Below are positions 1-64,000 of a stretch of 64,000 bases of DNA, one piece after another. How positions within the stretch are numbered: position 1 is the first letter of the stretch; each line of letters starts with the position of its first letter. The notes under the pieces were generated by a model. It did no database searches. It worked only from the letters and a program-made list of their open reading frames with translations, and was not told where the DNA came from. The stretch comes from Clostridium niameyense (lineage in GTDB: Bacteria; Bacillota; Clostridia; Clostridiales; Clostridiaceae), in the NCBI RefSeq assembly GCF_001243045.1, contig NZ_LN849007.1:2074989-2138988 (forward strand), in the 5' to 3' direction. The position numbers and the translations under genes are program-made.

Positions 1-3000
1 TACATTTACATTGGCAGTGCCTTTTGCTTTTGATGTTAAAGTAATTGAGTTAGTTGCATCATCTATTTTAGCATCTACTACAGATCTATCATCTACCATT
101 ACTTTAGCATTAGCATTAGTTATTTTTGTCTCTTTAAAATCTTTGCCAAATTGATCTTTAGCAACTACTTTTACTACAACTGCTCCATCTTTTTCTCCAT
201 CTGCATCTTTTCCATCAAGAAGAACTTGAATTCCTGATTTATCCTTGTTTCCATCAAGAACTTTCTTGTCTTCACTTGCTACAACATTAGTTGTTCCTTT
301 TTGAGGTGCTGCTTCTTTACTATCACAAGTTAAAGTTATTTCTGCTGATTTCATGTTTGCAGTTAAAACTTCTATTGTAACTGTTCCATTGAAGTTTTGA
401 GCTGGAGTAAATTCTCCTGTATGTTCTCCAATTGTTCCAACTGTAGCAACTGTAGCATCTTTATCATTAACTTTTCCTTTTACAGATTTTATCTTCCATG
501 CTAAATCCTTTGATGCATCTACAGGGACTACTTGTCCTTTAGCATCTTTAGCTATAGCTTTTAAGTTTACTTTATTATCTGCATTTTGTGTTGAGTATGC
601 TGGTTGTATTCCTTCTTTATCTATTTCAATGCTATTTATTAATCCAGCTACTGAATCAACTGTCATGTTAACTTTGTTAGTTGCAAGAACTGGAGTTTTT
701 CCATCTACTATTGCACCGTTAACATTAACAATAACATCATTTGTTCCCTTAGAAGTTCCTTTTACTATTGCTTTATATGCAACTGTAGCTCCCTTTTCTT
801 CTACTGGAGTTACTGCTCCTTCTAATGCAAAATGATCTCCTGCTTTTACTTCTATGTTAACTCCAGCAGTATTAGCTATAAAGTCACCATATTGATCCTT
901 TGGAACTATCTTTAATTCAGTTTGTCCGTTTAATGCAACATTTGTTGAAGTTGCAGTTACTTCTACTGTTTTAGCTACTCTCTTAGCTCCAACTGTTACA
1001 GTAAATGTATCAGATATCTTATTATCCTTATCTGCAATCTTAACTGTGTAAACACCTTGAGTTAATGCATCTGATGCTTTTACTCTAAAGCCTTTTACCT
1101 TAGCAACTCCTGTTGCTTTAGCAAATTCATCTGCTCCTGTTTCTTTGTTAAATCCATAAGCTGATGCTAATTGAACTAAATCTTCTACATTCTCTAATGG
1201 TTGACCATCTGGTTTAGTTACACTTACAGTTAAATCTTTAGCTTCGACTTCTGTTGCTACTCCATCTTGGTCTAAGAATTTAACTTCTTGATCATGTACC
1301 TTACCCTTAGCAGCTGGATCTCCTGCAACTACTCCTGTTACATCTGCTCCTGCATTTATAGCAGTGAATTTTGCTCCTACAAATTTTAAATCATAAGCTT
1401 TGAATACGTCACCCTTGCTTACTACTACATTGTAAGTTTTAGCATCCTTTAATTTTAAAGTTAATACATTCTTAGAAACACCATCTTTTTCTTCTTTAGT
1501 TACTGTAGCAACATCAGCACCATCTTTCGCTGGTGTAACTGTAACGTTAGCTTGACCATTTTCTACAACAACAACTTCACCGTGTTTGTTTTTAAATGTA
1601 ATATCTTTCTTTATTTCTGATCCTGCTTTTAATTCTGCAGCATCAAACTTAATTTCATCTATGCTAGCTACTGTTTGATCTACTGTAGTTGTTACATCAA
1701 AAGCATCTCCATGTGCTGTTGATTTTTCTAAGTTTTCTCCAACATAAGGAGTGATTGTGTATTTTCCTGGCTTATCAGTCTTAACAACAATAACTATATC
1801 ATTCTTGTTAGCTTCTTCTCCGCCTCTTACTTTAGCTGTAACTATTTTTGATACATCTACACCCTCTATATCTGTTTTAACATCAAATTTAATTTCTTCA
1901 GCTTTTAAGTTTGCACCATCGTTTGGAGTTACAACTTTAACTATATTTTCGTCTTTGTTATATGATCCTGCTCCTGCTTCATTTGCTAAAGTTAATGTAG
2001 TTAACTTCTTAGCACCTATTTCTACTGTATAAGATTTGCTCTTACCATTTCCTACATTATAAGCTGTGATTTTAACTTTTCCTGCTTTTGCAGCTTTAAA
2101 GCTAAAGTTTGGAGCATCTGATACTTCTTCTATTGCATTTCCATCAACTTTAGTTATTAAGTCTTTTCCTTCTTCAACTGCCCATCTTACTGTTGTATGT
2201 GCATCTTCAGCCATTGGATTACCAAATTGATCATTAACTTCTAATTTTAAATCTATTTGGTCTCCTGGTAAAACTTCTTCAGCAGCTTTATTTATTTCAT
2301 GTCCATTTTCTGCAACTTTATATGTAGCTTTTACGTCAGATAAATCTGTAGCTACTTGAGCTTCTCCTTTAACTATATCATATGATACAGAACCTAATTC
2401 TATATCCTTATCATTAACTGTATTTGTTAATGTTAATGATACTTTATCTCCCTCTTTAAGGTCTTTATCTATTTCAATTACACCATTTGCAATATTAGCT
2501 TTATTTATTTCATTAGCTTTTAATGGTGCTCCATTTATAGTTCCAGTAACTTTAATAGCATCAACTTTTCCTGCTAAATCTAATGCTTCACCATATTGAT
2601 CTTTAGCTGTAAAACGAACTAAATTTAAATCTGAATCTTTTGTATTAGCTGGTAAAACTTTTGTTGATACTTCTACTTTAGCTACATAAGTTGCACTAAC
2701 TTTAGCTACGAATGTATCCATAGTTAATTTAGTCCAATCAGCTGATACTGTATATTTAACAGCATCTGTTAATTTCTTTCCATTTTCTAATACAAAATTA
2801 GCTTTTCCGTCTTCTGTAAGACTTCCCTTAACATAAGTTGTTGTTAATTCTACATCATTAGCTTTTAAAGTTATTTTCTTTCCTTCTAAAGCTTTTTCAT
2901 TAACATCTTTAGCTAATCCACTTACTTGAATAGCTGTTTCATTTAAAGATTTTACAGAGTCAGCAGCAATTGCAAACTTAGCTTCTGCTTCTGCTAGTTT

Positions 3001-4209
3001 CTTATCAGCTTCAGCGATTCTCTTTTCAAAATCAGCTTTTTTAGCTTCATCTTTAACAACTTTAACTGTTTTAACTGCTTCTGCTTTTAATTCTTTAGCA
3101 GCTTTAATTTCTTCTGCGTTTGTTAATTTAGCACTTTCATAAGCTTTAACTGCTTTTTCTGCTGCAACTACATCTTCTGATTGTGGTGTAACAACACTAT
3201 CTATATCCTTAACTAAATCATCAGAAAGAATTGCTTCGCTACCTACTACATTTAAATCAGTTTTATCATTTATTTTTAAGTTTTCTTTCATATATTTAAC
3301 TGCCTTAGCATCTGTATCTTTATCATTTGATACTAGAACTACTGGTGAATTGAATTTTCCAGCTAATGCTGAAGCAACTAATGAGTCTACTAAGTGATCA
3401 TTTTGTCCATTAGCTATATATAAATGTGAGCCCTTCATGTTAAATGCATCTAAAACTAATCTATTAGTTTCAAATCTATCAGCTCCACCCTTTACTCTCT
3501 TGCTTGCTCCTAATTTATTATAGATTACATCTGATACTGTAACATCTCTACCTATAACTGTTACTTTTGAACTATGTGCATCTATAAATTTCTTTGCTTC
3601 ATTTGCTGTACTTTCATCTTCACCTACTAATAGAAGTATTTTTCCTTCTTTAGCAGCTACTGGTGCAGCTGTTAGTGCATCTGCTAAGTATTTATTTCCA
3701 TTAACAACTAAAACTTCTTTAGCTGATACGCCATGATTGCTTACTAATTCATTAGCTATAGCTATGTTAGTTTCATATCTGTCTTTTCCTGCTAATCTTT
3801 TTACTGTTTTACCTTCATTTTCTAAAGAAGATTTAATGTTTTCGCTTATAACTCCCTTAGAACCTAAAATATAAACATTTTTTGCTCCTAATTTGTTTAT
3901 AGCATTCTTTGTATTAGCATCTAAGCTATCTTTTCCAGTTAATAATACTGGTGCATCTAATTTTTGAGCTAATAATGATGCACTTAAAGCATCTGCATAA
4001 CCTTGTCCTGAAACTAATATTACATTTTTAGTTTCTCCGGCCTTCCAATTTGATGTTGCAACCTTAGCAGCTGTTTCATATCTGTTTGCTCCATCAAGTC
4101 TATCTACCTTTCCAGGTGCTGCTTGTACGTTTCCTGTAGAAATAGCTGTTGTTAGAACTAATCCTACTACTGTAGCACTTGCTAGTGCTCTTGTACTTTT
4201 TTTGTTCAT
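1..4209 (-). CDS. slpA-like: S-layer protein with CWB2 anchor, left tandem copy (partial, C-terminus off the window)
   Basis: The start codon is at 4209 with a GGAGGG ribosome binding site just upstream, and the frame reaches base 1 in phase with the end of the neighbouring paralogue's Ig-like region. I spot-checked the frame for stops in several lines but not exhaustively. The product has a signal peptide ending near VQA, three CWB2 repeats (about residues 35-325) that bind wall glycopolymer, a Lys/Ala/Glu-rich helical segment (about 345-415), then Ig-like repeats with DQYG/DQFG-type turns. The first 1.3 kb of the gene is almost identical to the copy at 6011-10921, the middle is diverged, and bases 1-470 match 6695-7165 closely. 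It is transcribed from its own promoter with the same extended -10 as the other copy. The missing part should hold the helical domain and the C-terminal beta domain. Confidence 0.93.
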   Translation of the reverse strand, partial: MNKKSTRALASATVVGLVLTTAISTGNVQAAPGKVDRLDGANRYETAAKVATSNWKAGETKNVILVSGQGYADALSASLLAQKLDAPVLLTGKDSLDANTKNAINKLGAKNVYILGSKGVISENIKSSLENEGKTVKRLAGKDRYETNIAIANELVSNHGVSAKEVLVVNGNKYLADALTAAPVAAKEGKILLLVGEDESTANEAKKFIDAHSSKVTVIGRDVTVSDVIYNKLGASKRVKGGADRFETNRLVLDAFNMKGSHLYIANGQNDHLVDSLVASALAGKFNSPVVLVSNDKDTDAKAVKYMKENLKINDKTDLNVVGSEAILSDDLVKDIDSVVTPQSEDVVAAEKAVKAYESAKLTNAEEIKAAKELKAEAVKTVKVVKDEAKKADFEKRIAEADKKLAEAEAKFAIAADSVKSLNETAIQVSGLAKDVNEKALEGKKITLKANDVELTTTYVKGSLTEDGKANFVLENGKKLTDAVKYTVSADWTKLTMDTFVAKVSATYVAKVEVSTKVLPANTKDSDLNLVRFTAKDQYGEALDLAGKVDAIKVTGTINGAPLKANEINKANIANGVIEIDKDLKEGDKVSLTLTNTVNDKDIELGSVSYDIVKGEAQVATDLSDVKATYKVAENGHEINKAAEEVLPGDQIDLKLEVNDQFGNPMAEDAHTTVRWAVEEGKDLITKVDGNAIEEVSDAPNFSFKAAKAGKVKITAYNVGNGKSKSYTVEIGAKKLTTLTLANEAGAGSYNKDENIVKVVTPNDGANLKAEEIKFDVKTDIEGVDVSKIVTAKVRGGEEANKNDIVIVVKTDKPGKYTITPYVGENLEKSTAHGDAFDVTTTVDQTVASIDEIKFDAAELKAGSEIKKDITFKNKHGEVVVVENGQANVTVTPAKDGADVATVTKEEKDGVSKNVLTLKLKDAKTYNVVVSKGDVFKAYDLKFVGAKFTAINAGADVTGVVAGDPAAKGKVHDQEVKFLDQDGVATEVEAKDLTVSVTKPDGQPLENVEDLVQLASAYGFNKETGADEFAKATGVAKVKGFRVKASDALTQGVYTVKIADKDNKISDTFTVTVGAKRVAKTVEVTATSTNVALNGQTELKIVPKDQYGDFIANTAGVNIEVKAGDHFALEGAVTPVEEKGATVAYKAIVKGTSKGTNDVIVNVNGAIVDGKTPVLATNKVNMTVDSVAGLINSIEIDKEGIQPAYSTQNADNKVNLKAIAKDAKGQVVPVDASKDLAWKIKSVKGKVNDKDATVATVGTIGEHTGEFTPAQNFNGTVTIEVLTANMKSAEITLTCDSKEAAPQKGTTNVVASEDKKVLDGNKDKSGIQVLLDGKDADGEKDGAVVVKVVAKDQFGKDFKETKITNANAKVMVDDRSVVDAKIDDATNSITLTSKAKGTANVNV

Positions 4210-4224
4210 AGTCTATACCCTCCT
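2880..4224 (-). repeat. Near-identical slp 5' block, left member (partner 9592-10936)
   Basis: The block covers the ribosome binding site, signal peptide, CWB2 repeats and helical linker. It matches the right copy at a constant offset of 6712 bases with only a handful of substitutions that I noticed. The coding sequence beyond it diverges strongly. This suggests recent duplication or ongoing gene conversion of the wall-anchor part. Confidence 0.85.
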
Positions 4225-4321
4225 AAAATATATTAATATTTTAAAAAATAATTAAAACAATACAATATTTCATTCAAAATATTTTACAATTTATGATTAA
4301 TTATAGCATATACCGCAAGTT
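4210..4321 (-). promoter_or_regulatory. Promoter and 5' UTR of the left slp copy
   Basis: On the minus strand an extended -10 (TGCTATAAT, bases 4300-4308) lies about 90 bases before the start codon. The same TATGCTATAATTAA string precedes the right slp copy. No good -35 is visible, which fits an extended -10 promoter. The 16 bases next to the start codon, including the GGAGGG ribosome binding site, are identical in both copies. Confidence 0.6.
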
Positions 4322-4721
4322 TTTTCTATAAATATATATTATACATTTTTTATAAATATTAGGATATCTATAAATATTTTGGATTAAATATAACCTAATT
4401 TTTACATACATGGGTGCTCATTGTAACTTTAAAAACCTATGTAATCGTTGGAATTATAAGGTTTAGTCTAAAGTTTATTTTATGTTTAGATTCTTATAAT
4501 AATGTTTTTTAATATAAAAACTGTTACTATATCTTATTATTTTCGTTAATAACAAGGTTTTTTTTACCCCTTTTAAAATAGTAAAATAAAAAATATTTTA
4601 TTGAATATTGTATTTTATTAGATTACTTTGTAGTATTATATATTTTTTTAAATATTTATGTTGTTCAACCTTTATTTTTATAAATATTTTGTTATTACTT
4701 GTCTATTTTTAAATTAGTATA
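4322..4721. other. A+T-rich spacer between the left slp copy and the small membrane protein gene
   Basis: I see no gene here. One inverted repeat (minus-strand ACATAGG with CCCATGT, about 4411-4443) lies upstream of the slp promoter. I looked here for a group II intron domain 5 (34-nt hairpin with AGC and a GNRA loop) and did not find one. Confidence 0.4.
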
Positions 4722-4762
4722 AAAGTAGACTATTAAATAATATATTCATTTAATAGTCTTTT
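4722..4762 (-). terminator. Intrinsic terminator of the small membrane protein gene
   Basis: The arms GACTATTAAAT and ATTTAATAGTC (4728-4738 and 4748-4758) flank a 9-base loop. They sit directly after the stop codon at 4771 and are followed on the minus strand by a short T-rich tract. Confidence 0.65.
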
Positions 4763-4770
4763 CCTATTTT

Positions 4771-5139
4771 TTATTTTGTCCAAACTAATACAATTAAATG
4801 GTCTTTAGCGTCAACTACATTAATTTTAGTTATATGCCCATCCTTTTTAGCCTCTATATTTTCTAGGTTATTATCTTTTATAATTTTCCATCCATCTTTT
4901 TCTAAAACTCTTTTATAGCCTTTCAGATAGCTCTTATATTTAGTCCCTTTTACTTTATATACAGCATTTCCAAGATTATCTCTTTTAGCTGATTCACTTT
5001 TTTGAACTTGCATGTTTTTATACTTAGGATGATATGTAAATTCTTTAGTGTAGCTTATTCTTTGAGAATTAAATATAAATGCTCCCAATATTATAATTAA
5101 TATTACTATACTACTTAATATTGTTTTTTTATTTTTCAT
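4771..5139 (-). CDS. Small membrane-anchored protein of unknown function
   Basis: This is a 122-residue protein with a Lys-rich N-terminus, one hydrophobic segment (about residues 5-24) and an extracytoplasmic Lys-rich domain of mixed alpha/beta character ending in VLVWTK. I recognise no family. An AAGGTG ribosome binding site precedes the ATG, and the gene has its own terminator. It lies between the two slp copies, downstream of the group II intron-like RNA and of that unit's terminator. If intron domains 5-6 lie further downstream, this gene would sit inside intron domain 4. A lipobox is absent, so it is probably held by an uncleaved signal anchor. A role at the cell surface is only inferred from topology and position. 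Confidence 0.75.
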   Translation of the reverse strand: MKNKKTILSSIVILIIILGAFIFNSQRISYTKEFTYHPKYKNMQVQKSESAKRDNLGNAVYKVKGTKYKSYLKGYKRVLEKDGWKIIKDNNLENIEAKKDGHITKINVVDAKDHLIVLVWTK

Positions 5140-5197
5140 ATAACAACACCTTCTATAATTACTTATATATTAGTAGAGATATTATCTTAGTAAAAAT

Positions 5198-5236
5198 AAA
5201 GATCATTGGGTAGATTCACTCCACCCAATGACCTTT
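5198..5236 (-). terminator. Strong intrinsic terminator after the slp-intron unit
   Basis: The arms CATTGGGT and ACCCAATG (within 5204-5230), extended by AAAG/CTTT pairs, are followed on the minus strand by a T-rich tract. It lies about 770 bases downstream of the intron-like 5' end. It would end most transcripts of the right slp gene before the small protein gene and the left slp copy. Confidence 0.75.
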
Positions 5237-5289
5237 ATTGACATGTTTATTTATTTTTCAACCAGTGATGTGATCTGGCTATGTTTATG

Positions 5290-6005
5290 ATTTTCTTGAT
5301 TAGTATTATATTGATAGGTTTTAGTTTTGATATGTTCCGTTCATTTATTTGAAATTTATTTAATACTTAACTTCCTATTACCGACTGGGTTCCCTTGCTA
5401 ACTCAGTTTTATCCTTCCCCTATGTTACCATAAAGGTACTTTAGATATTTTAAAAATCTAACTTTCAGCTGAGTTTCATCGCTACTATGAACCTGCTGAG
5501 CCCGTATATAAGTCATTGGTGCTGCTACACCTATTTATATACGACATCAAACGTTCGGTTCTATCTATCCCTTTTTTTAATTGCCTTAGGTATCCACTAA
5601 CGACTTACTTTGCCTTAGTTTAACAGCCAATTATTCCAAAGCCAATACAATATTTCAATTATATTGATTCATGCCAAACTGTAAGCATAACCATCATTTA
5701 ACAGCATGAATTGTATCTATAAGACGCATTATAATGGATTCGTCTTCCTTACCATAGCAATCTTTTAAAGAACTCCGCATACGACTCTCACGTATTACGA
5801 CCTTACCTAGCTTCATAAATTTAACTTAGCAGTTTAAATCCATATAGAGAACTCAAGCTCAGAGCATTGTGCTGTTTACTCTGAATAGGAATTTCACCTA
5901 TCTAATCAATAGAACAGTTAGAAAATAGGGAAAAGGCAATGTTTCTTTTCCCTTAAATACTTTCCACCTATTTCGCCATAAGGCTTATAAGGTAACGTTT
6001 CGCAC
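5290..6005 (-). ncRNA. Group II intron-like ribozyme RNA (domains 1-4), no ORF, at the slp stop codon
   Basis: On the minus strand the element begins with GTGCG (6005-6001), the group II 5' boundary, five bases after the slp stop codon. About 700 bases of strongly paired RNA follow, including a GGGAAAAG/CTTTTCCC stem (5928-5952). The string CATAGTAGCGATGAAA (5489-5474) resembles the domain 3 region of bacterial group II introns. A stem-loop near 5660-5705 displays TACAGTTT (5683-5676), which is complementary over 8 bp to AAACTGTA at the very end of the slp coding sequence (6021-6014). It is therefore a good EBS1/IBS1 candidate. That pairing ends exactly before the TAA, 8 nt upstream of GTGCG. 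This matches what I recall of C. tetani intron C.te.I1, which uses a 5' splice site shifted by 8 nt. No reverse transcriptase ORF is present and no domain 5-6 was found before the terminator. The 3' limit is approximate. Confidence 0.8.
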
Positions 6006-6010
6006 TTTTA

Positions 6011-9000
6011 TTATACAGTTTTTTTCACAGTTACTTTGTAAGTTTTTGTAGCACCACTTTCAGCTGTAACTTCTACAGTTATAACATCCTTTTCAGATAA
6101 TACCTTCTCAGCTAAATCTTTGCCTTTAACTTCATCTTTGCCTACTTTTACAACTACTTTTTTTACTTTCTTTGAGTTTGCTTCTACATTTATTCCCTTT
6201 ACCGCATCACTTGAGAAATCAGAAAAAGTCTTTTCTGCTCCAGAAGTTGTTACATTTTCAAGATCTACTACAGATTGTCCCCCTATAGTGAAAGTCTTTA
6301 ATGTAGCATCTGTATCTTGTGCCTTCTTAGTTCCTTTTTGTTTCTTTCCGTTAAATGTTTCAGTTGCTTTATTTAACTCCTTTAAAGCATCTTCAAATTC
6401 TTTTTTAGTTGATTTTCCATTATCCTTTATACCTTCAGCTGTAGTTATAGCCTTATTATAATCTTCCTTATCTGCTTTTAGTACAAAATCAGTTCCTTCT
6501 TCTACTTGATCAGCTGCAGTGCCTTCTTTAACTGCATCTTTTCCTTGTTTAGCTTTAGTTATAGCTCCGTTTAAGGCTTCTTTAGCTTCTTGAGTAGCTT
6601 TTGCTAAATTATCTGCTTCAGCTTTTGTTTTAGCTGCTTTAGCCGCTTCCTCATTAACTGAAACTTCTAATTTAACAGTATCTCCATTGTATATTACATT
6701 TACATTGGCAGTGCCTTTTGCTTTTGATGTTAAAGTAATTGAGTTAGTTGCATCATCTATTTTAGCATCTACTACAGATCTATCATCTACCATTACTTTA
6801 GCATTAGCATTAGTTATTTTTGTCTCTTTAAAATCTTTGCCAAATTGATCTTTAGCAACTACTTTTACTACAACTGCTCCATCTTTTTCTCCATCTGCAT
6901 CTTTTCCATCAAGAAGAACTTGAATTCCTGATTTATCCTTGTTTCCATCAAGAACTTTCTTGTCTTCACTTGCTACAACATTAGTTGTTCCTTTTTGAGG
7001 TGCTGCTTCTTTACTATCACAAGTTAAAGTTATTTCTGCTGATTTCATGTTTGCAGTTAAAACTTCTATTGTAACTGTTCCATTGAAGTTTTGAGCTGGA
7101 GTAAATTCTCCTGTATGTTCTGCAATTGTTCCAACTGTAGCAACTGTAGCATCTTTAACATTTTTAGGATCCTCAGCCGCAACTTTTCCCTTTACAGATT
7201 TTATCTTCCATGCTAAATCTTTTGATGCATCTACTGGAACTACTTGTCCTTTGGCATCTTTAGCTATAGCCTTTAATTGCACCTTAGTACCTGCTTCTTT
7301 TGTTGAGTATGCTGGTTGTATTCCTTCTTTATCTATTTCTACACTGTTTATTAATCCAGCCACTGAGTCAACTGTCATCTTAACTTTGTTAGTTGCAAGA
7401 ACTTTGTCGCCATCTTTAACATTAACAACAACTTCACCTGAACCCTTAGCAATTCCTGATACCTCTGCTTTGTATCCAACCTTAACAGCTTTGTCATCTT
7501 CTAGTTCAGATACAGCTCCTATTTTAAAGTTATCTCCTGCTTTAATTTCTATCTTACCTGCTCCAACTTCTATCAACTCACCATATTGATCCTTTGGAAC
7601 TATCTTTAATTCAGTTTTTCCGTTTAATGCGATACTTGCTGAAGTTGCAGTTACTTCTACTGCTTTAGCTACTCTCTTAGCTCCAACTGTTACAGTAACT
7701 GTATCAGATATCTTATTATCTTTATCTGCAATCTTAACTGTATAAGTTCCTTGTGTAAGAGTTGCTACTGGGCTTATTTTATATGCTACTATATTATCTT
7801 TACTATCATCTGATTCTTCGAAATTAACAACACCCTTTTTGTCAACACTATAAGTCTTTCCTAATGTTATTAATTTATTTAAGTCTTTTTCATCCAATTC
7901 TTGACCGTCTGGTTTTGTAACAGATACCTTTATATCCTCTTTTTTAACATCCATTGCTTTTCCATCTTGATCTAAAAATTTAACTTCTTGATATTTAGCT
8001 TTATTAACTTCCGCATCTCCTGCAACTACTCCTGTTATATCTGCTCCTGCATTTATAGCTGTGAATTTTGCTCCTACAAATTTTAAATTATAAGCTTTAA
8101 ATACGTCACCCTTGTTTACTACTACATTGTAGTTTTTAGCATCCTTTAATTTTAAAGTTAATATATTCTTAGCAACGCCATCTTTTTCTTCTTTAGTTAC
8201 TGTAGCAACATTTGCACCATCTTTTATATCTATATTTGGTGTAACTGTAACATCAGCTTTTTTGTTTTCTACAACAACCACTTCACCATGTTTATTTCTA
8301 AATGTAACATCTTTCTTTATTTCTGTTCCTATTTTTAATTCTGCAGCATCAAACTTAATATCATCTATGCTAGTTACAGTTTGATCCACTGTAGTTGTTA
8401 CATCAAAAGCATCTCCGTGGGCTGTTGATTTTTCTAAACTTTCCCCAACATAAGGAGTTATTGTATACTTTCCTGCTTTTTTAGATTTAACAGCGATAAC
8501 TATATCATTTTTCTTATCTTTATCTTCGCCGCCTCTTACCTTAGCTGAAACTTCTACGTCAGCTGAAGTTAAACCTTTTTCCTCTGTCTTAACATCAAAT
8601 TTAATATCTGAAGCTTTTAAATTTGCACCATCGTTTGGAGTTACAACTTTAACTATGTTTTCATCTTTATTAAATCTTGTTCCAGCTTCATCTGCTAACT
8701 TTAATTCAGTTAACTTCTTAGCGCCTATTTCTACTGTATAAGATTTGCTCTTACCATTTCCTACATTGTAAGCTGTGATTTTAACTTTTCCTGCATTCTT
8801 AGCTGTATATGCAAAGTCAACTGAATCTACTACTCCATCTTTATAATCTGGTGTTGTAACATTTATTAAGTCTTTTCCTTCTTCAACAACCCATCTTACA
8901 TCTGTATCATTTTTCATTGGGTTACCAAATTGGTCATTAACCTCTAATTTTAAATCTATTTGATCATCTGGTAATACTTCTTCAGCTTTTTTATCTTTTT

Positions 9001-10921
9001 CATGTCCATTTTCTGCAACTTTGTATGTAGCTTTTATATCAGATAAATCTGTAGCTACTTGAGCTGCTCCCTTAACTACAACATATGATGCATTACCTAC
9101 TTCAACATCTTTTTCATTAATTTTCTTTGTTAATGCTAGAGATATTTTATCTCCTTCTTTAAGATCTACATTTATTTGAATTATGCCTTTTTCTATGTTA
9201 TCTTTGTTTATTTCTTCAACTTTTAATGGTGCTCCATTTATAGTTCCCTTAACTTCAAGACCTTTAACATTTTCTTTTGATAATGTTAAATCTTCACCAT
9301 ATTGATTTTTAGCTGTAAAACGAACTAAATTTAAGTCTTTATCCTTCTTTTCTAAATTAGCCGGTAAAATTTTTGTTGATACTTCTACTTTAGCTATATA
9401 TGGTGTTTTTACTCTAGCTGTAAATGTATCAATAGTTAATTTAGCCCAATCAGCTGATACTGTATATTTAACAGTATCTGTTAACTTCTTTCCATTTTCT
9501 AATACGAAATTAGCTTTTCCGTCTTCTGTAAGACTTCCTTTAACATAAGTTGCTGTTAATTCTACATCATTAGCTTTTAAAGTTATTTTCTTTCCTTCTA
9601 AAGCTTTTTCATTAACATCTTTAGCTAATCCACTTACTTGAATAGCTGTTTCATTTAAAGATTTTACAGAGTCAGCAGCAATTGCAAACTTAGCTTCTGC
9701 TTCTGCTAGTTTCTTATCAGCTTCAGCGATTCTCTTTTCAAAATCAGCTTTTTTAGCTTCATCTTTAACAACTTTAACTGTTTTAACTGCTTCTGCTTTT
9801 AATTCTTTAGCAGCTTTAATTTCTTCTGCGTTTGTTAATTTAGCACTTTCATAAGCTTTAACTGCTTTTTCTGCTGCAACTACATCTTCTGATTGTGGTG
9901 TAACAACACTATCTATATCCTTAACTAAATCATCAGAAAGAATTGCTTCGCTACCTACTACATTTAAATCAGTTTTATCATTTATTTTTAAGTTTTCTTT
10001 CATATATTTAACTGCCTTAGCATCTGTATCTTTATCATTTGATACTAGAACTACTGGTGAATTGAATTTTCCAGCTAATGCTGAAGCAACTAATGAGTCT
10101 ACTAAGTGATCATTTTGTCCATTAGCTATATATAAATGTGAGCCCTTCATGTTAAATGCATCTAAAACTAATCTATTAGTTTCAAATCTATCAGCTCCAC
10201 CCTTTACTCTCTTGCTTGCTCCTAATTTATTATAGATTACATCTGATACTGTAACATCTCTACCTATAACTGTTACTTTTGAACTATGTGCATCTATAAA
10301 TTTCTTTGCTTCATTTGCTGTACTTTCATCTTCACCTACTAATAGAAGTATTTTTCCTTCTTTAGCAGCTACTGGTGCAGCTGTTAGTGCATCTGCTAAG
10401 TATTTATTTCCATTAACAACTAAAACTTCTTTAGCTGATACGCCATGATTGCTTACTAATTCATTAGCTATAGCTATGTTAGTTTCATATCTGTCTTTTC
10501 CTGCTAATCTTTTTACTGTTTTACCTTCATTTTCTAAAGAAGATTTAATGTTTTCGCTTATAACTCCCTTAGAACCTAAAATATAAACATTTTTTGCTCC
10601 TAATTTGTTTATAGCATTCTTTGTATTAGCATCTAAGCTATCTTTTCCAGTTAATAATACTGGTGCATCTAATTTTTGAGCTAATAATGATGCACTTAAA
10701 GCATCTGCATAGCCTTGTCCTGAAACTAATATTACATTTTTAGTTTCTCCAGCTTTCCAATTTGATGTTGCAACCTTAGCAGCTGTTTCATATCTGTTTG
10801 CCCCATCAAGTCTATCTACCTTTCCAGGTGCTGCTTGTACGTTTCCTGTAGAAATAGCTGTTGTTAAAACTAATCCTACTACTGTAGCACTTGCTAGTGC
10901 TCTTGTACTTTTCTTGTTCAT
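6011..10921 (-). CDS. slpA: S-layer protein with CWB2 anchor, right tandem copy
   Basis: This 1636-residue secreted protein is the likely main S-layer subunit. A signal peptide (about residues 1-30, ending VQA) precedes three CWB2 wall-binding repeats (about 35-325), a Lys/Ala/Glu-rich coiled segment (about 345-415) and a long run of Ig-like domains marked by NQYGE, DQFGN, DQYGE and DQFGK turns (about 430-1420). A helical FIVAR-like region (about 1430-1540) and a cadherin-like beta domain close the chain. The start has a GGAGGG ribosome binding site and an extended -10 promoter about 125 bases upstream. The last codon is GTA and the stop TAA is followed by TAAAA and then the intron-like GTGCG. 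If the RNA splices at the EBS1-defined site, the stop codon is removed and the protein gains a new C-terminus. The N-terminal third is almost identical to the left copy. Confidence 0.95.
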   Translation of the reverse strand: MNKKSTRALASATVVGLVLTTAISTGNVQAAPGKVDRLDGANRYETAAKVATSNWKAGETKNVILVSGQGYADALSASLLAQKLDAPVLLTGKDSLDANTKNAINKLGAKNVYILGSKGVISENIKSSLENEGKTVKRLAGKDRYETNIAIANELVSNHGVSAKEVLVVNGNKYLADALTAAPVAAKEGKILLLVGEDESTANEAKKFIDAHSSKVTVIGRDVTVSDVIYNKLGASKRVKGGADRFETNRLVLDAFNMKGSHLYIANGQNDHLVDSLVASALAGKFNSPVVLVSNDKDTDAKAVKYMKENLKINDKTDLNVVGSEAILSDDLVKDIDSVVTPQSEDVVAAEKAVKAYESAKLTNAEEIKAAKELKAEAVKTVKVVKDEAKKADFEKRIAEADKKLAEAEAKFAIAADSVKSLNETAIQVSGLAKDVNEKALEGKKITLKANDVELTATYVKGSLTEDGKANFVLENGKKLTDTVKYTVSADWAKLTIDTFTARVKTPYIAKVEVSTKILPANLEKKDKDLNLVRFTAKNQYGEDLTLSKENVKGLEVKGTINGAPLKVEEINKDNIEKGIIQINVDLKEGDKISLALTKKINEKDVEVGNASYVVVKGAAQVATDLSDIKATYKVAENGHEKDKKAEEVLPDDQIDLKLEVNDQFGNPMKNDTDVRWVVEEGKDLINVTTPDYKDGVVDSVDFAYTAKNAGKVKITAYNVGNGKSKSYTVEIGAKKLTELKLADEAGTRFNKDENIVKVVTPNDGANLKASDIKFDVKTEEKGLTSADVEVSAKVRGGEDKDKKNDIVIAVKSKKAGKYTITPYVGESLEKSTAHGDAFDVTTTVDQTVTSIDDIKFDAAELKIGTEIKKDVTFRNKHGEVVVVENKKADVTVTPNIDIKDGANVATVTKEEKDGVAKNILTLKLKDAKNYNVVVNKGDVFKAYNLKFVGAKFTAINAGADITGVVAGDAEVNKAKYQEVKFLDQDGKAMDVKKEDIKVSVTKPDGQELDEKDLNKLITLGKTYSVDKKGVVNFEESDDSKDNIVAYKISPVATLTQGTYTVKIADKDNKISDTVTVTVGAKRVAKAVEVTATSASIALNGKTELKIVPKDQYGELIEVGAGKIEIKAGDNFKIGAVSELEDDKAVKVGYKAEVSGIAKGSGEVVVNVKDGDKVLATNKVKMTVDSVAGLINSVEIDKEGIQPAYSTKEAGTKVQLKAIAKDAKGQVVPVDASKDLAWKIKSVKGKVAAEDPKNVKDATVATVGTIAEHTGEFTPAQNFNGTVTIEVLTANMKSAEITLTCDSKEAAPQKGTTNVVASEDKKVLDGNKDKSGIQVLLDGKDADGEKDGAVVVKVVAKDQFGKDFKETKITNANAKVMVDDRSVVDAKIDDATNSITLTSKAKGTANVNVIYNGDTVKLEVSVNEEAAKAAKTKAEADNLAKATQEAKEALNGAITKAKQGKDAVKEGTAADQVEEGTDFVLKADKEDYNKAITTAEGIKDNGKSTKKEFEDALKELNKATETFNGKKQKGTKKAQDTDATLKTFTIGGQSVVDLENVTTSGAEKTFSDFSSDAVKGINVEANSKKVKKVVVKVGKDEVKGKDLAEKVLSEKDVITVEVTAESGATKTYKVTVKKTV

Positions 10922-10936
10922 AGTCTATACCCTCCT
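9592..10936 (-). repeat. Near-identical slp 5' block, right member (partner 2880-4224)
   Basis: This is the counterpart of the left block. A second shared block, bases 1-470 with 6695-7165, lies at an offset of 6694 at the left edge, so small insertions separate the two conserved blocks. Confidence 0.85.
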
Positions 10937-11495
10937 CAAATATGTTATAGATAATAATAAATTTATTAATGTATTAATTTTAAAATATAATTAAGCTATT
11001 TAATTAAACCCATTTATTTTAATGAGCTCTAAAAAGCCCATGCTAAGTCATGCTTAATTATAGCATACGCTTGGACATTTTTCCATATATATATATTGCT
11101 TGTTTTATATGAATTTAATATATTTTTTGTAACATTTTTCTATTTAATATGACATATTTTTATAATTTATTTTCCATTTGTTATTTATTTCGACATGATT
11201 TTGTATTGTTTTTAATATAAAAATGACTAACTTTATTTTATTTTGTATAATTTTGATTTTAAAAAAACATTTATATTTTATTATTATTATTATTACTTAT
11301 TCTATATTAATTTACATTTTCCTCCTTAAAGATTCGTATTACATAATCTCCTTAATTTTCACGTGTTATAATTCTATGTATCTATTCCCATGTATATTAC
11401 CTATTAAATTTCTTTTAAATACTTTTATAATAACTTCATTAAAGATATAATTATTAATATGAAACAGAAACTAAACAAGAAAGGTTGGCTTTGTT
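10922..11495. promoter_or_regulatory. Divergent control region between slpA and apbE
   Basis: For slpA, the minus strand carries an extended -10 TGCTATAAT at 11057-11065, giving a 5' UTR of about 125 bases. The rest is very A+T-rich. An open frame at 11223-11450 on the plus strand has the composition of noncoding DNA and no convincing ribosome binding site, so I do not call it a gene. Confidence 0.5.
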
Positions 11496-12533
11496 ATGAA
11501 AATTAAACGTATTATTTTATTTTCTACATTATTCATTTTTGCAATGATAGCTACTAGTTGTAGTTTTAAAAAAGAAGAACCTGTTGTAAATCGTCAAACT
11601 TATTTAATGGGTACCATTATAGATCTTAAAGTTTATGGAAAAAATGCTAAAGAAGCTTCTGAAAAATGTGTAGATAAAGTTTCTGAAATTGAAAATAAAA
11701 TGTCTACTAATATTGATACTAGTGAGATATCTAAAATTAATAAAAATGCTGGTATAGCACCAGTAAAGGTAAGCAAAAATACTTTAGATGTTATAAAATC
11801 TTCTCTATATTACAGCAATAAAACAAAGGGTACTTTTGATATAACTGTAGAACCCTTAGTTCGCCTTTGGGGCATAGGTACAGATAAAGCTAGAGTTCCT
11901 TCTCTCCATGAAATAAAGGAAAAATTAAAACTTATAAATTATAAGGATATTATTATTGACGAGAAAAATTCTACAATAATGTTAAAAAATAAAGACCAAG
12001 CTATAGATTTAGGAGCTATAGCAAAGGGTTATACTGCAGATGAAGTAAAAAAAGTCTTAATTGAAAATAACATAAAGTCTGCTTTTGTAAGTTTAGGTGG
12101 AAATATATATGTCCTTGGAAATAAAACAGATAATTCCCCTTGGAATATAGCCATAAGAAATCCTATAAATCCTTCTGGAGATTATTTAGGTATGATTCCT
12201 TTATCTAATAAATCTATTGTAACCTCTGGTAACTACGAAAGATACTTTGAAAAAGACGGAAAAAGGTATCACCATATATTTGATACTTCAACTGGATATC
12301 CTGCAGAAAAAGGTCTTATTAGCGTAAGTATAATATCAGATAAATCTATAGATGGGGATGCTCTATCTACTAGTGTTTATACATTAGGTCTTAAAGATGG
12401 AATGAGGCTTATAGAAAGTCTAAAAGGTGTGGAAGCTGTTTTTGTAACAAAGGACAAAAAAGTTTATATAACTTCTGGTCTTACAAATAAATTTAAATTA
12501 AATAATACTGATTTTACTTTAATAAAAGAATAA
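11496..12533 (+). CDS. apbE: FAD:protein FMN transferase (flavinyltransferase) lipoprotein
   Basis: The 345-residue product starts with a lipoprotein signal peptide whose lipobox ends at Cys22 (TSC). It then shows ApbE hallmarks: the LMGT segment near residue 40, DLGAIAKGYTAD, a GGN turn, and IDGDALSTSVYTLG near 280-295, the metal/FAD region. ApbE enzymes transfer FMN from FAD to a Thr in D/S-x-x-T-G-A-T-type motifs outside the membrane. RnfG and RnfD, encoded 4-6 kb away, carry such sites and are the probable substrates. It is followed after 18 bases by the NusG-II-domain gene and the Gx-transporter gene, a trio often found with rnf. The ATG at 11496 follows an AAAGG-type ribosome binding site. 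Confidence 0.93.
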   Translation: MKIKRIILFSTLFIFAMIATSCSFKKEEPVVNRQTYLMGTIIDLKVYGKNAKEASEKCVDKVSEIENKMSTNIDTSEISKINKNAGIAPVKVSKNTLDVIKSSLYYSNKTKGTFDITVEPLVRLWGIGTDKARVPSLHEIKEKLKLINYKDIIIDEKNSTIMLKNKDQAIDLGAIAKGYTADEVKKVLIENNIKSAFVSLGGNIYVLGNKTDNSPWNIAIRNPINPSGDYLGMIPLSNKSIVTSGNYERYFEKDGKRYHHIFDTSTGYPAEKGLISVSIISDKSIDGDALSTSVYTLGLKDGMRLIESLKGVEAVFVTKDKKVYITSGLTNKFKLNNTDFTLIKE

Positions 12534-12551
12534 ACTCTAGGTGGTGTTTAA

Positions 12552-12938
12552 ATGAAAAAGGGAGATAAAATTGCCTCTATCATTATAGCTGTTATTCTTA
12601 TTGCAAGTTTAGGTTCTATAGTATTTTTTAAATACGGAAAAAATTCTAAAAAGGAAGCTATAGCAGTTATAAAACAAGATGGAAAAGTTATTGAAAGAAT
12701 AGATTTAAACAAGGTAAAAGAAAAGAAAAAATGGAATATATATTATAAAGATAAAGATTATAATACCATCATTTTAGAGCCTCATAGAATTAGATTCATA
12801 GACGCAGATTGTCATGATAAAGTATGTGTAAAAAGTGGTTGGCTCTCTAAACCTGGAGAAACTGCCGCTTGCTTGCCTCATAAGTTAATGATTGTTATAG
12901 AAGGTAAAGACTCTAAAATAGATGCAGTTTCTTATTAA
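12552..12938 (+). CDS. NusG domain II-containing membrane-anchored protein
   Basis: This 128-residue protein has one N-terminal membrane segment (about residues 8-26) and an extracytoplasmic NusG-II-like beta domain with four Cys in DCHDKVCV and GETAACLPH contexts. Genes of this family commonly lie beside apbE and rnf in clostridia. A role in Rnf assembly or redox maturation is suggested by this linkage but not shown. It sits between apbE (18-base gap) and the Gx-transporter gene (24-base gap), so the three are probably one operon. The ribosome binding site is a GGTGG-type sequence in the apbE gap. Confidence 0.85.
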   Translation: MKKGDKIASIIIAVILIASLGSIVFFKYGKNSKKEAIAVIKQDGKVIERIDLNKVKEKKKWNIYYKDKDYNTIILEPHRIRFIDADCHDKVCVKSGWLSKPGETAACLPHKLMIVIEGKDSKIDAVSY

Positions 12939-12962
12939 AATATAAGTAGGGAGCATATTGTT

Positions 12963-13496
12963 ATGATTAATAGAACTACTAAGTTAAATACTACAAAAAT
13001 GGTATTTCTAAGTTTAATGGTAGGAATAGCTTTAATTATATACATAATTGAAGCTCAGATTCCTGTACTTTTCCCCGGTATAAAATTAGGCCTTGCCAAT
13101 ATTATCTCTTTGGTTACTTTAATAATGGTAGGTTGGAGAGAAGCATTTTTAGTTATGTTTTTACGTACCTTACTTGGTACTATGTTTTCTGGAAATATGT
13201 CTTCTTTTATGTTTAGTATAGCTGGTGGTGTGTTAAGCAATATTGTAATGATTATACTTTATTATAAGTTCAAAGAGGATTTAAGTTTAACTATTATAAG
13301 TATAATTGGTGCTATTTTTCACAATATAGGTCAACTTTTAGTAGCCTCTTTTATAGTAAAGGATTTAAGGATATATGTTTATTTACCTGTACTTATGATA
13401 TCAGCTATAATAACAGGTTATTTTATAGGATTATCTACTAAATACTTAAAGAAAAACTTAAATAATGTAAAAATCTTTGAAAAACTTAATAAATAA
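12963..13496 (+). CDS. Gx transporter family protein (heptaprenyl diphosphate synthase component I-like)
   Basis: The 177-residue membrane protein has five or six hydrophobic segments and the sequence pattern PVLFPGIKLGLANI followed by a Gly-rich stretch typical of the Gx_transp family. Some members are annotated as heptaprenyl diphosphate synthase component I, others as S-component-like transporters. The exact substrate is unknown. It is the last gene of the apbE operon and ends at a bidirectional terminator shared with the convergent CWB2 gene. Its recurrence next to apbE and rnf in clostridia suggests a link to flavin or quinone-like cofactors, which is inference. Confidence 0.85.
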   Translation: MINRTTKLNTTKMVFLSLMVGIALIIYIIEAQIPVLFPGIKLGLANIISLVTLIMVGWREAFLVMFLRTLLGTMFSGNMSSFMFSIAGGVLSNIVMIILYYKFKEDLSLTIISIIGAIFHNIGQLLVASFIVKDLRIYVYLPVLMISAIITGYFIGLSTKYLKKNLNNVKIFEKLNK

Positions 13497-13529
13497 AAAC
13501 TGCTAGCAAAATATTTTGCTAGCAGTTTT
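13496..13529. terminator. Bidirectional terminator between convergent operons
   Basis: A perfect hairpin with arms CTGCTAGCAAAA and TTTTGCTAGCAG is flanked by A-tract and T-tract. It serves the plus-strand apbE operon and the minus-strand CWB2 gene that end on either side. Confidence 0.85.
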
Positions 13530-13540
13530 AGAAGGTATAG

Positions 13541-14617
13541 CTAGTTTATTGATATTACTTCAAATTTATTATTATCCGCTATTTCATTTTGTATATCATT
13601 TTTTATTATTTCTGATACACAAGTAGGACCTCCGATTAAGTAAATCTTACTATGTGGGTCTACACTATTTACTATAAATTTCTTAGCATTTTCTACTTCT
13701 ATAGCTCCTGCTCCATTTCCTGAAAGCACTAAAGGTGAACCTGTTTTAGCTGCAGCTGCTGCGGCTACCAATCCATCTGCAAATTGATCTTTTGTTCTTC
13801 CTCCTTGAGCTATATATACTTTGCTAAAATCTAAATTATCCCCTTTTTCTTGGAAATATTTTAAAACTGTTAAGTTAGTATCAAATCTATTTTTAGCATC
13901 TTTGTCTTTAGTTATTCTTTCCCCATTTACTGATTTTATAACAGAGTCTGGTAGTATTCCACTACTACCTACAGCAAGTGGCTTCAATTTATTTTTATTT
14001 ATTAAATTTTTAGCTATTTTAGGCACTTCGTATTTATTTACAAATATTACTGGCCATCCTTTCATAGCTGCTATTGGGGCTACTGTTAAAGAATCTGGAT
14101 ATCTATTGTCGTCCCCGGCACTTACCATAAGACAATTTTTACACTTAGGATTTAATTTTAATATTTGCTCTGCTACTTTAATATTAGTTTCATATCTGTC
14201 TTTTCCTGCATATCGAGTAACACTAAATCCTCTATTTTTAAGCTCATTTTCTATAGAATTAGATACTACTCCTGCACTACCTAATATGTATACTTTCTTA
14301 GCACCTAACTCTTTTATAGTTTTTAATATTTCAGGTTCTAATTTTAATCCATTAGTAAGTAATACTGGACCCTTCACTAATTTTGAAAGTGGTGCTCCTG
14401 TAGCTGCATCTGGATATCTATAACCATTTACTAATACAATAGAATCTGGTTTTGAATCCTTAAATATCTTTAAAGCTACATCATTTGCTGTACTCATTCT
14501 GTCTTTACCACTTAATCTATATACTTCAGCAGCTTGTACCTTACTAAAACTTGCTGATAATAAAATAAGCATTGCTGATAATGCTACTGTAAAAAACTTT
14601 CCTAATCTTTTGTACAC
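13541..14617 (-). CDS. Cell wall protein made only of CWB2 repeats
   Basis: The 358-residue secreted protein has a signal peptide (about residues 1-29, ending VQA) and three CWB2 repeats filling the rest of the chain. The repeats carry the usual motifs such as RLSGKDRMSTA, RYAGKDRYETN and the VYILGS/IYLIGG strands. There is no effector domain, unlike the S-layer proteins to its left. It could cap or compete for the same wall polymer, or act as a minor S-layer-associated protein. It is a single gene, with its own GGAGGGAG ribosome binding site, located between the convergent apbE operon and the rnf terminator. Confidence 0.92.
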   Translation of the reverse strand: MYKRLGKFFTVALSAMLILLSASFSKVQAAEVYRLSGKDRMSTANDVALKIFKDSKPDSIVLVNGYRYPDAATGAPLSKLVKGPVLLTNGLKLEPEILKTIKELGAKKVYILGSAGVVSNSIENELKNRGFSVTRYAGKDRYETNIKVAEQILKLNPKCKNCLMVSAGDDNRYPDSLTVAPIAAMKGWPVIFVNKYEVPKIAKNLINKNKLKPLAVGSSGILPDSVIKSVNGERITKDKDAKNRFDTNLTVLKYFQEKGDNLDFSKVYIAQGGRTKDQFADGLVAAAAAAKTGSPLVLSGNGAGAIEVENAKKFIVNSVDPHSKIYLIGGPTCVSEIIKNDIQNEIADNNKFEVISIN

Positions 14618-14720
14618 TTGACTCCCTCCAACTTATAGCATTATGAAAATTATTCCTTTAGTATATTATACACTAATTTATAGCTAAAATATAGTAATGT
14701 TTTTAAAATTTTTTCATATT

Positions 14721-14759
14721 AAAAAGCTTTCAGCTTATAAACTGGGCTGAAAGCTTTTT
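14721..14759 (-). terminator. Terminator of the rnf operon
   Basis: The arms AAAAAGCTTTCAGC and GCTGAAAGCTTTTT flank a short loop 12 bases after the rnfB stop codon. They are flanked by A and T tracts on either strand. Confidence 0.85.
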
Positions 14760-14770
14760 AACACACTATT

Positions 14771-15592
14771 TTATTCTGCTTTTTTAACTTTTATATCTTT
14801 TCCGTAAGCTATTAAAGCACCTGTTGGACACTTTTTAACACAGATTAAACATTTTACGCATTTTTCTTTGTCTACAACTGGTAGATTGTTTTCAAAAGAA
14901 ATTGCTTCTTTTGGACAGTTTCTTTCACATAATTTACATGAAATACATCCTACTGAACATACATCTTTAACTGCTTTTAATGTATCCTTTGAGTTACAAG
15001 CAACTCTTACTACTGAAGATAATGGTTTTAATTCTATAATGCTTCTTGGACATGCCTTTACACAGGCTCCACATCCTACGCACTTTTCTGGATCTACTTG
15101 TGCTATACCATCTTTTACATGTATAGCATCAAATTGACATGCCTTAACACAACTTCCATATCCTAAGCAGCCATAAGAACAAGCTTTATCTCCTGCTCCT
15201 GGTAATACAGATGCCTCTTGGCAATCTATATCTCCATAGTAATTTCCTCTTTTTTTAGCTTTTTCACAATCTCCGTTACATTTTACAAATGCTTTTAATG
15301 GTTCTGAATCTTCTACTGAAGCTCCCATTATTTCTGCAACTTTACCTGCTACTTCTGATCCACCTACTGAACAACAATTAGGCTTTGCAGTTCCTTCTGC
15401 TACAGCTTGTGCATAAGCATCACAACCTGCAAATCCGCATCCACCACAGTTAGCTCCTGGTAGACAGTCTCTTATAAGTGGTACTTTAGGGTCTACTTTT
15501 ACTGCGAACTTTTTAGATGCATATCCTAAAAGTACACCAAACACAAGTCCTAGTCCGCCTAAGCTTAATATAGGAAATAGTATTTCGTTCAT
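14771..15592 (-). CDS. rnfB: Rnf electron transport complex subunit B (multi-cluster ferredoxin-like)
   Basis: The 273-residue subunit has an N-terminal membrane anchor (about residues 5-27), then the CGGCGFAGC Fe-S segment near residue 50, and several CxxCxxC...CP clusters (CVGCGACVKACP, CISCKLCERNCP, CVKCLICVKKCP) towards the C-terminus. RnfB is the entry point for electrons from reduced ferredoxin. It is the last gene of rnfCDGEAB, starting 12 bases after rnfA, and is followed by a strong terminator. All expected Cys motifs are present, so it looks functional. Confidence 0.97.
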   Translation of the reverse strand: MNEILFPILSLGGLGLVFGVLLGYASKKFAVKVDPKVPLIRDCLPGANCGGCGFAGCDAYAQAVAEGTAKPNCCSVGGSEVAGKVAEIMGASVEDSEPLKAFVKCNGDCEKAKKRGNYYGDIDCQEASVLPGAGDKACSYGCLGYGSCVKACQFDAIHVKDGIAQVDPEKCVGCGACVKACPRSIIELKPLSSVVRVACNSKDTLKAVKDVCSVGCISCKLCERNCPKEAISFENNLPVVDKEKCVKCLICVKKCPTGALIAYGKDIKVKKAE

Positions 15593-15604
15593 TCTCTACA
15601 CCTC

Positions 15605-16183
15605 CTAATGTAATAATCCTTGGAAACCTAAGAATGCAATTGCCATAAGTCCTGCTGTAATTAAGGATATTGGTAACCCTTGCATTGCTTTAGGCATCTT
15701 ATCACATGCTTCCATTCTTTCTCTTAAACCTGCTAATAAAACTATTGCAAGCATATATCCTAATCCTGAACAAATTCCAAATACTAAAGATTCTATTAAG
15801 TTAAGTTTATCGTTCATGTTGATTATAACTGCACCTAGTATTGCACAGTTTGTAGTTATAAGTGGTAAGAATATTCCTAATGCCTTATAAAGACTTGGAC
15901 TCTTCTTTTTAATAACCATCTCAACGAATTGAACTAATGCTGCTATAACTAATATAAATGCTATAGTATATAAATAAGTAATATTAAGTGGTACAAGTAT
16001 CGCATGATAAACTATATATGATATAAGTGATGCAAGACCCATAACGAATGTAACCGCAAGTCCCATTCCTGTAGCAGTTTCAACTTTTTTTGAAACACCA
16101 AGGAAAGAACATATTCCTAAGAATCTTGACAATACAAAGTTATTTACGAATAACGCAGATATAACTAAAGTAAATATTTTCAT
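15605..16183 (-). CDS. rnfA: Rnf electron transport complex subunit A
   Basis: The 192-residue polytopic membrane protein has six hydrophobic segments and the conserved start region FVNNFVLSRFLGICSFLG, with the paired-Cys feature shared with RnfE/NqrD-E proteins. RnfA and RnfE are inverted-topology homologues that hold a Fe-S centre between them in the membrane. The length is normal for the family. The gene sits between rnfE and rnfB. Confidence 0.96.
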   Translation of the reverse strand: MKIFTLVISALFVNNFVLSRFLGICSFLGVSKKVETATGMGLAVTFVMGLASLISYIVYHAILVPLNITYLYTIAFILVIAALVQFVEMVIKKKSPSLYKALGIFLPLITTNCAILGAVIINMNDKLNLIESLVFGICSGLGYMLAIVLLAGLRERMEACDKMPKAMQGLPISLITAGLMAIAFLGFQGLLH

Positions 16184-16228
16184 TGTTTAATTCACCCTTC
16201 TTTCTTATTAGGTATTCCTTCACTTGGT

Positions 16229-16828
16229 TTATTTAGATTTTTTTAATTTATGATTGTTTATAATTGCCATAAGTATTCCTAATGTAAAGAATGCTCCTGG
16301 TGCAAGTATCATAATTAAAGCTGGTTGGAATGAAGCTGGCATTATTTGATGTTTAAATAATTGACCTGCTCCTAATAATTCTCTTATCATACCTATTACT
16401 GTTAATGATAGAGTAAACCCTAATCCTTGACCTAAACCATCAAATATTGAAGGTGTTGGAGGATTTTTTGAAGCATAAGCTTCTGCTCTTCCTAAGATAA
16501 CACAGTTAACAACTATAAGCGGTATAAATATACCTAGTGATTTATATAATCCTGGTACGAAACCTTGCATTAAAAATTGAAGTAATGTAACAAAAGCCGC
16601 TATTACAACTATAAATGCTGGTATACGTATTTTATCTGGAATTACCTTTCTAAGTAATGATATAACAAGGTTTGATCCCATTAAAACTACTGTAGATGCA
16701 AGTCCCATTCCTATACCATTGATTGCACTACTTGTTACAGCCAAAGTAGGACACATTGCTAAAACTTGAACAAAAGTAACGTTCTCATCAATTATTCCGT
16801 TCTTTAATCTCTCTGTAAAACTACTCAT
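16229..16828 (-). CDS. rnfE: Rnf electron transport complex subunit E
   Basis: The 199-residue membrane protein has six hydrophobic segments and the typical stretches NVTFVQVLAMCPTLAVTSS and FIPLIVVNCVILGRAEAYAS, including the conserved Cys residues. It pairs with RnfA in the membrane core of the ion-translocating ferredoxin:NAD+ oxidoreductase. Its start codon touches the rnfG stop codon, which indicates translational coupling. Confidence 0.96.
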   Translation of the reverse strand: MSSFTERLKNGIIDENVTFVQVLAMCPTLAVTSSAINGIGMGLASTVVLMGSNLVISLLRKVIPDKIRIPAFIVVIAAFVTLLQFLMQGFVPGLYKSLGIFIPLIVVNCVILGRAEAYASKNPPTPSIFDGLGQGLGFTLSLTVIGMIRELLGAGQLFKHQIMPASFQPALIMILAPGAFFTLGILMAIINNHKLKKSK

Positions 16829-17406
16829 TATTTTTGTCCTCCTTTCAACTCATCTTTATAATAAGAAACTGCATCATTAACGCCTTTAGTTACAGCTCTT
16901 GATGTTATAGTAGCACCTGTTATAGCTTGGATTTCATTTGGATTTGATGGTGCCTTCTTAACAACTTCTAAATCTTTATCAGTTTCTTTTCCTTTAAATT
17001 GTCCTGAGAATTTTGGTTGTGGTGCATTTGCTCCAAGTCCTGGTGTTTCTGAGTGAGAAAGTATTTTTATTCCTTGAACTTTTCCTTCACTTGAAATACC
17101 TACCATCATTTCTATTTGTCCACCATAACCTTTAGTTAAAACTTTTATAGCATATCCTGCAGTTTCACTGCCTGATTTTCCTTCATTTACTTCTAATACT
17201 TGTCCTTTAGCTTTTCCTTCCATTACTTCAAATTTATCTGCTTTTGGAAGTGTTTCTCTCATAGCTTCACTGTTTGTTTTAGCTACTTGCTTTGCTATTG
17301 GTTCTTTTGTTATTCTGTAAGCTCCTCCTAAAATTAGACCTGCTACTGCTGTTATTAATAATAATTTTAAGCCTAATTGTAAAGTTTCATTTTTATTTTT
17401 TCCCAT
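16828..17406 (-). CDS. rnfG: Rnf electron transport complex subunit G (covalent flavoprotein)
   Basis: The 192-residue protein has one N-terminal membrane helix (about residues 12-30) and an extracytoplasmic FMN-binding domain. The flavinylation motif ITGATITS near residue 160-170 supplies the Thr expected to receive FMN from ApbE. ETPGLGANA is the family's other signature. It overlaps the adjacent genes by single bases, consistent with tight coupling in the operon. Confidence 0.96.
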   Translation of the reverse strand: MGKNKNETLQLGLKLLLITAVAGLILGGAYRITKEPIAKQVAKTNSEAMRETLPKADKFEVMEGKAKGQVLEVNEGKSGSETAGYAIKVLTKGYGGQIEMMVGISSEGKVQGIKILSHSETPGLGANAPQPKFSGQFKGKETDKDLEVVKKAPSNPNEIQAITGATITSRAVTKGVNDAVSYYKDELKGGQK

Positions 17407-18338
17407 TATTTAGCACCCCCAAACACTTTTGGAGTAACAAACTTATCTATTAAAGGTACAAATAAGTTCATTAATAATATTGAGTATGAAACTCCTTCTG
17501 GATATCCTCCAAATATACGGATGATTGTTGTGATAAGACCACATCCTATACCAAAAATCACCTGTCCTTTTTTAGTCATTGGAGAAGTTGTATAATCTGT
17601 TGCCATAAATATAGCACCAAGCATTAATCCTCCAACAAATATTTCATATATAGCATTTCCTGACATAAAGCCATTTCTTCCTATAATTGTTGTAAGTACT
17701 AATACTGTTCCTACATAAGATACTGGTATATGCCAAGTTATAATTCTTTTATATAAAAGATAAGCAAAACCTATAAGTAATGCAAGAGCTGAAGTTTCAC
17801 CTATACATCCACCTATATGTCCTAAGAAAGCTGCACTTATGCTTGGTAAGTTTCCTTGTCCACTCTTTAAGATATTAAGTGGTGTAGCTGTAGCAATTCC
17901 ATCAATTGTCCATGTTGTCATAGCCACTGGCCAAGATGCTAATAAAAACGCTCTTCCTGCCAATGCTGGGTTAACTACATTTTGTCCAATTCCACCAAAG
18001 AATTCTTTAACGACTATAATAGAAAAGAAACTTCCTATTACTAGCATCCAAAGTGGAAGTGTTGGCGGTACATTAAAAGAAAGTAATATTCCTGTTACAA
18101 CTGCACTATAATCTCCTATAGTTATTTCTCTTCCTGTTGATTTTTCCCATATATATTCTGCTGCAACACAAGATATAACTCCTGTTAATATAACTAAAAG
18201 TGCTCTTAGCTTAAAGAAATATACTGCTGCAACTATCGCTGGAATTAATGCAATTACTACATCTCTCATTATAGATTGCACAGAATCTTTTGAACGAATA
18301 TGTGGAGATGAAGATAATGTAAACATTGTTTCAGACAT
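17406..18338 (-). CDS. rnfD: Rnf electron transport complex subunit D
   Basis: The 310-residue membrane protein has eight or more hydrophobic segments and resembles NqrB. The sequence DGIATATPL near residues 155-163 is the site where the Thr receives covalent FMN from ApbE in this family. The conserved GGIGQNVVNPALAGRAF region precedes it. RnfD carries the FMN/riboflavin pathway and probably the ion channel of the complex. Confidence 0.96.
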   Translation of the reverse strand: MSETMFTLSSSPHIRSKDSVQSIMRDVVIALIPAIVAAVYFFKLRALLVILTGVISCVAAEYIWEKSTGREITIGDYSAVVTGILLSFNVPPTLPLWMLVIGSFFSIIVVKEFFGGIGQNVVNPALAGRAFLLASWPVAMTTWTIDGIATATPLNILKSGQGNLPSISAAFLGHIGGCIGETSALALLIGFAYLLYKRIITWHIPVSYVGTVLVLTTIIGRNGFMSGNAIYEIFVGGLMLGAIFMATDYTTSPMTKKGQVIFGIGCGLITTIIRIFGGYPEGVSYSILLMNLFVPLIDKFVTPKVFGGAK

Positions 18339-18351
18339 CCAAAGTCACTCC

Positions 18352-19677
18352 TTACTTCTTATTTTTCTTTTTCTCAGCTATAACTGTACGCTTAGCTGTT
18401 CTTATAGATTGTATTAATTGACGTTTTGCAGGACATACGAATGTACAGCAACCACACTCTATACAATCTAATCCGTGTAATTCTTCAAAAGATGCATATT
18501 CATGTCTCTTTGATAAAGAATCTAATGTAGATGGTATTAAGTTCATAGGACATGCTTCTACACATCTACCACATCTTATACAGCTTGATGATTTTGGTAA
18601 TACTGCTTGTGCTTTAGTTAAGCATAATAAACCTGATGAACCTTTTATTGCTGGTACATCTAATGTACTCATAGTCATACCCATCATAGGTCCACCTGCT
18701 ATAACCTTAACTGGATCTTCTTTAAATCCTCCGCAGAAATCTATTAATTCTTTTAAATTTGTTCCAAGTTTCATTCTAATGTTTTTAGGTTCTTTAACAG
18801 CTTCTCCTGTAACTGTTATAACTCTTTCCATTAAAGGTCTTCCAAGTACTACTGATTGATATATTTGATATATTGTTGCAGTATTTTGAACCACACAACC
18901 TGCATCTGCTGGTAATTTACCAGATGGTACTTCTCTACCTTTTATAGCATAAATTAATTGTTTTTCAGCTCCTTGAGGATATTTAGTTTTTAATACTTTA
19001 ACTTCTATATTATTTATCCCTAGAACTGCTTTTTTCATTGTTTCAATTGCATCTGGTTTATTATTTTCTATTCCTATATATCCCTTTGCTTCTGGGAATA
19101 CTTTTAATACTATTTTTAAACCTTCTACAATTTTTTCTGGTTCTTCAAGTAATAGTCTATGGTCACAAGTTAAATATGGCTCACATTCTGCCGCATTTAC
19201 TATAATTGAATCGATTTTTTTATCTGGTGGTGGTGATAATTTTACATGAGTTGGGAAACAGGCTCCACCCATACCAACTATTCCCGCCTCTTGGATTATT
19301 TTGATTATCTCTTCTTTTGTCATTTCCTTGTAGTCTTTTGGCTTTGGCATCTCTGCTTCCTCATATTGTCCATCATTTTCTACAATAACAGCCATTGCCT
19401 TATTGCCTGCCGCAAGTAAAACTGGTGCTATATTTTTTACTGTTCCTGAAACGCTACTATATATTGGCGCTGAAACAAACCCTGTAGCTTCACCTATTTT
19501 TTGTCCAACTAATACCCTGTCCCCTTTTTTTACTATTGGATTACAAGGTGCACCTATATGTTGTGACATAGGGAAAACTAAGTCGCCTTTTGGTAGATAT
19601 TCTTCTATAGGCTTTTTTTCTGTAAGATATTTTCCATGAGGTGGAAATATACCTTTTTTAAAAGTTAATAATTCCAT
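18352..19677 (-). CDS. rnfC: Rnf electron transport complex subunit C (NADH/FMN-binding)
   Basis: The 441-residue cytoplasmic subunit has a SLBB/biotinyl-like N-terminal domain, the Gly-rich GMGGACFPTHVK segment (about residues 135-146) of the FMN/NADH site, and two ferredoxin motifs CIRCGRCVEACP and CIECGCCTFVCP near the C-terminus. It exchanges electrons with NAD+. It is the first gene of rnfCDGEAB and starts after a GGGAGG ribosome binding site. The 610 bases upstream hold no other gene, so the promoter should lie there. Confidence 0.97.
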   Translation of the reverse strand: MELLTFKKGIFPPHGKYLTEKKPIEEYLPKGDLVFPMSQHIGAPCNPIVKKGDRVLVGQKIGEATGFVSAPIYSSVSGTVKNIAPVLLAAGNKAMAVIVENDGQYEEAEMPKPKDYKEMTKEEIIKIIQEAGIVGMGGACFPTHVKLSPPPDKKIDSIIVNAAECEPYLTCDHRLLLEEPEKIVEGLKIVLKVFPEAKGYIGIENNKPDAIETMKKAVLGINNIEVKVLKTKYPQGAEKQLIYAIKGREVPSGKLPADAGCVVQNTATIYQIYQSVVLGRPLMERVITVTGEAVKEPKNIRMKLGTNLKELIDFCGGFKEDPVKVIAGGPMMGMTMSTLDVPAIKGSSGLLCLTKAQAVLPKSSSCIRCGRCVEACPMNLIPSTLDSLSKRHEYASFEELHGLDCIECGCCTFVCPAKRQLIQSIRTAKRTVIAEKKKNKK

Positions 19678-20293
19678 ATTAATCCTCCCATCCTTATGAA
19701 TACATGCTTTTTATATATTATCTACACAAAATATAATAAATACTAGCAACTATTATGCCAATAAATAAAAATGCAAAAATTGCCTATATTGTATTATCTT
19801 TTATTTTAAAGTACAAAATACGCAAAAAAGCTGTAATTTATATATGAATTTTATTTAATATGCAATATACTTATTTTATAAGAATTTATGCGTATCTGCA
19901 AGTATATTTTTACTAACTGACCTTCCATAATATAACAAATTTATATTTTTTTCTACCTTTATTAACTCCCATTCTTATTATATGTTTTTTGTAATCGATT
20001 TACAAGTATTTATAATAAGTTTAGTTTACAGGGTGATTTTTTTAATATTTTTAATTAATATTAAAATATAGTTTATAATGTATAACCCCTCTAAATAAGC
20101 CATCTATACAGATAAAAATTAGTAATATTTTTGTTTCATTTTGTAATTTTTTTGTTAATTATTTTTTTAATTATTTATAAATATTGTGTTTAACTATTTA
20201 AGTATATGTTTTTAAAATGAAAAATATTATATTGTAGAAAAAAATTTAAATTATTTAATATTATATATTTATAATCGTAAGATTTTAATAATT
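19678..20293. other. Gene-free region upstream of rnfC
   Basis: The 616 bases are extremely A+T-rich. They should contain the rnf promoter. I looked for a Rex box (TTGTTA-N6-TAACAA) and did not see one, and I found no RNA structure that I can name. Confidence 0.4.
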
Positions 20294-21721
20294 TTATATT
20301 TTTTTACTCTGAGTATTATTGCCTTTAAATAAAATATATAAAATCATTATAATTAATGAAAATATTATACCTGTAGATTGTGCATTTAATATCCATAAAC
20401 CCTTTCCTTTATTATAAATCTCACAAACTAAAGTAACTCCTATTCCTATTAAAGCTGATATAAATGCTGATTTTGTAGTAGCTTTTTTTGAAAACAATCC
20501 AAACATTAATGGTGCTGTTAAAGAAACTGACATTAATGTGTAAAAGATTGATAATGCTGTTATTATATTAGGAAGTAAAAATGCCATAGCTATTCCTAAT
20601 ACTCCTCCTAGTATCGTAACTATTCTACTTACTTTTAATAGTTTTTTATCTTCTATGTTAGGACTTATAAATGTTTTGTATATATCTTCTGTAAAAGTTG
20701 TGGTAAGCATATAAAGCACTGCATCTGCTGTACTTACTTCTGCTGCGAAAATAGCTGCTAGTGCTAAAGCAGATACTGAAAATGGAAGCATGTTTTTCAT
20801 GACCATAGGTAATGCTAATTCTTGTTGTTTAATATTTGGAAATTTAGCAAAAGCACACATACCAAGTATAGTTGGTAAAAAAGCAAATAATATTTGTACT
20901 ATAGAACACCAAAGAGCTGATTTTTTTATAGTTTTTTCATCTTTAGCTCCATATACTTTTCCTATTAATCCTGGTGATATAAAAAATGAAGGTGTAAGCA
21001 TTAAAAACCATCCTATTATTTGAGTTATTCCAATACCAGTTAAACTAAAATATTTACTGCTTTCTACTGTAGTTAAATTTGCCATGATCTTTGCATGTAA
21101 TTCACCAAATCCTCCTATATGATAAACAGCATAAGGTACAGCTATTATAAAACCTAATATAATTACTATAAGTTCTAACATATTTACTATAGATGATGAT
21201 AAAAGTCCCCCTGCTGAAAAATAAACTACTACTACTATAGCCCCTATTAATATTCCTACATTTTTGCTTATACCTGAAGTTATATTTAAAATCCAAGAGA
21301 TGCCCATAAGCTGACCTGCAAATAAAGCTACTGTTCCTATAGTCATCATTATAGATATACATCCTTTAAAATATTTTGAATATCTTAAATCTAAATAGTC
21401 TCCTAAAGTATATAAATTATATTTTTTAGATATTCTCCAAATTCTAGGCCCAACTACAAAAGCTAATACCAAAGTACCTATAGCAGACATAAATATCCAC
21501 CAATAAGATGATACACCATACTTATAAGCTATACCTGTTATACCAACTGTAGAACCCGCTCCTATATTTGCAGCTATTAAAGTTGAGAATAGTAGTCTTG
21601 AATTTAGTTTTCTCCCTGCTACAAAAAAATCTGAAGAACTTTTAACATATTTAGTAGTAAAAAATCCTGCAGTTATTAGTATAAGGGAATATATTATTAT
21701 AAATATCAAATAAGAGTTCAT
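20294..21721 (-). CDS. Sodium:solute symporter (SSS family)
   Basis: The protein of about 475 residues has around 13 membrane segments and SSS features: FFVAGRKLNSRLLFSTLIAANIG near the N-terminus and AEVSTADAVLYMLTT in the middle. These transporters use the Na+ gradient to import solutes such as pantothenate, proline or other acids; the substrate cannot be read from the sequence. I placed the start at 21721 because AAAGGAGG lies just before that ATG, whereas a start 27 bases upstream lacks such a site. The gene stands alone. Na+ coupling fits with Rnf as the Na+ or H+ pump. Confidence 0.88.
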   Translation of the reverse strand: MNSYLIFIIIYSLILITAGFFTTKYVKSSSDFFVAGRKLNSRLLFSTLIAANIGAGSTVGITGIAYKYGVSSYWWIFMSAIGTLVLAFVVGPRIWRISKKYNLYTLGDYLDLRYSKYFKGCISIMMTIGTVALFAGQLMGISWILNITSGISKNVGILIGAIVVVVYFSAGGLLSSSIVNMLELIVIILGFIIAVPYAVYHIGGFGELHAKIMANLTTVESSKYFSLTGIGITQIIGWFLMLTPSFFISPGLIGKVYGAKDEKTIKKSALWCSIVQILFAFLPTILGMCAFAKFPNIKQQELALPMVMKNMLPFSVSALALAAIFAAEVSTADAVLYMLTTTFTEDIYKTFISPNIEDKKLLKVSRIVTILGGVLGIAMAFLLPNIITALSIFYTLMSVSLTAPLMFGLFSKKATTKSAFISALIGIGVTLVCEIYNKGKGLWILNAQSTGIIFSLIIMILYILFKGNNTQSKKI

Positions 21722-21837
21722 GTTTTTTCCTCCTTTGTTTTTTATCAAGGTAAATGCTAATTCATTATAGTATACCTTAAAACTTTTGTGAACTCCTTAT
21801 CAGTTAATTTTAATATTAAATTTATATATACAAATAT

Positions 21838-21868
21838 ATCTAGATTTAATATTAAATAAATCTAGATA
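21838..21868 (-). terminator. Possible terminator of the YeiH-type gene
   Basis: The arms ATCTAGATTTA and TAAATCTAGAT form a hairpin 19 bases after the stop codon at 21887. It is A+T-rich, so termination strength is uncertain. Confidence 0.45.
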
Positions 21869-21886
21869 TATTAAAAAGTTATTCTA

Positions 21887-22897
21887 TTAAATTTGTCCTG
21901 TTATAAATTGGACTATTATGCTAACTATAGCTACATTAAACCATACTATAACTCCCAAAAGTATGGGTTTTAATCCCGACTTTATCATCTTTTTGAAGTT
22001 AGAACTTAATCCTACTGCAGATAAAGCCATAACTATTAAAAACTTTCCAATCTCATTTATATAATGTACTGTATTACCCTTAAATAATCCCATAGTATTC
22101 AATAGTGATGCTACTAAAAACCATAGTATAAACCATGGAAATATCTTTTTAAAAGAATAATTTACTTTTCCTTGTTGTTTTTGAGCTTGTTTTTTCTTTT
22201 TATAGGCTGTTATAAAAGCAAATATTATTGATATAGGTATGATCATTGTAGCTCTTGTTAATTTTACTATAGTAGCATATTTTCCTGCTACATTACTAAA
22301 AGCATATCCCGCTGCTACTACTGAAGATGTATCATTTATAGCTGTACCTGCCCAAAGTCCAAAAGCTTTATCTGAAAAACCTAACATATGTCCAAGAGGT
22401 GGAAATATTAAAACTGCTATTATATTGAATAAAAATATGGTAGATATGGAATAGGCAATTTCCATATCATCAGCTTCTATAATAGGTGATATAGCAGCTA
22501 TAGCAGATCCTCCACAAATTGCTGTACCAACACCTATTAATGTTCTTAGTTTATCTGGAATTTTAAGAAATTTTCCCACTACATAAGCTGTTATAAATGC
22601 TGTTGTTATAGTAAAAAATGTTACAGATAATGATTCTAATCCTGTTTTTCTTACTTGGGTTAAACTAAGTCCCCCTCCTAACACTATAATTGACCACTGT
22701 AATATTTTTTTAGATGTAAAGTTAACTCCTTCTACAGTACAATCTGCTTTTCCTATAAAATTATTAATTATTATACCTATAACTATGCCAAATACCGGCG
22801 CTCCTATTATTGGTGCTAACTTACCAAAATAACTAGCTACCAATGCTATAGCAAAAGAAAGTAGTACTCCCGGTATAATTCTTTTTTTATTTTTCAT
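21887..22897 (-). CDS. YeiH/UPF0324 family membrane protein (putative sulfate exporter)
   Basis: The 336-residue protein has about ten membrane segments and the family's Gly-rich stretches GVGTAICGGSAIAAISP (about residues 121-137) and AGTAINDTSSVVAAGYAFS (about 182-200). Members are annotated as putative sulfate exporters, but biochemical proof is thin. The ATG follows GGAG. The gene stands alone, with a likely promoter in the 200 bases before the divergent aminotransferase gene. Confidence 0.88.
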   Translation of the reverse strand: MKNKKRIIPGVLLSFAIALVASYFGKLAPIIGAPVFGIVIGIIINNFIGKADCTVEGVNFTSKKILQWSIIVLGGGLSLTQVRKTGLESLSVTFFTITTAFITAYVVGKFLKIPDKLRTLIGVGTAICGGSAIAAISPIIEADDMEIAYSISTIFLFNIIAVLIFPPLGHMLGFSDKAFGLWAGTAINDTSSVVAAGYAFSNVAGKYATIVKLTRATMIIPISIIFAFITAYKKKKQAQKQQGKVNYSFKKIFPWFILWFLVASLLNTMGLFKGNTVHYINEIGKFLIVMALSAVGLSSNFKKMIKSGLKPILLGVIVWFNVAIVSIIVQFITGQI

Positions 22898-23114
22898 TTC
22901 ATCAACTCCTGTATAACCTTTATTAAATGTCTTTAATGATTTTTTAACATTTATTATTTTATATTTTTATTAACAAAAAGTTAAATATTATTATTTTATA
23001 GTTATAATAAGTTTTTACTTATGCTGTATGCCTATATTAAAATTAATTATTTTTTTACATTAAATTAGTGTCATTTTCCTTATTTGCTTCTTATTATATA
23101 TTGGAGTGATGCTT

Positions 23115-24440
23115 ATGAATTTTATTAAAAATTCTCCATATAAATATTTGGTAGTAGGAGTGGACACTAAAATTCCTATTAATAATAATAAATTAGTTAC
23201 AGCTATAAACTTTGATAACTCTGCCACTACTCCAGCTTTCGTATCTGTAATGGAAGAAATTTTTGACTTTGCTCCGTGGTATTCCTCTATCCACAGAGGT
23301 ACTGGATATAAATCTCAACTTTCCTCTGAAATATATGAAAAATCTAAAAATACTGTTGCAAATTTTATAGGTGCAGATCTTAATTACGACACAATAATAT
23401 ATGTAAAAAATACTACAGAAGCAATTAATAAGCTCTCTTATAGGCTATGTAGCGATGATCCTGACTCTATAGTATTAGCTACTTCTATGGAACATCATTC
23501 AAATGACTTGCCTTGGAGAGGAAAATACAATGTAGATTATATTGAAGTAGATAATTGTGGTCGTCTTGTTATAGAAGATTTAAAACAAAAACTCATTAAA
23601 TATCAGGGTAAAGTTAAATTAGTAACTGTAACAGGAGCTTCAAATGTTACAGGATATAAAAATCCTATTTATTATATAGCTTCTTTAGTTCACCAATTTA
23701 ACGCTAAGTTATTAGTAGACGGTGCTCAACTTGTACCTCATTGTGCTATAAATATGAAACCTCATAATGATATGAATCATATTGACTATTTAGCTTTTTC
23801 TGCCCATAAAATGTACGCTCCTTTTGGTATAGGAGTATTAGTAGGTCCTAAATCTACTTTTGAGGCAGGTGATCCTGAAATTAGTGGTGGTGGTACTGTT
23901 AAAACTGTTACAAAAGATTTTGTTATATGGAAGGATCCTCCAGAAAAAGAGGAGGCAGGTACTCCAAACCTTATGGGGGTTGTAGCTTTAACTACAGCTA
24001 TAAACACTTTGAATAAATTAGGTATGAACAATATTGAAAGATATGAACAATACCTTTTAAAATATACTATTAATAAATTGAAGAGAATACCAGATATAGA
24101 GCTTTACTCTCATGATGATAATTATCCTAAAGTTTCAATTATACCTTTTAATATAAAAGGTATTCATCATAGTGTTACAGCTGAAATTTTATCCAAAGAG
24201 GCCGGAATAGCTGTTAGAAGCGGTTGTTTTTGTGCACAACCTTATGTACAAAGACTTTTAAATATATCTGAAGAAGATGTTAAAAAATACGCCTTTAAAG
24301 AAGGTCTTGAAAGGCCTGGAATGGTTAGAATAAGTTTCGGAATGTATAATGATTGTTATGAAATAGATAGGATGATTTATAGTCTAAAAACTATTGTAGC
24401 AAATAAAAAATTTTATATTAAAAGATATGGATTTCAATAA
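23115..24440 (+). CDS. Class V aminotransferase (cysteine desulfurase-like)
   Basis: This PLP enzyme of about 441 residues has DGAQLVPHC (PLP-contacting Asp), FSAHKMYAPFGIGVLVG (Schiff-base Lys) and a C-terminal RSGCFCAQPY segment that resembles the SufS/NifS active-site Cys loop. It may remove sulfur from cysteine or act on another amino acid. No Fe-S scaffold gene lies beside it, so a specialised desulfurase or lyase role is possible. The ATG at 23115 follows GGAG at a good distance; a GTG nine bases upstream is an alternative start. It ends at a strong terminator. Confidence 0.88.
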   Translation: MNFIKNSPYKYLVVGVDTKIPINNNKLVTAINFDNSATTPAFVSVMEEIFDFAPWYSSIHRGTGYKSQLSSEIYEKSKNTVANFIGADLNYDTIIYVKNTTEAINKLSYRLCSDDPDSIVLATSMEHHSNDLPWRGKYNVDYIEVDNCGRLVIEDLKQKLIKYQGKVKLVTVTGASNVTGYKNPIYYIASLVHQFNAKLLVDGAQLVPHCAINMKPHNDMNHIDYLAFSAHKMYAPFGIGVLVGPKSTFEAGDPEISGGGTVKTVTKDFVIWKDPPEKEEAGTPNLMGVVALTTAINTLNKLGMNNIERYEQYLLKYTINKLKRIPDIELYSHDDNYPKVSIIPFNIKGIHHSVTAEILSKEAGIAVRSGCFCAQPYVQRLLNISEEDVKKYAFKEGLERPGMVRISFGMYNDCYEIDRMIYSLKTIVANKKFYIKRYGFQ

Positions 24441-24457
24441 TGGAGAAATAACTAAAA

Positions 24458-24501
24458 AAGTGTCTCAAAATGATGTAGATCATTTTGAGGCACTTCTTTT
24501 T
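24458..24501. terminator. Bidirectional terminator between aminotransferase and antiporter genes
   Basis: Seventeen-base arms (AAGTGTCTCAAAATGAT with ATCATTTTGAGGCACTT) leave a four-base loop and are followed by a T tract. It lies between convergent genes. Confidence 0.88.
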
Positions 24502-24533
24502 ATATTGGACATGGCAAAGTAAATCAAGCTATA

Positions 24534-25796
24534 CTACATTTTAGCTTGTATTGTTTTTTCTGTTATTTTTGATTCATCTAGCTTTAAAATTTTAGCTAGG
24601 AATGGAGCTGTACTTGCTTGGAAGGTTAAAGTTATTATTATAGTCATAAATGTTACAGAAGCTATTATATCTGCATTTTTAACCTTCATAGCCATAAGCA
24701 TTCCTACTAATGCTGCTGGGATTACTCCTGTTTCTCTTACCCACATAAGGTATATAACTTCTTTTATATTCCATTTAGCTCTTCTATCTAATATAACAGA
24801 TATTAAAACTGATATAGGTCTTGCAATAAATATTAATAAAACTACCAACAATATATCTTTTGTGAAATATTTTGTTAATATATCAAAGTCTATATGTGAA
24901 CCTAGTAAAACAAATATCATCATTCTAAGAATTATAGTTAAAACCTCTTTAAATCTAAGGTGAGTAACTTGATATTCATCAGGAATTCTACATTTTATAA
25001 TATTCTTGTTTCCACATACCATACCTATCATAAATACTGCCATAAATCCACTAAAGCCTAAATGTTCAGCAATTAAATAAGCTCCTATAACAGCAACTAT
25101 AGCCATTTCTGAAGAATATTCCTTTAAAATCCCTACTTTTTTATCTGATATAAGATTTGTAGCAACATATCCTAAGATAACTCCTACTGCAATACCTCCA
25201 AAAGCTGATTTAACTAGGTTAAATGCGCTAGTACCTAATGAAAATTTCTCTCCTGTTAAAGTTCCTAATACTGCAAAAGTAACTATAGCTGCTGCTGCAT
25301 CATTAAAAGCTGATTCTGATATAATGGTCTGTTTTAGTTTATTACTTACATTCATATTTTTAAATAGTGGTATTAATACAGATGGGTCTGTTGAAGAAAC
25401 AACTGCACCTAACAAAATTCCATAGATTAAATCTATATGAAAAATCCTACAGGCAAAATAACCTGTTATACCTGTAGATATAAATACACCTATTGTGGAT
25501 AATAATAATACTGATACTTTTACATTATTAAATACCTTAAGATCTATTTCTCTACCACCATCGTATAGTATATAGGCAGCACCGAAAGTTAATATAAGTT
25601 GATTTCCTACAGGGTGACTGTTCATATTTATTATATTTAAAACCTGTGGTCCTAACAAAACTCCTGCTAATATAAACAAAACAACATCTGGAAGATGAAG
25701 TTTTCTACTTAATTTTCCAAAGACCACCCCAGATAAAATTACTATAGCTATTAATTCTAATATTTTCTCTGCTGTTATGATTGTAGTTGTTTGCAT
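24534..25796 (-). CDS. Na+/H+ antiporter, CPA1/NhaP-type
   Basis: The protein of about 420 residues has around 12 membrane segments and monovalent cation:proton antiporter features, such as GGREIDLKVF near residue 80 and SESAFNDAAAAIVTF (about residues 160-175), where the Asn-Asp pair is the ion-binding site. It exchanges Na+ (or K+) for H+ and would interact with the Rnf-generated gradient. The start at 25796 follows TTGGAGATG at good spacing; upstream TTG/ATG codons overlap that ribosome binding site. No regulatory TrkA-C domain is present. Confidence 0.9.
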   Translation of the reverse strand: MQTTTIITAEKILELIAIVILSGVVFGKLSRKLHLPDVVLFILAGVLLGPQVLNIINMNSHPVGNQLILTFGAAYILYDGGREIDLKVFNNVKVSVLLLSTIGVFISTGITGYFACRIFHIDLIYGILLGAVVSSTDPSVLIPLFKNMNVSNKLKQTIISESAFNDAAAAIVTFAVLGTLTGEKFSLGTSAFNLVKSAFGGIAVGVILGYVATNLISDKKVGILKEYSSEMAIVAVIGAYLIAEHLGFSGFMAVFMIGMVCGNKNIIKCRIPDEYQVTHLRFKEVLTIILRMMIFVLLGSHIDFDILTKYFTKDILLVVLLIFIARPISVLISVILDRRAKWNIKEVIYLMWVRETGVIPAALVGMLMAMKVKNADIIASVTFMTIIITLTFQASTAPFLAKILKLDESKITEKTIQAKM

Positions 25797-26284
25797 AATA
25801 ATCATCTCCAATTAAACACTAAAATTATTGGTATCTATGTTATATCATAACTTCATTTCAAAACACAATATATTTCTTTATGTTTTTTTACTTATTTTTA
25901 CAGAAATTTGTGGTGTTTTTAACACTTACATAGTAAGAAAATCTACCTTATAATATATAAATACAAAATATAAAAAATAGTTTTGCAACCTATTATATAG
26001 TATATTTTATTACTTAATATTCTCTACTTAATCTTTTTATAAATATAAATTAATAACTATATAAAATCTAAATTAACACTTTTAAACATTTTTATAAATA
26101 CTTTTATAATTGAATTATAGGCTTTCGTTAGTATTTTAAGATTATTTCTAAATTTTCTTAAAATATATACTAAATTTTTCTAAGATTTAAAATGTTAAAT
26201 AATAATTTTACTGTTTAATTTTTAATTCATCTTTATAATATTCCATTTATTTGCCACTACTTGTCATTGATTTAACATTGAAAA
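25797..26284. other. A+T-rich region between antiporter and MATE genes
   Basis: The 488 bases hold the antiporter promoter and the 3' flank of the MATE gene. I found no gene, strong hairpin or named site. Confidence 0.4.
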
Positions 26285-27646
26285 TTAAAGTTTATATTTT
26301 CCGTATTTTCTTAATTTTCCGGAAAATCCTAAATTGAACATTAAACAAATTAAAATTCCATCTACAATCCATTGTATATTTGTAATCCACCATACATAAA
26401 CTACAGAATATTTTAATTTATATATAAAGCAATAAATTAAAGGAACTCTTAAAATCCATCCAGTTATCAAAGTTACTATAAGAGGTGTTCTTCCATCACC
26501 CATTCCTTTTAACGCACCTTCATAAACTGTAGATATAGCTATAAAAGGTTGCTCTATTGCTCCAACTAAAAGACACATGGATGCTAAATATATAACTTGT
26601 TTTTCTTTATTTTGTACAAAAAAATGTACTAAAAAATTAGGCATTAAAAGAAATACTAAGGAAAATACTATAGCTATAACTACAGATATAGCTGTACACC
26701 CATAAGCATATTTTTTAGCTTTTTTATAATTTTTCTCTCCAAAAGCTGCTCCTACTAAACTTGTAGCTGCTACTCCTAAAGCTAAACTTGGAACTATAGA
26801 TATTGTTTCTATAGTATTTGCAATTTCATTTGCAGCAAAATTTATACTACCAGAAGCTATTATCATAACAGAACATAAAAGTCTACTTATACTATAAGCT
26901 CCTTCTTCCATAAAAGATGGAACATATATTCTAAAAATTTCTTTTATTTTAGTTATATTACTGCTAACAACGGGTTCAAACAATGGTCTTACTCTTAATT
27001 TAGTTACAATATAAAAGCTTGAAAATACTAACCCTATAGCTTGAGCTATACAAGTAGCTACTGCTGCTCCAACTATCCCTAGTTCTTTTGTACCATGACC
27101 AAATATAAGAATAAAATCTAATAAAATTTTAAAACTACTTATTATTATGGAAGTTATAAATGGAACTTTTGTATTTTTATACCCTCTTAAAACTGAATTT
27201 ATAATTTCTGTATTCATTTTTAAAAAAATACCTATAACGCTTATTCGTGTAAAAATATTGCTTATATATAATATTTCGCCTCTTCCACCTGCCATATATA
27301 ATATTCTTTTGCTAAATTTATACATATTAAAACTTATAAAAAACCCTATTAAGTTTCCTACTATGAATCCTAAAGTTGCATAAGCTTCTGCTTCTTTATA
27401 ATTCCTTCTTCCTACACTTTGGGCTACTAATGATGTTATGGCTACAGAAAGTCCTACTGAAACAAATATATTGGATATATTATAGGTAATTCCATTACTA
27501 AGTCCTACAGCACTCAAATATTTATTACCACCATAATTTCCTATCATCATAGTATCAAAAACCCCCATTAAATTATAAAGGGTCATTTCAGCTATTATAG
27601 GAATTGACAAATCTAATATTTCTTTAAACGTATATTTTTTTAACAT
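26285..27646 (-). CDS. MATE family efflux transporter
   Basis: The 453-residue membrane protein has about 12 segments in two homologous halves, with the MATE pattern LSIPIIAEMTLYNLMGVFDTMMIG at the N-terminus and an equivalent block in the middle. MATE pumps export cationic drugs or metabolites using Na+ or H+. The start follows AAGAGGTAAG. The gene is divergent from the amidase-domain gene. Substrate unknown. Confidence 0.92.
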   Translation of the reverse strand: MLKKYTFKEILDLSIPIIAEMTLYNLMGVFDTMMIGNYGGNKYLSAVGLSNGITYNISNIFVSVGLSVAITSLVAQSVGRRNYKEAEAYATLGFIVGNLIGFFISFNMYKFSKRILYMAGGRGEILYISNIFTRISVIGIFLKMNTEIINSVLRGYKNTKVPFITSIIISSFKILLDFILIFGHGTKELGIVGAAVATCIAQAIGLVFSSFYIVTKLRVRPLFEPVVSSNITKIKEIFRIYVPSFMEEGAYSISRLLCSVMIIASGSINFAANEIANTIETISIVPSLALGVAATSLVGAAFGEKNYKKAKKYAYGCTAISVVIAIVFSLVFLLMPNFLVHFFVQNKEKQVIYLASMCLLVGAIEQPFIAISTVYEGALKGMGDGRTPLIVTLITGWILRVPLIYCFIYKLKYSVVYVWWITNIQWIVDGILICLMFNLGFSGKLRKYGKYKL

Positions 27647-27781
27647 AACTTACCTCTTAAAATAGTTATTTTTATTTTTGAATTTGGGAAATACTAAAAT
27701 ATCTAATATTTTATATATTAATAAAAAAAGCTTATTATGATTAAAACCTTACAATATAAAATACTGTACAGGAGGATACTA

Positions 27782-29032
27782 ATGAAGAATACACATAAAA
27801 GGTTATATTTTGTTATATTTATAATATTTTTATTTACTATTACACTTTTTAGTAAAAACCTTGATAATTTTTCAAATGAAACTAATAAATCTATAAACAC
27901 CACCAAACAAAGTAAAAATTTATCAAATAGTAATGTTACAAATAATGATTCAATAGACAAGGAAAAAATTAAAGAAGAAATCCAAAATATTTACTCTAAA
28001 CGTTGCAATGCTTTTGTAACTTTAGACTTAGATTCTTTTTCTTCTTATTTTGATACTTCTAAAAAACATGGTCAGTGGTGCTTAGAACATGAAGTTAAGA
28101 GAATTCAATACTTAAATGATTGGGCTTATAAACGAGATATAAAATTCACTAAAGTATCTTCAAATATAAAAATTAAAAAAATTTATCCTAATAAAAACGG
28201 TAAGATAAGAGTTATCCTAGATGAAATCTACAAATTTGATTACATTTATGACAAAGATGAAAACCCTAAAACAAATATTTTTGGTATTGGGGTAGCTCAC
28301 ACAGTAAACCTAATAAAAAAAGGTGATAAATATGTTATATCTACAGATTGGTATACCGACTGTTTTGAGGATGCTCTAAAAGCTTATTCTGGTAGTTATA
28401 AAAATTTAAAAAAAGATTTAAAAAATCATAAAAAATATGATTTAAAAATACAGCCTAAAGATCCTAATAATGTTGGTTATAGTAGCAAATACAATAGAAT
28501 GGGTGCTGTAGAATATGCAGATAAATACTGTGGAGTAGATTGGGCTAGTGGCAACAATTTAAAACATAATAAAAAGTATAAAAACTTTACTGGCGCTGGT
28601 GGGGATTGTACTAATTTTGTTTCTCAAGTTCTAGGCGATGAAGAAGCTGGTGGATTACCTTTTGATGGATCTTGGTACTGTACTTATAACAAATATAACG
28701 GTGGTGAAGGAAGTAAAGCTTGGGTAAATGCTGATGCTTTTAGAAATTATATTGTATATAGCGGTAAGGGATATTTAATAAAAAAAGGTTCTTTTGAGAA
28801 ATTAATAAAAGCTACAGATAAACATCCAAACGGTGCTATAGATAAATTAGATTTAGGTGATTTAGTTTGCTATGCCAAAGGTAATGATATAGATCACTTT
28901 GCTGTAGTTACTGGTTGGGATTCTCATGGTTACCCTTTAATTAATTCTCATACTACAGACAGATATCATGTACCTTGGGATTTAGGTTGGGGAGATAAAA
29001 ATATATTCTTCCATTTAATTCATGTACGTTAA
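27782..29032 (+). CDS. Secreted amidase-domain protein (Amidase_6 / CHAP-like Cys-His hydrolase)
   Basis: The protein of 416 residues has an N-terminal signal anchor, a polar linker, an alpha/beta domain (about residues 45-215) and a C-terminal Amidase_6 domain from about residue 235. The latter shows AVEYADKYCG, GGDCTNFVSQVL with the probable catalytic Cys, and DIDHFAVVTGWD with the probable catalytic His. It probably cleaves peptide amide bonds in the wall. The start at 27782 has GGAGG eight bases upstream. It is followed by a polysaccharide deacetylase gene 23 bases later, so the two probably form an envelope operon. Confidence 0.88.
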   Translation: MKNTHKRLYFVIFIIFLFTITLFSKNLDNFSNETNKSINTTKQSKNLSNSNVTNNDSIDKEKIKEEIQNIYSKRCNAFVTLDLDSFSSYFDTSKKHGQWCLEHEVKRIQYLNDWAYKRDIKFTKVSSNIKIKKIYPNKNGKIRVILDEIYKFDYIYDKDENPKTNIFGIGVAHTVNLIKKGDKYVISTDWYTDCFEDALKAYSGSYKNLKKDLKNHKKYDLKIQPKDPNNVGYSSKYNRMGAVEYADKYCGVDWASGNNLKHNKKYKNFTGAGGDCTNFVSQVLGDEEAGGLPFDGSWYCTYNKYNGGEGSKAWVNADAFRNYIVYSGKGYLIKKGSFEKLIKATDKHPNGAIDKLDLGDLVCYAKGNDIDHFAVVTGWDSHGYPLINSHTTDRYHVPWDLGWGDKNIFFHLIHVR

Positions 29033-29055
29033 TTTTGAAAGGTAGATGATGTGTT

Positions 29056-29832
29056 TTGAGCAAAGATAAAAACTATGTAATCTATGCATCTATTATTGTT
29101 TTACTCATACTTTCTAATATGTTTTTAACTGGTAAAATATTATATAGATATAAATCTTTAAATGATTATAACTATTCTAACAGTGTATTTAAACCTCAGA
29201 AAGAAAATAAAAAAGTTGTTTACCTTACTTTTGATGATGGTCCCACTTATGTGGTTACTGATCAATTATTAGATGTATTAAAACAATATAAAGTTAAAGC
29301 TACCTTCTTTGTGGTTGGAAAAGAAATTAAGCAAAAAGAACATATATTGACTAGAATATATGAGGAGGGTCATGGTATTGGTCTTCATACTTATACCCAC
29401 AATGACTCAAAAATATATTCTAGTAAAGAATCCTTTTTAGATGAAATGAATAAAACTCAAGAACTTGTAAAGGAACTTACTGGTAGTCAATATAATGTTA
29501 TAAGATTTCCAGGTGGACTTCATAGTAGACATAATTCTCTTGGATGTGACTTAGTAGATGAACTCCATAAAAATAATTTTAAAATATATGACTGGAACGT
29601 AGACCTTCAAGATGGAGTAAATCCAAATTTATCACCAGAACAATTACTTCAAAATTCTAAAAAGGTTATTGGAAATAGTAACACTATATTCATCCTTGCT
29701 CATTGCAACTTTAACAATAAAAATACTGTAAAGGCACTACCAAAAATTATAAATTATTATAAAAATTCAGGTTATGATTTCAAAACAATAATAGACTCTA
29801 CTCCTGAATTCTATATTCCCTTAAAAAAATAA
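29056..29832 (+). CDS. Polysaccharide deacetylase (NodB domain), membrane-anchored
   Basis: The 258-residue protein has one N-terminal membrane segment and a NodB homology domain. Metal and catalytic residues are visible in LTFDDGP (about residue 56-62), HGIGLHTYTHND and RFPGG, and a final LAHCN-type motif stands in place of the common LHD. Such enzymes remove N-acetyl groups from peptidoglycan or related glycans. Translation appears to start at a TTG, with GGTAG upstream. The gene follows the amidase-domain gene and ends at a bidirectional terminator. Confidence 0.9.
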   Translation: MSKDKNYVIYASIIVLLILSNMFLTGKILYRYKSLNDYNYSNSVFKPQKENKKVVYLTFDDGPTYVVTDQLLDVLKQYKVKATFFVVGKEIKQKEHILTRIYEEGHGIGLHTYTHNDSKIYSSKESFLDEMNKTQELVKELTGSQYNVIRFPGGLHSRHNSLGCDLVDELHKNNFKIYDWNVDLQDGVNPNLSPEQLLQNSKKVIGNSNTIFILAHCNFNNKNTVKALPKIINYYKNSGYDFKTIIDSTPEFYIPLKK

Positions 29833-29864
29833 AAAAGTCTCAGCTCTAAGCTAAGACTTTTTTT
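29831..29864. terminator. Bidirectional terminator
   Basis: The arms AAAGTCTCAGCT and AGCTAAGACTTT pair with one mismatch (a G-U wobble on the minus strand), flanked by A and T tracts. It overlaps the end of the minus-strand TVP38 gene. Confidence 0.8.
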
Positions 29865-30528
29865 TATCTTCCACAACATTTTTATTACTTTTTTTATAAA
29901 AATAAATTGCTATTATAGTAGTTAATACAACTAATATTAAGGGTATAATAAACTTGTATGTAAATGGATTTGTGATACTTTTTCCCATATAAGAATAACA
30001 TAATGTCTCCGGTAATACCCCTAATAAAGACCCTGCTACAAAGTCTCTATACCTCATTTTAGTAAGTCCCGCTCCATAACTTATAGGGTCATAAGGAAAT
30101 ATTGGTGGGAATCTTAATAGAAATATTATTTTAAATCCTTCTTCTTTTGTATCACACTTTAATTTTACTGCTTTATCTTTAAGTAATTTATCTACAAAAG
30201 GTTGACCTAACACTCTACTTAAGCAAAAAGCTAAAGATCCTGATAAAAAGAATCCTAGTATATTAAAAATAAAGCCTTTTATAGGTCCAAATAAGGTTCC
30301 AGCGACTAAAGATAACATAGAAGATGGTATAAGTAATACTAGTGGCTTTACTGCATATATAATTATAAATAAAATAGCACAATATTTTCCACTTTTTCTT
30401 AAGTATCCTATAAAATTTTCTATATTTAAATGTCTTAAAGTATTCCAATTCTTAAATATAAAAATACTCATAGAAATAACAATAGTTATTAAAACTACAG
30501 CTTTTAAAATATCTTTTCTATTTTTCAT
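29851..30528 (-). CDS. TVP38/TMEM64 family (DedA-like) membrane protein
   Basis: The 225-residue protein has five or six membrane segments and the family core FGPIKGFIFNILGFFLSGSLAF followed by FLLRFPPIFPYDPISYGAGLT. These proteins belong to the DedA/VTT superfamily, proposed to move lipids across the membrane. The start follows AGAGAGG. The gene follows the minus-strand envelope operon (deacetylase to MnmM) after a 112-base gap, and could be its last member or separate. Confidence 0.88.
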   Translation of the reverse strand: MKNRKDILKAVVLITIVISMSIFIFKNWNTLRHLNIENFIGYLRKSGKYCAILFIIIYAVKPLVLLIPSSMLSLVAGTLFGPIKGFIFNILGFFLSGSLAFCLSRVLGQPFVDKLLKDKAVKLKCDTKEEGFKIIFLLRFPPIFPYDPISYGAGLTKMRYRDFVAGSLLGVLPETLCYSYMGKSITNPFTYKFIIPLILVVLTTIIAIYFYKKSNKNVVEDKKKS

Positions 30529-30640
30529 ATTTACCTCTCTAATCTTTAATTTTATCTATATATAAGTTTTGTAACTTTTTATATTTTCATTAGTTGTATC
30601 TATTATAAATCATTATTTTACATAATAAAACATGATTTTT

Positions 30641-31201
30641 TTATCTCTTTTCTATACAAATTAACATAGGTGGATTATTCACTTGATTTTTAAAACAAAT
30701 TTCCATTACGTTAAAAATCTTTTGATCTAATGTCTTAGTATAACTTTTTAAAATCTTCTCTTCTTGCTTTCCTGCGTCATGTCCTGGATATATTACCATT
30801 AAAATTATACCTTTATCATTTAATAAATCTATAGCCTTCCTTAACGCAATCAATGTAGTTTCTGCATTAGTTGTTATTCCATGACTAGAGCCTGGTAAAT
30901 ATCCTAAATTAAACATAAATAAATCTACTTTTTCTTTTATGTATTTGTCCATGTATTCATGTCCATCTTTTATTAAGATAACACTTTCATCACCTTTTAA
31001 TTTTTGTTTAGTTTTTTCTAAGGCTTCTTTTTGAATATCAAAAGAGTAAACCCTACCCTTTGATCCTACTATATTTAATAAAAATATTGTATCGTTGCCT
31101 TTCCCCATAGTACAATCTACTGCTATATTTTCTGGTTCTAACTTTTTTAAACAGATATCCTTAGCCACACTAAGAGCATTATTAAAATTCTCTTTTTTCA
31201 T
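30641..31201 (-). CDS. mnmM: tRNA mnm5s2U34 methyltransferase-like SAM enzyme (MnmM/YtqB)
   Basis: The 186-residue class I methyltransferase has the SAM motif DCTMGKGNDTIFLL (about residues 29-42), the acidic motif at DIQKEALE, and NLGYLPGSSHGI (about residues 97-108), characteristic of YtqB. B. subtilis YtqB/MnmM methylates nm5s2U34 of tRNAs. The length matches. It is the last gene after the lipoprotein of the deacetylase/two-component operon (16-base gap), with GGAAGGG as ribosome binding site. The functional link to the envelope genes is not obvious. Confidence 0.85.
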   Translation of the reverse strand: MKKENFNNALSVAKDICLKKLEPENIAVDCTMGKGNDTIFLLNIVGSKGRVYSFDIQKEALEKTKQKLKGDESVILIKDGHEYMDKYIKEKVDLFMFNLGYLPGSSHGITTNAETTLIALRKAIDLLNDKGIILMVIYPGHDAGKQEEKILKSYTKTLDQKIFNVMEICFKNQVNNPPMLICIEKR

Positions 31202-31217
31202 GCTATCCCTTCCAATT

Positions 31218-32723
31218 CTAATGTTTATTTATAAATTTAACTTCTTTATTCTTTGTAATAGCTTCTTTCCATTTTTCTACATAATCTCCCATTGCCCATT
31301 CCGCCATAACTACTTTTTCATTTTTTATATCTATATTATATATAGGTTTATTAGATAACCTATCATTTTCTATAGTATAAATATATATTTTACCATTAGT
31401 TATTATTAAAGCCAAATCCTTATTTGGAGATGTATAGGCATCTACAGCATCTGGTACTTTTGATTTTATACTATTCCAAGATATTTGAAGTTCATCATAA
31501 TTTAACAATTTTTTTGGTATAGGAAAATTTATATTAAAATCTCTATATATTTTTTTATCATGGATTCCGTATAGTCTGCCCTTCATAATCCAATGTCCAT
31601 TTCTTCTATCTAAAAAAAAGTCCTGTTCTTTAGAATTTTTAGATAATTTATTTACTTCTTCCTTTCCTTTTGATAAAAGATAAGATTCTGTTGATGATTC
31701 CAAGGATTTTTTGCCAGTTATACCTGCTACTTCTGATATTTTAACACCCATATCTACACTTATATTATCTATTGCTATTACTTTTAATTTGTAGAATCTT
31801 CCTTCTGAACTTTTATTTGTTTTAGTATACTCCGTAGAGATATAATCGTTGCTTACAAATAATATATTTCTATAAATATCTTTATCCGTTGATATTGTAG
31901 TAAAATTATCTTTAGGAGATGTATTACTATAAAATTTAGTAAATAACACATCACAATCATTTTTCTCTAATGTTTGCCTACTTAATCCTAATTCACAAAA
32001 TCCTGTTTTTCTTGGAAGAAATAAATTGCTTACTTCTATTACGGGATTTAACGACTTATTAGTTGAAGATATCCACAATGTTCTGTAGTTGGTTTTACTT
32101 TTAAATGGATATTCCTCATCTTCTTCTACACTTTTAAGACCTAACAACACACCAGATCTTAAAACTTCTTCTTTATTTTTCTTTGTTTTACCACTTGATT
32201 TACTTTTATCTTTATTAATAAAATTATCTTTATTAATATTAGTGTCTTTTGAAACTTTTTTTAAAGATAGTATACAATTTTCTAAATTTATCAACAACTG
32301 TTCATTACTTATTTTAGCAAAATCATAAAAAGGTTTATCATCAGAGGAAACTGATATTATCTCTATTTCCTTATTTTTGATATTAATATTACCCGGATTA
32401 ATTCTTAATCTATATAAAAAATACTGATCTGAATTAACCTTTTTTATTTTGTATTGAGGATTCTCACATACCTCGTCTCCTAAAACAATATTGTCTTTAT
32501 TAAATATTGCATATTTATTTTTCCATTGATTTAAATTATTATCTTTTAAATTACTATCTAAACAACTATAAATTTCTATTTTCCAAGTCCCCTCTATAGG
32601 AATTAAATTATTGTTAGGCGTACTTATATTTTCACCATTCAATTTATCTATTTTCATACATCCTACAGATAATGAACATATTATTAAAATAATCAGTAAA
32701 ATTATATATTTTGCTTTCTTCAT
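31218..32723 (-). CDS. Lipoprotein of unknown function in a two-component operon
   Basis: This 501-residue protein has a lipoprotein signal peptide ending with the lipobox Cys22 (SVGC). An N-terminal beta-rich domain contains GTWKIEIYSCLD (about residues 45-56), a Lys/Asn-rich linker lies near 165-185, and a second large beta-rich domain follows. I do not recognise the family. It lies 18 bases after the sensor kinase gene in an operon with the response regulator and a deacetylase, so it may modulate the kinase or sense the wall. That role is inference from position. Confidence 0.82.
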   Translation of the reverse strand: MKKAKYIILLIILIICSLSVGCMKIDKLNGENISTPNNNLIPIEGTWKIEIYSCLDSNLKDNNLNQWKNKYAIFNKDNIVLGDEVCENPQYKIKKVNSDQYFLYRLRINPGNINIKNKEIEIISVSSDDKPFYDFAKISNEQLLINLENCILSLKKVSKDTNINKDNFINKDKSKSSGKTKKNKEEVLRSGVLLGLKSVEEDEEYPFKSKTNYRTLWISSTNKSLNPVIEVSNLFLPRKTGFCELGLSRQTLEKNDCDVLFTKFYSNTSPKDNFTTISTDKDIYRNILFVSNDYISTEYTKTNKSSEGRFYKLKVIAIDNISVDMGVKISEVAGITGKKSLESSTESYLLSKGKEEVNKLSKNSKEQDFFLDRRNGHWIMKGRLYGIHDKKIYRDFNINFPIPKKLLNYDELQISWNSIKSKVPDAVDAYTSPNKDLALIITNGKIYIYTIENDRLSNKPIYNIDIKNEKVVMAEWAMGDYVEKWKEAITKNKEVKFINKH

Positions 32724-32741
32724 TACTATTCTCCTAGTTTT

Positions 32742-34130
32742 TTAAATTTCAAAAGGTAATTTAACCAAGACCGTTGTTCCTTCGTTTATTTTACTCTCTA
32801 TGTTAAAAACTCCATTATGTAGTTTAATTATTTCGTCACAAATAGATAGCCCTATACCATTTTTTGACTTACTGCTTTTACCTTTGTAAAATTTTTCTTT
32901 AACCTTTGGTAACTCTTCTTGGCTTATACCTATACCATTATCTTGTATATATATTTTTAAATATTTTTTAGTACAATCTACAAACAACTCTACTTCTCCA
33001 CCATAAGATGTAAATTTAAATGCATTATCCAATAAATTTATAAGCACTTGTTTTATTCTATTCCTATCTACTTTTATATAGATAGGATCTTTCATGCATG
33101 TAACCTTAAAGTTTATCCCATTTTCTATAGAAGAGGGTGTCATTTGTTTTCTTACTTGTTCTATTATGGTACATATATTAATTTCCTCTTTATTTAACTG
33201 CATTTTACCTGACACAAATTTTGAGAAATCTAATAATTCTTCTACCATATCACTTAGTCTTTCACTTTCATCTTCTATAATTTTCAAACCGTCTTTTAAT
33301 ATATCTTTATCATTTAGTTGATCTGAATTTAAAGTTATAGCCCATCCCTTTATAGATGTTAATGGTGTCCTAAGTTCATGTGAAACTGAAGATATAAACT
33401 CGTTTTTTAGCTGATCCCTTTTTATAATTTCTTCTGCCATATAATTTAATGTATCAGAGAGTTCCCCTATTTCATCATCAACTTTCTTACAACTTCTTAT
33501 CTTTAAATTTCCCGCTGCCATTTTATTGGCTACATAAGTTAGTTCATTTATAGGTTCTATAATACTATTAGCCAAGAATAAACTTACTAATATGGATATA
33601 ATTATAACTATTATACCTATAAATATAAAACCTACACTTACCCTTCTTATATCTTTATTTACCTCTTTCAAAGAGGTTATAAACCGTAGTACCCCTACTA
33701 CCTTATCATCGGATTTTAATGGATAAGATACTGACATAGCACCATATCCATCATAGTCTAATTTTCCTACCCATAGACCTTTCTTACCTTTTACTGATTT
33801 TTTGAAATCTACACTATCTATTAGACTATTATGGGTAACACCTATAGAATCCATCAAAACATTTCCGGATAAATCTATTATTTGAACTTGAGCAGAGGTT
33901 TGCCTCCAAAATACATCCACATTATCTAATATGTTATCCTCTAAAGATGAATTAGAAAAATATCTATTATAAAAGTCTGCAGAAGTTTTGATTTGATTCG
34001 TAAGTAATTCTTCTAAATTATTATAATAATAACGTTTTGTAAAATCTATGAGTAATATTTCTAATGTAAAAACACTAATTATAATAATTAATATAAAATT
34101 TATCATTAATCTTTTCTTTACACTGTTCAT
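32742..34130 (-). CDS. Sensor histidine kinase with HAMP domain (PhoR/ResE type)
   Basis: The 462-residue kinase has two membrane segments (about residues 8-28 and 165-190) around an extracytoplasmic sensor of about 135 residues, then HAMP, HisKA with SSVSHELRTPLTSIKGW (phosphorylated His near 250) and HATPase with the N box LINLLDNAFKF and G boxes DNGIGIS and NGIGLSI. It forms a pair with the response regulator encoded 12 bases upstream. The linked deacetylase and lipoprotein suggest an envelope signal. All catalytic motifs are intact. Confidence 0.95.
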   Translation of the reverse strand: MNSVKKRLMINFILIIIISVFTLEILLIDFTKRYYYNNLEELLTNQIKTSADFYNRYFSNSSLEDNILDNVDVFWRQTSAQVQIIDLSGNVLMDSIGVTHNSLIDSVDFKKSVKGKKGLWVGKLDYDGYGAMSVSYPLKSDDKVVGVLRFITSLKEVNKDIRRVSVGFIFIGIIVIIISILVSLFLANSIIEPINELTYVANKMAAGNLKIRSCKKVDDEIGELSDTLNYMAEEIIKRDQLKNEFISSVSHELRTPLTSIKGWAITLNSDQLNDKDILKDGLKIIEDESERLSDMVEELLDFSKFVSGKMQLNKEEINICTIIEQVRKQMTPSSIENGINFKVTCMKDPIYIKVDRNRIKQVLINLLDNAFKFTSYGGEVELFVDCTKKYLKIYIQDNGIGISQEELPKVKEKFYKGKSSKSKNGIGLSICDEIIKLHNGVFNIESKINEGTTVLVKLPFEI

Positions 34131-34142
34131 AATTACTCCTAT

Positions 34143-34835
34143 TTATGTATTTTGCCATCTATATCCTGTACCCCAAATTGTTTTTATAAATTCAGGACTA
34201 GATGGGTTATCTTCTATTTTAGATCTTAATCTTCTTATATTTACATCTACAATTTTAGAATCTCCAACAAAATCATATCCCCATACTAAATCTAGCAACT
34301 CATCCCTACTGAAAGCTTTTCCTTGATTTTTCATAAATATCTTCATTATTAAATATTCCGTTGGAGTTAATTCTAACTCTTCACTATTTTTATATAATTT
34401 CTGAGAGTACATATCCATTTTAAAAGGACCAGACAAAATTATATTCTCATCTTCTACATCATTTCCATTTCCAATTCTTCTTATTAGAGCTTTTACTCTT
34501 AGAGTTAATTCTAAGGGATTAAAGGGCTTAACCATATAGTCATCAGCCCCACTTTCTAATCCTAAAATTTTATCCATATCTTGACCTCTTGCTGTAAGCA
34601 TTATTATACCTACATCTTTTAGTTTGCTCCTTATAGACCTACAAACTTCAAACCCATCAATGCCTGGTAACATAATATCTAATACTATTATATCTGGTAA
34701 ATATTTTTGTGCCTTTTCTATAGCTTCCTCTCCTGTACTTGCCTCTATTACATCAAATTTATTCATTTTTAAATTTACTTTTATAAATCCTCTAATAGAG
34801 GCTTCATCTTCTACTATAAGTATTTTATTTAACAT
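34143..34835 (-). CDS. OmpR/PhoB-family response regulator
   Basis: The 230-residue regulator has a receiver domain with acidic pocket VEDE, phosphoacceptor Asp in VLDIMLPG (about residue 53) and Lys in VKPF (about residue 103), and a C-terminal winged helix ending TIWGTGYRW. It lies between the deacetylase gene (18 bases) and its kinase gene (12 bases). The likely regulon includes its own operon. Confidence 0.95.
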   Translation of the reverse strand: MLNKILIVEDEASIRGFIKVNLKMNKFDVIEASTGEEAIEKAQKYLPDIIVLDIMLPGIDGFEVCRSIRSKLKDVGIIMLTARGQDMDKILGLESGADDYMVKPFNPLELTLRVKALIRRIGNGNDVEDENIILSGPFKMDMYSQKLYKNSEELELTPTEYLIMKIFMKNQGKAFSRDELLDLVWGYDFVGDSKIVDVNIRRLRSKIEDNPSSPEFIKTIWGTGYRWQNT

Positions 34836-34853
34836 AATACCACTCCAAATTAC

Positions 34854-35669
34854 TTATTTTAAAGCTTTAAATTCATACCCCTGAGATTTTAGATACTCTA
34901 TTATATAAGGTAATGCTTCTACTGTAGTTTCTTTACAATACCCATCATGCATTAATATTACCACATGATTTTTATCTTTTGTAGTCGCCTTTATATTATC
35001 TATCAGTTTTTCCTTAGGAACATTTTGTGCCTCTGCATCCCCATTTAATGCATTCCAATCTATATAGTAATATCCTTTTTCTTCTAAAACTTGTTTATAT
35101 GGTTTAAACTTTTCTCCAAATGCCCCTCCTGGGAATCTTACTAATTTTATATTGTAATTTTCTCCTATAATATTTTTTAAAATTTGTTGAGTTTTATCTA
35201 CCTCATTTATAAAAACATTGGTATCTGAATATATGCTTTTATAGTTATGTGAATAAGTATGATTTCCAATAGAATGCCCTTCAATTACTTCTCTTTTTAT
35301 TAAATTTTTATTATTTTCTGCTAGATTCCCTACTACAAAAAATGTAGCATTAATTTTGTAGTTTTTTAGTATATCTAATACCCTTGGTGTTACTGTATTA
35401 CTTGGTCCATCATCAAAAGTTAGAAATGCTAATTTCTTACCATCCTTTTTAAATACATCTTTAGCGTCAAACTTATCCAAATTATATTTATTTGCATCAA
35501 AAGTCTGCTTAGTATTTTTTTTATTATCTGTTTCTTTCAAAATAATATTACGCCTTTTGTGTAAAACATAGTTGGTTATCCCAAAACTAACTAAAAATAT
35601 AGTTAATATTACCGTAGTACTTAATAATAATTTTTTAACCTTTTTTAAGTCAATTTCATTTTTTTTCAT
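34854..35669 (-). CDS. Polysaccharide deacetylase (NodB domain), first gene of a two-component operon
   Basis: The 271-residue protein has an N-terminal membrane anchor (about residues 12-34) and a NodB domain with LTFDDGPS (about residue 83-90), HSIGNHTYSH, RFPGG and LMHDG. All metal-binding and catalytic residues are in place, unlike the plus-strand deacetylase at 29056 whose last motif is altered. It probably deacetylates peptidoglycan. It begins the operon deacetylase-regulator-kinase-lipoprotein-mnmM. Confidence 0.92.
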   Translation of the reverse strand: MKKNEIDLKKVKKLLLSTTVILTIFLVSFGITNYVLHKRRNIILKETDNKKNTKQTFDANKYNLDKFDAKDVFKKDGKKLAFLTFDDGPSNTVTPRVLDILKNYKINATFFVVGNLAENNKNLIKREVIEGHSIGNHTYSHNYKSIYSDTNVFINEVDKTQQILKNIIGENYNIKLVRFPGGAFGEKFKPYKQVLEEKGYYYIDWNALNGDAEAQNVPKEKLIDNIKATTKDKNHVVILMHDGYCKETTVEALPYIIEYLKSQGYEFKALK

Positions 35670-36000
35670 AATAGTCCCCCTATGCCTCCTAATATAAATA
35701 TACTAAATTTAATTTAAACATTAGTTACAAATATATTAAAATTATTTCTTCTTTACTATTTATATAAGGTGACTATGGAATCTATGTACATAAAAAATAT
35801 TTCATCTCTTAAGAAAATTATTTCTATTAAAAGACACATTTTATTTTTCATAATTAAAAAAGTTTATTTTGAAAAAACAACTTTTTTTGTATAATTTAGA
35901 TATGATAAAAAAGGTAAACTTTCAAAAAAATATAGGTAAACATAAACATTACGATAAAATAAATGATGATTATACTTATTGCACAAATAGGAGTTATAAA
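35670..36000. promoter_or_regulatory. Divergent promoter region between two two-component operons
   Basis: On the plus strand TATAAT (35890-35895) with a TTGAAA-like -35 about 15-16 bases upstream could drive the right-hand regulator gene. The minus-strand operon promoter should lie near 35700-35800. No operator was recognised. Confidence 0.4.
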
Positions 36001-36684
36001 ATGATAAAAGTTTTAGTTATTGAAGATGATAGTGATATCAATAATCTATTAACTAATATTTTAATAGATGAAAGTTACGAGGTTACACAAGCGTTTTCCG
36101 GAACAGAAGCTAAATTTTGCATGAAAGAAAAAGATTTTCAGCTCATTTTAATGGATTTAATGTTACCTGGACTTTCTGGTGAAGAATTAATAAGTGAAAT
36201 AAGAAAACATAATAATAATTTAATAATAGTTATATCAGCTAAAGATGATATTGACAGTAAAATTAATGTTTTAAAAATGGGTGCAGATGATTATATTATA
36301 AAACCTTTTGATGCAAGAGAAGTATTAGTTAGGATAGAAGTAGCTTTAAGAAGATTATTAAACACCGAAAACACTGAAATTAATAATGTACTTTTATATA
36401 AAGATATTGAATTAGAAAAGTCTACTAGAAAAGTTTTTGTTAAAGACATTGAAGTTTATCTAACAACTAAAGAATTTGATATTTTATATTTATTATTAAG
36501 TAATCCTAAAAAGATATTTTCTAAGAATAATATTTTTGAGAGTGTATGGGAAAAAGAATTTTTAGGTGATGATAATACTGTTAGTGTACATGTAAGCAAT
36601 ATTAGAAATAAATTGAGTAATATAAACAAAGATGAAGACTATATAAAAACAATATGGGGAATTGGATTTAAAATGGCAGATTAA
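36001..36684 (+). CDS. OmpR-family response regulator
   Basis: The 227-residue regulator has a receiver domain with IEDD, the phosphoacceptor Asp in LMDLMLPG and IKPF, then a winged-helix domain ending TIWGIGFKM. I chose the ATG at 36001 because it has AGGAG seven bases upstream; the longer frame from 35869 would include the promoter-like TATAAT. It is followed by a decayed permease gene and then by its probable kinase. This order (regulator, ABC transporter, kinase) is common in bacitracin/lantibiotic-resistance loci. Confidence 0.92.
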   Translation: MIKVLVIEDDSDINNLLTNILIDESYEVTQAFSGTEAKFCMKEKDFQLILMDLMLPGLSGEELISEIRKHNNNLIIVISAKDDIDSKINVLKMGADDYIIKPFDAREVLVRIEVALRRLLNTENTEINNVLLYKDIELEKSTRKVFVKDIEVYLTTKEFDILYLLLSNPKKIFSKNNIFESVWEKEFLGDDNTVSVHVSNIRNKLSNINKDEDYIKTIWGIGFKMAD

Positions 36685-36765
36685 ACTTAATACTTTCTTA
36701 ATGATTTTCTTTAAACATTTTTAAACAATAACGTTTAATATTTAAATATAGACATGAAAATTTAA

Positions 36766-37119
36766 AATTCAACTATAAAATTACTATTAAATACGATAAA
36801 AGTTATTTCCATACAAACTCCATTATATATAGCCATCATCTCTACAACATTTATGGTTGGATCTATAACTAGAAGTAAATCAATAGTAATAAGTATATAT
36901 TTATTATATCAAGTACTGGTTTGCATGATTGTTCACCTATTCCAAAATCTATCATTAAATATTATAAGATATGAGCCCATTAGTAATTTAGATAAAGCTG
37001 CTCATATAGGAACAAATACCTTCAGTGATAATATAACATTTATATTAATGGGATTAATCATAATAATAGTAAGCTCTACAATTGGGATATTAAGAATAAA
37101 TAAAATGGATATTAAATAA
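36766..37119 (+). pseudogene. Remnant of an ABC-2 type permease
   Basis: A frame that opens just after a stop at 36763 encodes about 117 residues with three hydrophobic segments, ending ILRINKMDIK, like the C-terminal end of lantibiotic-type ABC permeases. No start codon with a ribosome binding site is near its beginning. No ATP-binding subunit gene and no N-terminal half of the permease are present. The position between a regulator and kinase gene fits a lost transporter. A short internal ORF from 36853 could still be made, but I see no proper start. Confidence 0.6.
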
Positions 37120-37141
37120 AATTTAGAAAATAGGTATAAAG

Positions 37142-46593: not shown

Positions 46594-47193
46594 CTAAATT
46601 ATTATAGAATTTTCACTATGTTTTAATACATCTAAAATTATGTGCGTTCTAGCTCTGTCATAAATATAGAATTGTTTTTTAGCCTTCTTAATATCCTTGT
46701 ACACCTTCCAGTAACCACAAAAAATACACTTACTTTTAGGATCTTCCATAAATACTTTTACCTCTTCTAAAGGAATTCCTAAAAATATTCCTATTTCATG
46801 TGGGCATATATTCTTAAATCTACTTTTTAAATGTAGTATACTTTCATTTATATTTATTTTATTTTTATAACCAAACTGTTCTAAAAAATTTATATTTTCT
46901 AAATCACTTAAAGTCTCTTTTAGACTATCTGAATTATAAAATAATATTATAGTGGCTTTATCAGTATCTTTCATTTTTATATAGTTTATATTGTATATAT
47001 TTAAAAAATCTTCTTTATATAACTCCCAAAGTTTGCTAAGATTTCTTCCGCTAGTTGGTAAAGTTACAATAGTAGATGGTTTCACACCTTCAATGGTTGG
47101 AGCAATTAAGTACAGAATCATAGAAAACAAATATTTTTTATCTTCCATATCCTTTATTGTTTTCATATATCTATGAAGTAATCTTTTGCTCAT
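46594..47193 (-). CDS. DUF3793 family protein
   Basis: This 199-residue protein has the DUF3793 hallmark CPHEIGIFLGIPLEEVKVF (about residues 134-152), a later CIFCGYWKVY, and further conserved Cys and Tyr. Function unknown. The family often sits near feo and DUF2325 genes in clostridia, and here it follows the DUF2325 gene by 25 bases. A role in iron or haem handling is possible but only by linkage; the CPHE and CxxC groups could bind metal. Confidence 0.85.
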   Translation of the reverse strand: MSKRLLHRYMKTIKDMEDKKYLFSMILYLIAPTIEGVKPSTIVTLPTSGRNLSKLWELYKEDFLNIYNINYIKMKDTDKATIILFYNSDSLKETLSDLENINFLEQFGYKNKININESILHLKSRFKNICPHEIGIFLGIPLEEVKVFMEDPKSKCIFCGYWKVYKDIKKAKKQFYIYDRARTHIILDVLKHSENSIII

Positions 47194-47218
47194 ACTATAA
47201 CTCCTCTAAATCATTAAT

Positions 47219-47512
47219 TTATATTTGTTTATTATAAGTTTGTCTTAAACACCTCTCAATATTAGTCCAAGAGCGTTTTGCATAAATTACTTGAGTATCT
47301 TTGTTTGCTTTAACTTGTTCTTTTACTGATTCTACAACATTATGTCCAATAAAATCTGTTAAAACTAAAACTAAATCAGTATTTACTGGAACTTGTAACT
47401 TTCTATGTCTTTTTCTTCTTCCTGAAATATGATTTATCTCATCAAAACCCATTTCTTTTAAATTCTCTTTTATAGTATTAATTCTATCCCCACCTACAAC
47501 AAAAGCGCTCAT
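47219..47512 (-). CDS. DUF2325 domain protein
   Basis: The protein of 97 residues is a Rossmann-like DUF2325 domain with VVGGDRINTIKENLKEMG, a basic GRRKRHRKLQ stretch, LVLVLTDFIGHNVV, and VIYAKRSWTNIERCL. The start at 47512 follows AAGGGGGG; an upstream ATG would add 16 residues without a good site. Function unknown. It heads a two-gene operon with DUF3793, and a Fur-like palindrome lies 30-50 bases upstream. Confidence 0.85.
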   Translation of the reverse strand: MSAFVVGGDRINTIKENLKEMGFDEINHISGRRKRHRKLQVPVNTDLVLVLTDFIGHNVVESVKEQVKANKDTQVIYAKRSWTNIERCLRQTYNKQI

Positions 47513-47542
47513 ACTAACCCCCCTTATAAACTTTATGTAGCT

Positions 47543-47563
47543 ATTGAATATCATTATCAATTA
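47543..47563 (-). promoter_or_regulatory. Fur-like palindrome upstream of the DUF2325-DUF3793 operon
   Basis: The minus strand reads AATTGATAATGATATTCAAT, an imperfect inverted repeat (TTGA...TCAA) close to the Fur consensus and similar to the one upstream of feo. It lies at promoter distance from the DUF2325 start. Confidence 0.55.
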
Positions 47564-47631
47564 AAATTATATACTAATTGATCAATTTAATCAATAGTAT
47601 TTTAGTAGAATTTTTAAATTTAATAAAAAAC

Positions 47632-47682
47632 GGTGCTAATTTTACATAATAGCTTTAATAAACTATTACTTAAATTAGCACC
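47632..47682 (-). terminator. Terminator of adhE
   Basis: The arms GGTGCTAATTTTA and TAAATTAGCACC with inner pairing (AATAG/CTATT) lie 28 bases after the adhE stop codon. On the minus strand they are followed by G and then a T run. Confidence 0.8.
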
Positions 47683-47709
47683 TTATATTTAATATTTTTC
47701 TATTTAGTC

Positions 47710-50298
47710 TTATTTATTTGTACTGAAAGCATTTATATACATTTGTTTAACTTCACTTATTAATGGGTATCTTGGATTAGCTCCTGTACATTGATCATCA
47801 AAAGCTTGTTCTGACATTTCATCTAATTTTTCATAGAATTTTTCTTTAGTAACTCCCGCTGCTTCTATAGATACTGGTATATCTACTTTAGCTTTTAATT
47901 CATCTATAGCCTTTATTAATAATTTTACCTTTTCATCATCATCTTTTCCACCTAGGTTTAAATAATCTGCTATTTTCGCATATTTAGCCTTAGCACTTGG
48001 ATATTTATATTGTGGAAATGCTGTTTGTTTTGTTGGTACATCTGCGGAATTAAACTTAATTGTTTCATTTATTAATATTGCATTAGCCATACCATGTGGT
48101 ACATGATGCATTGACCCTAATTTATGAGCCATAGAATGACAAACTCCTAAGAAAGCATTTGCAAATGCCATACCCGCCATAGTTGAAGCATTAGCCATCT
48201 TCTCTCTAGCTTCTATATTACTTGAACCTTCACTATAAGCCTTTGGTAAATATTCAAATATTAATTTTATGGCTTCTAAAGCTATTCCATCTGTATATTC
48301 TGATGCCATAACTGATACATAAGCTTCTACAGCATGCGTTAATGCATCGATTCCTGATATTGAAGTTAATCCCTTTGGCATATTAATCATAAGTTCTGCA
48401 TCTACTATAGCCATATCTGGAGTTAATTCATAATCTGCTAGTGGATATTTAACTCCTGTTTTTTCATCAGTTATAACTGCAAAAGGTGTAACTTCCGATC
48501 CTGTACCTGCTGAAGTAGGTATTGATACCATCATAGCCTTGTCTCCCATATGAGGGAATTTATAAACTCTCTTTCTTATGTCCATAAACCTCATGGCTAA
48601 ATCTTCAAATTCTACTTCTGGATGTTCATATAATACCCACATTATTTTAGCAGCATCCATAGAGGATCCCCCACCAACAGCTATTATTGTGTCTGGTTTA
48701 AATTCTTCCATTTCTCCAGCACCTTTATAAGCAGTATCTAAAGTTGGATCTGGAGCCACATCAAAGAAAACTTTATATACTATGCCGATCTCATCTAAAA
48801 CATTAGTTATTTTATTTACAAATCCAAGGTTATATAATACCTTATCTGTTACTATAAAAGCTCTTTTCTTATTCATTTCCTTTAAATCTTTTAAAGCTAC
48901 TGGAAGGCATCCATATTTAAAATAAACTTTTTCAGGTACTTTAAACCAAAGCATGTTTTCTCTCCTCTCAGCTACATTTTTAATATTCAATAAATGTTTA
49001 GGTCCTACATTTTCTGATACAGAATTTCCGCCCCAAGAACCACAACCAAGAGTTAGAGATGGTGCTAACATAAAGTTATATATATCTCCTATAGCTCCTT
49101 GAGAAGCTGGCATGTTTATAATTGTTCTTCCTGTTTTCATAGTAAACATAAACTTATTTATTTTATCTTTAGCTTTTAGTGTATCTGCATATAATGAAGA
49201 TGTATGTCCAAATCCCCCTAATTCTATAAGTCTACAAGCTTTCTTTAATGCTTCATCAAAGCTCCTCACTTTATACATGCCAAGTATTGGAGATAGTTTT
49301 TCATGAGAAAATGGTTCTGGAAGTTCTACAGATTCAATTTCTCCTATAAGTACTTTTACTGTATTTGGTACTTTAATACCCGCCATGTTTGCTATATTGC
49401 AAGCTGATTGTCCTACTATTTTAGCATTTATAGAACCATTAACTAAAATAATTTCCCTTAATTTATTTTTTTCTTCTTGATTTAATATATAGGCTCCTCT
49501 ATCTTGCAACTCTTTTTTCACTTTATCATATATTTTATCTATTACAACGATTGATTGTTCTGATGCACATACAACTCCATTATCAAAAGTTTTAGAAAGT
49601 ATTATAGAACTCACTGCTGTTTTAATATCTGCTGTTTCATCAATTATAGCTGGTGTATTACCAGAACCAACTCCTATAGCTGGTTTTCCTGATGAATAAG
49701 CTGATTTAACCATTCCTGGTCCACCAGTTGCTAAAATTATATCTGCTTCACTCATTACAATCTTGGATAACTCTACACTTGGTTCTTCAATCCAATTTAT
49801 TATTCCTTCTGGAGCTCCAGCTCTAACTGCTGCTTCAAGTACAACCCTAGCCGCCTCTACAGTTGATTTTTTAGCTCTAGGGTGTGGTGAAAAAATAATA
49901 CCATTTCTAGTTTTCAGTGCTATTAATGATTTAAATATTGCAGTTGATGTTGGATTTGTTGTAGGAACTATAGCTGCTATAACCCCTATTGGTTCTGCAA
50001 CTTTAATCAATCCGAATGAATCATCTTTTTCTATAATTCCGCAGGTCTTTTCATTTTTATATTTATTATAAATATATTCAGAGGCAAAATGATTTTTTAT
50101 AACTTTATCTTCTACTATTCCCATTCCAGTTTCTTCTACTGCCATTTTAGCAAGTCTTATTCTTTGCTTATTTGCTGCCATAGCTGCAGCTTTGAAAATC
50201 TTATCTACTTGCTCTTGTGAATATGTGGAATAAATTTTTTGTGCTTCTTTAATTTTTTCAATTTTTTTCATTAAATCTTGATTTGTCACATTTTTCAT
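47710..50298 (-). CDS. adhE: Bifunctional aldehyde-alcohol dehydrogenase
   Basis: The protein of 862 residues joins an acetylating aldehyde dehydrogenase (about residues 1-440; catalytic Cys in NGVVCASEQS) to an iron-dependent alcohol dehydrogenase (about 455-860; GGGSSMDAAK cofactor motif, metal ligands around GIDALTHAVEAYVS and CHSMAHKLGSMHHVPHG). It turns acetyl-CoA into ethanol with two NADH and typically forms spirosomes. The start at 50298 has GAGGTG five to ten bases upstream; the longer frame lacks one. A perfect Rex operator at 50400-50417 suggests induction at high NADH/NAD+. Confidence 0.96.
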   Translation of the reverse strand: MKNVTNQDLMKKIEKIKEAQKIYSTYSQEQVDKIFKAAAMAANKQRIRLAKMAVEETGMGIVEDKVIKNHFASEYIYNKYKNEKTCGIIEKDDSFGLIKVAEPIGVIAAIVPTTNPTSTAIFKSLIALKTRNGIIFSPHPRAKKSTVEAARVVLEAAVRAGAPEGIINWIEEPSVELSKIVMSEADIILATGGPGMVKSAYSSGKPAIGVGSGNTPAIIDETADIKTAVSSIILSKTFDNGVVCASEQSIVVIDKIYDKVKKELQDRGAYILNQEEKNKLREIILVNGSINAKIVGQSACNIANMAGIKVPNTVKVLIGEIESVELPEPFSHEKLSPILGMYKVRSFDEALKKACRLIELGGFGHTSSLYADTLKAKDKINKFMFTMKTGRTIINMPASQGAIGDIYNFMLAPSLTLGCGSWGGNSVSENVGPKHLLNIKNVAERRENMLWFKVPEKVYFKYGCLPVALKDLKEMNKKRAFIVTDKVLYNLGFVNKITNVLDEIGIVYKVFFDVAPDPTLDTAYKGAGEMEEFKPDTIIAVGGGSSMDAAKIMWVLYEHPEVEFEDLAMRFMDIRKRVYKFPHMGDKAMMVSIPTSAGTGSEVTPFAVITDEKTGVKYPLADYELTPDMAIVDAELMINMPKGLTSISGIDALTHAVEAYVSVMASEYTDGIALEAIKLIFEYLPKAYSEGSSNIEAREKMANASTMAGMAFANAFLGVCHSMAHKLGSMHHVPHGMANAILINETIKFNSADVPTKQTAFPQYKYPSAKAKYAKIADYLNLGGKDDDEKVKLLIKAIDELKAKVDIPVSIEAAGVTKEKFYEKLDEMSEQAFDDQCTGANPRYPLISEVKQMYINAFSTNK

Positions 50299-50353
50299 TA
50301 ATAACACCTCTTTAAAATATAGTTTATTTTTTAACAAAGTTATTTAAAACATA

Positions 50354-50390
50354 TTAGGTATTTATTTATATTACTCTTCCTAATACCTAA
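50354..50390 (-). promoter_or_regulatory. Inverted repeat in the adhE leader
   Basis: TTAGGTATT (50354-50362) and AATACCTAA (50382-50390) form a 9-bp stem between the Rex box and the start codon. It could be a leader hairpin. Function unknown. Confidence 0.4.
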
Positions 50391-50399
50391 ACTTGCTAC

Positions 50400-50417
50400 T
50401 TGTTATTTATTTAACAA
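50400..50417. promoter_or_regulatory. Rex operator upstream of adhE
   Basis: TTGTTATTTATTTAACAA is a perfect match to the Rex consensus TTGTTA-N6-TAACAA. It lies about 100 bases before the adhE start. Clostridial Rex represses adhE when NAD+ is high. Confidence 0.9.
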
Positions 50418-50486
50418 TTATATAATAATACCTTTTTTATTATTAGTCAATATTTTTTTGTTAAATTTTTATCATTTATTTTTTTA

Positions 50487-50540
50487 AAAAATAGCTATGA
50501 AAAATATATATTTTAGAATATACATTTTCATAGCCATTTT
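50487..50540 (-). terminator. Terminator of the peptidase gene
   Basis: The arms AAAATAGCTATGAAAA and TTTTCATAGCCATTTT with further A/T pairing lie about 33 bases after the stop codon at 50573. Confidence 0.75.
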
Positions 50541-50572
50541 AAACATTCATTTTATATTATTAAAAAAATAAA

Positions 50573-51649
50573 TTATTCTATTATAGTTAATTCCTTGCTA
50601 TAATTATTTAATACTTCACAACCATCTTCTGTTACTAAAACTAAATCTTCTATTCTAACCCCAACTTCCCCTGGTAAATATATACCTGGTTCTATTGAGA
50701 ATATCATACCTGGTTTTACTTCTTCAGTATTAACTGCTGAAACATCACCCAAATCATGATCTTCTATTCCAATTGAATGGCCTGTTCTGTGTGTGAAATA
50801 CTTTCCATATCCGGCTTTTTCTATAACATTTCTAGCTGCTGCATCTATATCACAGAATCTTACTCCTGGCTTAACTACTTTTATAGCAGCTTCATTTGCT
50901 TCTTTAACTGTATTGTATACTTCTTTTGATTTTTCTGGAACAGATTTATAGAAGAAGGTTCTAGTCATATCTGAACAATAAGACTTCTTAACACAACCTA
51001 TATCTATAACAATACAATCTCCTTCTTTAAGCGTAGAACCATCAGTTTCGTGATGAGGATCTGCCGCATTTGCACCATATCCTACTATAGGATCAAATGA
51101 AAAACCTTCAGCACCTAAGCTTTCATATATTCCTGCTAATTTTTGTGCCATTTGCTTTTCAGTTAATCCTTCCTTAAGTAATTCATGCATTTGTCTCATA
51201 GCTTCATCATTAGCTTTTGATGATTCTCTCATTAATTCTTTTTCTTCTCCATCTTTAAACATTCTAGCTCTGTCTATTATAATAGATGTATTAATAAATT
51301 CACTGCCACCCTTTAATTCCATAAGTCTTAATAAGAAACGAGCTGGCCAATTTTTATCAACACCTATTGGTTTATCTTTTTCAACATATTTAGCTATTAA
51401 CTCTACAGCATCTTGATTATCATCAAACCATATTTTTTCTACTCCTAAATCCTCAGTAACTGGAAATAGTTCATTTATAAATAATTTATGGTTTCCATTT
51501 ACATTAAGATATAATGCTATTAATCTTTCCCCTGTGTGTATCCATTTTCCTGTTAAATAAAATATAGCTGGTGCATCAGAAATTATCATTTGACTGATAT
51601 TTCTTTCTTCCATTCCCTTTAATACTTTTTCTAGTCTTTTTTTATTCAT
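50573..51649 (-). CDS. M24 family aminopeptidase P / Xaa-Pro dipeptidase
   Basis: The 358-residue enzyme has a creatinase-like N-terminal domain (about 1-130) and an M24 metallopeptidase domain with metal ligands in GDCIVIDIG, CSDMTRTF, HRTGHSIG, EPGIYLPGEVG and RIEDLVLVTEDG. It removes Xaa-Pro residues from peptides. The start follows AAGGAGG. The gene lies 117 bases after an APC amino-acid transporter gene, so the two probably supply amino acids for fermentation. Confidence 0.93.
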   Translation of the reverse strand: MNKKRLEKVLKGMEERNISQMIISDAPAIFYLTGKWIHTGERLIALYLNVNGNHKLFINELFPVTEDLGVEKIWFDDNQDAVELIAKYVEKDKPIGVDKNWPARFLLRLMELKGGSEFINTSIIIDRARMFKDGEEKELMRESSKANDEAMRQMHELLKEGLTEKQMAQKLAGIYESLGAEGFSFDPIVGYGANAADPHHETDGSTLKEGDCIVIDIGCVKKSYCSDMTRTFFYKSVPEKSKEVYNTVKEANEAAIKVVKPGVRFCDIDAAARNVIEKAGYGKYFTHRTGHSIGIEDHDLGDVSAVNTEEVKPGMIFSIEPGIYLPGEVGVRIEDLVLVTEDGCEVLNNYSKELTIIE

Positions 51650-51727
51650 AAAAGTGGCCTCCTTAAAATTAAAAATATTTATTTTTAATTCTCTGTAAAA
51701 ACAGGGAAATTAAATCGTATGCTGAAA

Positions 51728-51748
51728 GAGACTATCATAGATAGCCTC
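51728..51748 (-). terminator. Short hairpin after the APC transporter gene
   Basis: GAGACTATC and GATAGCCTC pair with one mismatch around ATA, 19 bases after the stop codon at 51767, followed by a weak T-rich tract. It may cause partial termination before the peptidase gene. Confidence 0.45.
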
Positions 51749-51766
51749 TAACTTATTTTATTTACT

Positions 51767-53170
51767 CTAATTTTCTTTAAAGCCTGTTCTTTTAACAAAT
51801 CTACTCCAAATTCTCAATCCCACTAATATAACTATAAGACCTCCACCTATCATTTGTATTTCATATGATAAGTTTTCCTTAAATGTTGGCATAACTGGTG
51901 CTGCTGATAATACTATTCCAAGTACAGTTATAGCTAATAATACTTTAGCTAATGTTACAGCTTTTGATGTACTTTTAGCCATTTCATAAGGTCTTACCTC
52001 ATTTGGTCTTGATTTTCTTAATTTAATATAAGCTAAATATAAAAGAACATAAGGGAATAATGATGTTAATGCTGTCATTGTAACTAATATATTGTATATA
52101 GCATCAACAGATGGAAGTAATGTAGTAATTAATAAGATAATGCTTACTATTGTAGCTTGTAACATAACAGCTTTCACTGGTATATTATGCTCATTAACCT
52201 TTGTAAATTTTTCAGAAAATACTCCCTTTGGTACACTACCAAATAACATCTTTATAGGTGATGCTATGTATAAAATTATTGCTCCAAATACTGATAAAGA
52301 TATTCCTAAAGCTATAATTCTTATAAACCATGGTCCAATCCCTAAACTAGATGCAACTGTTCCTAAAGCTACTAATATACCTTCAGATGCTGTAATATCT
52401 TTTGTAGGTACTATCATAGTAACTGCAATTGAACCTAAAACATATAATACTGCAACTATTGCCGCTGATATAAACACAGCTTTTGGAAATGTTTTATTAG
52501 GATTGTCTACTTCTGTTATAAAGTTTGCTGTTGTTTCTGATCCTGCAAGTCCAAACATTACAGAGGATATAGCAACTAAAGTATCCATATTTAATTGCGG
52601 TGCTAAAGTTTGAACTGTATATGTTGATGCTGATTTATGACCAAATATAAATACTGAAACAAAAGCCATTATTATCAAAAGTGCAGCAGGTACAGTAGAA
52701 CCTAATGCTCCTACATTTGTAAATATCTTTGCAAATGTCATACCTTTTGTACTAATTAATGATAATATCCAAAATATAATTAATGATAATATAAGTACGA
52801 ACATTTTATTACCAGCAAGTTCTGGTTTACCTAAAGCATATGATACATTAACTAATAAAAATGTTAAAAATGATGAATACCAAAATAATTTAGCAGTCCA
52901 ATTTAGCCATGAAACCATGAATCCCCATTTTTCTCCATAGGCTTCTTTTACCCATTCATAAAGTCCACCATCTCTTGGATAAGTGGCAGCAAGTTCAGCA
53001 CATAGTAGTGCTGTTGGTAAAAAGAATATAAATGAGAATATAACCCACATAGGAATAGCACCTAATCCTAAACCAAAGCTCGATGCTGTTGATTTAGCAA
53101 TCCATCTGATTCCAAAAAGAGCTGAAACATTCATGAAAACTAAGTCCCATAAACCAATTTTCTTTTTCAT
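51767..53170 (-). CDS. APC-family amino acid permease/antiporter
   Basis: The 467-residue protein has about 12 membrane segments and APC features: SALFGIRWIAKSTASSFGLG near the N-terminus, AELAATYPRDGGLYEWVKEAYG (about residues 58-79) and FGLAGSETTANFITEV (about 205-220). It resembles glutamate/GABA-type antiporters. The true substrate is not evident. The start follows GGAGG. A divergent XRE-cupin regulator starts 366 bases away and is the natural candidate to control it. Confidence 0.9.
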   Translation of the reverse strand: MKKKIGLWDLVFMNVSALFGIRWIAKSTASSFGLGLGAIPMWVIFSFIFFLPTALLCAELAATYPRDGGLYEWVKEAYGEKWGFMVSWLNWTAKLFWYSSFLTFLLVNVSYALGKPELAGNKMFVLILSLIIFWILSLISTKGMTFAKIFTNVGALGSTVPAALLIIMAFVSVFIFGHKSASTYTVQTLAPQLNMDTLVAISSVMFGLAGSETTANFITEVDNPNKTFPKAVFISAAIVAVLYVLGSIAVTMIVPTKDITASEGILVALGTVASSLGIGPWFIRIIALGISLSVFGAIILYIASPIKMLFGSVPKGVFSEKFTKVNEHNIPVKAVMLQATIVSIILLITTLLPSVDAIYNILVTMTALTSLFPYVLLYLAYIKLRKSRPNEVRPYEMAKSTSKAVTLAKVLLAITVLGIVLSAAPVMPTFKENLSYEIQMIGGGLIVILVGLRIWSRFVKRTGFKEN

Positions 53171-53536
53171 CTTTCTTCCTCCATTTTGTCAATTTAAATT
53201 GTTTATTGTTATTAAATAAAAATTTTTTAAATATTTCAATATATTTTCATAATATCATAATATTTTTAGCATGTACATACATTTTTCAGTACTACAGTAA
53301 AAATTTTTGAAATATTAAAATTATATTGTATATATTAAATTTATATCTATCCAATATACTTTTACTTATTATTTAATATATTGTTAAACTTATAACAGTT
53401 TTTTTGCAAATAACTCTTATATTAAAAATTTAATTTCATATGTTTCTATAGCTTGAACTGAAAAAAGTATTATGTTATTATGTTGAAAGAAAAGTATGAT
53501 TTTTCTGTTTTTTTAACTTTTCATTGGAGGATAAAC
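53171..53536. promoter_or_regulatory. Divergent control region between APC transporter and XRE-cupin regulator
   Basis: The A+T-rich 366 bases include the palindromes GCATGTACATAC (about 53269-53280) and TGTTAAACTTATAACA (about 53383-53398), which could be operators. I cannot assign them to the regulator by sequence alone. Confidence 0.35.
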
Positions 53537-54082
53537 ATGATTAACGAAATTGCGGATAAAATTAGAGATCTAAGAAAAAAAAAGAATTTTACCTTAAAGG
53601 ATTTAAGCAAAAAGACTGGATTATCTGTAAGCTTTTTATCTCAAGTAGAGAATAATTCATCTTCCTTAGCTATCACTTCTTTAAAAAGGATAGCAGATGC
53701 TTTAGATGTATCTATGAGTTATTTTTTTAAAGAACCAATGTCACATAATTTTTTAGTAAAAAATGAAGATCAAGAAGTTTTTCAAATAGAACACTCTAAT
53801 TCTAAATTTGCTAGATTAAGTGGCACCTTCCCTCAACGAAATATGGAGGCTATGATGCTTATTATTCCTGCTGAACAAAAACATGGAGATAAATATGGTC
53901 ACATAGGTGAAGAATTTATCTATGTTTTAGAAGGGGTTATTATACTAAACTTAGATGGCAAAGAATTTATAGCTAAAAAAGGTGATTCTATTCATTTTCC
54001 TTCTACTTCGCCTCATATATTAATAAACCCTTTAAAAGAAGATGCAAAAATATTAACAATTGTCTATCCTGTACTTTTTTAA
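53537..54082 (+). CDS. XRE-cupin transcriptional regulator (PuuR-like)
   Basis: The protein of 181 residues has an N-terminal XRE helix-turn-helix (about residues 5-60; TLKDLSKKTGLSVSFLSQVEN) and a C-terminal cupin (about 105-175) with HIGEEFIYVLEG and HFPSTSPHILIN. Regulators of this form sense small amino-acid-derived ligands through the cupin and repress adjacent transport genes. The start at 53537 follows TTGGAGG; the longer frame has no site. It is divergent from the APC transporter gene. Confidence 0.92.
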   Translation: MINEIADKIRDLRKKKNFTLKDLSKKTGLSVSFLSQVENNSSSLAITSLKRIADALDVSMSYFFKEPMSHNFLVKNEDQEVFQIEHSNSKFARLSGTFPQRNMEAMMLIIPAEQKHGDKYGHIGEEFIYVLEGVIILNLDGKEFIAKKGDSIHFPSTSPHILINPLKEDAKILTIVYPVLF

Positions 54083-54105
54083 CTTAGTAAAAATTTATAT
54101 AAATT

Positions 54106-54142
54106 AAAGGAATGCGTAAAATAATATTCTACACATTCCTTT
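54106..54142. terminator. Bidirectional terminator between XRE-cupin and kinase genes
   Basis: The arms AAAGGAATGCGTA and TACACATTCCTTT (one mismatch) are flanked by A and T tracts, between convergent genes. Confidence 0.8.
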
Positions 54143-54167
54143 ATTAATTATATATTTTCTTTAAAAC

Positions 54168-56033
54168 TTAATTTAAAATATAATCTGAATATATATCTGA
54201 AAACTCTATATTCACACTTTCTATATCTCTATCATAATCAAATTCTTCAACACAAGGACTATTTTCAATTATTTTAACAGGAATATTTATAATAAATTTA
54301 CTACCTTCATTTATCTTACTTGTAACACTTATAGTTCCACCATGCATTTCTACAAAAGATTTTACAATATATAACCCTATTCCACTACCTTCTCTATTTC
54401 TATTAAAAGTCTTGTCCACTTGAGCAAATCTGCCAAATATTTTTCCTATTTCTTTTTCTGGTATTCCTATGCCAGTATCTCTAACAGAAATTATAATACT
54501 ATCTCCTTTGTCTTTAATATTTACATATATGTTTCCTCCAGGTTTAGTAAACTTTATAGCATTAGATAATAAGTTAAGAATTATTCTTTCCATTTTATCT
54601 GCATCAAAACTCATTATTTTTTCTTCCACATCTGTATCAAAAATTAAATTTAATCCTTGCTTTTCAACATATGGAGCCACAGATAAGGTAACGTCTTCAA
54701 TAAAACTTATACTATTATAATTTTTTTTACTTAATCTTAAAAAACCTGCATCTAATCTGCTTATATCTAATAAATTATTAATTAGTCTCATTAATCTATA
54801 GCAGTTTTGTCTCATCATATATAAATATTTATGTTTTTTATCTGTAAATTCATCCATATTATTAAACTTATAAGAACTTAATAATTGAACTGCAGAAAAT
54901 ATAACATTTAAAGGTGTTTTTAATTCATGAGATATGTTAGCTAAAAACTCCGTAATTAATTTATTAAATGCTCTACTTTCATTTAATAATTCTATATTCT
55001 TTTCTACATCTTTTTTTAATATTTCAACTTTTTTCTCTGAAGTAATGTCACTTAATATAGTTAATATAGTAGGTTTTCCTTCATATATAAAATAAGTTGA
55101 AGTACTTCTTGTAAGTATACTCTTCTTTTTATCATTTAATATTTCTTGCTCAAAATGTACTAAAGTAAGCTTATTTTCATATATTCCCTTCAATTTCTTT
55201 TTTATGGTATCTTTTTTATTTCCAGGAATAAAATCTAATATAGATCTATCACTAAATTCATTAAATTTTTCTAATCCTAATAGTTTTCTTGCACTTTCAT
55301 TTATAAAAATTAATTTATTTTGTCTATGAATTAAAATAGCATCTCTTGAGTTTTCTATAAGTAAATTATAACATTCTTCATTTTTTACAAGTATTTCTTC
55401 TATGTATCTTCTTTCCTTATCCTTTTGACTTAATTCATTAGTTAATAACTTAAGTTTTTTCTCTTTTTTTTCTAAATTCTTCTGCTCTATTTTAACATAA
55501 TATCCTAAAGTCCAAGCTGTTAATATAAATACCCCTACTATTATTAAATCATTTTCAAACTGTACATTAACATTTATATTTTTACCAAATATTAAATCTA
55601 TAGATAATATTATTATTGAGGAAATTATTGAAACAGCCATGCCATGTTTTATACCTGATTGTATGGTTGATGTAATAATTACAAATAAAAATAAAAATTT
55701 ATATGGGCTATTGCAATTATTAGAGAAGATTATTAAAATAGAAAAAATAAATATAAATAATGAATTATCAACCACTTGGATTTTTTTAATATTATTATTT
55801 TGAGATGTTTTAATAAAATACGATATCCACCAACAATATGCTAGCATAGTAATGGTAACCAATAAACCCAATGTAATCATATTAAGTTGCTTACTATTAG
55901 TAATATTGCTAAGAATTTTATTTGAATATAAAATATTATAGAATGCAATACTACAAAAAAATAAAGAAGCTAATCTTACAGCAGATATTATATTACTTAT
56001 ATTATTTTCCCTTTCCTTCATAAAATCACTCAT
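54168..56033 (-). CDS. Hybrid-membrane PAS histidine kinase downstream of agrD
   Basis: The 621-residue kinase has about six membrane helices (about residues 15-185), a coiled coil (about 185-215), a PAS domain (about 215-335), HisKA with FLANISHELKTPLNVIFS (His near 378) and HATPase with NLLSNAIKF, DTGIGIPEKE and GSGIGLYIVKSF. All phosphotransfer motifs are intact. It shares most of its sequence with the kinase at 57811-59676. It follows agrD by 75 bases and lacks the AgrC-type membrane domain; a protein resembling that domain is encoded at 56976-57449. No response regulator gene lies nearby. The partner regulator and signal are unknown. Confidence 0.92.
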   Translation of the reverse strand: MSDFMKERENNISNIISAVRLASLFFCSIAFYNILYSNKILSNITNSKQLNMITLGLLVTITMLAYCWWISYFIKTSQNNNIKKIQVVDNSLFIFIFSILIIFSNNCNSPYKFLFLFVIITSTIQSGIKHGMAVSIISSIIILSIDLIFGKNINVNVQFENDLIIVGVFILTAWTLGYYVKIEQKNLEKKEKKLKLLTNELSQKDKERRYIEEILVKNEECYNLLIENSRDAILIHRQNKLIFINESARKLLGLEKFNEFSDRSILDFIPGNKKDTIKKKLKGIYENKLTLVHFEQEILNDKKKSILTRSTSTYFIYEGKPTILTILSDITSEKKVEILKKDVEKNIELLNESRAFNKLITEFLANISHELKTPLNVIFSAVQLLSSYKFNNMDEFTDKKHKYLYMMRQNCYRLMRLINNLLDISRLDAGFLRLSKKNYNSISFIEDVTLSVAPYVEKQGLNLIFDTDVEEKIMSFDADKMERIILNLLSNAIKFTKPGGNIYVNIKDKGDSIIISVRDTGIGIPEKEIGKIFGRFAQVDKTFNRNREGSGIGLYIVKSFVEMHGGTISVTSKINEGSKFIINIPVKIIENSPCVEEFDYDRDIESVNIEFSDIYSDYILN

Positions 56034-56064
56034 ATAATCACACCCATTAATATTATTTATATCA

Positions 56065-56097
56065 GCAATAAAGGATCTTTAAAGATCCTTGTATTGC
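56065..56097 (-). promoter_or_regulatory. Hairpin between agrD and the kinase gene
   Basis: The perfect palindrome AAGGATCTTTAAAGATCCTT (56071-56090) is extended by GCAATA/TATTGC pairs. No long T run follows on the minus strand, so it looks more like an attenuator, partial terminator or mRNA-processing/stabilising element than a full terminator. It would set agrD and kinase levels apart. Confidence 0.6.
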
Positions 56098-56107
56098 CAT
56101 GATATAT

Positions 56108-56242
56108 TTATTTTTTTAAACATTTAGGTTCTTTAGGTTGATATGCTCCTATTGCACAAACTGATGCTGATGTAGAATTAGCTACACCTTTTAATACCTT
56201 AGCACTTAATTTTGATAATTTTTTTCCTGTTAAGTTCTTCAT
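56108..56242 (-). CDS. agrD: AgrD-like autoinducing-peptide precursor
   Basis: This 44-codon gene was too short for routine gene calling. It has GGGGG eight bases before the ATG on the minus strand. The peptide has a basic amphipathic N-terminal part (Lys-rich, about residues 1-20), the core NSTSASVCAIGAY, and a C-terminal tail QPKEPKCLKK resembling the YQPKxP tail of clostridial AgrD proteins. The likely signal is a thiolactone ring from Cys29 to about Ala33 with a short N-terminal tail; processing is inferred by analogy. A second Cys (41) lies in the discarded tail. It follows agrB by 90 bases and precedes a kinase gene. Confidence 0.88.
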   Translation of the reverse strand: MKNLTGKKLSKLSAKVLKGVANSTSASVCAIGAYQPKEPKCLKK

Positions 56243-56331
56243 TATTTATTCCCCCTGATTAATAATATTATTATATATGTGTACATTGATTTTTTAATTG
56301 TTATAAATTAAAAATCAATGGACAAATCAAA

Positions 56332-56985
56332 TTATATTTTTATTACTTTCTCCAATAATTTATCAAATTTCTTTACAAATATGTGACCCTTTGATGTAAG
56401 TGTAAAACTTTGCCACAATAATCCCACATATATACAATTTATAAAATTTAATATAAAATTATTTTTACTTTTATAATAAATTCCTAACAGTATTAACACA
56501 ATTAAAGTAGATACACTAATTATTACTTTGGAATATCTTTTAAACTTTTCTTTTTGATGTACATCTTCTATAGGTTTTTGTATACTATCTACTGGAGCAT
56601 ACTTATTTACTAAATAAAAGCATAAAATTAAACTTATTAATGATGCTGTACAAATGAAAACATAACTAAAATTACAAAAAATCTTTTTTATTATAATAGC
56701 TAGTCCTACAATTATAACTGTACCTATTACTAAACACCTACCAGGTGAATCAGCATGTACACCTCCTGAATATTTTCTTAATAGACTAACACATATACAT
56801 ATAATAATTGATTCTAAAAATACATTAAAAATTGCACCAAATATTATAATAGATAAGATACAAGATAAAGTATGTATCAATACAAATGTCCCATAAATAA
56901 TAACTTCTTTAGAGTCTTCATCTAATTTTAAGCTTTCTGTAATTTTATTTCCTACCTTATCAGATATAACTTCTATTAAATACAT
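56332..56985 (-). CDS. agrB: AgrB-family peptide-processing protease
   Basis: The 217-residue membrane protein has about six helices. The catalytic pair of AgrB is present at His77 and Cys84 in GGVHADSPGRC, the same positions as in staphylococcal AgrB. It cleaves AgrD, forms the thiolactone and helps export it. The start overlaps the end of the preceding small membrane protein gene by 10 bases, so the two are translationally coupled. agrD follows. This gene set differs from the classical agrBDCA order because the sensor domain and kinase are separate. Confidence 0.94.
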   Translation of the reverse strand: MYLIEVISDKVGNKITESLKLDEDSKEVIIYGTFVLIHTLSCILSIIIFGAIFNVFLESIIICICVSLLRKYSGGVHADSPGRCLVIGTVIIVGLAIIIKKIFCNFSYVFICTASLISLILCFYLVNKYAPVDSIQKPIEDVHQKEKFKRYSKVIISVSTLIVLILLGIYYKSKNNFILNFINCIYVGLLWQSFTLTSKGHIFVKKFDKLLEKVIKI

Positions 56986-57449
56986 TTATCCTTACCCCTT
57001 AATGATTTATTAACAAGTTTATACACAACTAAAACAATAAATAAAAGTAAAATCAATGATGGCATAAAATATTCTACTCTTTTTAAAGGAGAATTCATTG
57101 AAATCTCAATATTTATTTTCAAAAAATTTTTTAAGAAAAATAAATTTCCTAATTCACACAAGGCTAAGGTTGTCATAGATATTAATCCACATCCTATAGA
57201 CTTTTGAATACTAAGTCTATTAATTAATATACATAATAATATAAGCACCATAGTATTAAGAATAAAGTGTATTCCAAAATGAATAGGTAAAAATCTTATC
57301 AAATATATACTAATTGAAAATAAACAGCTAGATATAATATATTTACTTCTATAAAATTCTTCTCCAGACATAATATAAATTAAAAAAACAATCAGAAACG
57401 ACTCAGGTACAACTCTCAAAAATAATTCTAAAAATGATATTTTTAGCAT
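56976..57449 (-). CDS. Small AgrC-sensor-like membrane protein
   Basis: The protein of 157 residues consists of five or six membrane helices with no kinase domain. It shares LPIHFGIHFI near residue 55 and SPLKRVEYF...PSLILLL near the end with the 153-residue protein at 59771-60232. In my recollection the N-terminal sensor domain of clostridial AgrC looks similar; this is not searched. The start at 57449 follows AAAGGAG; the longer frame begins inside the promoter (TTGACT at 57495-57500). It starts the agr operon. It may be a free-standing receptor half that signals through the nearby kinase, or a modulator. Confidence 0.75.
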   Translation of the reverse strand: MLKISFLELFLRVVPESFLIVFLIYIMSGEEFYRSKYIISSCLFSISIYLIRFLPIHFGIHFILNTMVLILLCILINRLSIQKSIGCGLISMTTLALCELGNLFFLKNFLKINIEISMNSPLKRVEYFMPSLILLLFIVLVVYKLVNKSLRGKDKCI

Positions 57450-57470
57450 ATATAATTTCTCCTTTGTTTT

Positions 57471-57500
57471 ATTATAATATATTTTTACCAATAAAGTCAA
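57471..57500 (-). promoter_or_regulatory. Consensus promoter of the agr operon
   Basis: On the minus strand TTGACT (57500-57495) and TATAAT (57476-57471) are separated by 18 bases, about 22 bases before the start codon region. This near-consensus sigma-A promoter argues for strong constitutive expression of the agr unit and supports the start at 57449. Confidence 0.75.
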
Positions 57501-57763
57501 TAAAAGTAATTTATATTATATTTTTCTATAAAATGTATTATTTTAAACAACCAAACCAATTTATATAATATAATTCATAATAAATGTTGTTATTTTGCTC
57601 AAAAATTACAAGTATTATTTTTTATACCTTTTTTATCTATTTTATCATAATATAAGTAATTAATACAAATTTTCTAAAATAATTAATTTTGCTTTAGAAA
57701 ATAATTTATTAATTAAATTAAAAATTATGTATAAATATTTATATTAAAATACTAATTATAGAA
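57501..57763. other. A+T-rich spacer between the two kinase units
   Basis: I see no gene here beyond the agr promoter and the following terminator. I looked for a second agrD and found none. Confidence 0.4.
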
Positions 57764-57810
57764 AAAGACCATATCAAAATTATTAAAAAAATAATTTTGA
57801 TATGGTCTTT
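57764..57810 (-). terminator. Strong terminator of the second kinase gene
   Basis: Twenty-one-base perfect arms (AAAGACCATATC... with ...GATATGGTCTTT) abut the stop codon of the kinase at 57811. It separates the kinase unit from the agr promoter. Confidence 0.88.
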
Positions 57811-59676
57811 CTAATTTTTTTTCAAATTATGATTTAAATATATATCCGAAAATTCTATGTTTACACTTTCTATATATGTTTTATAATCATATTCTTCAAT
57901 ATAATTGTTGTTTTCTATCTTTTTAACAGGAATATTTATAGTAAATTTAGTACCCTCATTAACTTTGCTTGTGACACTTATACTTCCATCATGCATTTCT
58001 ACAAAAGATTTTACAATATATAATCCTATTCCACTACCTTCTCTGTTTCTATTGAAAGTCTTGTCTACTTGAGAAAATCTTTCAAATATTTTCCCTATTT
58101 TCTTCTCGGGTATACCCGTACCGGTATCTTTCACAGAAATTATAATGTTATCTCCAGCATCTTTAATGTTTACATATATATTTCCTCCTGGATTAGTAAA
58201 CTTTATAGCATTAGATAATAGGTTAAGAAGTATTCTCTCCATCTTATCTCCGTCAAAACACATTACCTTTTCTTCTACATCCGTATCAAAGATTAAATTT
58301 AGCCCTTGTCTTTCAACATATGGAGCCACAGATAGAGTAACATCTTCAATGAAGCTTATACTATTATAGTTCTTTTTATTTAATTTTAAAAAACCTGCAT
58401 CTAGTTTACTTATATCCAATAAATTATTAATCAGTCTCATAAGTCTATAACAATTTTGTCTCATCATATCCAAATATTTATGTTTTTTTTCTAAAAATTT
58501 GTTTATATCATTAACATCATAAGAATCTAATAACTGAACTGCTGAAAATATAACATTTAAAGGTGTTTTTAACTCATGAGATATATTGGCTAAAAACTCT
58601 GTAATTAGTTTATTAAATGCTCTACTTTCATTTAATAATTCTATATTTTTTTGTACATCTCTTTTTAATATTTCAACTTTTTTTTCTGAGGTAATATCAC
58701 TTAATATAGTTAATATAGTTGGTTTTCCCTCATATATAAAATAAGTTGATGTACTTCTTGTAAGTATACTCTCTTCTTTTGCATTTATTATTTCTTGTTC
58801 AAAATGTATTAATGTAGATCTATTTGTATATATATCATTTAACTTTTTTCTCATAATATTTTTTTTATCCTTAGGCACAAAATCTAATACAGATTTATGT
58901 CCTAATTCGTCAATTTTTTCTACACCTAATAATTTTGCTGCACCTTCATTAGCAAAAATTAATTTATTTTGTCTATGAATTAAAATTGCATCTCTTGAAT
59001 TTTCTATAAGCAAATTATAGCATTCTTCATTCTTTAAAAGTATTTCTTCTATATATCTTCTTTCTTTATCTTTTTCACTTAATTCATCAGTTAATAATTT
59101 AAGTTTTCTCTCCTTTTCATCTAAATTTTGTCGACCTATTTTAACATAATATCCTAAAGGCCAAGCTGTTAAAATAAACACCCCAACCATTATCAAATCA
59201 TTTTCAAACTGCTCATTAACACCTATATTACATCCAAATATTAAATCTATAGATAATATTATTACTGAGGAAATTATTGAAACAATCATTCCTTGCCTCA
59301 TACCTGATTGTATTGTAGACGTGATAATTACAAATAAAAATAAAAATTTATATTGGCTATTACAATCACCTGAAAATATAATCAAAATAGAAAATATAAC
59401 TATGAATACAGTATTGTCTATTATCTGTATTTTTTTATTGTATCTATTTTTACAAATTTTAACTGAATATGATATCCATAAGAAATAAATCAATATAGTA
59501 ACAACAACTAATACACTAAGTGTACGAACATTAAGTCCTAATTTAATACAACTAAGTATCTTTCTTGAATATAAAATATTATAAACAACAATACTACAAA
59601 AAAATAAAGAGCATAATCTTACAGAAGATATTATGTCATTTATATCATTTTCCAACTTATTTATATATTGTTTCAT
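57811..59676 (-). CDS. Hybrid-membrane PAS histidine kinase, second copy
   Basis: The 621-residue kinase has the same length, membrane domain, PAS domain and HisKA/HATPase domains as the kinase at 54168-56033. Long stretches such as the H box FLANISHELKTPLNVIFS are identical, so the two are recent paralogues. The ATP lid reads DTGTGIPEKK where the other has DTGIGIPEKE. It is preceded by the 153-residue AgrC-sensor-like gene at 59771 and followed by a strong terminator. It has no agrB or agrD of its own. Confidence 0.92.
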   Translation of the reverse strand: MKQYINKLENDINDIISSVRLCSLFFCSIVVYNILYSRKILSCIKLGLNVRTLSVLVVVTILIYFLWISYSVKICKNRYNKKIQIIDNTVFIVIFSILIIFSGDCNSQYKFLFLFVIITSTIQSGMRQGMIVSIISSVIILSIDLIFGCNIGVNEQFENDLIMVGVFILTAWPLGYYVKIGRQNLDEKERKLKLLTDELSEKDKERRYIEEILLKNEECYNLLIENSRDAILIHRQNKLIFANEGAAKLLGVEKIDELGHKSVLDFVPKDKKNIMRKKLNDIYTNRSTLIHFEQEIINAKEESILTRSTSTYFIYEGKPTILTILSDITSEKKVEILKRDVQKNIELLNESRAFNKLITEFLANISHELKTPLNVIFSAVQLLDSYDVNDINKFLEKKHKYLDMMRQNCYRLMRLINNLLDISKLDAGFLKLNKKNYNSISFIEDVTLSVAPYVERQGLNLIFDTDVEEKVMCFDGDKMERILLNLLSNAIKFTNPGGNIYVNIKDAGDNIIISVKDTGTGIPEKKIGKIFERFSQVDKTFNRNREGSGIGLYIVKSFVEMHDGSISVTSKVNEGTKFTINIPVKKIENNNYIEEYDYKTYIESVNIEFSDIYLNHNLKKN

Positions 59677-59770
59677 ATATCAATCACATCCATTAAGATT
59701 TTTTTATTATGTAATATACTTTAATGTCATTTACTTTTAATAAATAATATATTATCTAAATAAAATATTT

Positions 59771-60232
59771 TTAATTAAATCTTTGATGCTCACTTACATA
59801 CTTTCTAATTAATAAAACAACAATTAATAATAAAATCAAAGAAGGACTAAAACATATAAGTTTTGTGTATGAGGACGAAAATACAAAGCCTATATCTAGC
59901 TTTAATATATATTCTAATATGAACAAATTTATCCACTCACACACAGATAAGAGCATCATACTTGCCATAGAATATGCTATGGCCTTATTAATAGGAATTT
60001 TATTTATTAATATACTTATAAATATAATAACTATAATATTTATAATAAAATGAATTCCAAAGTGTATAGGTAAAATTCTAACTAGAAAGATCAATATTGA
60101 TGTAATTAAGCAACTTGCAATATACCTCGCTTTATTTATCTTAATTTTTGAAAGACTATTAATTAATAAAAAAATTATAAGTGTTTCAGGTATCATTCTA
60201 AAAATCAATATTGGGAAATGTACTTTTAACAT
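59771..60232 (-). CDS. Small AgrC-sensor-like membrane protein, second copy
   Basis: The 153-residue protein has five or six membrane helices, the shared LPIHFGIHFI motif near residue 54, and no kinase domain. It is related to the product of 56976-57449 and precedes a kinase by 94 bases, giving the same small-protein/kinase order without agrBD. No AgrD-like ORF was seen in the 94-base gap or the 270 bases upstream. The start follows AAAGGAG at the same spacing as in its paralogue. Confidence 0.78.
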   Translation of the reverse strand: MLKVHFPILIFRMIPETLIIFLLINSLSKIKINKARYIASCLITSILIFLVRILPIHFGIHFIINIIVIIFISILINKIPINKAIAYSMASMMLLSVCEWINLFILEYILKLDIGFVFSSSYTKLICFSPSLILLLIVVLLIRKYVSEHQRFN

Positions 60233-60432
60233 ATATTTTCTCCTTTGTTACTTTTTAATTATTACTTTCAATGCAATTATACTATTAAGCTAAACAAAAT
60301 AAAATACTTATTATCAAATTTTATCAAAAATTAACTAAATATAGTGATTTATGTTATATATAATTCTACAATATAACATTGAATTTTGAAAATATATGTT
60401 TATAATTTAAATTTTATATAAATATGCCCATA

Positions 60433-60476
60433 AAATTAACCTTCAAGTATATTACTTATATACCGAAGGTTAATTT
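60433..60476 (-). terminator. Terminator of the acetyltransferase gene
   Basis: The perfect 12-base arms AAATTAACCTTC and GAAGGTTAATTT with a 20-base loop lie about 30 bases after the GNAT stop codon. Confidence 0.75.
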
Positions 60477-60506
60477 ATGTTTTAAGCAGTATTAAATTAG
60501 AATAAT

Positions 60507-61016
60507 TTATGCTACTAATTTTAAGAATTTATTTATAGAAATAGAATATTCCATTTCCTTTGCTAATTCTTTATTTTCTGTAAAACCAACCCTTTTAAAT
60601 GCTCTTTTTGATCGTTTATTATTAAAATTAATTTTTGCAATTACTTCATCAACTCTCCACTCGAAAAAAGCATGCTTTAATCCTTCTAATATAGCATTAG
60701 TTCCTAAACCTCTTCCCCACTTTTCTTTGTCTCCTATTACTATTACTATTTCTGCATAATTATTTTTTGGTATAAGTCTTAAAAATCCCACAGTTTCTTT
60801 TTCTTTTGTCGTTATCATAAAAAAGCTTCCATTTTGATTAAACAAATGTGTAAGGATAGGCATATTAACCCTATACATTACATCCTTAATGCTCTTTCCA
60901 GCATTTTGCCTTTCATTTAAATATTGTGTTACCTCGGTATCCTCTAACCAATCAACAATTTTTAAAGCATCATCTCTAAATACTTCCTGACGCAGTCGTA
61001 CAATATTATCTTTCAT
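60507..61016 (-). CDS. GNAT-family N-acetyltransferase (RimJ-like)
   Basis: The protein of 169 residues has the GNAT fold with the acetyl-CoA pyrophosphate loop at DKEKWGRGLGTNAI (about residues 103-116) and NNKRSKRAFKRVGF at the family's fourth motif. It resembles ribosomal-protein or small-molecule acetyltransferases. The start at 61016 follows AAGGAGG; a longer frame lacks a site. The gene stands alone. Substrate unknown. Confidence 0.88.
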   Translation of the reverse strand: MKDNIVRLRQEVFRDDALKIVDWLEDTEVTQYLNERQNAGKSIKDVMYRVNMPILTHLFNQNGSFFMITTKEKETVGFLRLIPKNNYAEIVIVIGDKEKWGRGLGTNAILEGLKHAFFEWRVDEVIAKINFNNKRSKRAFKRVGFTENKELAKEMEYSISINKFLKLVA

Positions 61017-61260
61017 TAGTGAATCCTCCTTAACATTATAAAAAAACCTATTACTGTCCACAAATCATTGAACAATAATAGGGTTATGTTAATCGTTGTT
61101 AATTGTACCAGTATAAACTATTAAATTCAAATACTGTATTTTAAGTTTAATTACAGTTGTATAAAGATACCGATAGAAACTTTGATATACCTCATTTTTA
61201 TTATGTATTTCGCCTTATTCTTGAATTTATATATAAATAAAAACAAAATACCCGTATAAT
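61017..61260. other. Spacer with GNAT promoter
   Basis: This A+T-rich stretch should carry the promoter of the acetyltransferase gene. I recognise no gene or specific site. Confidence 0.35.
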
Positions 61261-61300
61261 AAAAAGCTGGATAGATTTTTAATGTACTTACCAGCCTTTT
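61261..61300 (-). terminator. Possible terminator of the DUF1846 gene
   Basis: AAAAAGCTGG pairs with CCAGCCTTTT across a 20-base loop, 34 bases after the stop codon. A T run follows on the minus strand. Confidence 0.55.
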
Positions 61301-61334
61301 ATACACTATATATTATATGTTAAATATTTAATTA

Positions 61335-62858
61335 TTAATTGTTATAATAAAGATTTTCTGAAGGATACTCAGCCTCGCAAGTTATATCTATTCCAAGTTT
61401 TCTAAATGTCTGTTCATCATTAGTGCTTAAAATTACTGTAGAATGTGCTTGGCATCCTTTTAATTCTGATAATTTTTCTATAGCAACTTGAGCCATTGGA
61501 TTAGTAGCTGCACATATGCTAAGTGCAATTAATATTTCTTCACAACTTAAAGCTGGATTTTTATTTCCTAATGTTTTTGATTTTAAATTTATAATAGGTT
61601 CTAATATAACTGGTGAAATAAGATGAATATCATCATTAATACTTGCAAAATATTTTACTGCATTTAATATTACAGCTGCTGTTGCATGCATAGTATTTGA
61701 ACCTTTACCTGTAATTATTGTTCCATCTTGTAATTCCATTGCTACTGCTGGACAAATTTCGTTTTTATTAGCCATTTGTTTTAATTTTGCTGAACGTTCT
61801 CTTGCTGGAATAACAACTTTTCTATCTTCTTCCTTTAGGTTAAGTTCTTCCATTATAAGTTTAACTCTTTGGAAGGTTTCCTTATCTACATATCCCTTTT
61901 TATACTCACAAGCTGTTTTAAAACATCTTCTTATTATCTCTTGCTTAGATGCTTCTTTTACAACGTCATCATTAATTATTCCAAATCCAACTCTATTAAC
62001 TCCCATATCTGTTGGGGATTTATACACAGCTTCTTCCCCTGTTATTTTTTCTATTATTCTTTTAAGTACAGGGAACGTTTCAATATCTCGATTATAATTT
62101 ACTGCTATTTTATTATACTCATCAAAATGGAAAGAGTCTATCATATTTACGTCTTTAAGATCTGCTGTTGCAGCTTCATAAGCTATATTTAAAGGATGTT
62201 TTAATGGTACATTCCATACTGGGAAAGTTTCAAACTTTGAATATCCTGCAACCTTACCCCTTTTATATTCATGATAAAGTTGGCTAAGACAAGTTGCAAG
62301 TTTTCCACTCCCTGGTCCTGGTGCCGTTACTACAACAATAGGTTTGCTTGTTTCAATATATGGATTTTTTCCGTATCCTTCATCACTTACAATAGTATCT
62401 ACATCTGTTGGATATCCTTTAGTGGCTCTATGCTTGTATACTTTTATTCCTCTTCTTTCAAGCTTATTTATAAATACTGTAGTAGCTGGTTGTCCATCAT
62501 ATCTAGTAATTACTACACTATTTACATCAAGATCATAAGCTCTTAAATCATCAATTAATCTTAAAACTTCTAAATCATAAGTAATGCCGAAATCTCCTCT
62601 AATTTTGTTTCTTTCTATATCCCCTGCATATACACAAATAACTATTTCTACCTTTTCTCTTAGTTTATGTAATAATTTTATTTTAGCATTTTCATCGAAA
62701 CCAGGTAAAACTCTTTTAGCATGAAGATCAAATAAAAGTTTTCCACCAAATTCTAGATACAACTTATCATAATTATTAACTCTTTCTAAAATATACTTTG
62801 ATTGTTCTTCTAAATATTTTTTGTGGTCAAATCCCTTTTTCATTTTTTTACTCCTCAC
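61335..62858 (-). CDS. DUF1846 family protein
   Basis: The 507-residue cytoplasmic protein fits the full-length DUF1846 family by [15 protein letters not shown] at the start and the P-loop-like [17 protein letters not shown] (about residues 175-191). A FHFDEYNK stretch and the C-terminal half with [17 protein letters not shown] are further hallmarks. The family is widespread in Firmicutes. Its function is unknown to me; the P-loop-like stretch suggests phosphate or nucleotide contact but is not proof. The start follows GAGGAG. The gene stands alone. Confidence 0.9.
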
Positions 62859-63094
62859 TATGTAAAATCATTATTATTATGCCCTTATGCTCTTTAAACC
62901 GTCCTCTATAAATTTAATTATACAATTTTTTATTATTACATAATTTCATCTCAAAGTAAACATAACTTAAATTTATATTATAAGAATAAATATTGTATTA
63001 ACCTATATATATACTTTTTACTACTGAAAATCTTAGTTTTTCTTTAGAAGGAGGCAAATTCCCCTATCATAAAAAATTTTCCTACATATTATAT
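62859..63094. other. A+T-rich spacer before the larA pseudogene
   Basis: A plausible ribosome binding site AGAAGGAGG (about 63044-63055) lies about 40 bases before the present larA start codon. This fits an original start that has been lost by mutation. Confidence 0.35.
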
Positions 63095-63807
63095 ATGTAT
63101 TTTTTTACTGCAAAATATTATACACATAAAGAAACTATAAATGCTAAAGTAGATGATAAAAATTAGTTGAAATCCTTTAGTCTAAGGCAACTACTTATAA
63201 AACCAATCTTGTTCAAAAAGAAATTGTTGAAAAATCCTTAGATAATCCAATTCGCTCCAAAGGATTAGAGGATTTAGTTAAATGAAGAAAAGTGTGATCA
63301 TAATAAGTAGTGACCATACAAGATCTGTAGCAATTAAAATTATAATTCGTATTCAAAAAAATTAGAAAATCAAATTCAAATATAAGTATTAAAATTTTAG
63401 TAGCAACAGGATTTTATAGAATCACATTTTTTGCAGGATTTTCTGGAGAAAGAAAGAGAGTATTACCTGGAATTGTATCAACTACAACCATTCTAGCAAA
63501 TCATTGTTCTGAATTTATATCAGCTCCTCATGCTAGAACAAGTATGTTAAAGGATAATCCAATCCACAAAGATATAGTATGTGCTACTGTAAATCGCTTT
63601 TATAATAAATGGAGTATTAGATGAAAATAAAAAAATTATATATTCTGTTGCACAAGAATACTAGATAAATTTAAAGTAATCATGGTGACCGATATGTGTG
63701 ATCCTGAAATCATAAAAAATATGCATATGAAACATGCTTATACTTTTGAAGGAAAAGATGCTAAAATAGCAGTTATTCCCGATGGATTAGGAGTAATTGT
63801 AATATGA
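63095..63807 (+). pseudogene. larA: Lactate racemase-like (LarA, DUF2088) pseudogene
   Basis: Pieces in several frames match LarA in order. INAKVDDKN is followed by a one-base deletion and a stop; SKATTYKTN with DNPIRSKGLEDLVK ends in a stop; then come ISSDHTR, ILVATGF, AGFSGERKRVLPGI, LANHCSEFISAPHART, DNPIHKDIV, GVLDENKKIIYSVAQE, and a C-terminal KFKVIMVTDMCDPEII up to the final stop at 63805. Segments between ILVATGF and AGFSG, and between SVAQE and KFKV, are missing. LarA is a nickel-pincer enzyme that interconverts D- and L-lactate; this copy cannot be functional. Confidence 0.85.
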
Positions 63808-63819
63808 AAAGTCCCCTTT

Positions 63820-64000
63820 TTATTCTAATATTTTAAATCTGCAGCAAATAGTAAAAACATTTTCTTTAATATCTGCCTTTATATCACCATTAATTTTTTC
63901 TATTAATACTTTTGCGATAGATAGACCAAGTCCTGTACCCTTACCTGAACGAGTTTTATCTGCCATATAAAATCTATCAAAAATATACTCTACATCTTTT
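63820..64000 (-). CDS. Histidine kinase, C-terminal end only (runs off the window)
   Basis: The last 60 codons of a minus-strand frame encode a HATPase end: YIFDRFYMADKTR, then SGKGTGLGLSIAKVLIE (G2 box) and a final CCRFKILE. This is typical of small sensor kinases such as the one at 37142-38047. The rest of the gene lies beyond the right edge. Confidence 0.85.
   Translation of the reverse strand, partial: KDVEYIFDRFYMADKTRSGKGTGLGLSIAKVLIEKINGDIKADIKENVFTICCRFKILE

What the first reader, a model, noticed from the sequence alone, without database searches (positions are those of the whole stretch)
5290..6021. Group II intron-like ribozyme placed so that splicing removes the S-layer stop codon
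The element starts with GTGCG five bases after the TAA of the S-layer gene. Its inferred EBS1 loop (TACAGTTT, 5683-5676, in a stem-loop) pairs over 8 bp with AAACTGTA, the last eight coding bases (6021-6014). The pairing ends exactly before TAA, 8 nt upstream of the canonical boundary. Splicing there would delete the stop and fuse the full S-layer protein to a downstream exon. From memory, C. tetani C.te.I1 does this with several alternative 3' ends. If this is another species or strain, it is a second example. The pairing is seen directly; the splicing is inferred.
Basis: partly seen in the sequence, partly recalled or inferred. Interest (0 to 1): 0.95.

Follow-up and report, generated by a model that had tools for sequence, protein, structure and literature searches.

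The report
Half an intron behind S-layer gene
Behind a bacterial surface-layer gene lies the front part (domains 1 to 4) of a self-splicing group II intron, still set to cut just before the stop codon as in a known tetanus-bacterium intron, but its catalytic domain is missing from the whole window, so it probably no longer splices here unless the missing part lies elsewhere.

Summary
EBS1 (5683-5676) is exactly complementary to the last eight coding bases of the S-layer gene (6021-6014), ends before TAA, and sits 8 nt upstream of GTGCG. Homology now proves group II identity: a profile of ten RT-bearing introns hits 6005-5371 at E=7e-29, starting exactly at GTGCG. The -8 register is the published peculiarity of C. 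tetani C.te.I1. What fails is "splicing removes the stop codon". Domain 5, present in all 14 relatives examined and found in 14 of 14 held-out tests, is absent from all 64 kb (best E=23); no domain 6 or intron protein was found either, and a terminator-like hairpin follows. A shrunken D5-like hairpin (5280-5260) hints at decay in place. McNeil et al. (2013) already reported D1-4 "remnants" beside S-layer genes, in four C. botulinum strains among others; this locus resembles that species. Best reading: a C.te.I1-type intron that lost its catalytic half and now forms the 3' UTR. A split, trans-splicing intron is not excluded: no whole genome of this or a related strain could be searched for D5/D6.

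The parts
6011..10921 (-). S-layer protein gene (1636 aa), the 5' exon
   Evidence: ORF; CW_binding_2 domains, PF04122, three stretches, E=2.9e-47
6014..6021 (-). IBS1, last eight coding bases AAACTGTA; putative shifted 5' splice site after 6014
   Evidence: exact complement of EBS1
6011..6013 (-). stop codon TAA lying between the shifted site and GTGCG
6001..6005 (-). canonical group II 5' boundary motif GTGCG
   Evidence: profile of ten relatives aligns from its position 1 at 6005
5549..6000 (-). domain 1, closed by a 7-bp helix 6000-5994/5555-5549
   Evidence: helix coordinates; exact complement also in 9 of 10 relatives, at offset 463-548 in 8 of them; alignment
5667..5711 (-). EBS1 hairpin with enlarged loop (29 nt)
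5676..5683 (-). EBS1 TACAGTTT
5498..5548 (-). domain 2 (boundaries approximate)
   Evidence: fold and alignment
5465..5497 (-). domain 3 with CATAGTAGCGATGAAA motif (boundaries approximate)
   Evidence: motif shared with close relatives
5371..5464 (-). start of domain 4; conserved segment around 5408-5381 altered at 5396 and 5394
   Evidence: profile hit ends 5371; deviations
5260..5280 (-). possible shrunken domain 5 (AGCCA/TGGTT stem, AC bulge, 21 nt instead of about 34); no domain 6 seen behind it
   Evidence: 3 such shapes on the minus strand of 64 kb, 0 on plus; defined after it was seen
5190..5239 (-). terminator-like hairpin plus T run, probable end of the S-layer transcript
   Evidence: 20-bp stem, -28.1 kcal/mol; not listed by the consensus scan
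4771..5139 (-). next ORF (122 aa), own ATG, no Pfam match
   Evidence: in-frame TAA at 5172-5170
1..4209 (-). second S-layer gene copy, cut by the window edge; its 3' end cannot be seen
   Evidence: about 89-91% identical to the first; sequence

Best explanation
It is the 5' part (domains 1 to 4, no intron protein) of a C.te.I1-type group II intron at the 3' end of an S-layer gene. Its ancestor probably spliced out the stop codon through the -8 EBS1/IBS1 register and joined the S-layer protein to downstream exons. In this locus the catalytic domain 5 and domain 6 have been lost (a shrunken D5-like hairpin may remain), so the RNA cannot splice on its own and stays as a structured 3' UTR; the protein ends at its TAA. 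Shown: the homology, the register, and that no D5, D6 or IEP was found in the window. Inferred: the ancestral splicing, the loss in place, and the absence of splicing in the cell.
For: Profile hit 6005-5371, E=7.2e-29. Of 14 introns compared, 8 align with z above 5, the best two (Cytobacillus plasmids) 13.6 and 12.6. 8 Watson-Crick pairs at -8 and no pairing of 5 or more at 0, while six of six aligned relatives can pair at 0, three of them only with G-U pairs. D5 profile: 14 of 14 held-out D5s found at E 5.8e-10 or better in their loci (about 4-5 kb each), nothing better than E=23 in the window. No Rfam intron match at E up to 5 (1-6200) or 10 (the rest), while RF00029 finds 9 of 11 RT-bearing loci. 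No RT (best E 0.73). The element keeps 65 of 77 columns invariant in ten relatives (84%), held-out relatives 92-99%, as expected for relaxed constraint. D5-like hairpin at 5280-5260. Terminator-like hairpin. Published remnants in the same setting.
Against: The EBS1/IBS1 pairing, the EBS1 stem and the D1 closing helix are all perfect, more than one expects after long neutral decay (but I picked these helices). With six relatives the element keeps 83 of 104 invariant columns (80%), more than one of the six held-out introns (L104, 72%), so D1-D4 may still be constrained. D5/D6 may lie beyond the window edge, which cuts the second S-layer gene. The D5-like hairpin was noticed first and scanned for afterwards. 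The consensus scan did not list the terminator.
Confidence: 0.62

Rival explanations
1. Split intron: domains 1-4 here, one or more D5/D6-plus-exon units elsewhere (downstream of the second S-layer gene or at another locus); splicing in long-range cis or in trans removes the stop and adds alternative C-terminal parts.
For: Register and S-layer setting as in C.te.I1, whose authors considered trans-splicing; EBS1/IBS1 intact; D1-D4 fairly well conserved; the downstream S-layer array is cut by the window edge; some group I C. botulinum strains carry full group II introns with ltrA that could lend a maturase (PMC8865420, passages), if the host is of that group.
Against: No D5 in 64 kb; terminator-like hairpin right behind the element; a D5-like degenerate hairpin sits where D5 should be. 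No whole genome could be searched.
Confidence: 0.22
2. Co-opted 3' UTR: D1-D4 is kept for its fold (mRNA stability, termination or translation), not for splicing.
For: Strong fold, z -3.9; conserved columns kept at 80-84% against 56-58% identity to the nearest relative; terminator-like hairpin behind it.
Against: EBS1/IBS1 has no obvious role in such a function; no comparison among strains was possible.
Confidence: 0.14
3. Not a group II element; chance resemblance.
For: No Rfam D1-D4 model matches.
Against: Those models also missed 4 of 11 RT-bearing loci; homology E=7e-29.
Confidence: 0.02

Closest known systems
C.te.I1 of Clostridium tetani (McNeil, Simon and Zimmerly, PMC3919590)
   Same: Group II ribozyme without IEP, directly behind an S-layer gene's stop codon; EBS1 in an enlarged loop pairs 8 nt upstream of GUGCG so that the stop would be removed; no evident EBS2.
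   Different: C.te.I1 has a D5/D6 plus three further D5/D6 units with exons and splices in vivo and in vitro; none of that is in this window. Stop codon 2 nt before GUGCG there, 5 nt here; EBS1 loop 24 nt there, 29 here. The sequences were not compared (C. tetani sequence not held).
Ribozyme-derived D1-4 sequences beside S-layer genes (Figure 5 of the same paper; C. botulinum Okra, Langeland, 230613, D 1873, Lysinibacillus and others)
   Same: Domains 1-4 next to cell-surface genes, judged remnants by the authors.
   Different: The text and legends that I read (parts 1-4 of 5) say nothing of a retained shifted EBS1/IBS1 pairing in them; the figure itself was not held.
RT-bearing group II introns of Bacilli plasmids (L096 Cytobacillus oceanisediminis, L099 C. 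firmus, L102 Niallia)
   Same: Homologous over D1-D4, about 51-58% identity, same kind of D1 closing helix and D3 motif.
   Different: They have the IEP, D5, D6 and can pair EBS1 next to GTGCG.
Circularly permuted group II ribozymes (PMC8637638, parts 1-2 of 9 and passages read)
   Same: D1-D4 not followed by D5.
   Different: They carry D5-D6 upstream; none is found upstream here.

Membership tests
Group II intron ribozyme, domains 1-4 | GUGYG start and sequence homology over D1-D4 | tested here: met
   profile E=7.2e-29, aligned from its first position at 6005; 8 of 14 single comparisons with z above 5, 5 of 14 below 3
Group II intron ribozyme, domains 1-4 | D1 closing helix supported by covariation | tested here: met
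   7-bp exact helix at offset 463-548 with six different sequences in 8 of 10 relatives; L105 matches only at offset 403, L107 not at all
   no Rfam group II match; weak test, since the D1-D4 models also missed 4 of 11 RT-bearing loci
Complete group II intron | catalytic domain 5 | tested here: not met
   best window match E=23 against 14 of 14 held-out D5s found; RF00029 absent at E up to 5-10
Complete group II intron | domain 6 and 3' splice site | tested here: not met
   RF00029 covers D5-D6, no match; 5259-5240 folds unpaired; no separate D6 profile was made
Mobile group II intron | intron-encoded reverse transcriptase | tested here: not met
   tblastn of three IEPs to the window: best E 0.73
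C.te.I1-type alternatively splicing intron | EBS1/IBS1 pairing 8 nt upstream of GUGCG, enlarged EBS1 loop | tested here: met
C.te.I1-type alternatively splicing intron | absence of EBS2 | tested here: inconclusive
   only 5-6 nt matches, the longest overlapping EBS1 itself
C.te.I1-type alternatively splicing intron | several D5/D6 units each followed by an in-frame exon | tested here: not met
   none in the window; beyond the window untested
C.te.I1-type alternatively splicing intron | splicing observed | not testable with these tools
   no RNA data

The most novel reading that the evidence does not exclude
A natural split group II intron in a bacterium: D1-D4 behind this S-layer gene work with D5/D6-exon units encoded elsewhere, so that trans-splicing makes alternative S-layer proteins.
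Probability: 0.12. Interest if true: 0.9.

Novelty: new member of a known kind. Interest (0 to 1): 0.42.

Why it matters
It suggests that the odd arrangement of C.te.I1 (an S-layer stop codon between the shifted and the canonical splice site) is not peculiar to C. tetani but existed in a wider set of Clostridium and was later lost, or split, in some. It also gives a concrete question: whether any 'remnant' D1-D4 still finds a D5/D6 partner in its genome.

Tried and rejected
Rfam covariance models: no group II match in the window; not taken as evidence against D1-D4 because the D1-D4 models also missed 4 of 11 RT-bearing loci, but taken as evidence against D5/D6 (RF00029 found 9 of 11; L014 and L018 were missed). 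Circularly permuted intron: no D5/D6 upstream. The 122-aa ORF as downstream exon: own start, frame closed ten codons upstream. The D3 word match in seven viral contigs was taken for chance at 16 bases, without looking into the contigs. blastn of the element or parts of it against plasmids and phages gave nothing or only pieces of at most 37 bases at E 0.6 or worse in the rows shown; this search is insensitive, since it also missed L096 and L099. pBM400's intron (L002) and the phage introns (z up to 3.1) were too distant to help; L014 led to the informative plasmid introns. Of the 50 plasmid hits listed (5,000 records and more match) I fetched 13; five of the 14 introns compared (those 13 plus L014) gave z below 3. 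The profile used the ten introns in which I recognised a GTGYG start; L098, L100, L103 and L108 were left out. Searches used six of the 14, chosen because they align well, so 'relatives pair at 0' rests on six: best in L102 (9 nt, 7 Watson-Crick); L099 (6) and L104 (5) all Watson-Crick but with equally long or longer duplexes at another shift; L096, L097 and L101 weak with G-U pairs, and L101 also has a longer duplex at shift 8. McNeil and Zimmerly 2014 (PMC4024640) was not held.

Full report
What is there. On the minus strand the S-layer gene 10921-6011 (1636 aa, CWB2 domains) ends ACT GTA TAA, followed by TAAAA and GTGCG at 6005. The eight last coding bases pair exactly with 5683-5676, in the loop of a perfect 8-bp stem.

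Is it chance? For the exact register, 1.2% of simulated elements contain such a site anywhere; for any register within 32 bases, 26%. The register is the one published for C.te.I1: the cut lies 8 nt upstream of GUGCG and removes the stop codon, and EBS1 lies in a 24-nt loop instead of the usual 9-10 (PMC3919590, parts 1-4 of 5 read). Here the loop is 29 nt.

Group II identity. Rfam gave no group II match, but as a control its D1-D4 models matched only 7 of 11 loci with an intron reverse transcriptase, and RF00029 (D5-D6) 9 of 11. I therefore collected introns by their reverse transcriptase and fetched 13 from Bacilli and Clostridioides plasmids. Against these 13 and L014 the element scores z 13.6, 12.6, 7.6, 6.6, 6.3, 5.9, 5.9, 5.7, 3.4 and, for five, below 3 (100 Markov shuffles each). 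A profile of ten of the 14 (element excluded) has one hit in the window at E up to 1: 6005-5371, minus strand, E=7.2e-29, starting at profile position 1 (score 93.5 bits, bias 44). The D1 closing helix is a 7-bp exact complement in 9 of 10 relatives, in 8 at offset 463-548 with six different sequences. So it is the D1-D4 part of a group II intron. That it belongs to class B is what the paper says of C.te.I1; the class was not tested here.

The shift. In six aligned relatives the last exon bases before GTGCG can pair with the EBS1 region (5-9 nt, three of six only with G-U pairs); in the element no duplex of 5 or more forms there, but 8 Watson-Crick pairs form at shift 8. Other registers give duplexes of similar length in several relatives (L099, L104, L101), so the contrast is best seen in L102 and is otherwise modest.

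What is missing. All 14 relatives have a D5. Leaving each out in turn, the D5 profile found it in 14 of 14 loci at E 5.8e-10 or better; in the window the best match is E=23. No reverse transcriptase is in the window (best E 0.73). The homology stops in D4 at 5371. A 21-nt hairpin at 5280-5260 has the AGC start and AC bulge of a D5 but is about 13 nt too short; such shapes occur three times on the minus strand of 64 kb (two are the same place in the two S-layer copies) and not on the plus strand, and in at most 0.08% of simulated 100-nt stretches. This definition was made after seeing it. A 20-bp hairpin of -28.1 kcal/mol with a short T run follows; I read it as a terminator, though the consensus scan does not list it. 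Then comes an ORF with its own start, whose frame is closed ten codons upstream.

Decay or constraint? Of 77 columns invariant in ten relatives the element keeps 65 (84%), held-out relatives 92-99%; with six relatives 83 of 104 (80%) against 72-93%. Two of the changed positions (5396, 5394) lie in a D4 segment conserved in relatives that I take, by recall, for the maturase-binding site, as expected once the protein is lost. So constraint acted for a long time and is weaker now, or has changed. This does not settle whether D1-D4 is dead.

Where it comes from. No genome of the window is held, two protein-pattern scans of genome contigs confirmed no relative of the S-layer protein, and blastn found no near copy of the element in plasmids or phages. 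Two tandem CWB2 S-layer genes about 90% identical around a small ORF fit CBO0378 and CBO0380 of group I C. botulinum ATCC 3502 (PMC9368847, passages); two Agr-like gene groups fit too, by recall. The species is thus probably C. botulinum group I or C. sporogenes: an inference. The C. tetani paper lists D1-4 sequences beside S-layer genes of four C. botulinum strains among others and calls them remnants, so the kind of element is known.

Literature. By the titles and abstract starts shown (several lists were capped), searches listed no paper on splicing at this locus or on a second C.te.I1-type intron; PMC4424553 (passages) called C.te.I1 in 2015 the sole exception among bacterial ORF-less introns without a related IEP in the genome. 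Most subscription papers are not held.

Verdict. Observation confirmed; group II identity shown by homology; splicing not supported in this window. Most likely a C.te.I1-type intron that has lost its catalytic end; a split intron remains possible.

Noticed in passing
1-4209 and 6011-10921, minus strand: Two tandem S-layer genes about 89-91% identical (95.7% over the last 560 visible bases), separated by the ribozyme piece and one small ORF.
   Followed up: partly
13541-14617, minus strand: A third CWB2 cell-wall-binding protein beside an Rnf-like gene cluster (the Rnf name is recalled).
   Followed up: no
54168-60232, minus strand: Two similar histidine kinase genes with AgrB-like and membrane-protein genes, looking like a duplicated Agr system (names recalled).
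   Followed up: no
L101 (Niallia circulans plasmid), upstream of the intron: Besides a weak pairing at the canonical site, an 8-nt EBS1-region duplex (6 Watson-Crick) at shift 8; probably chance, but the same register as here.
   Followed up: no
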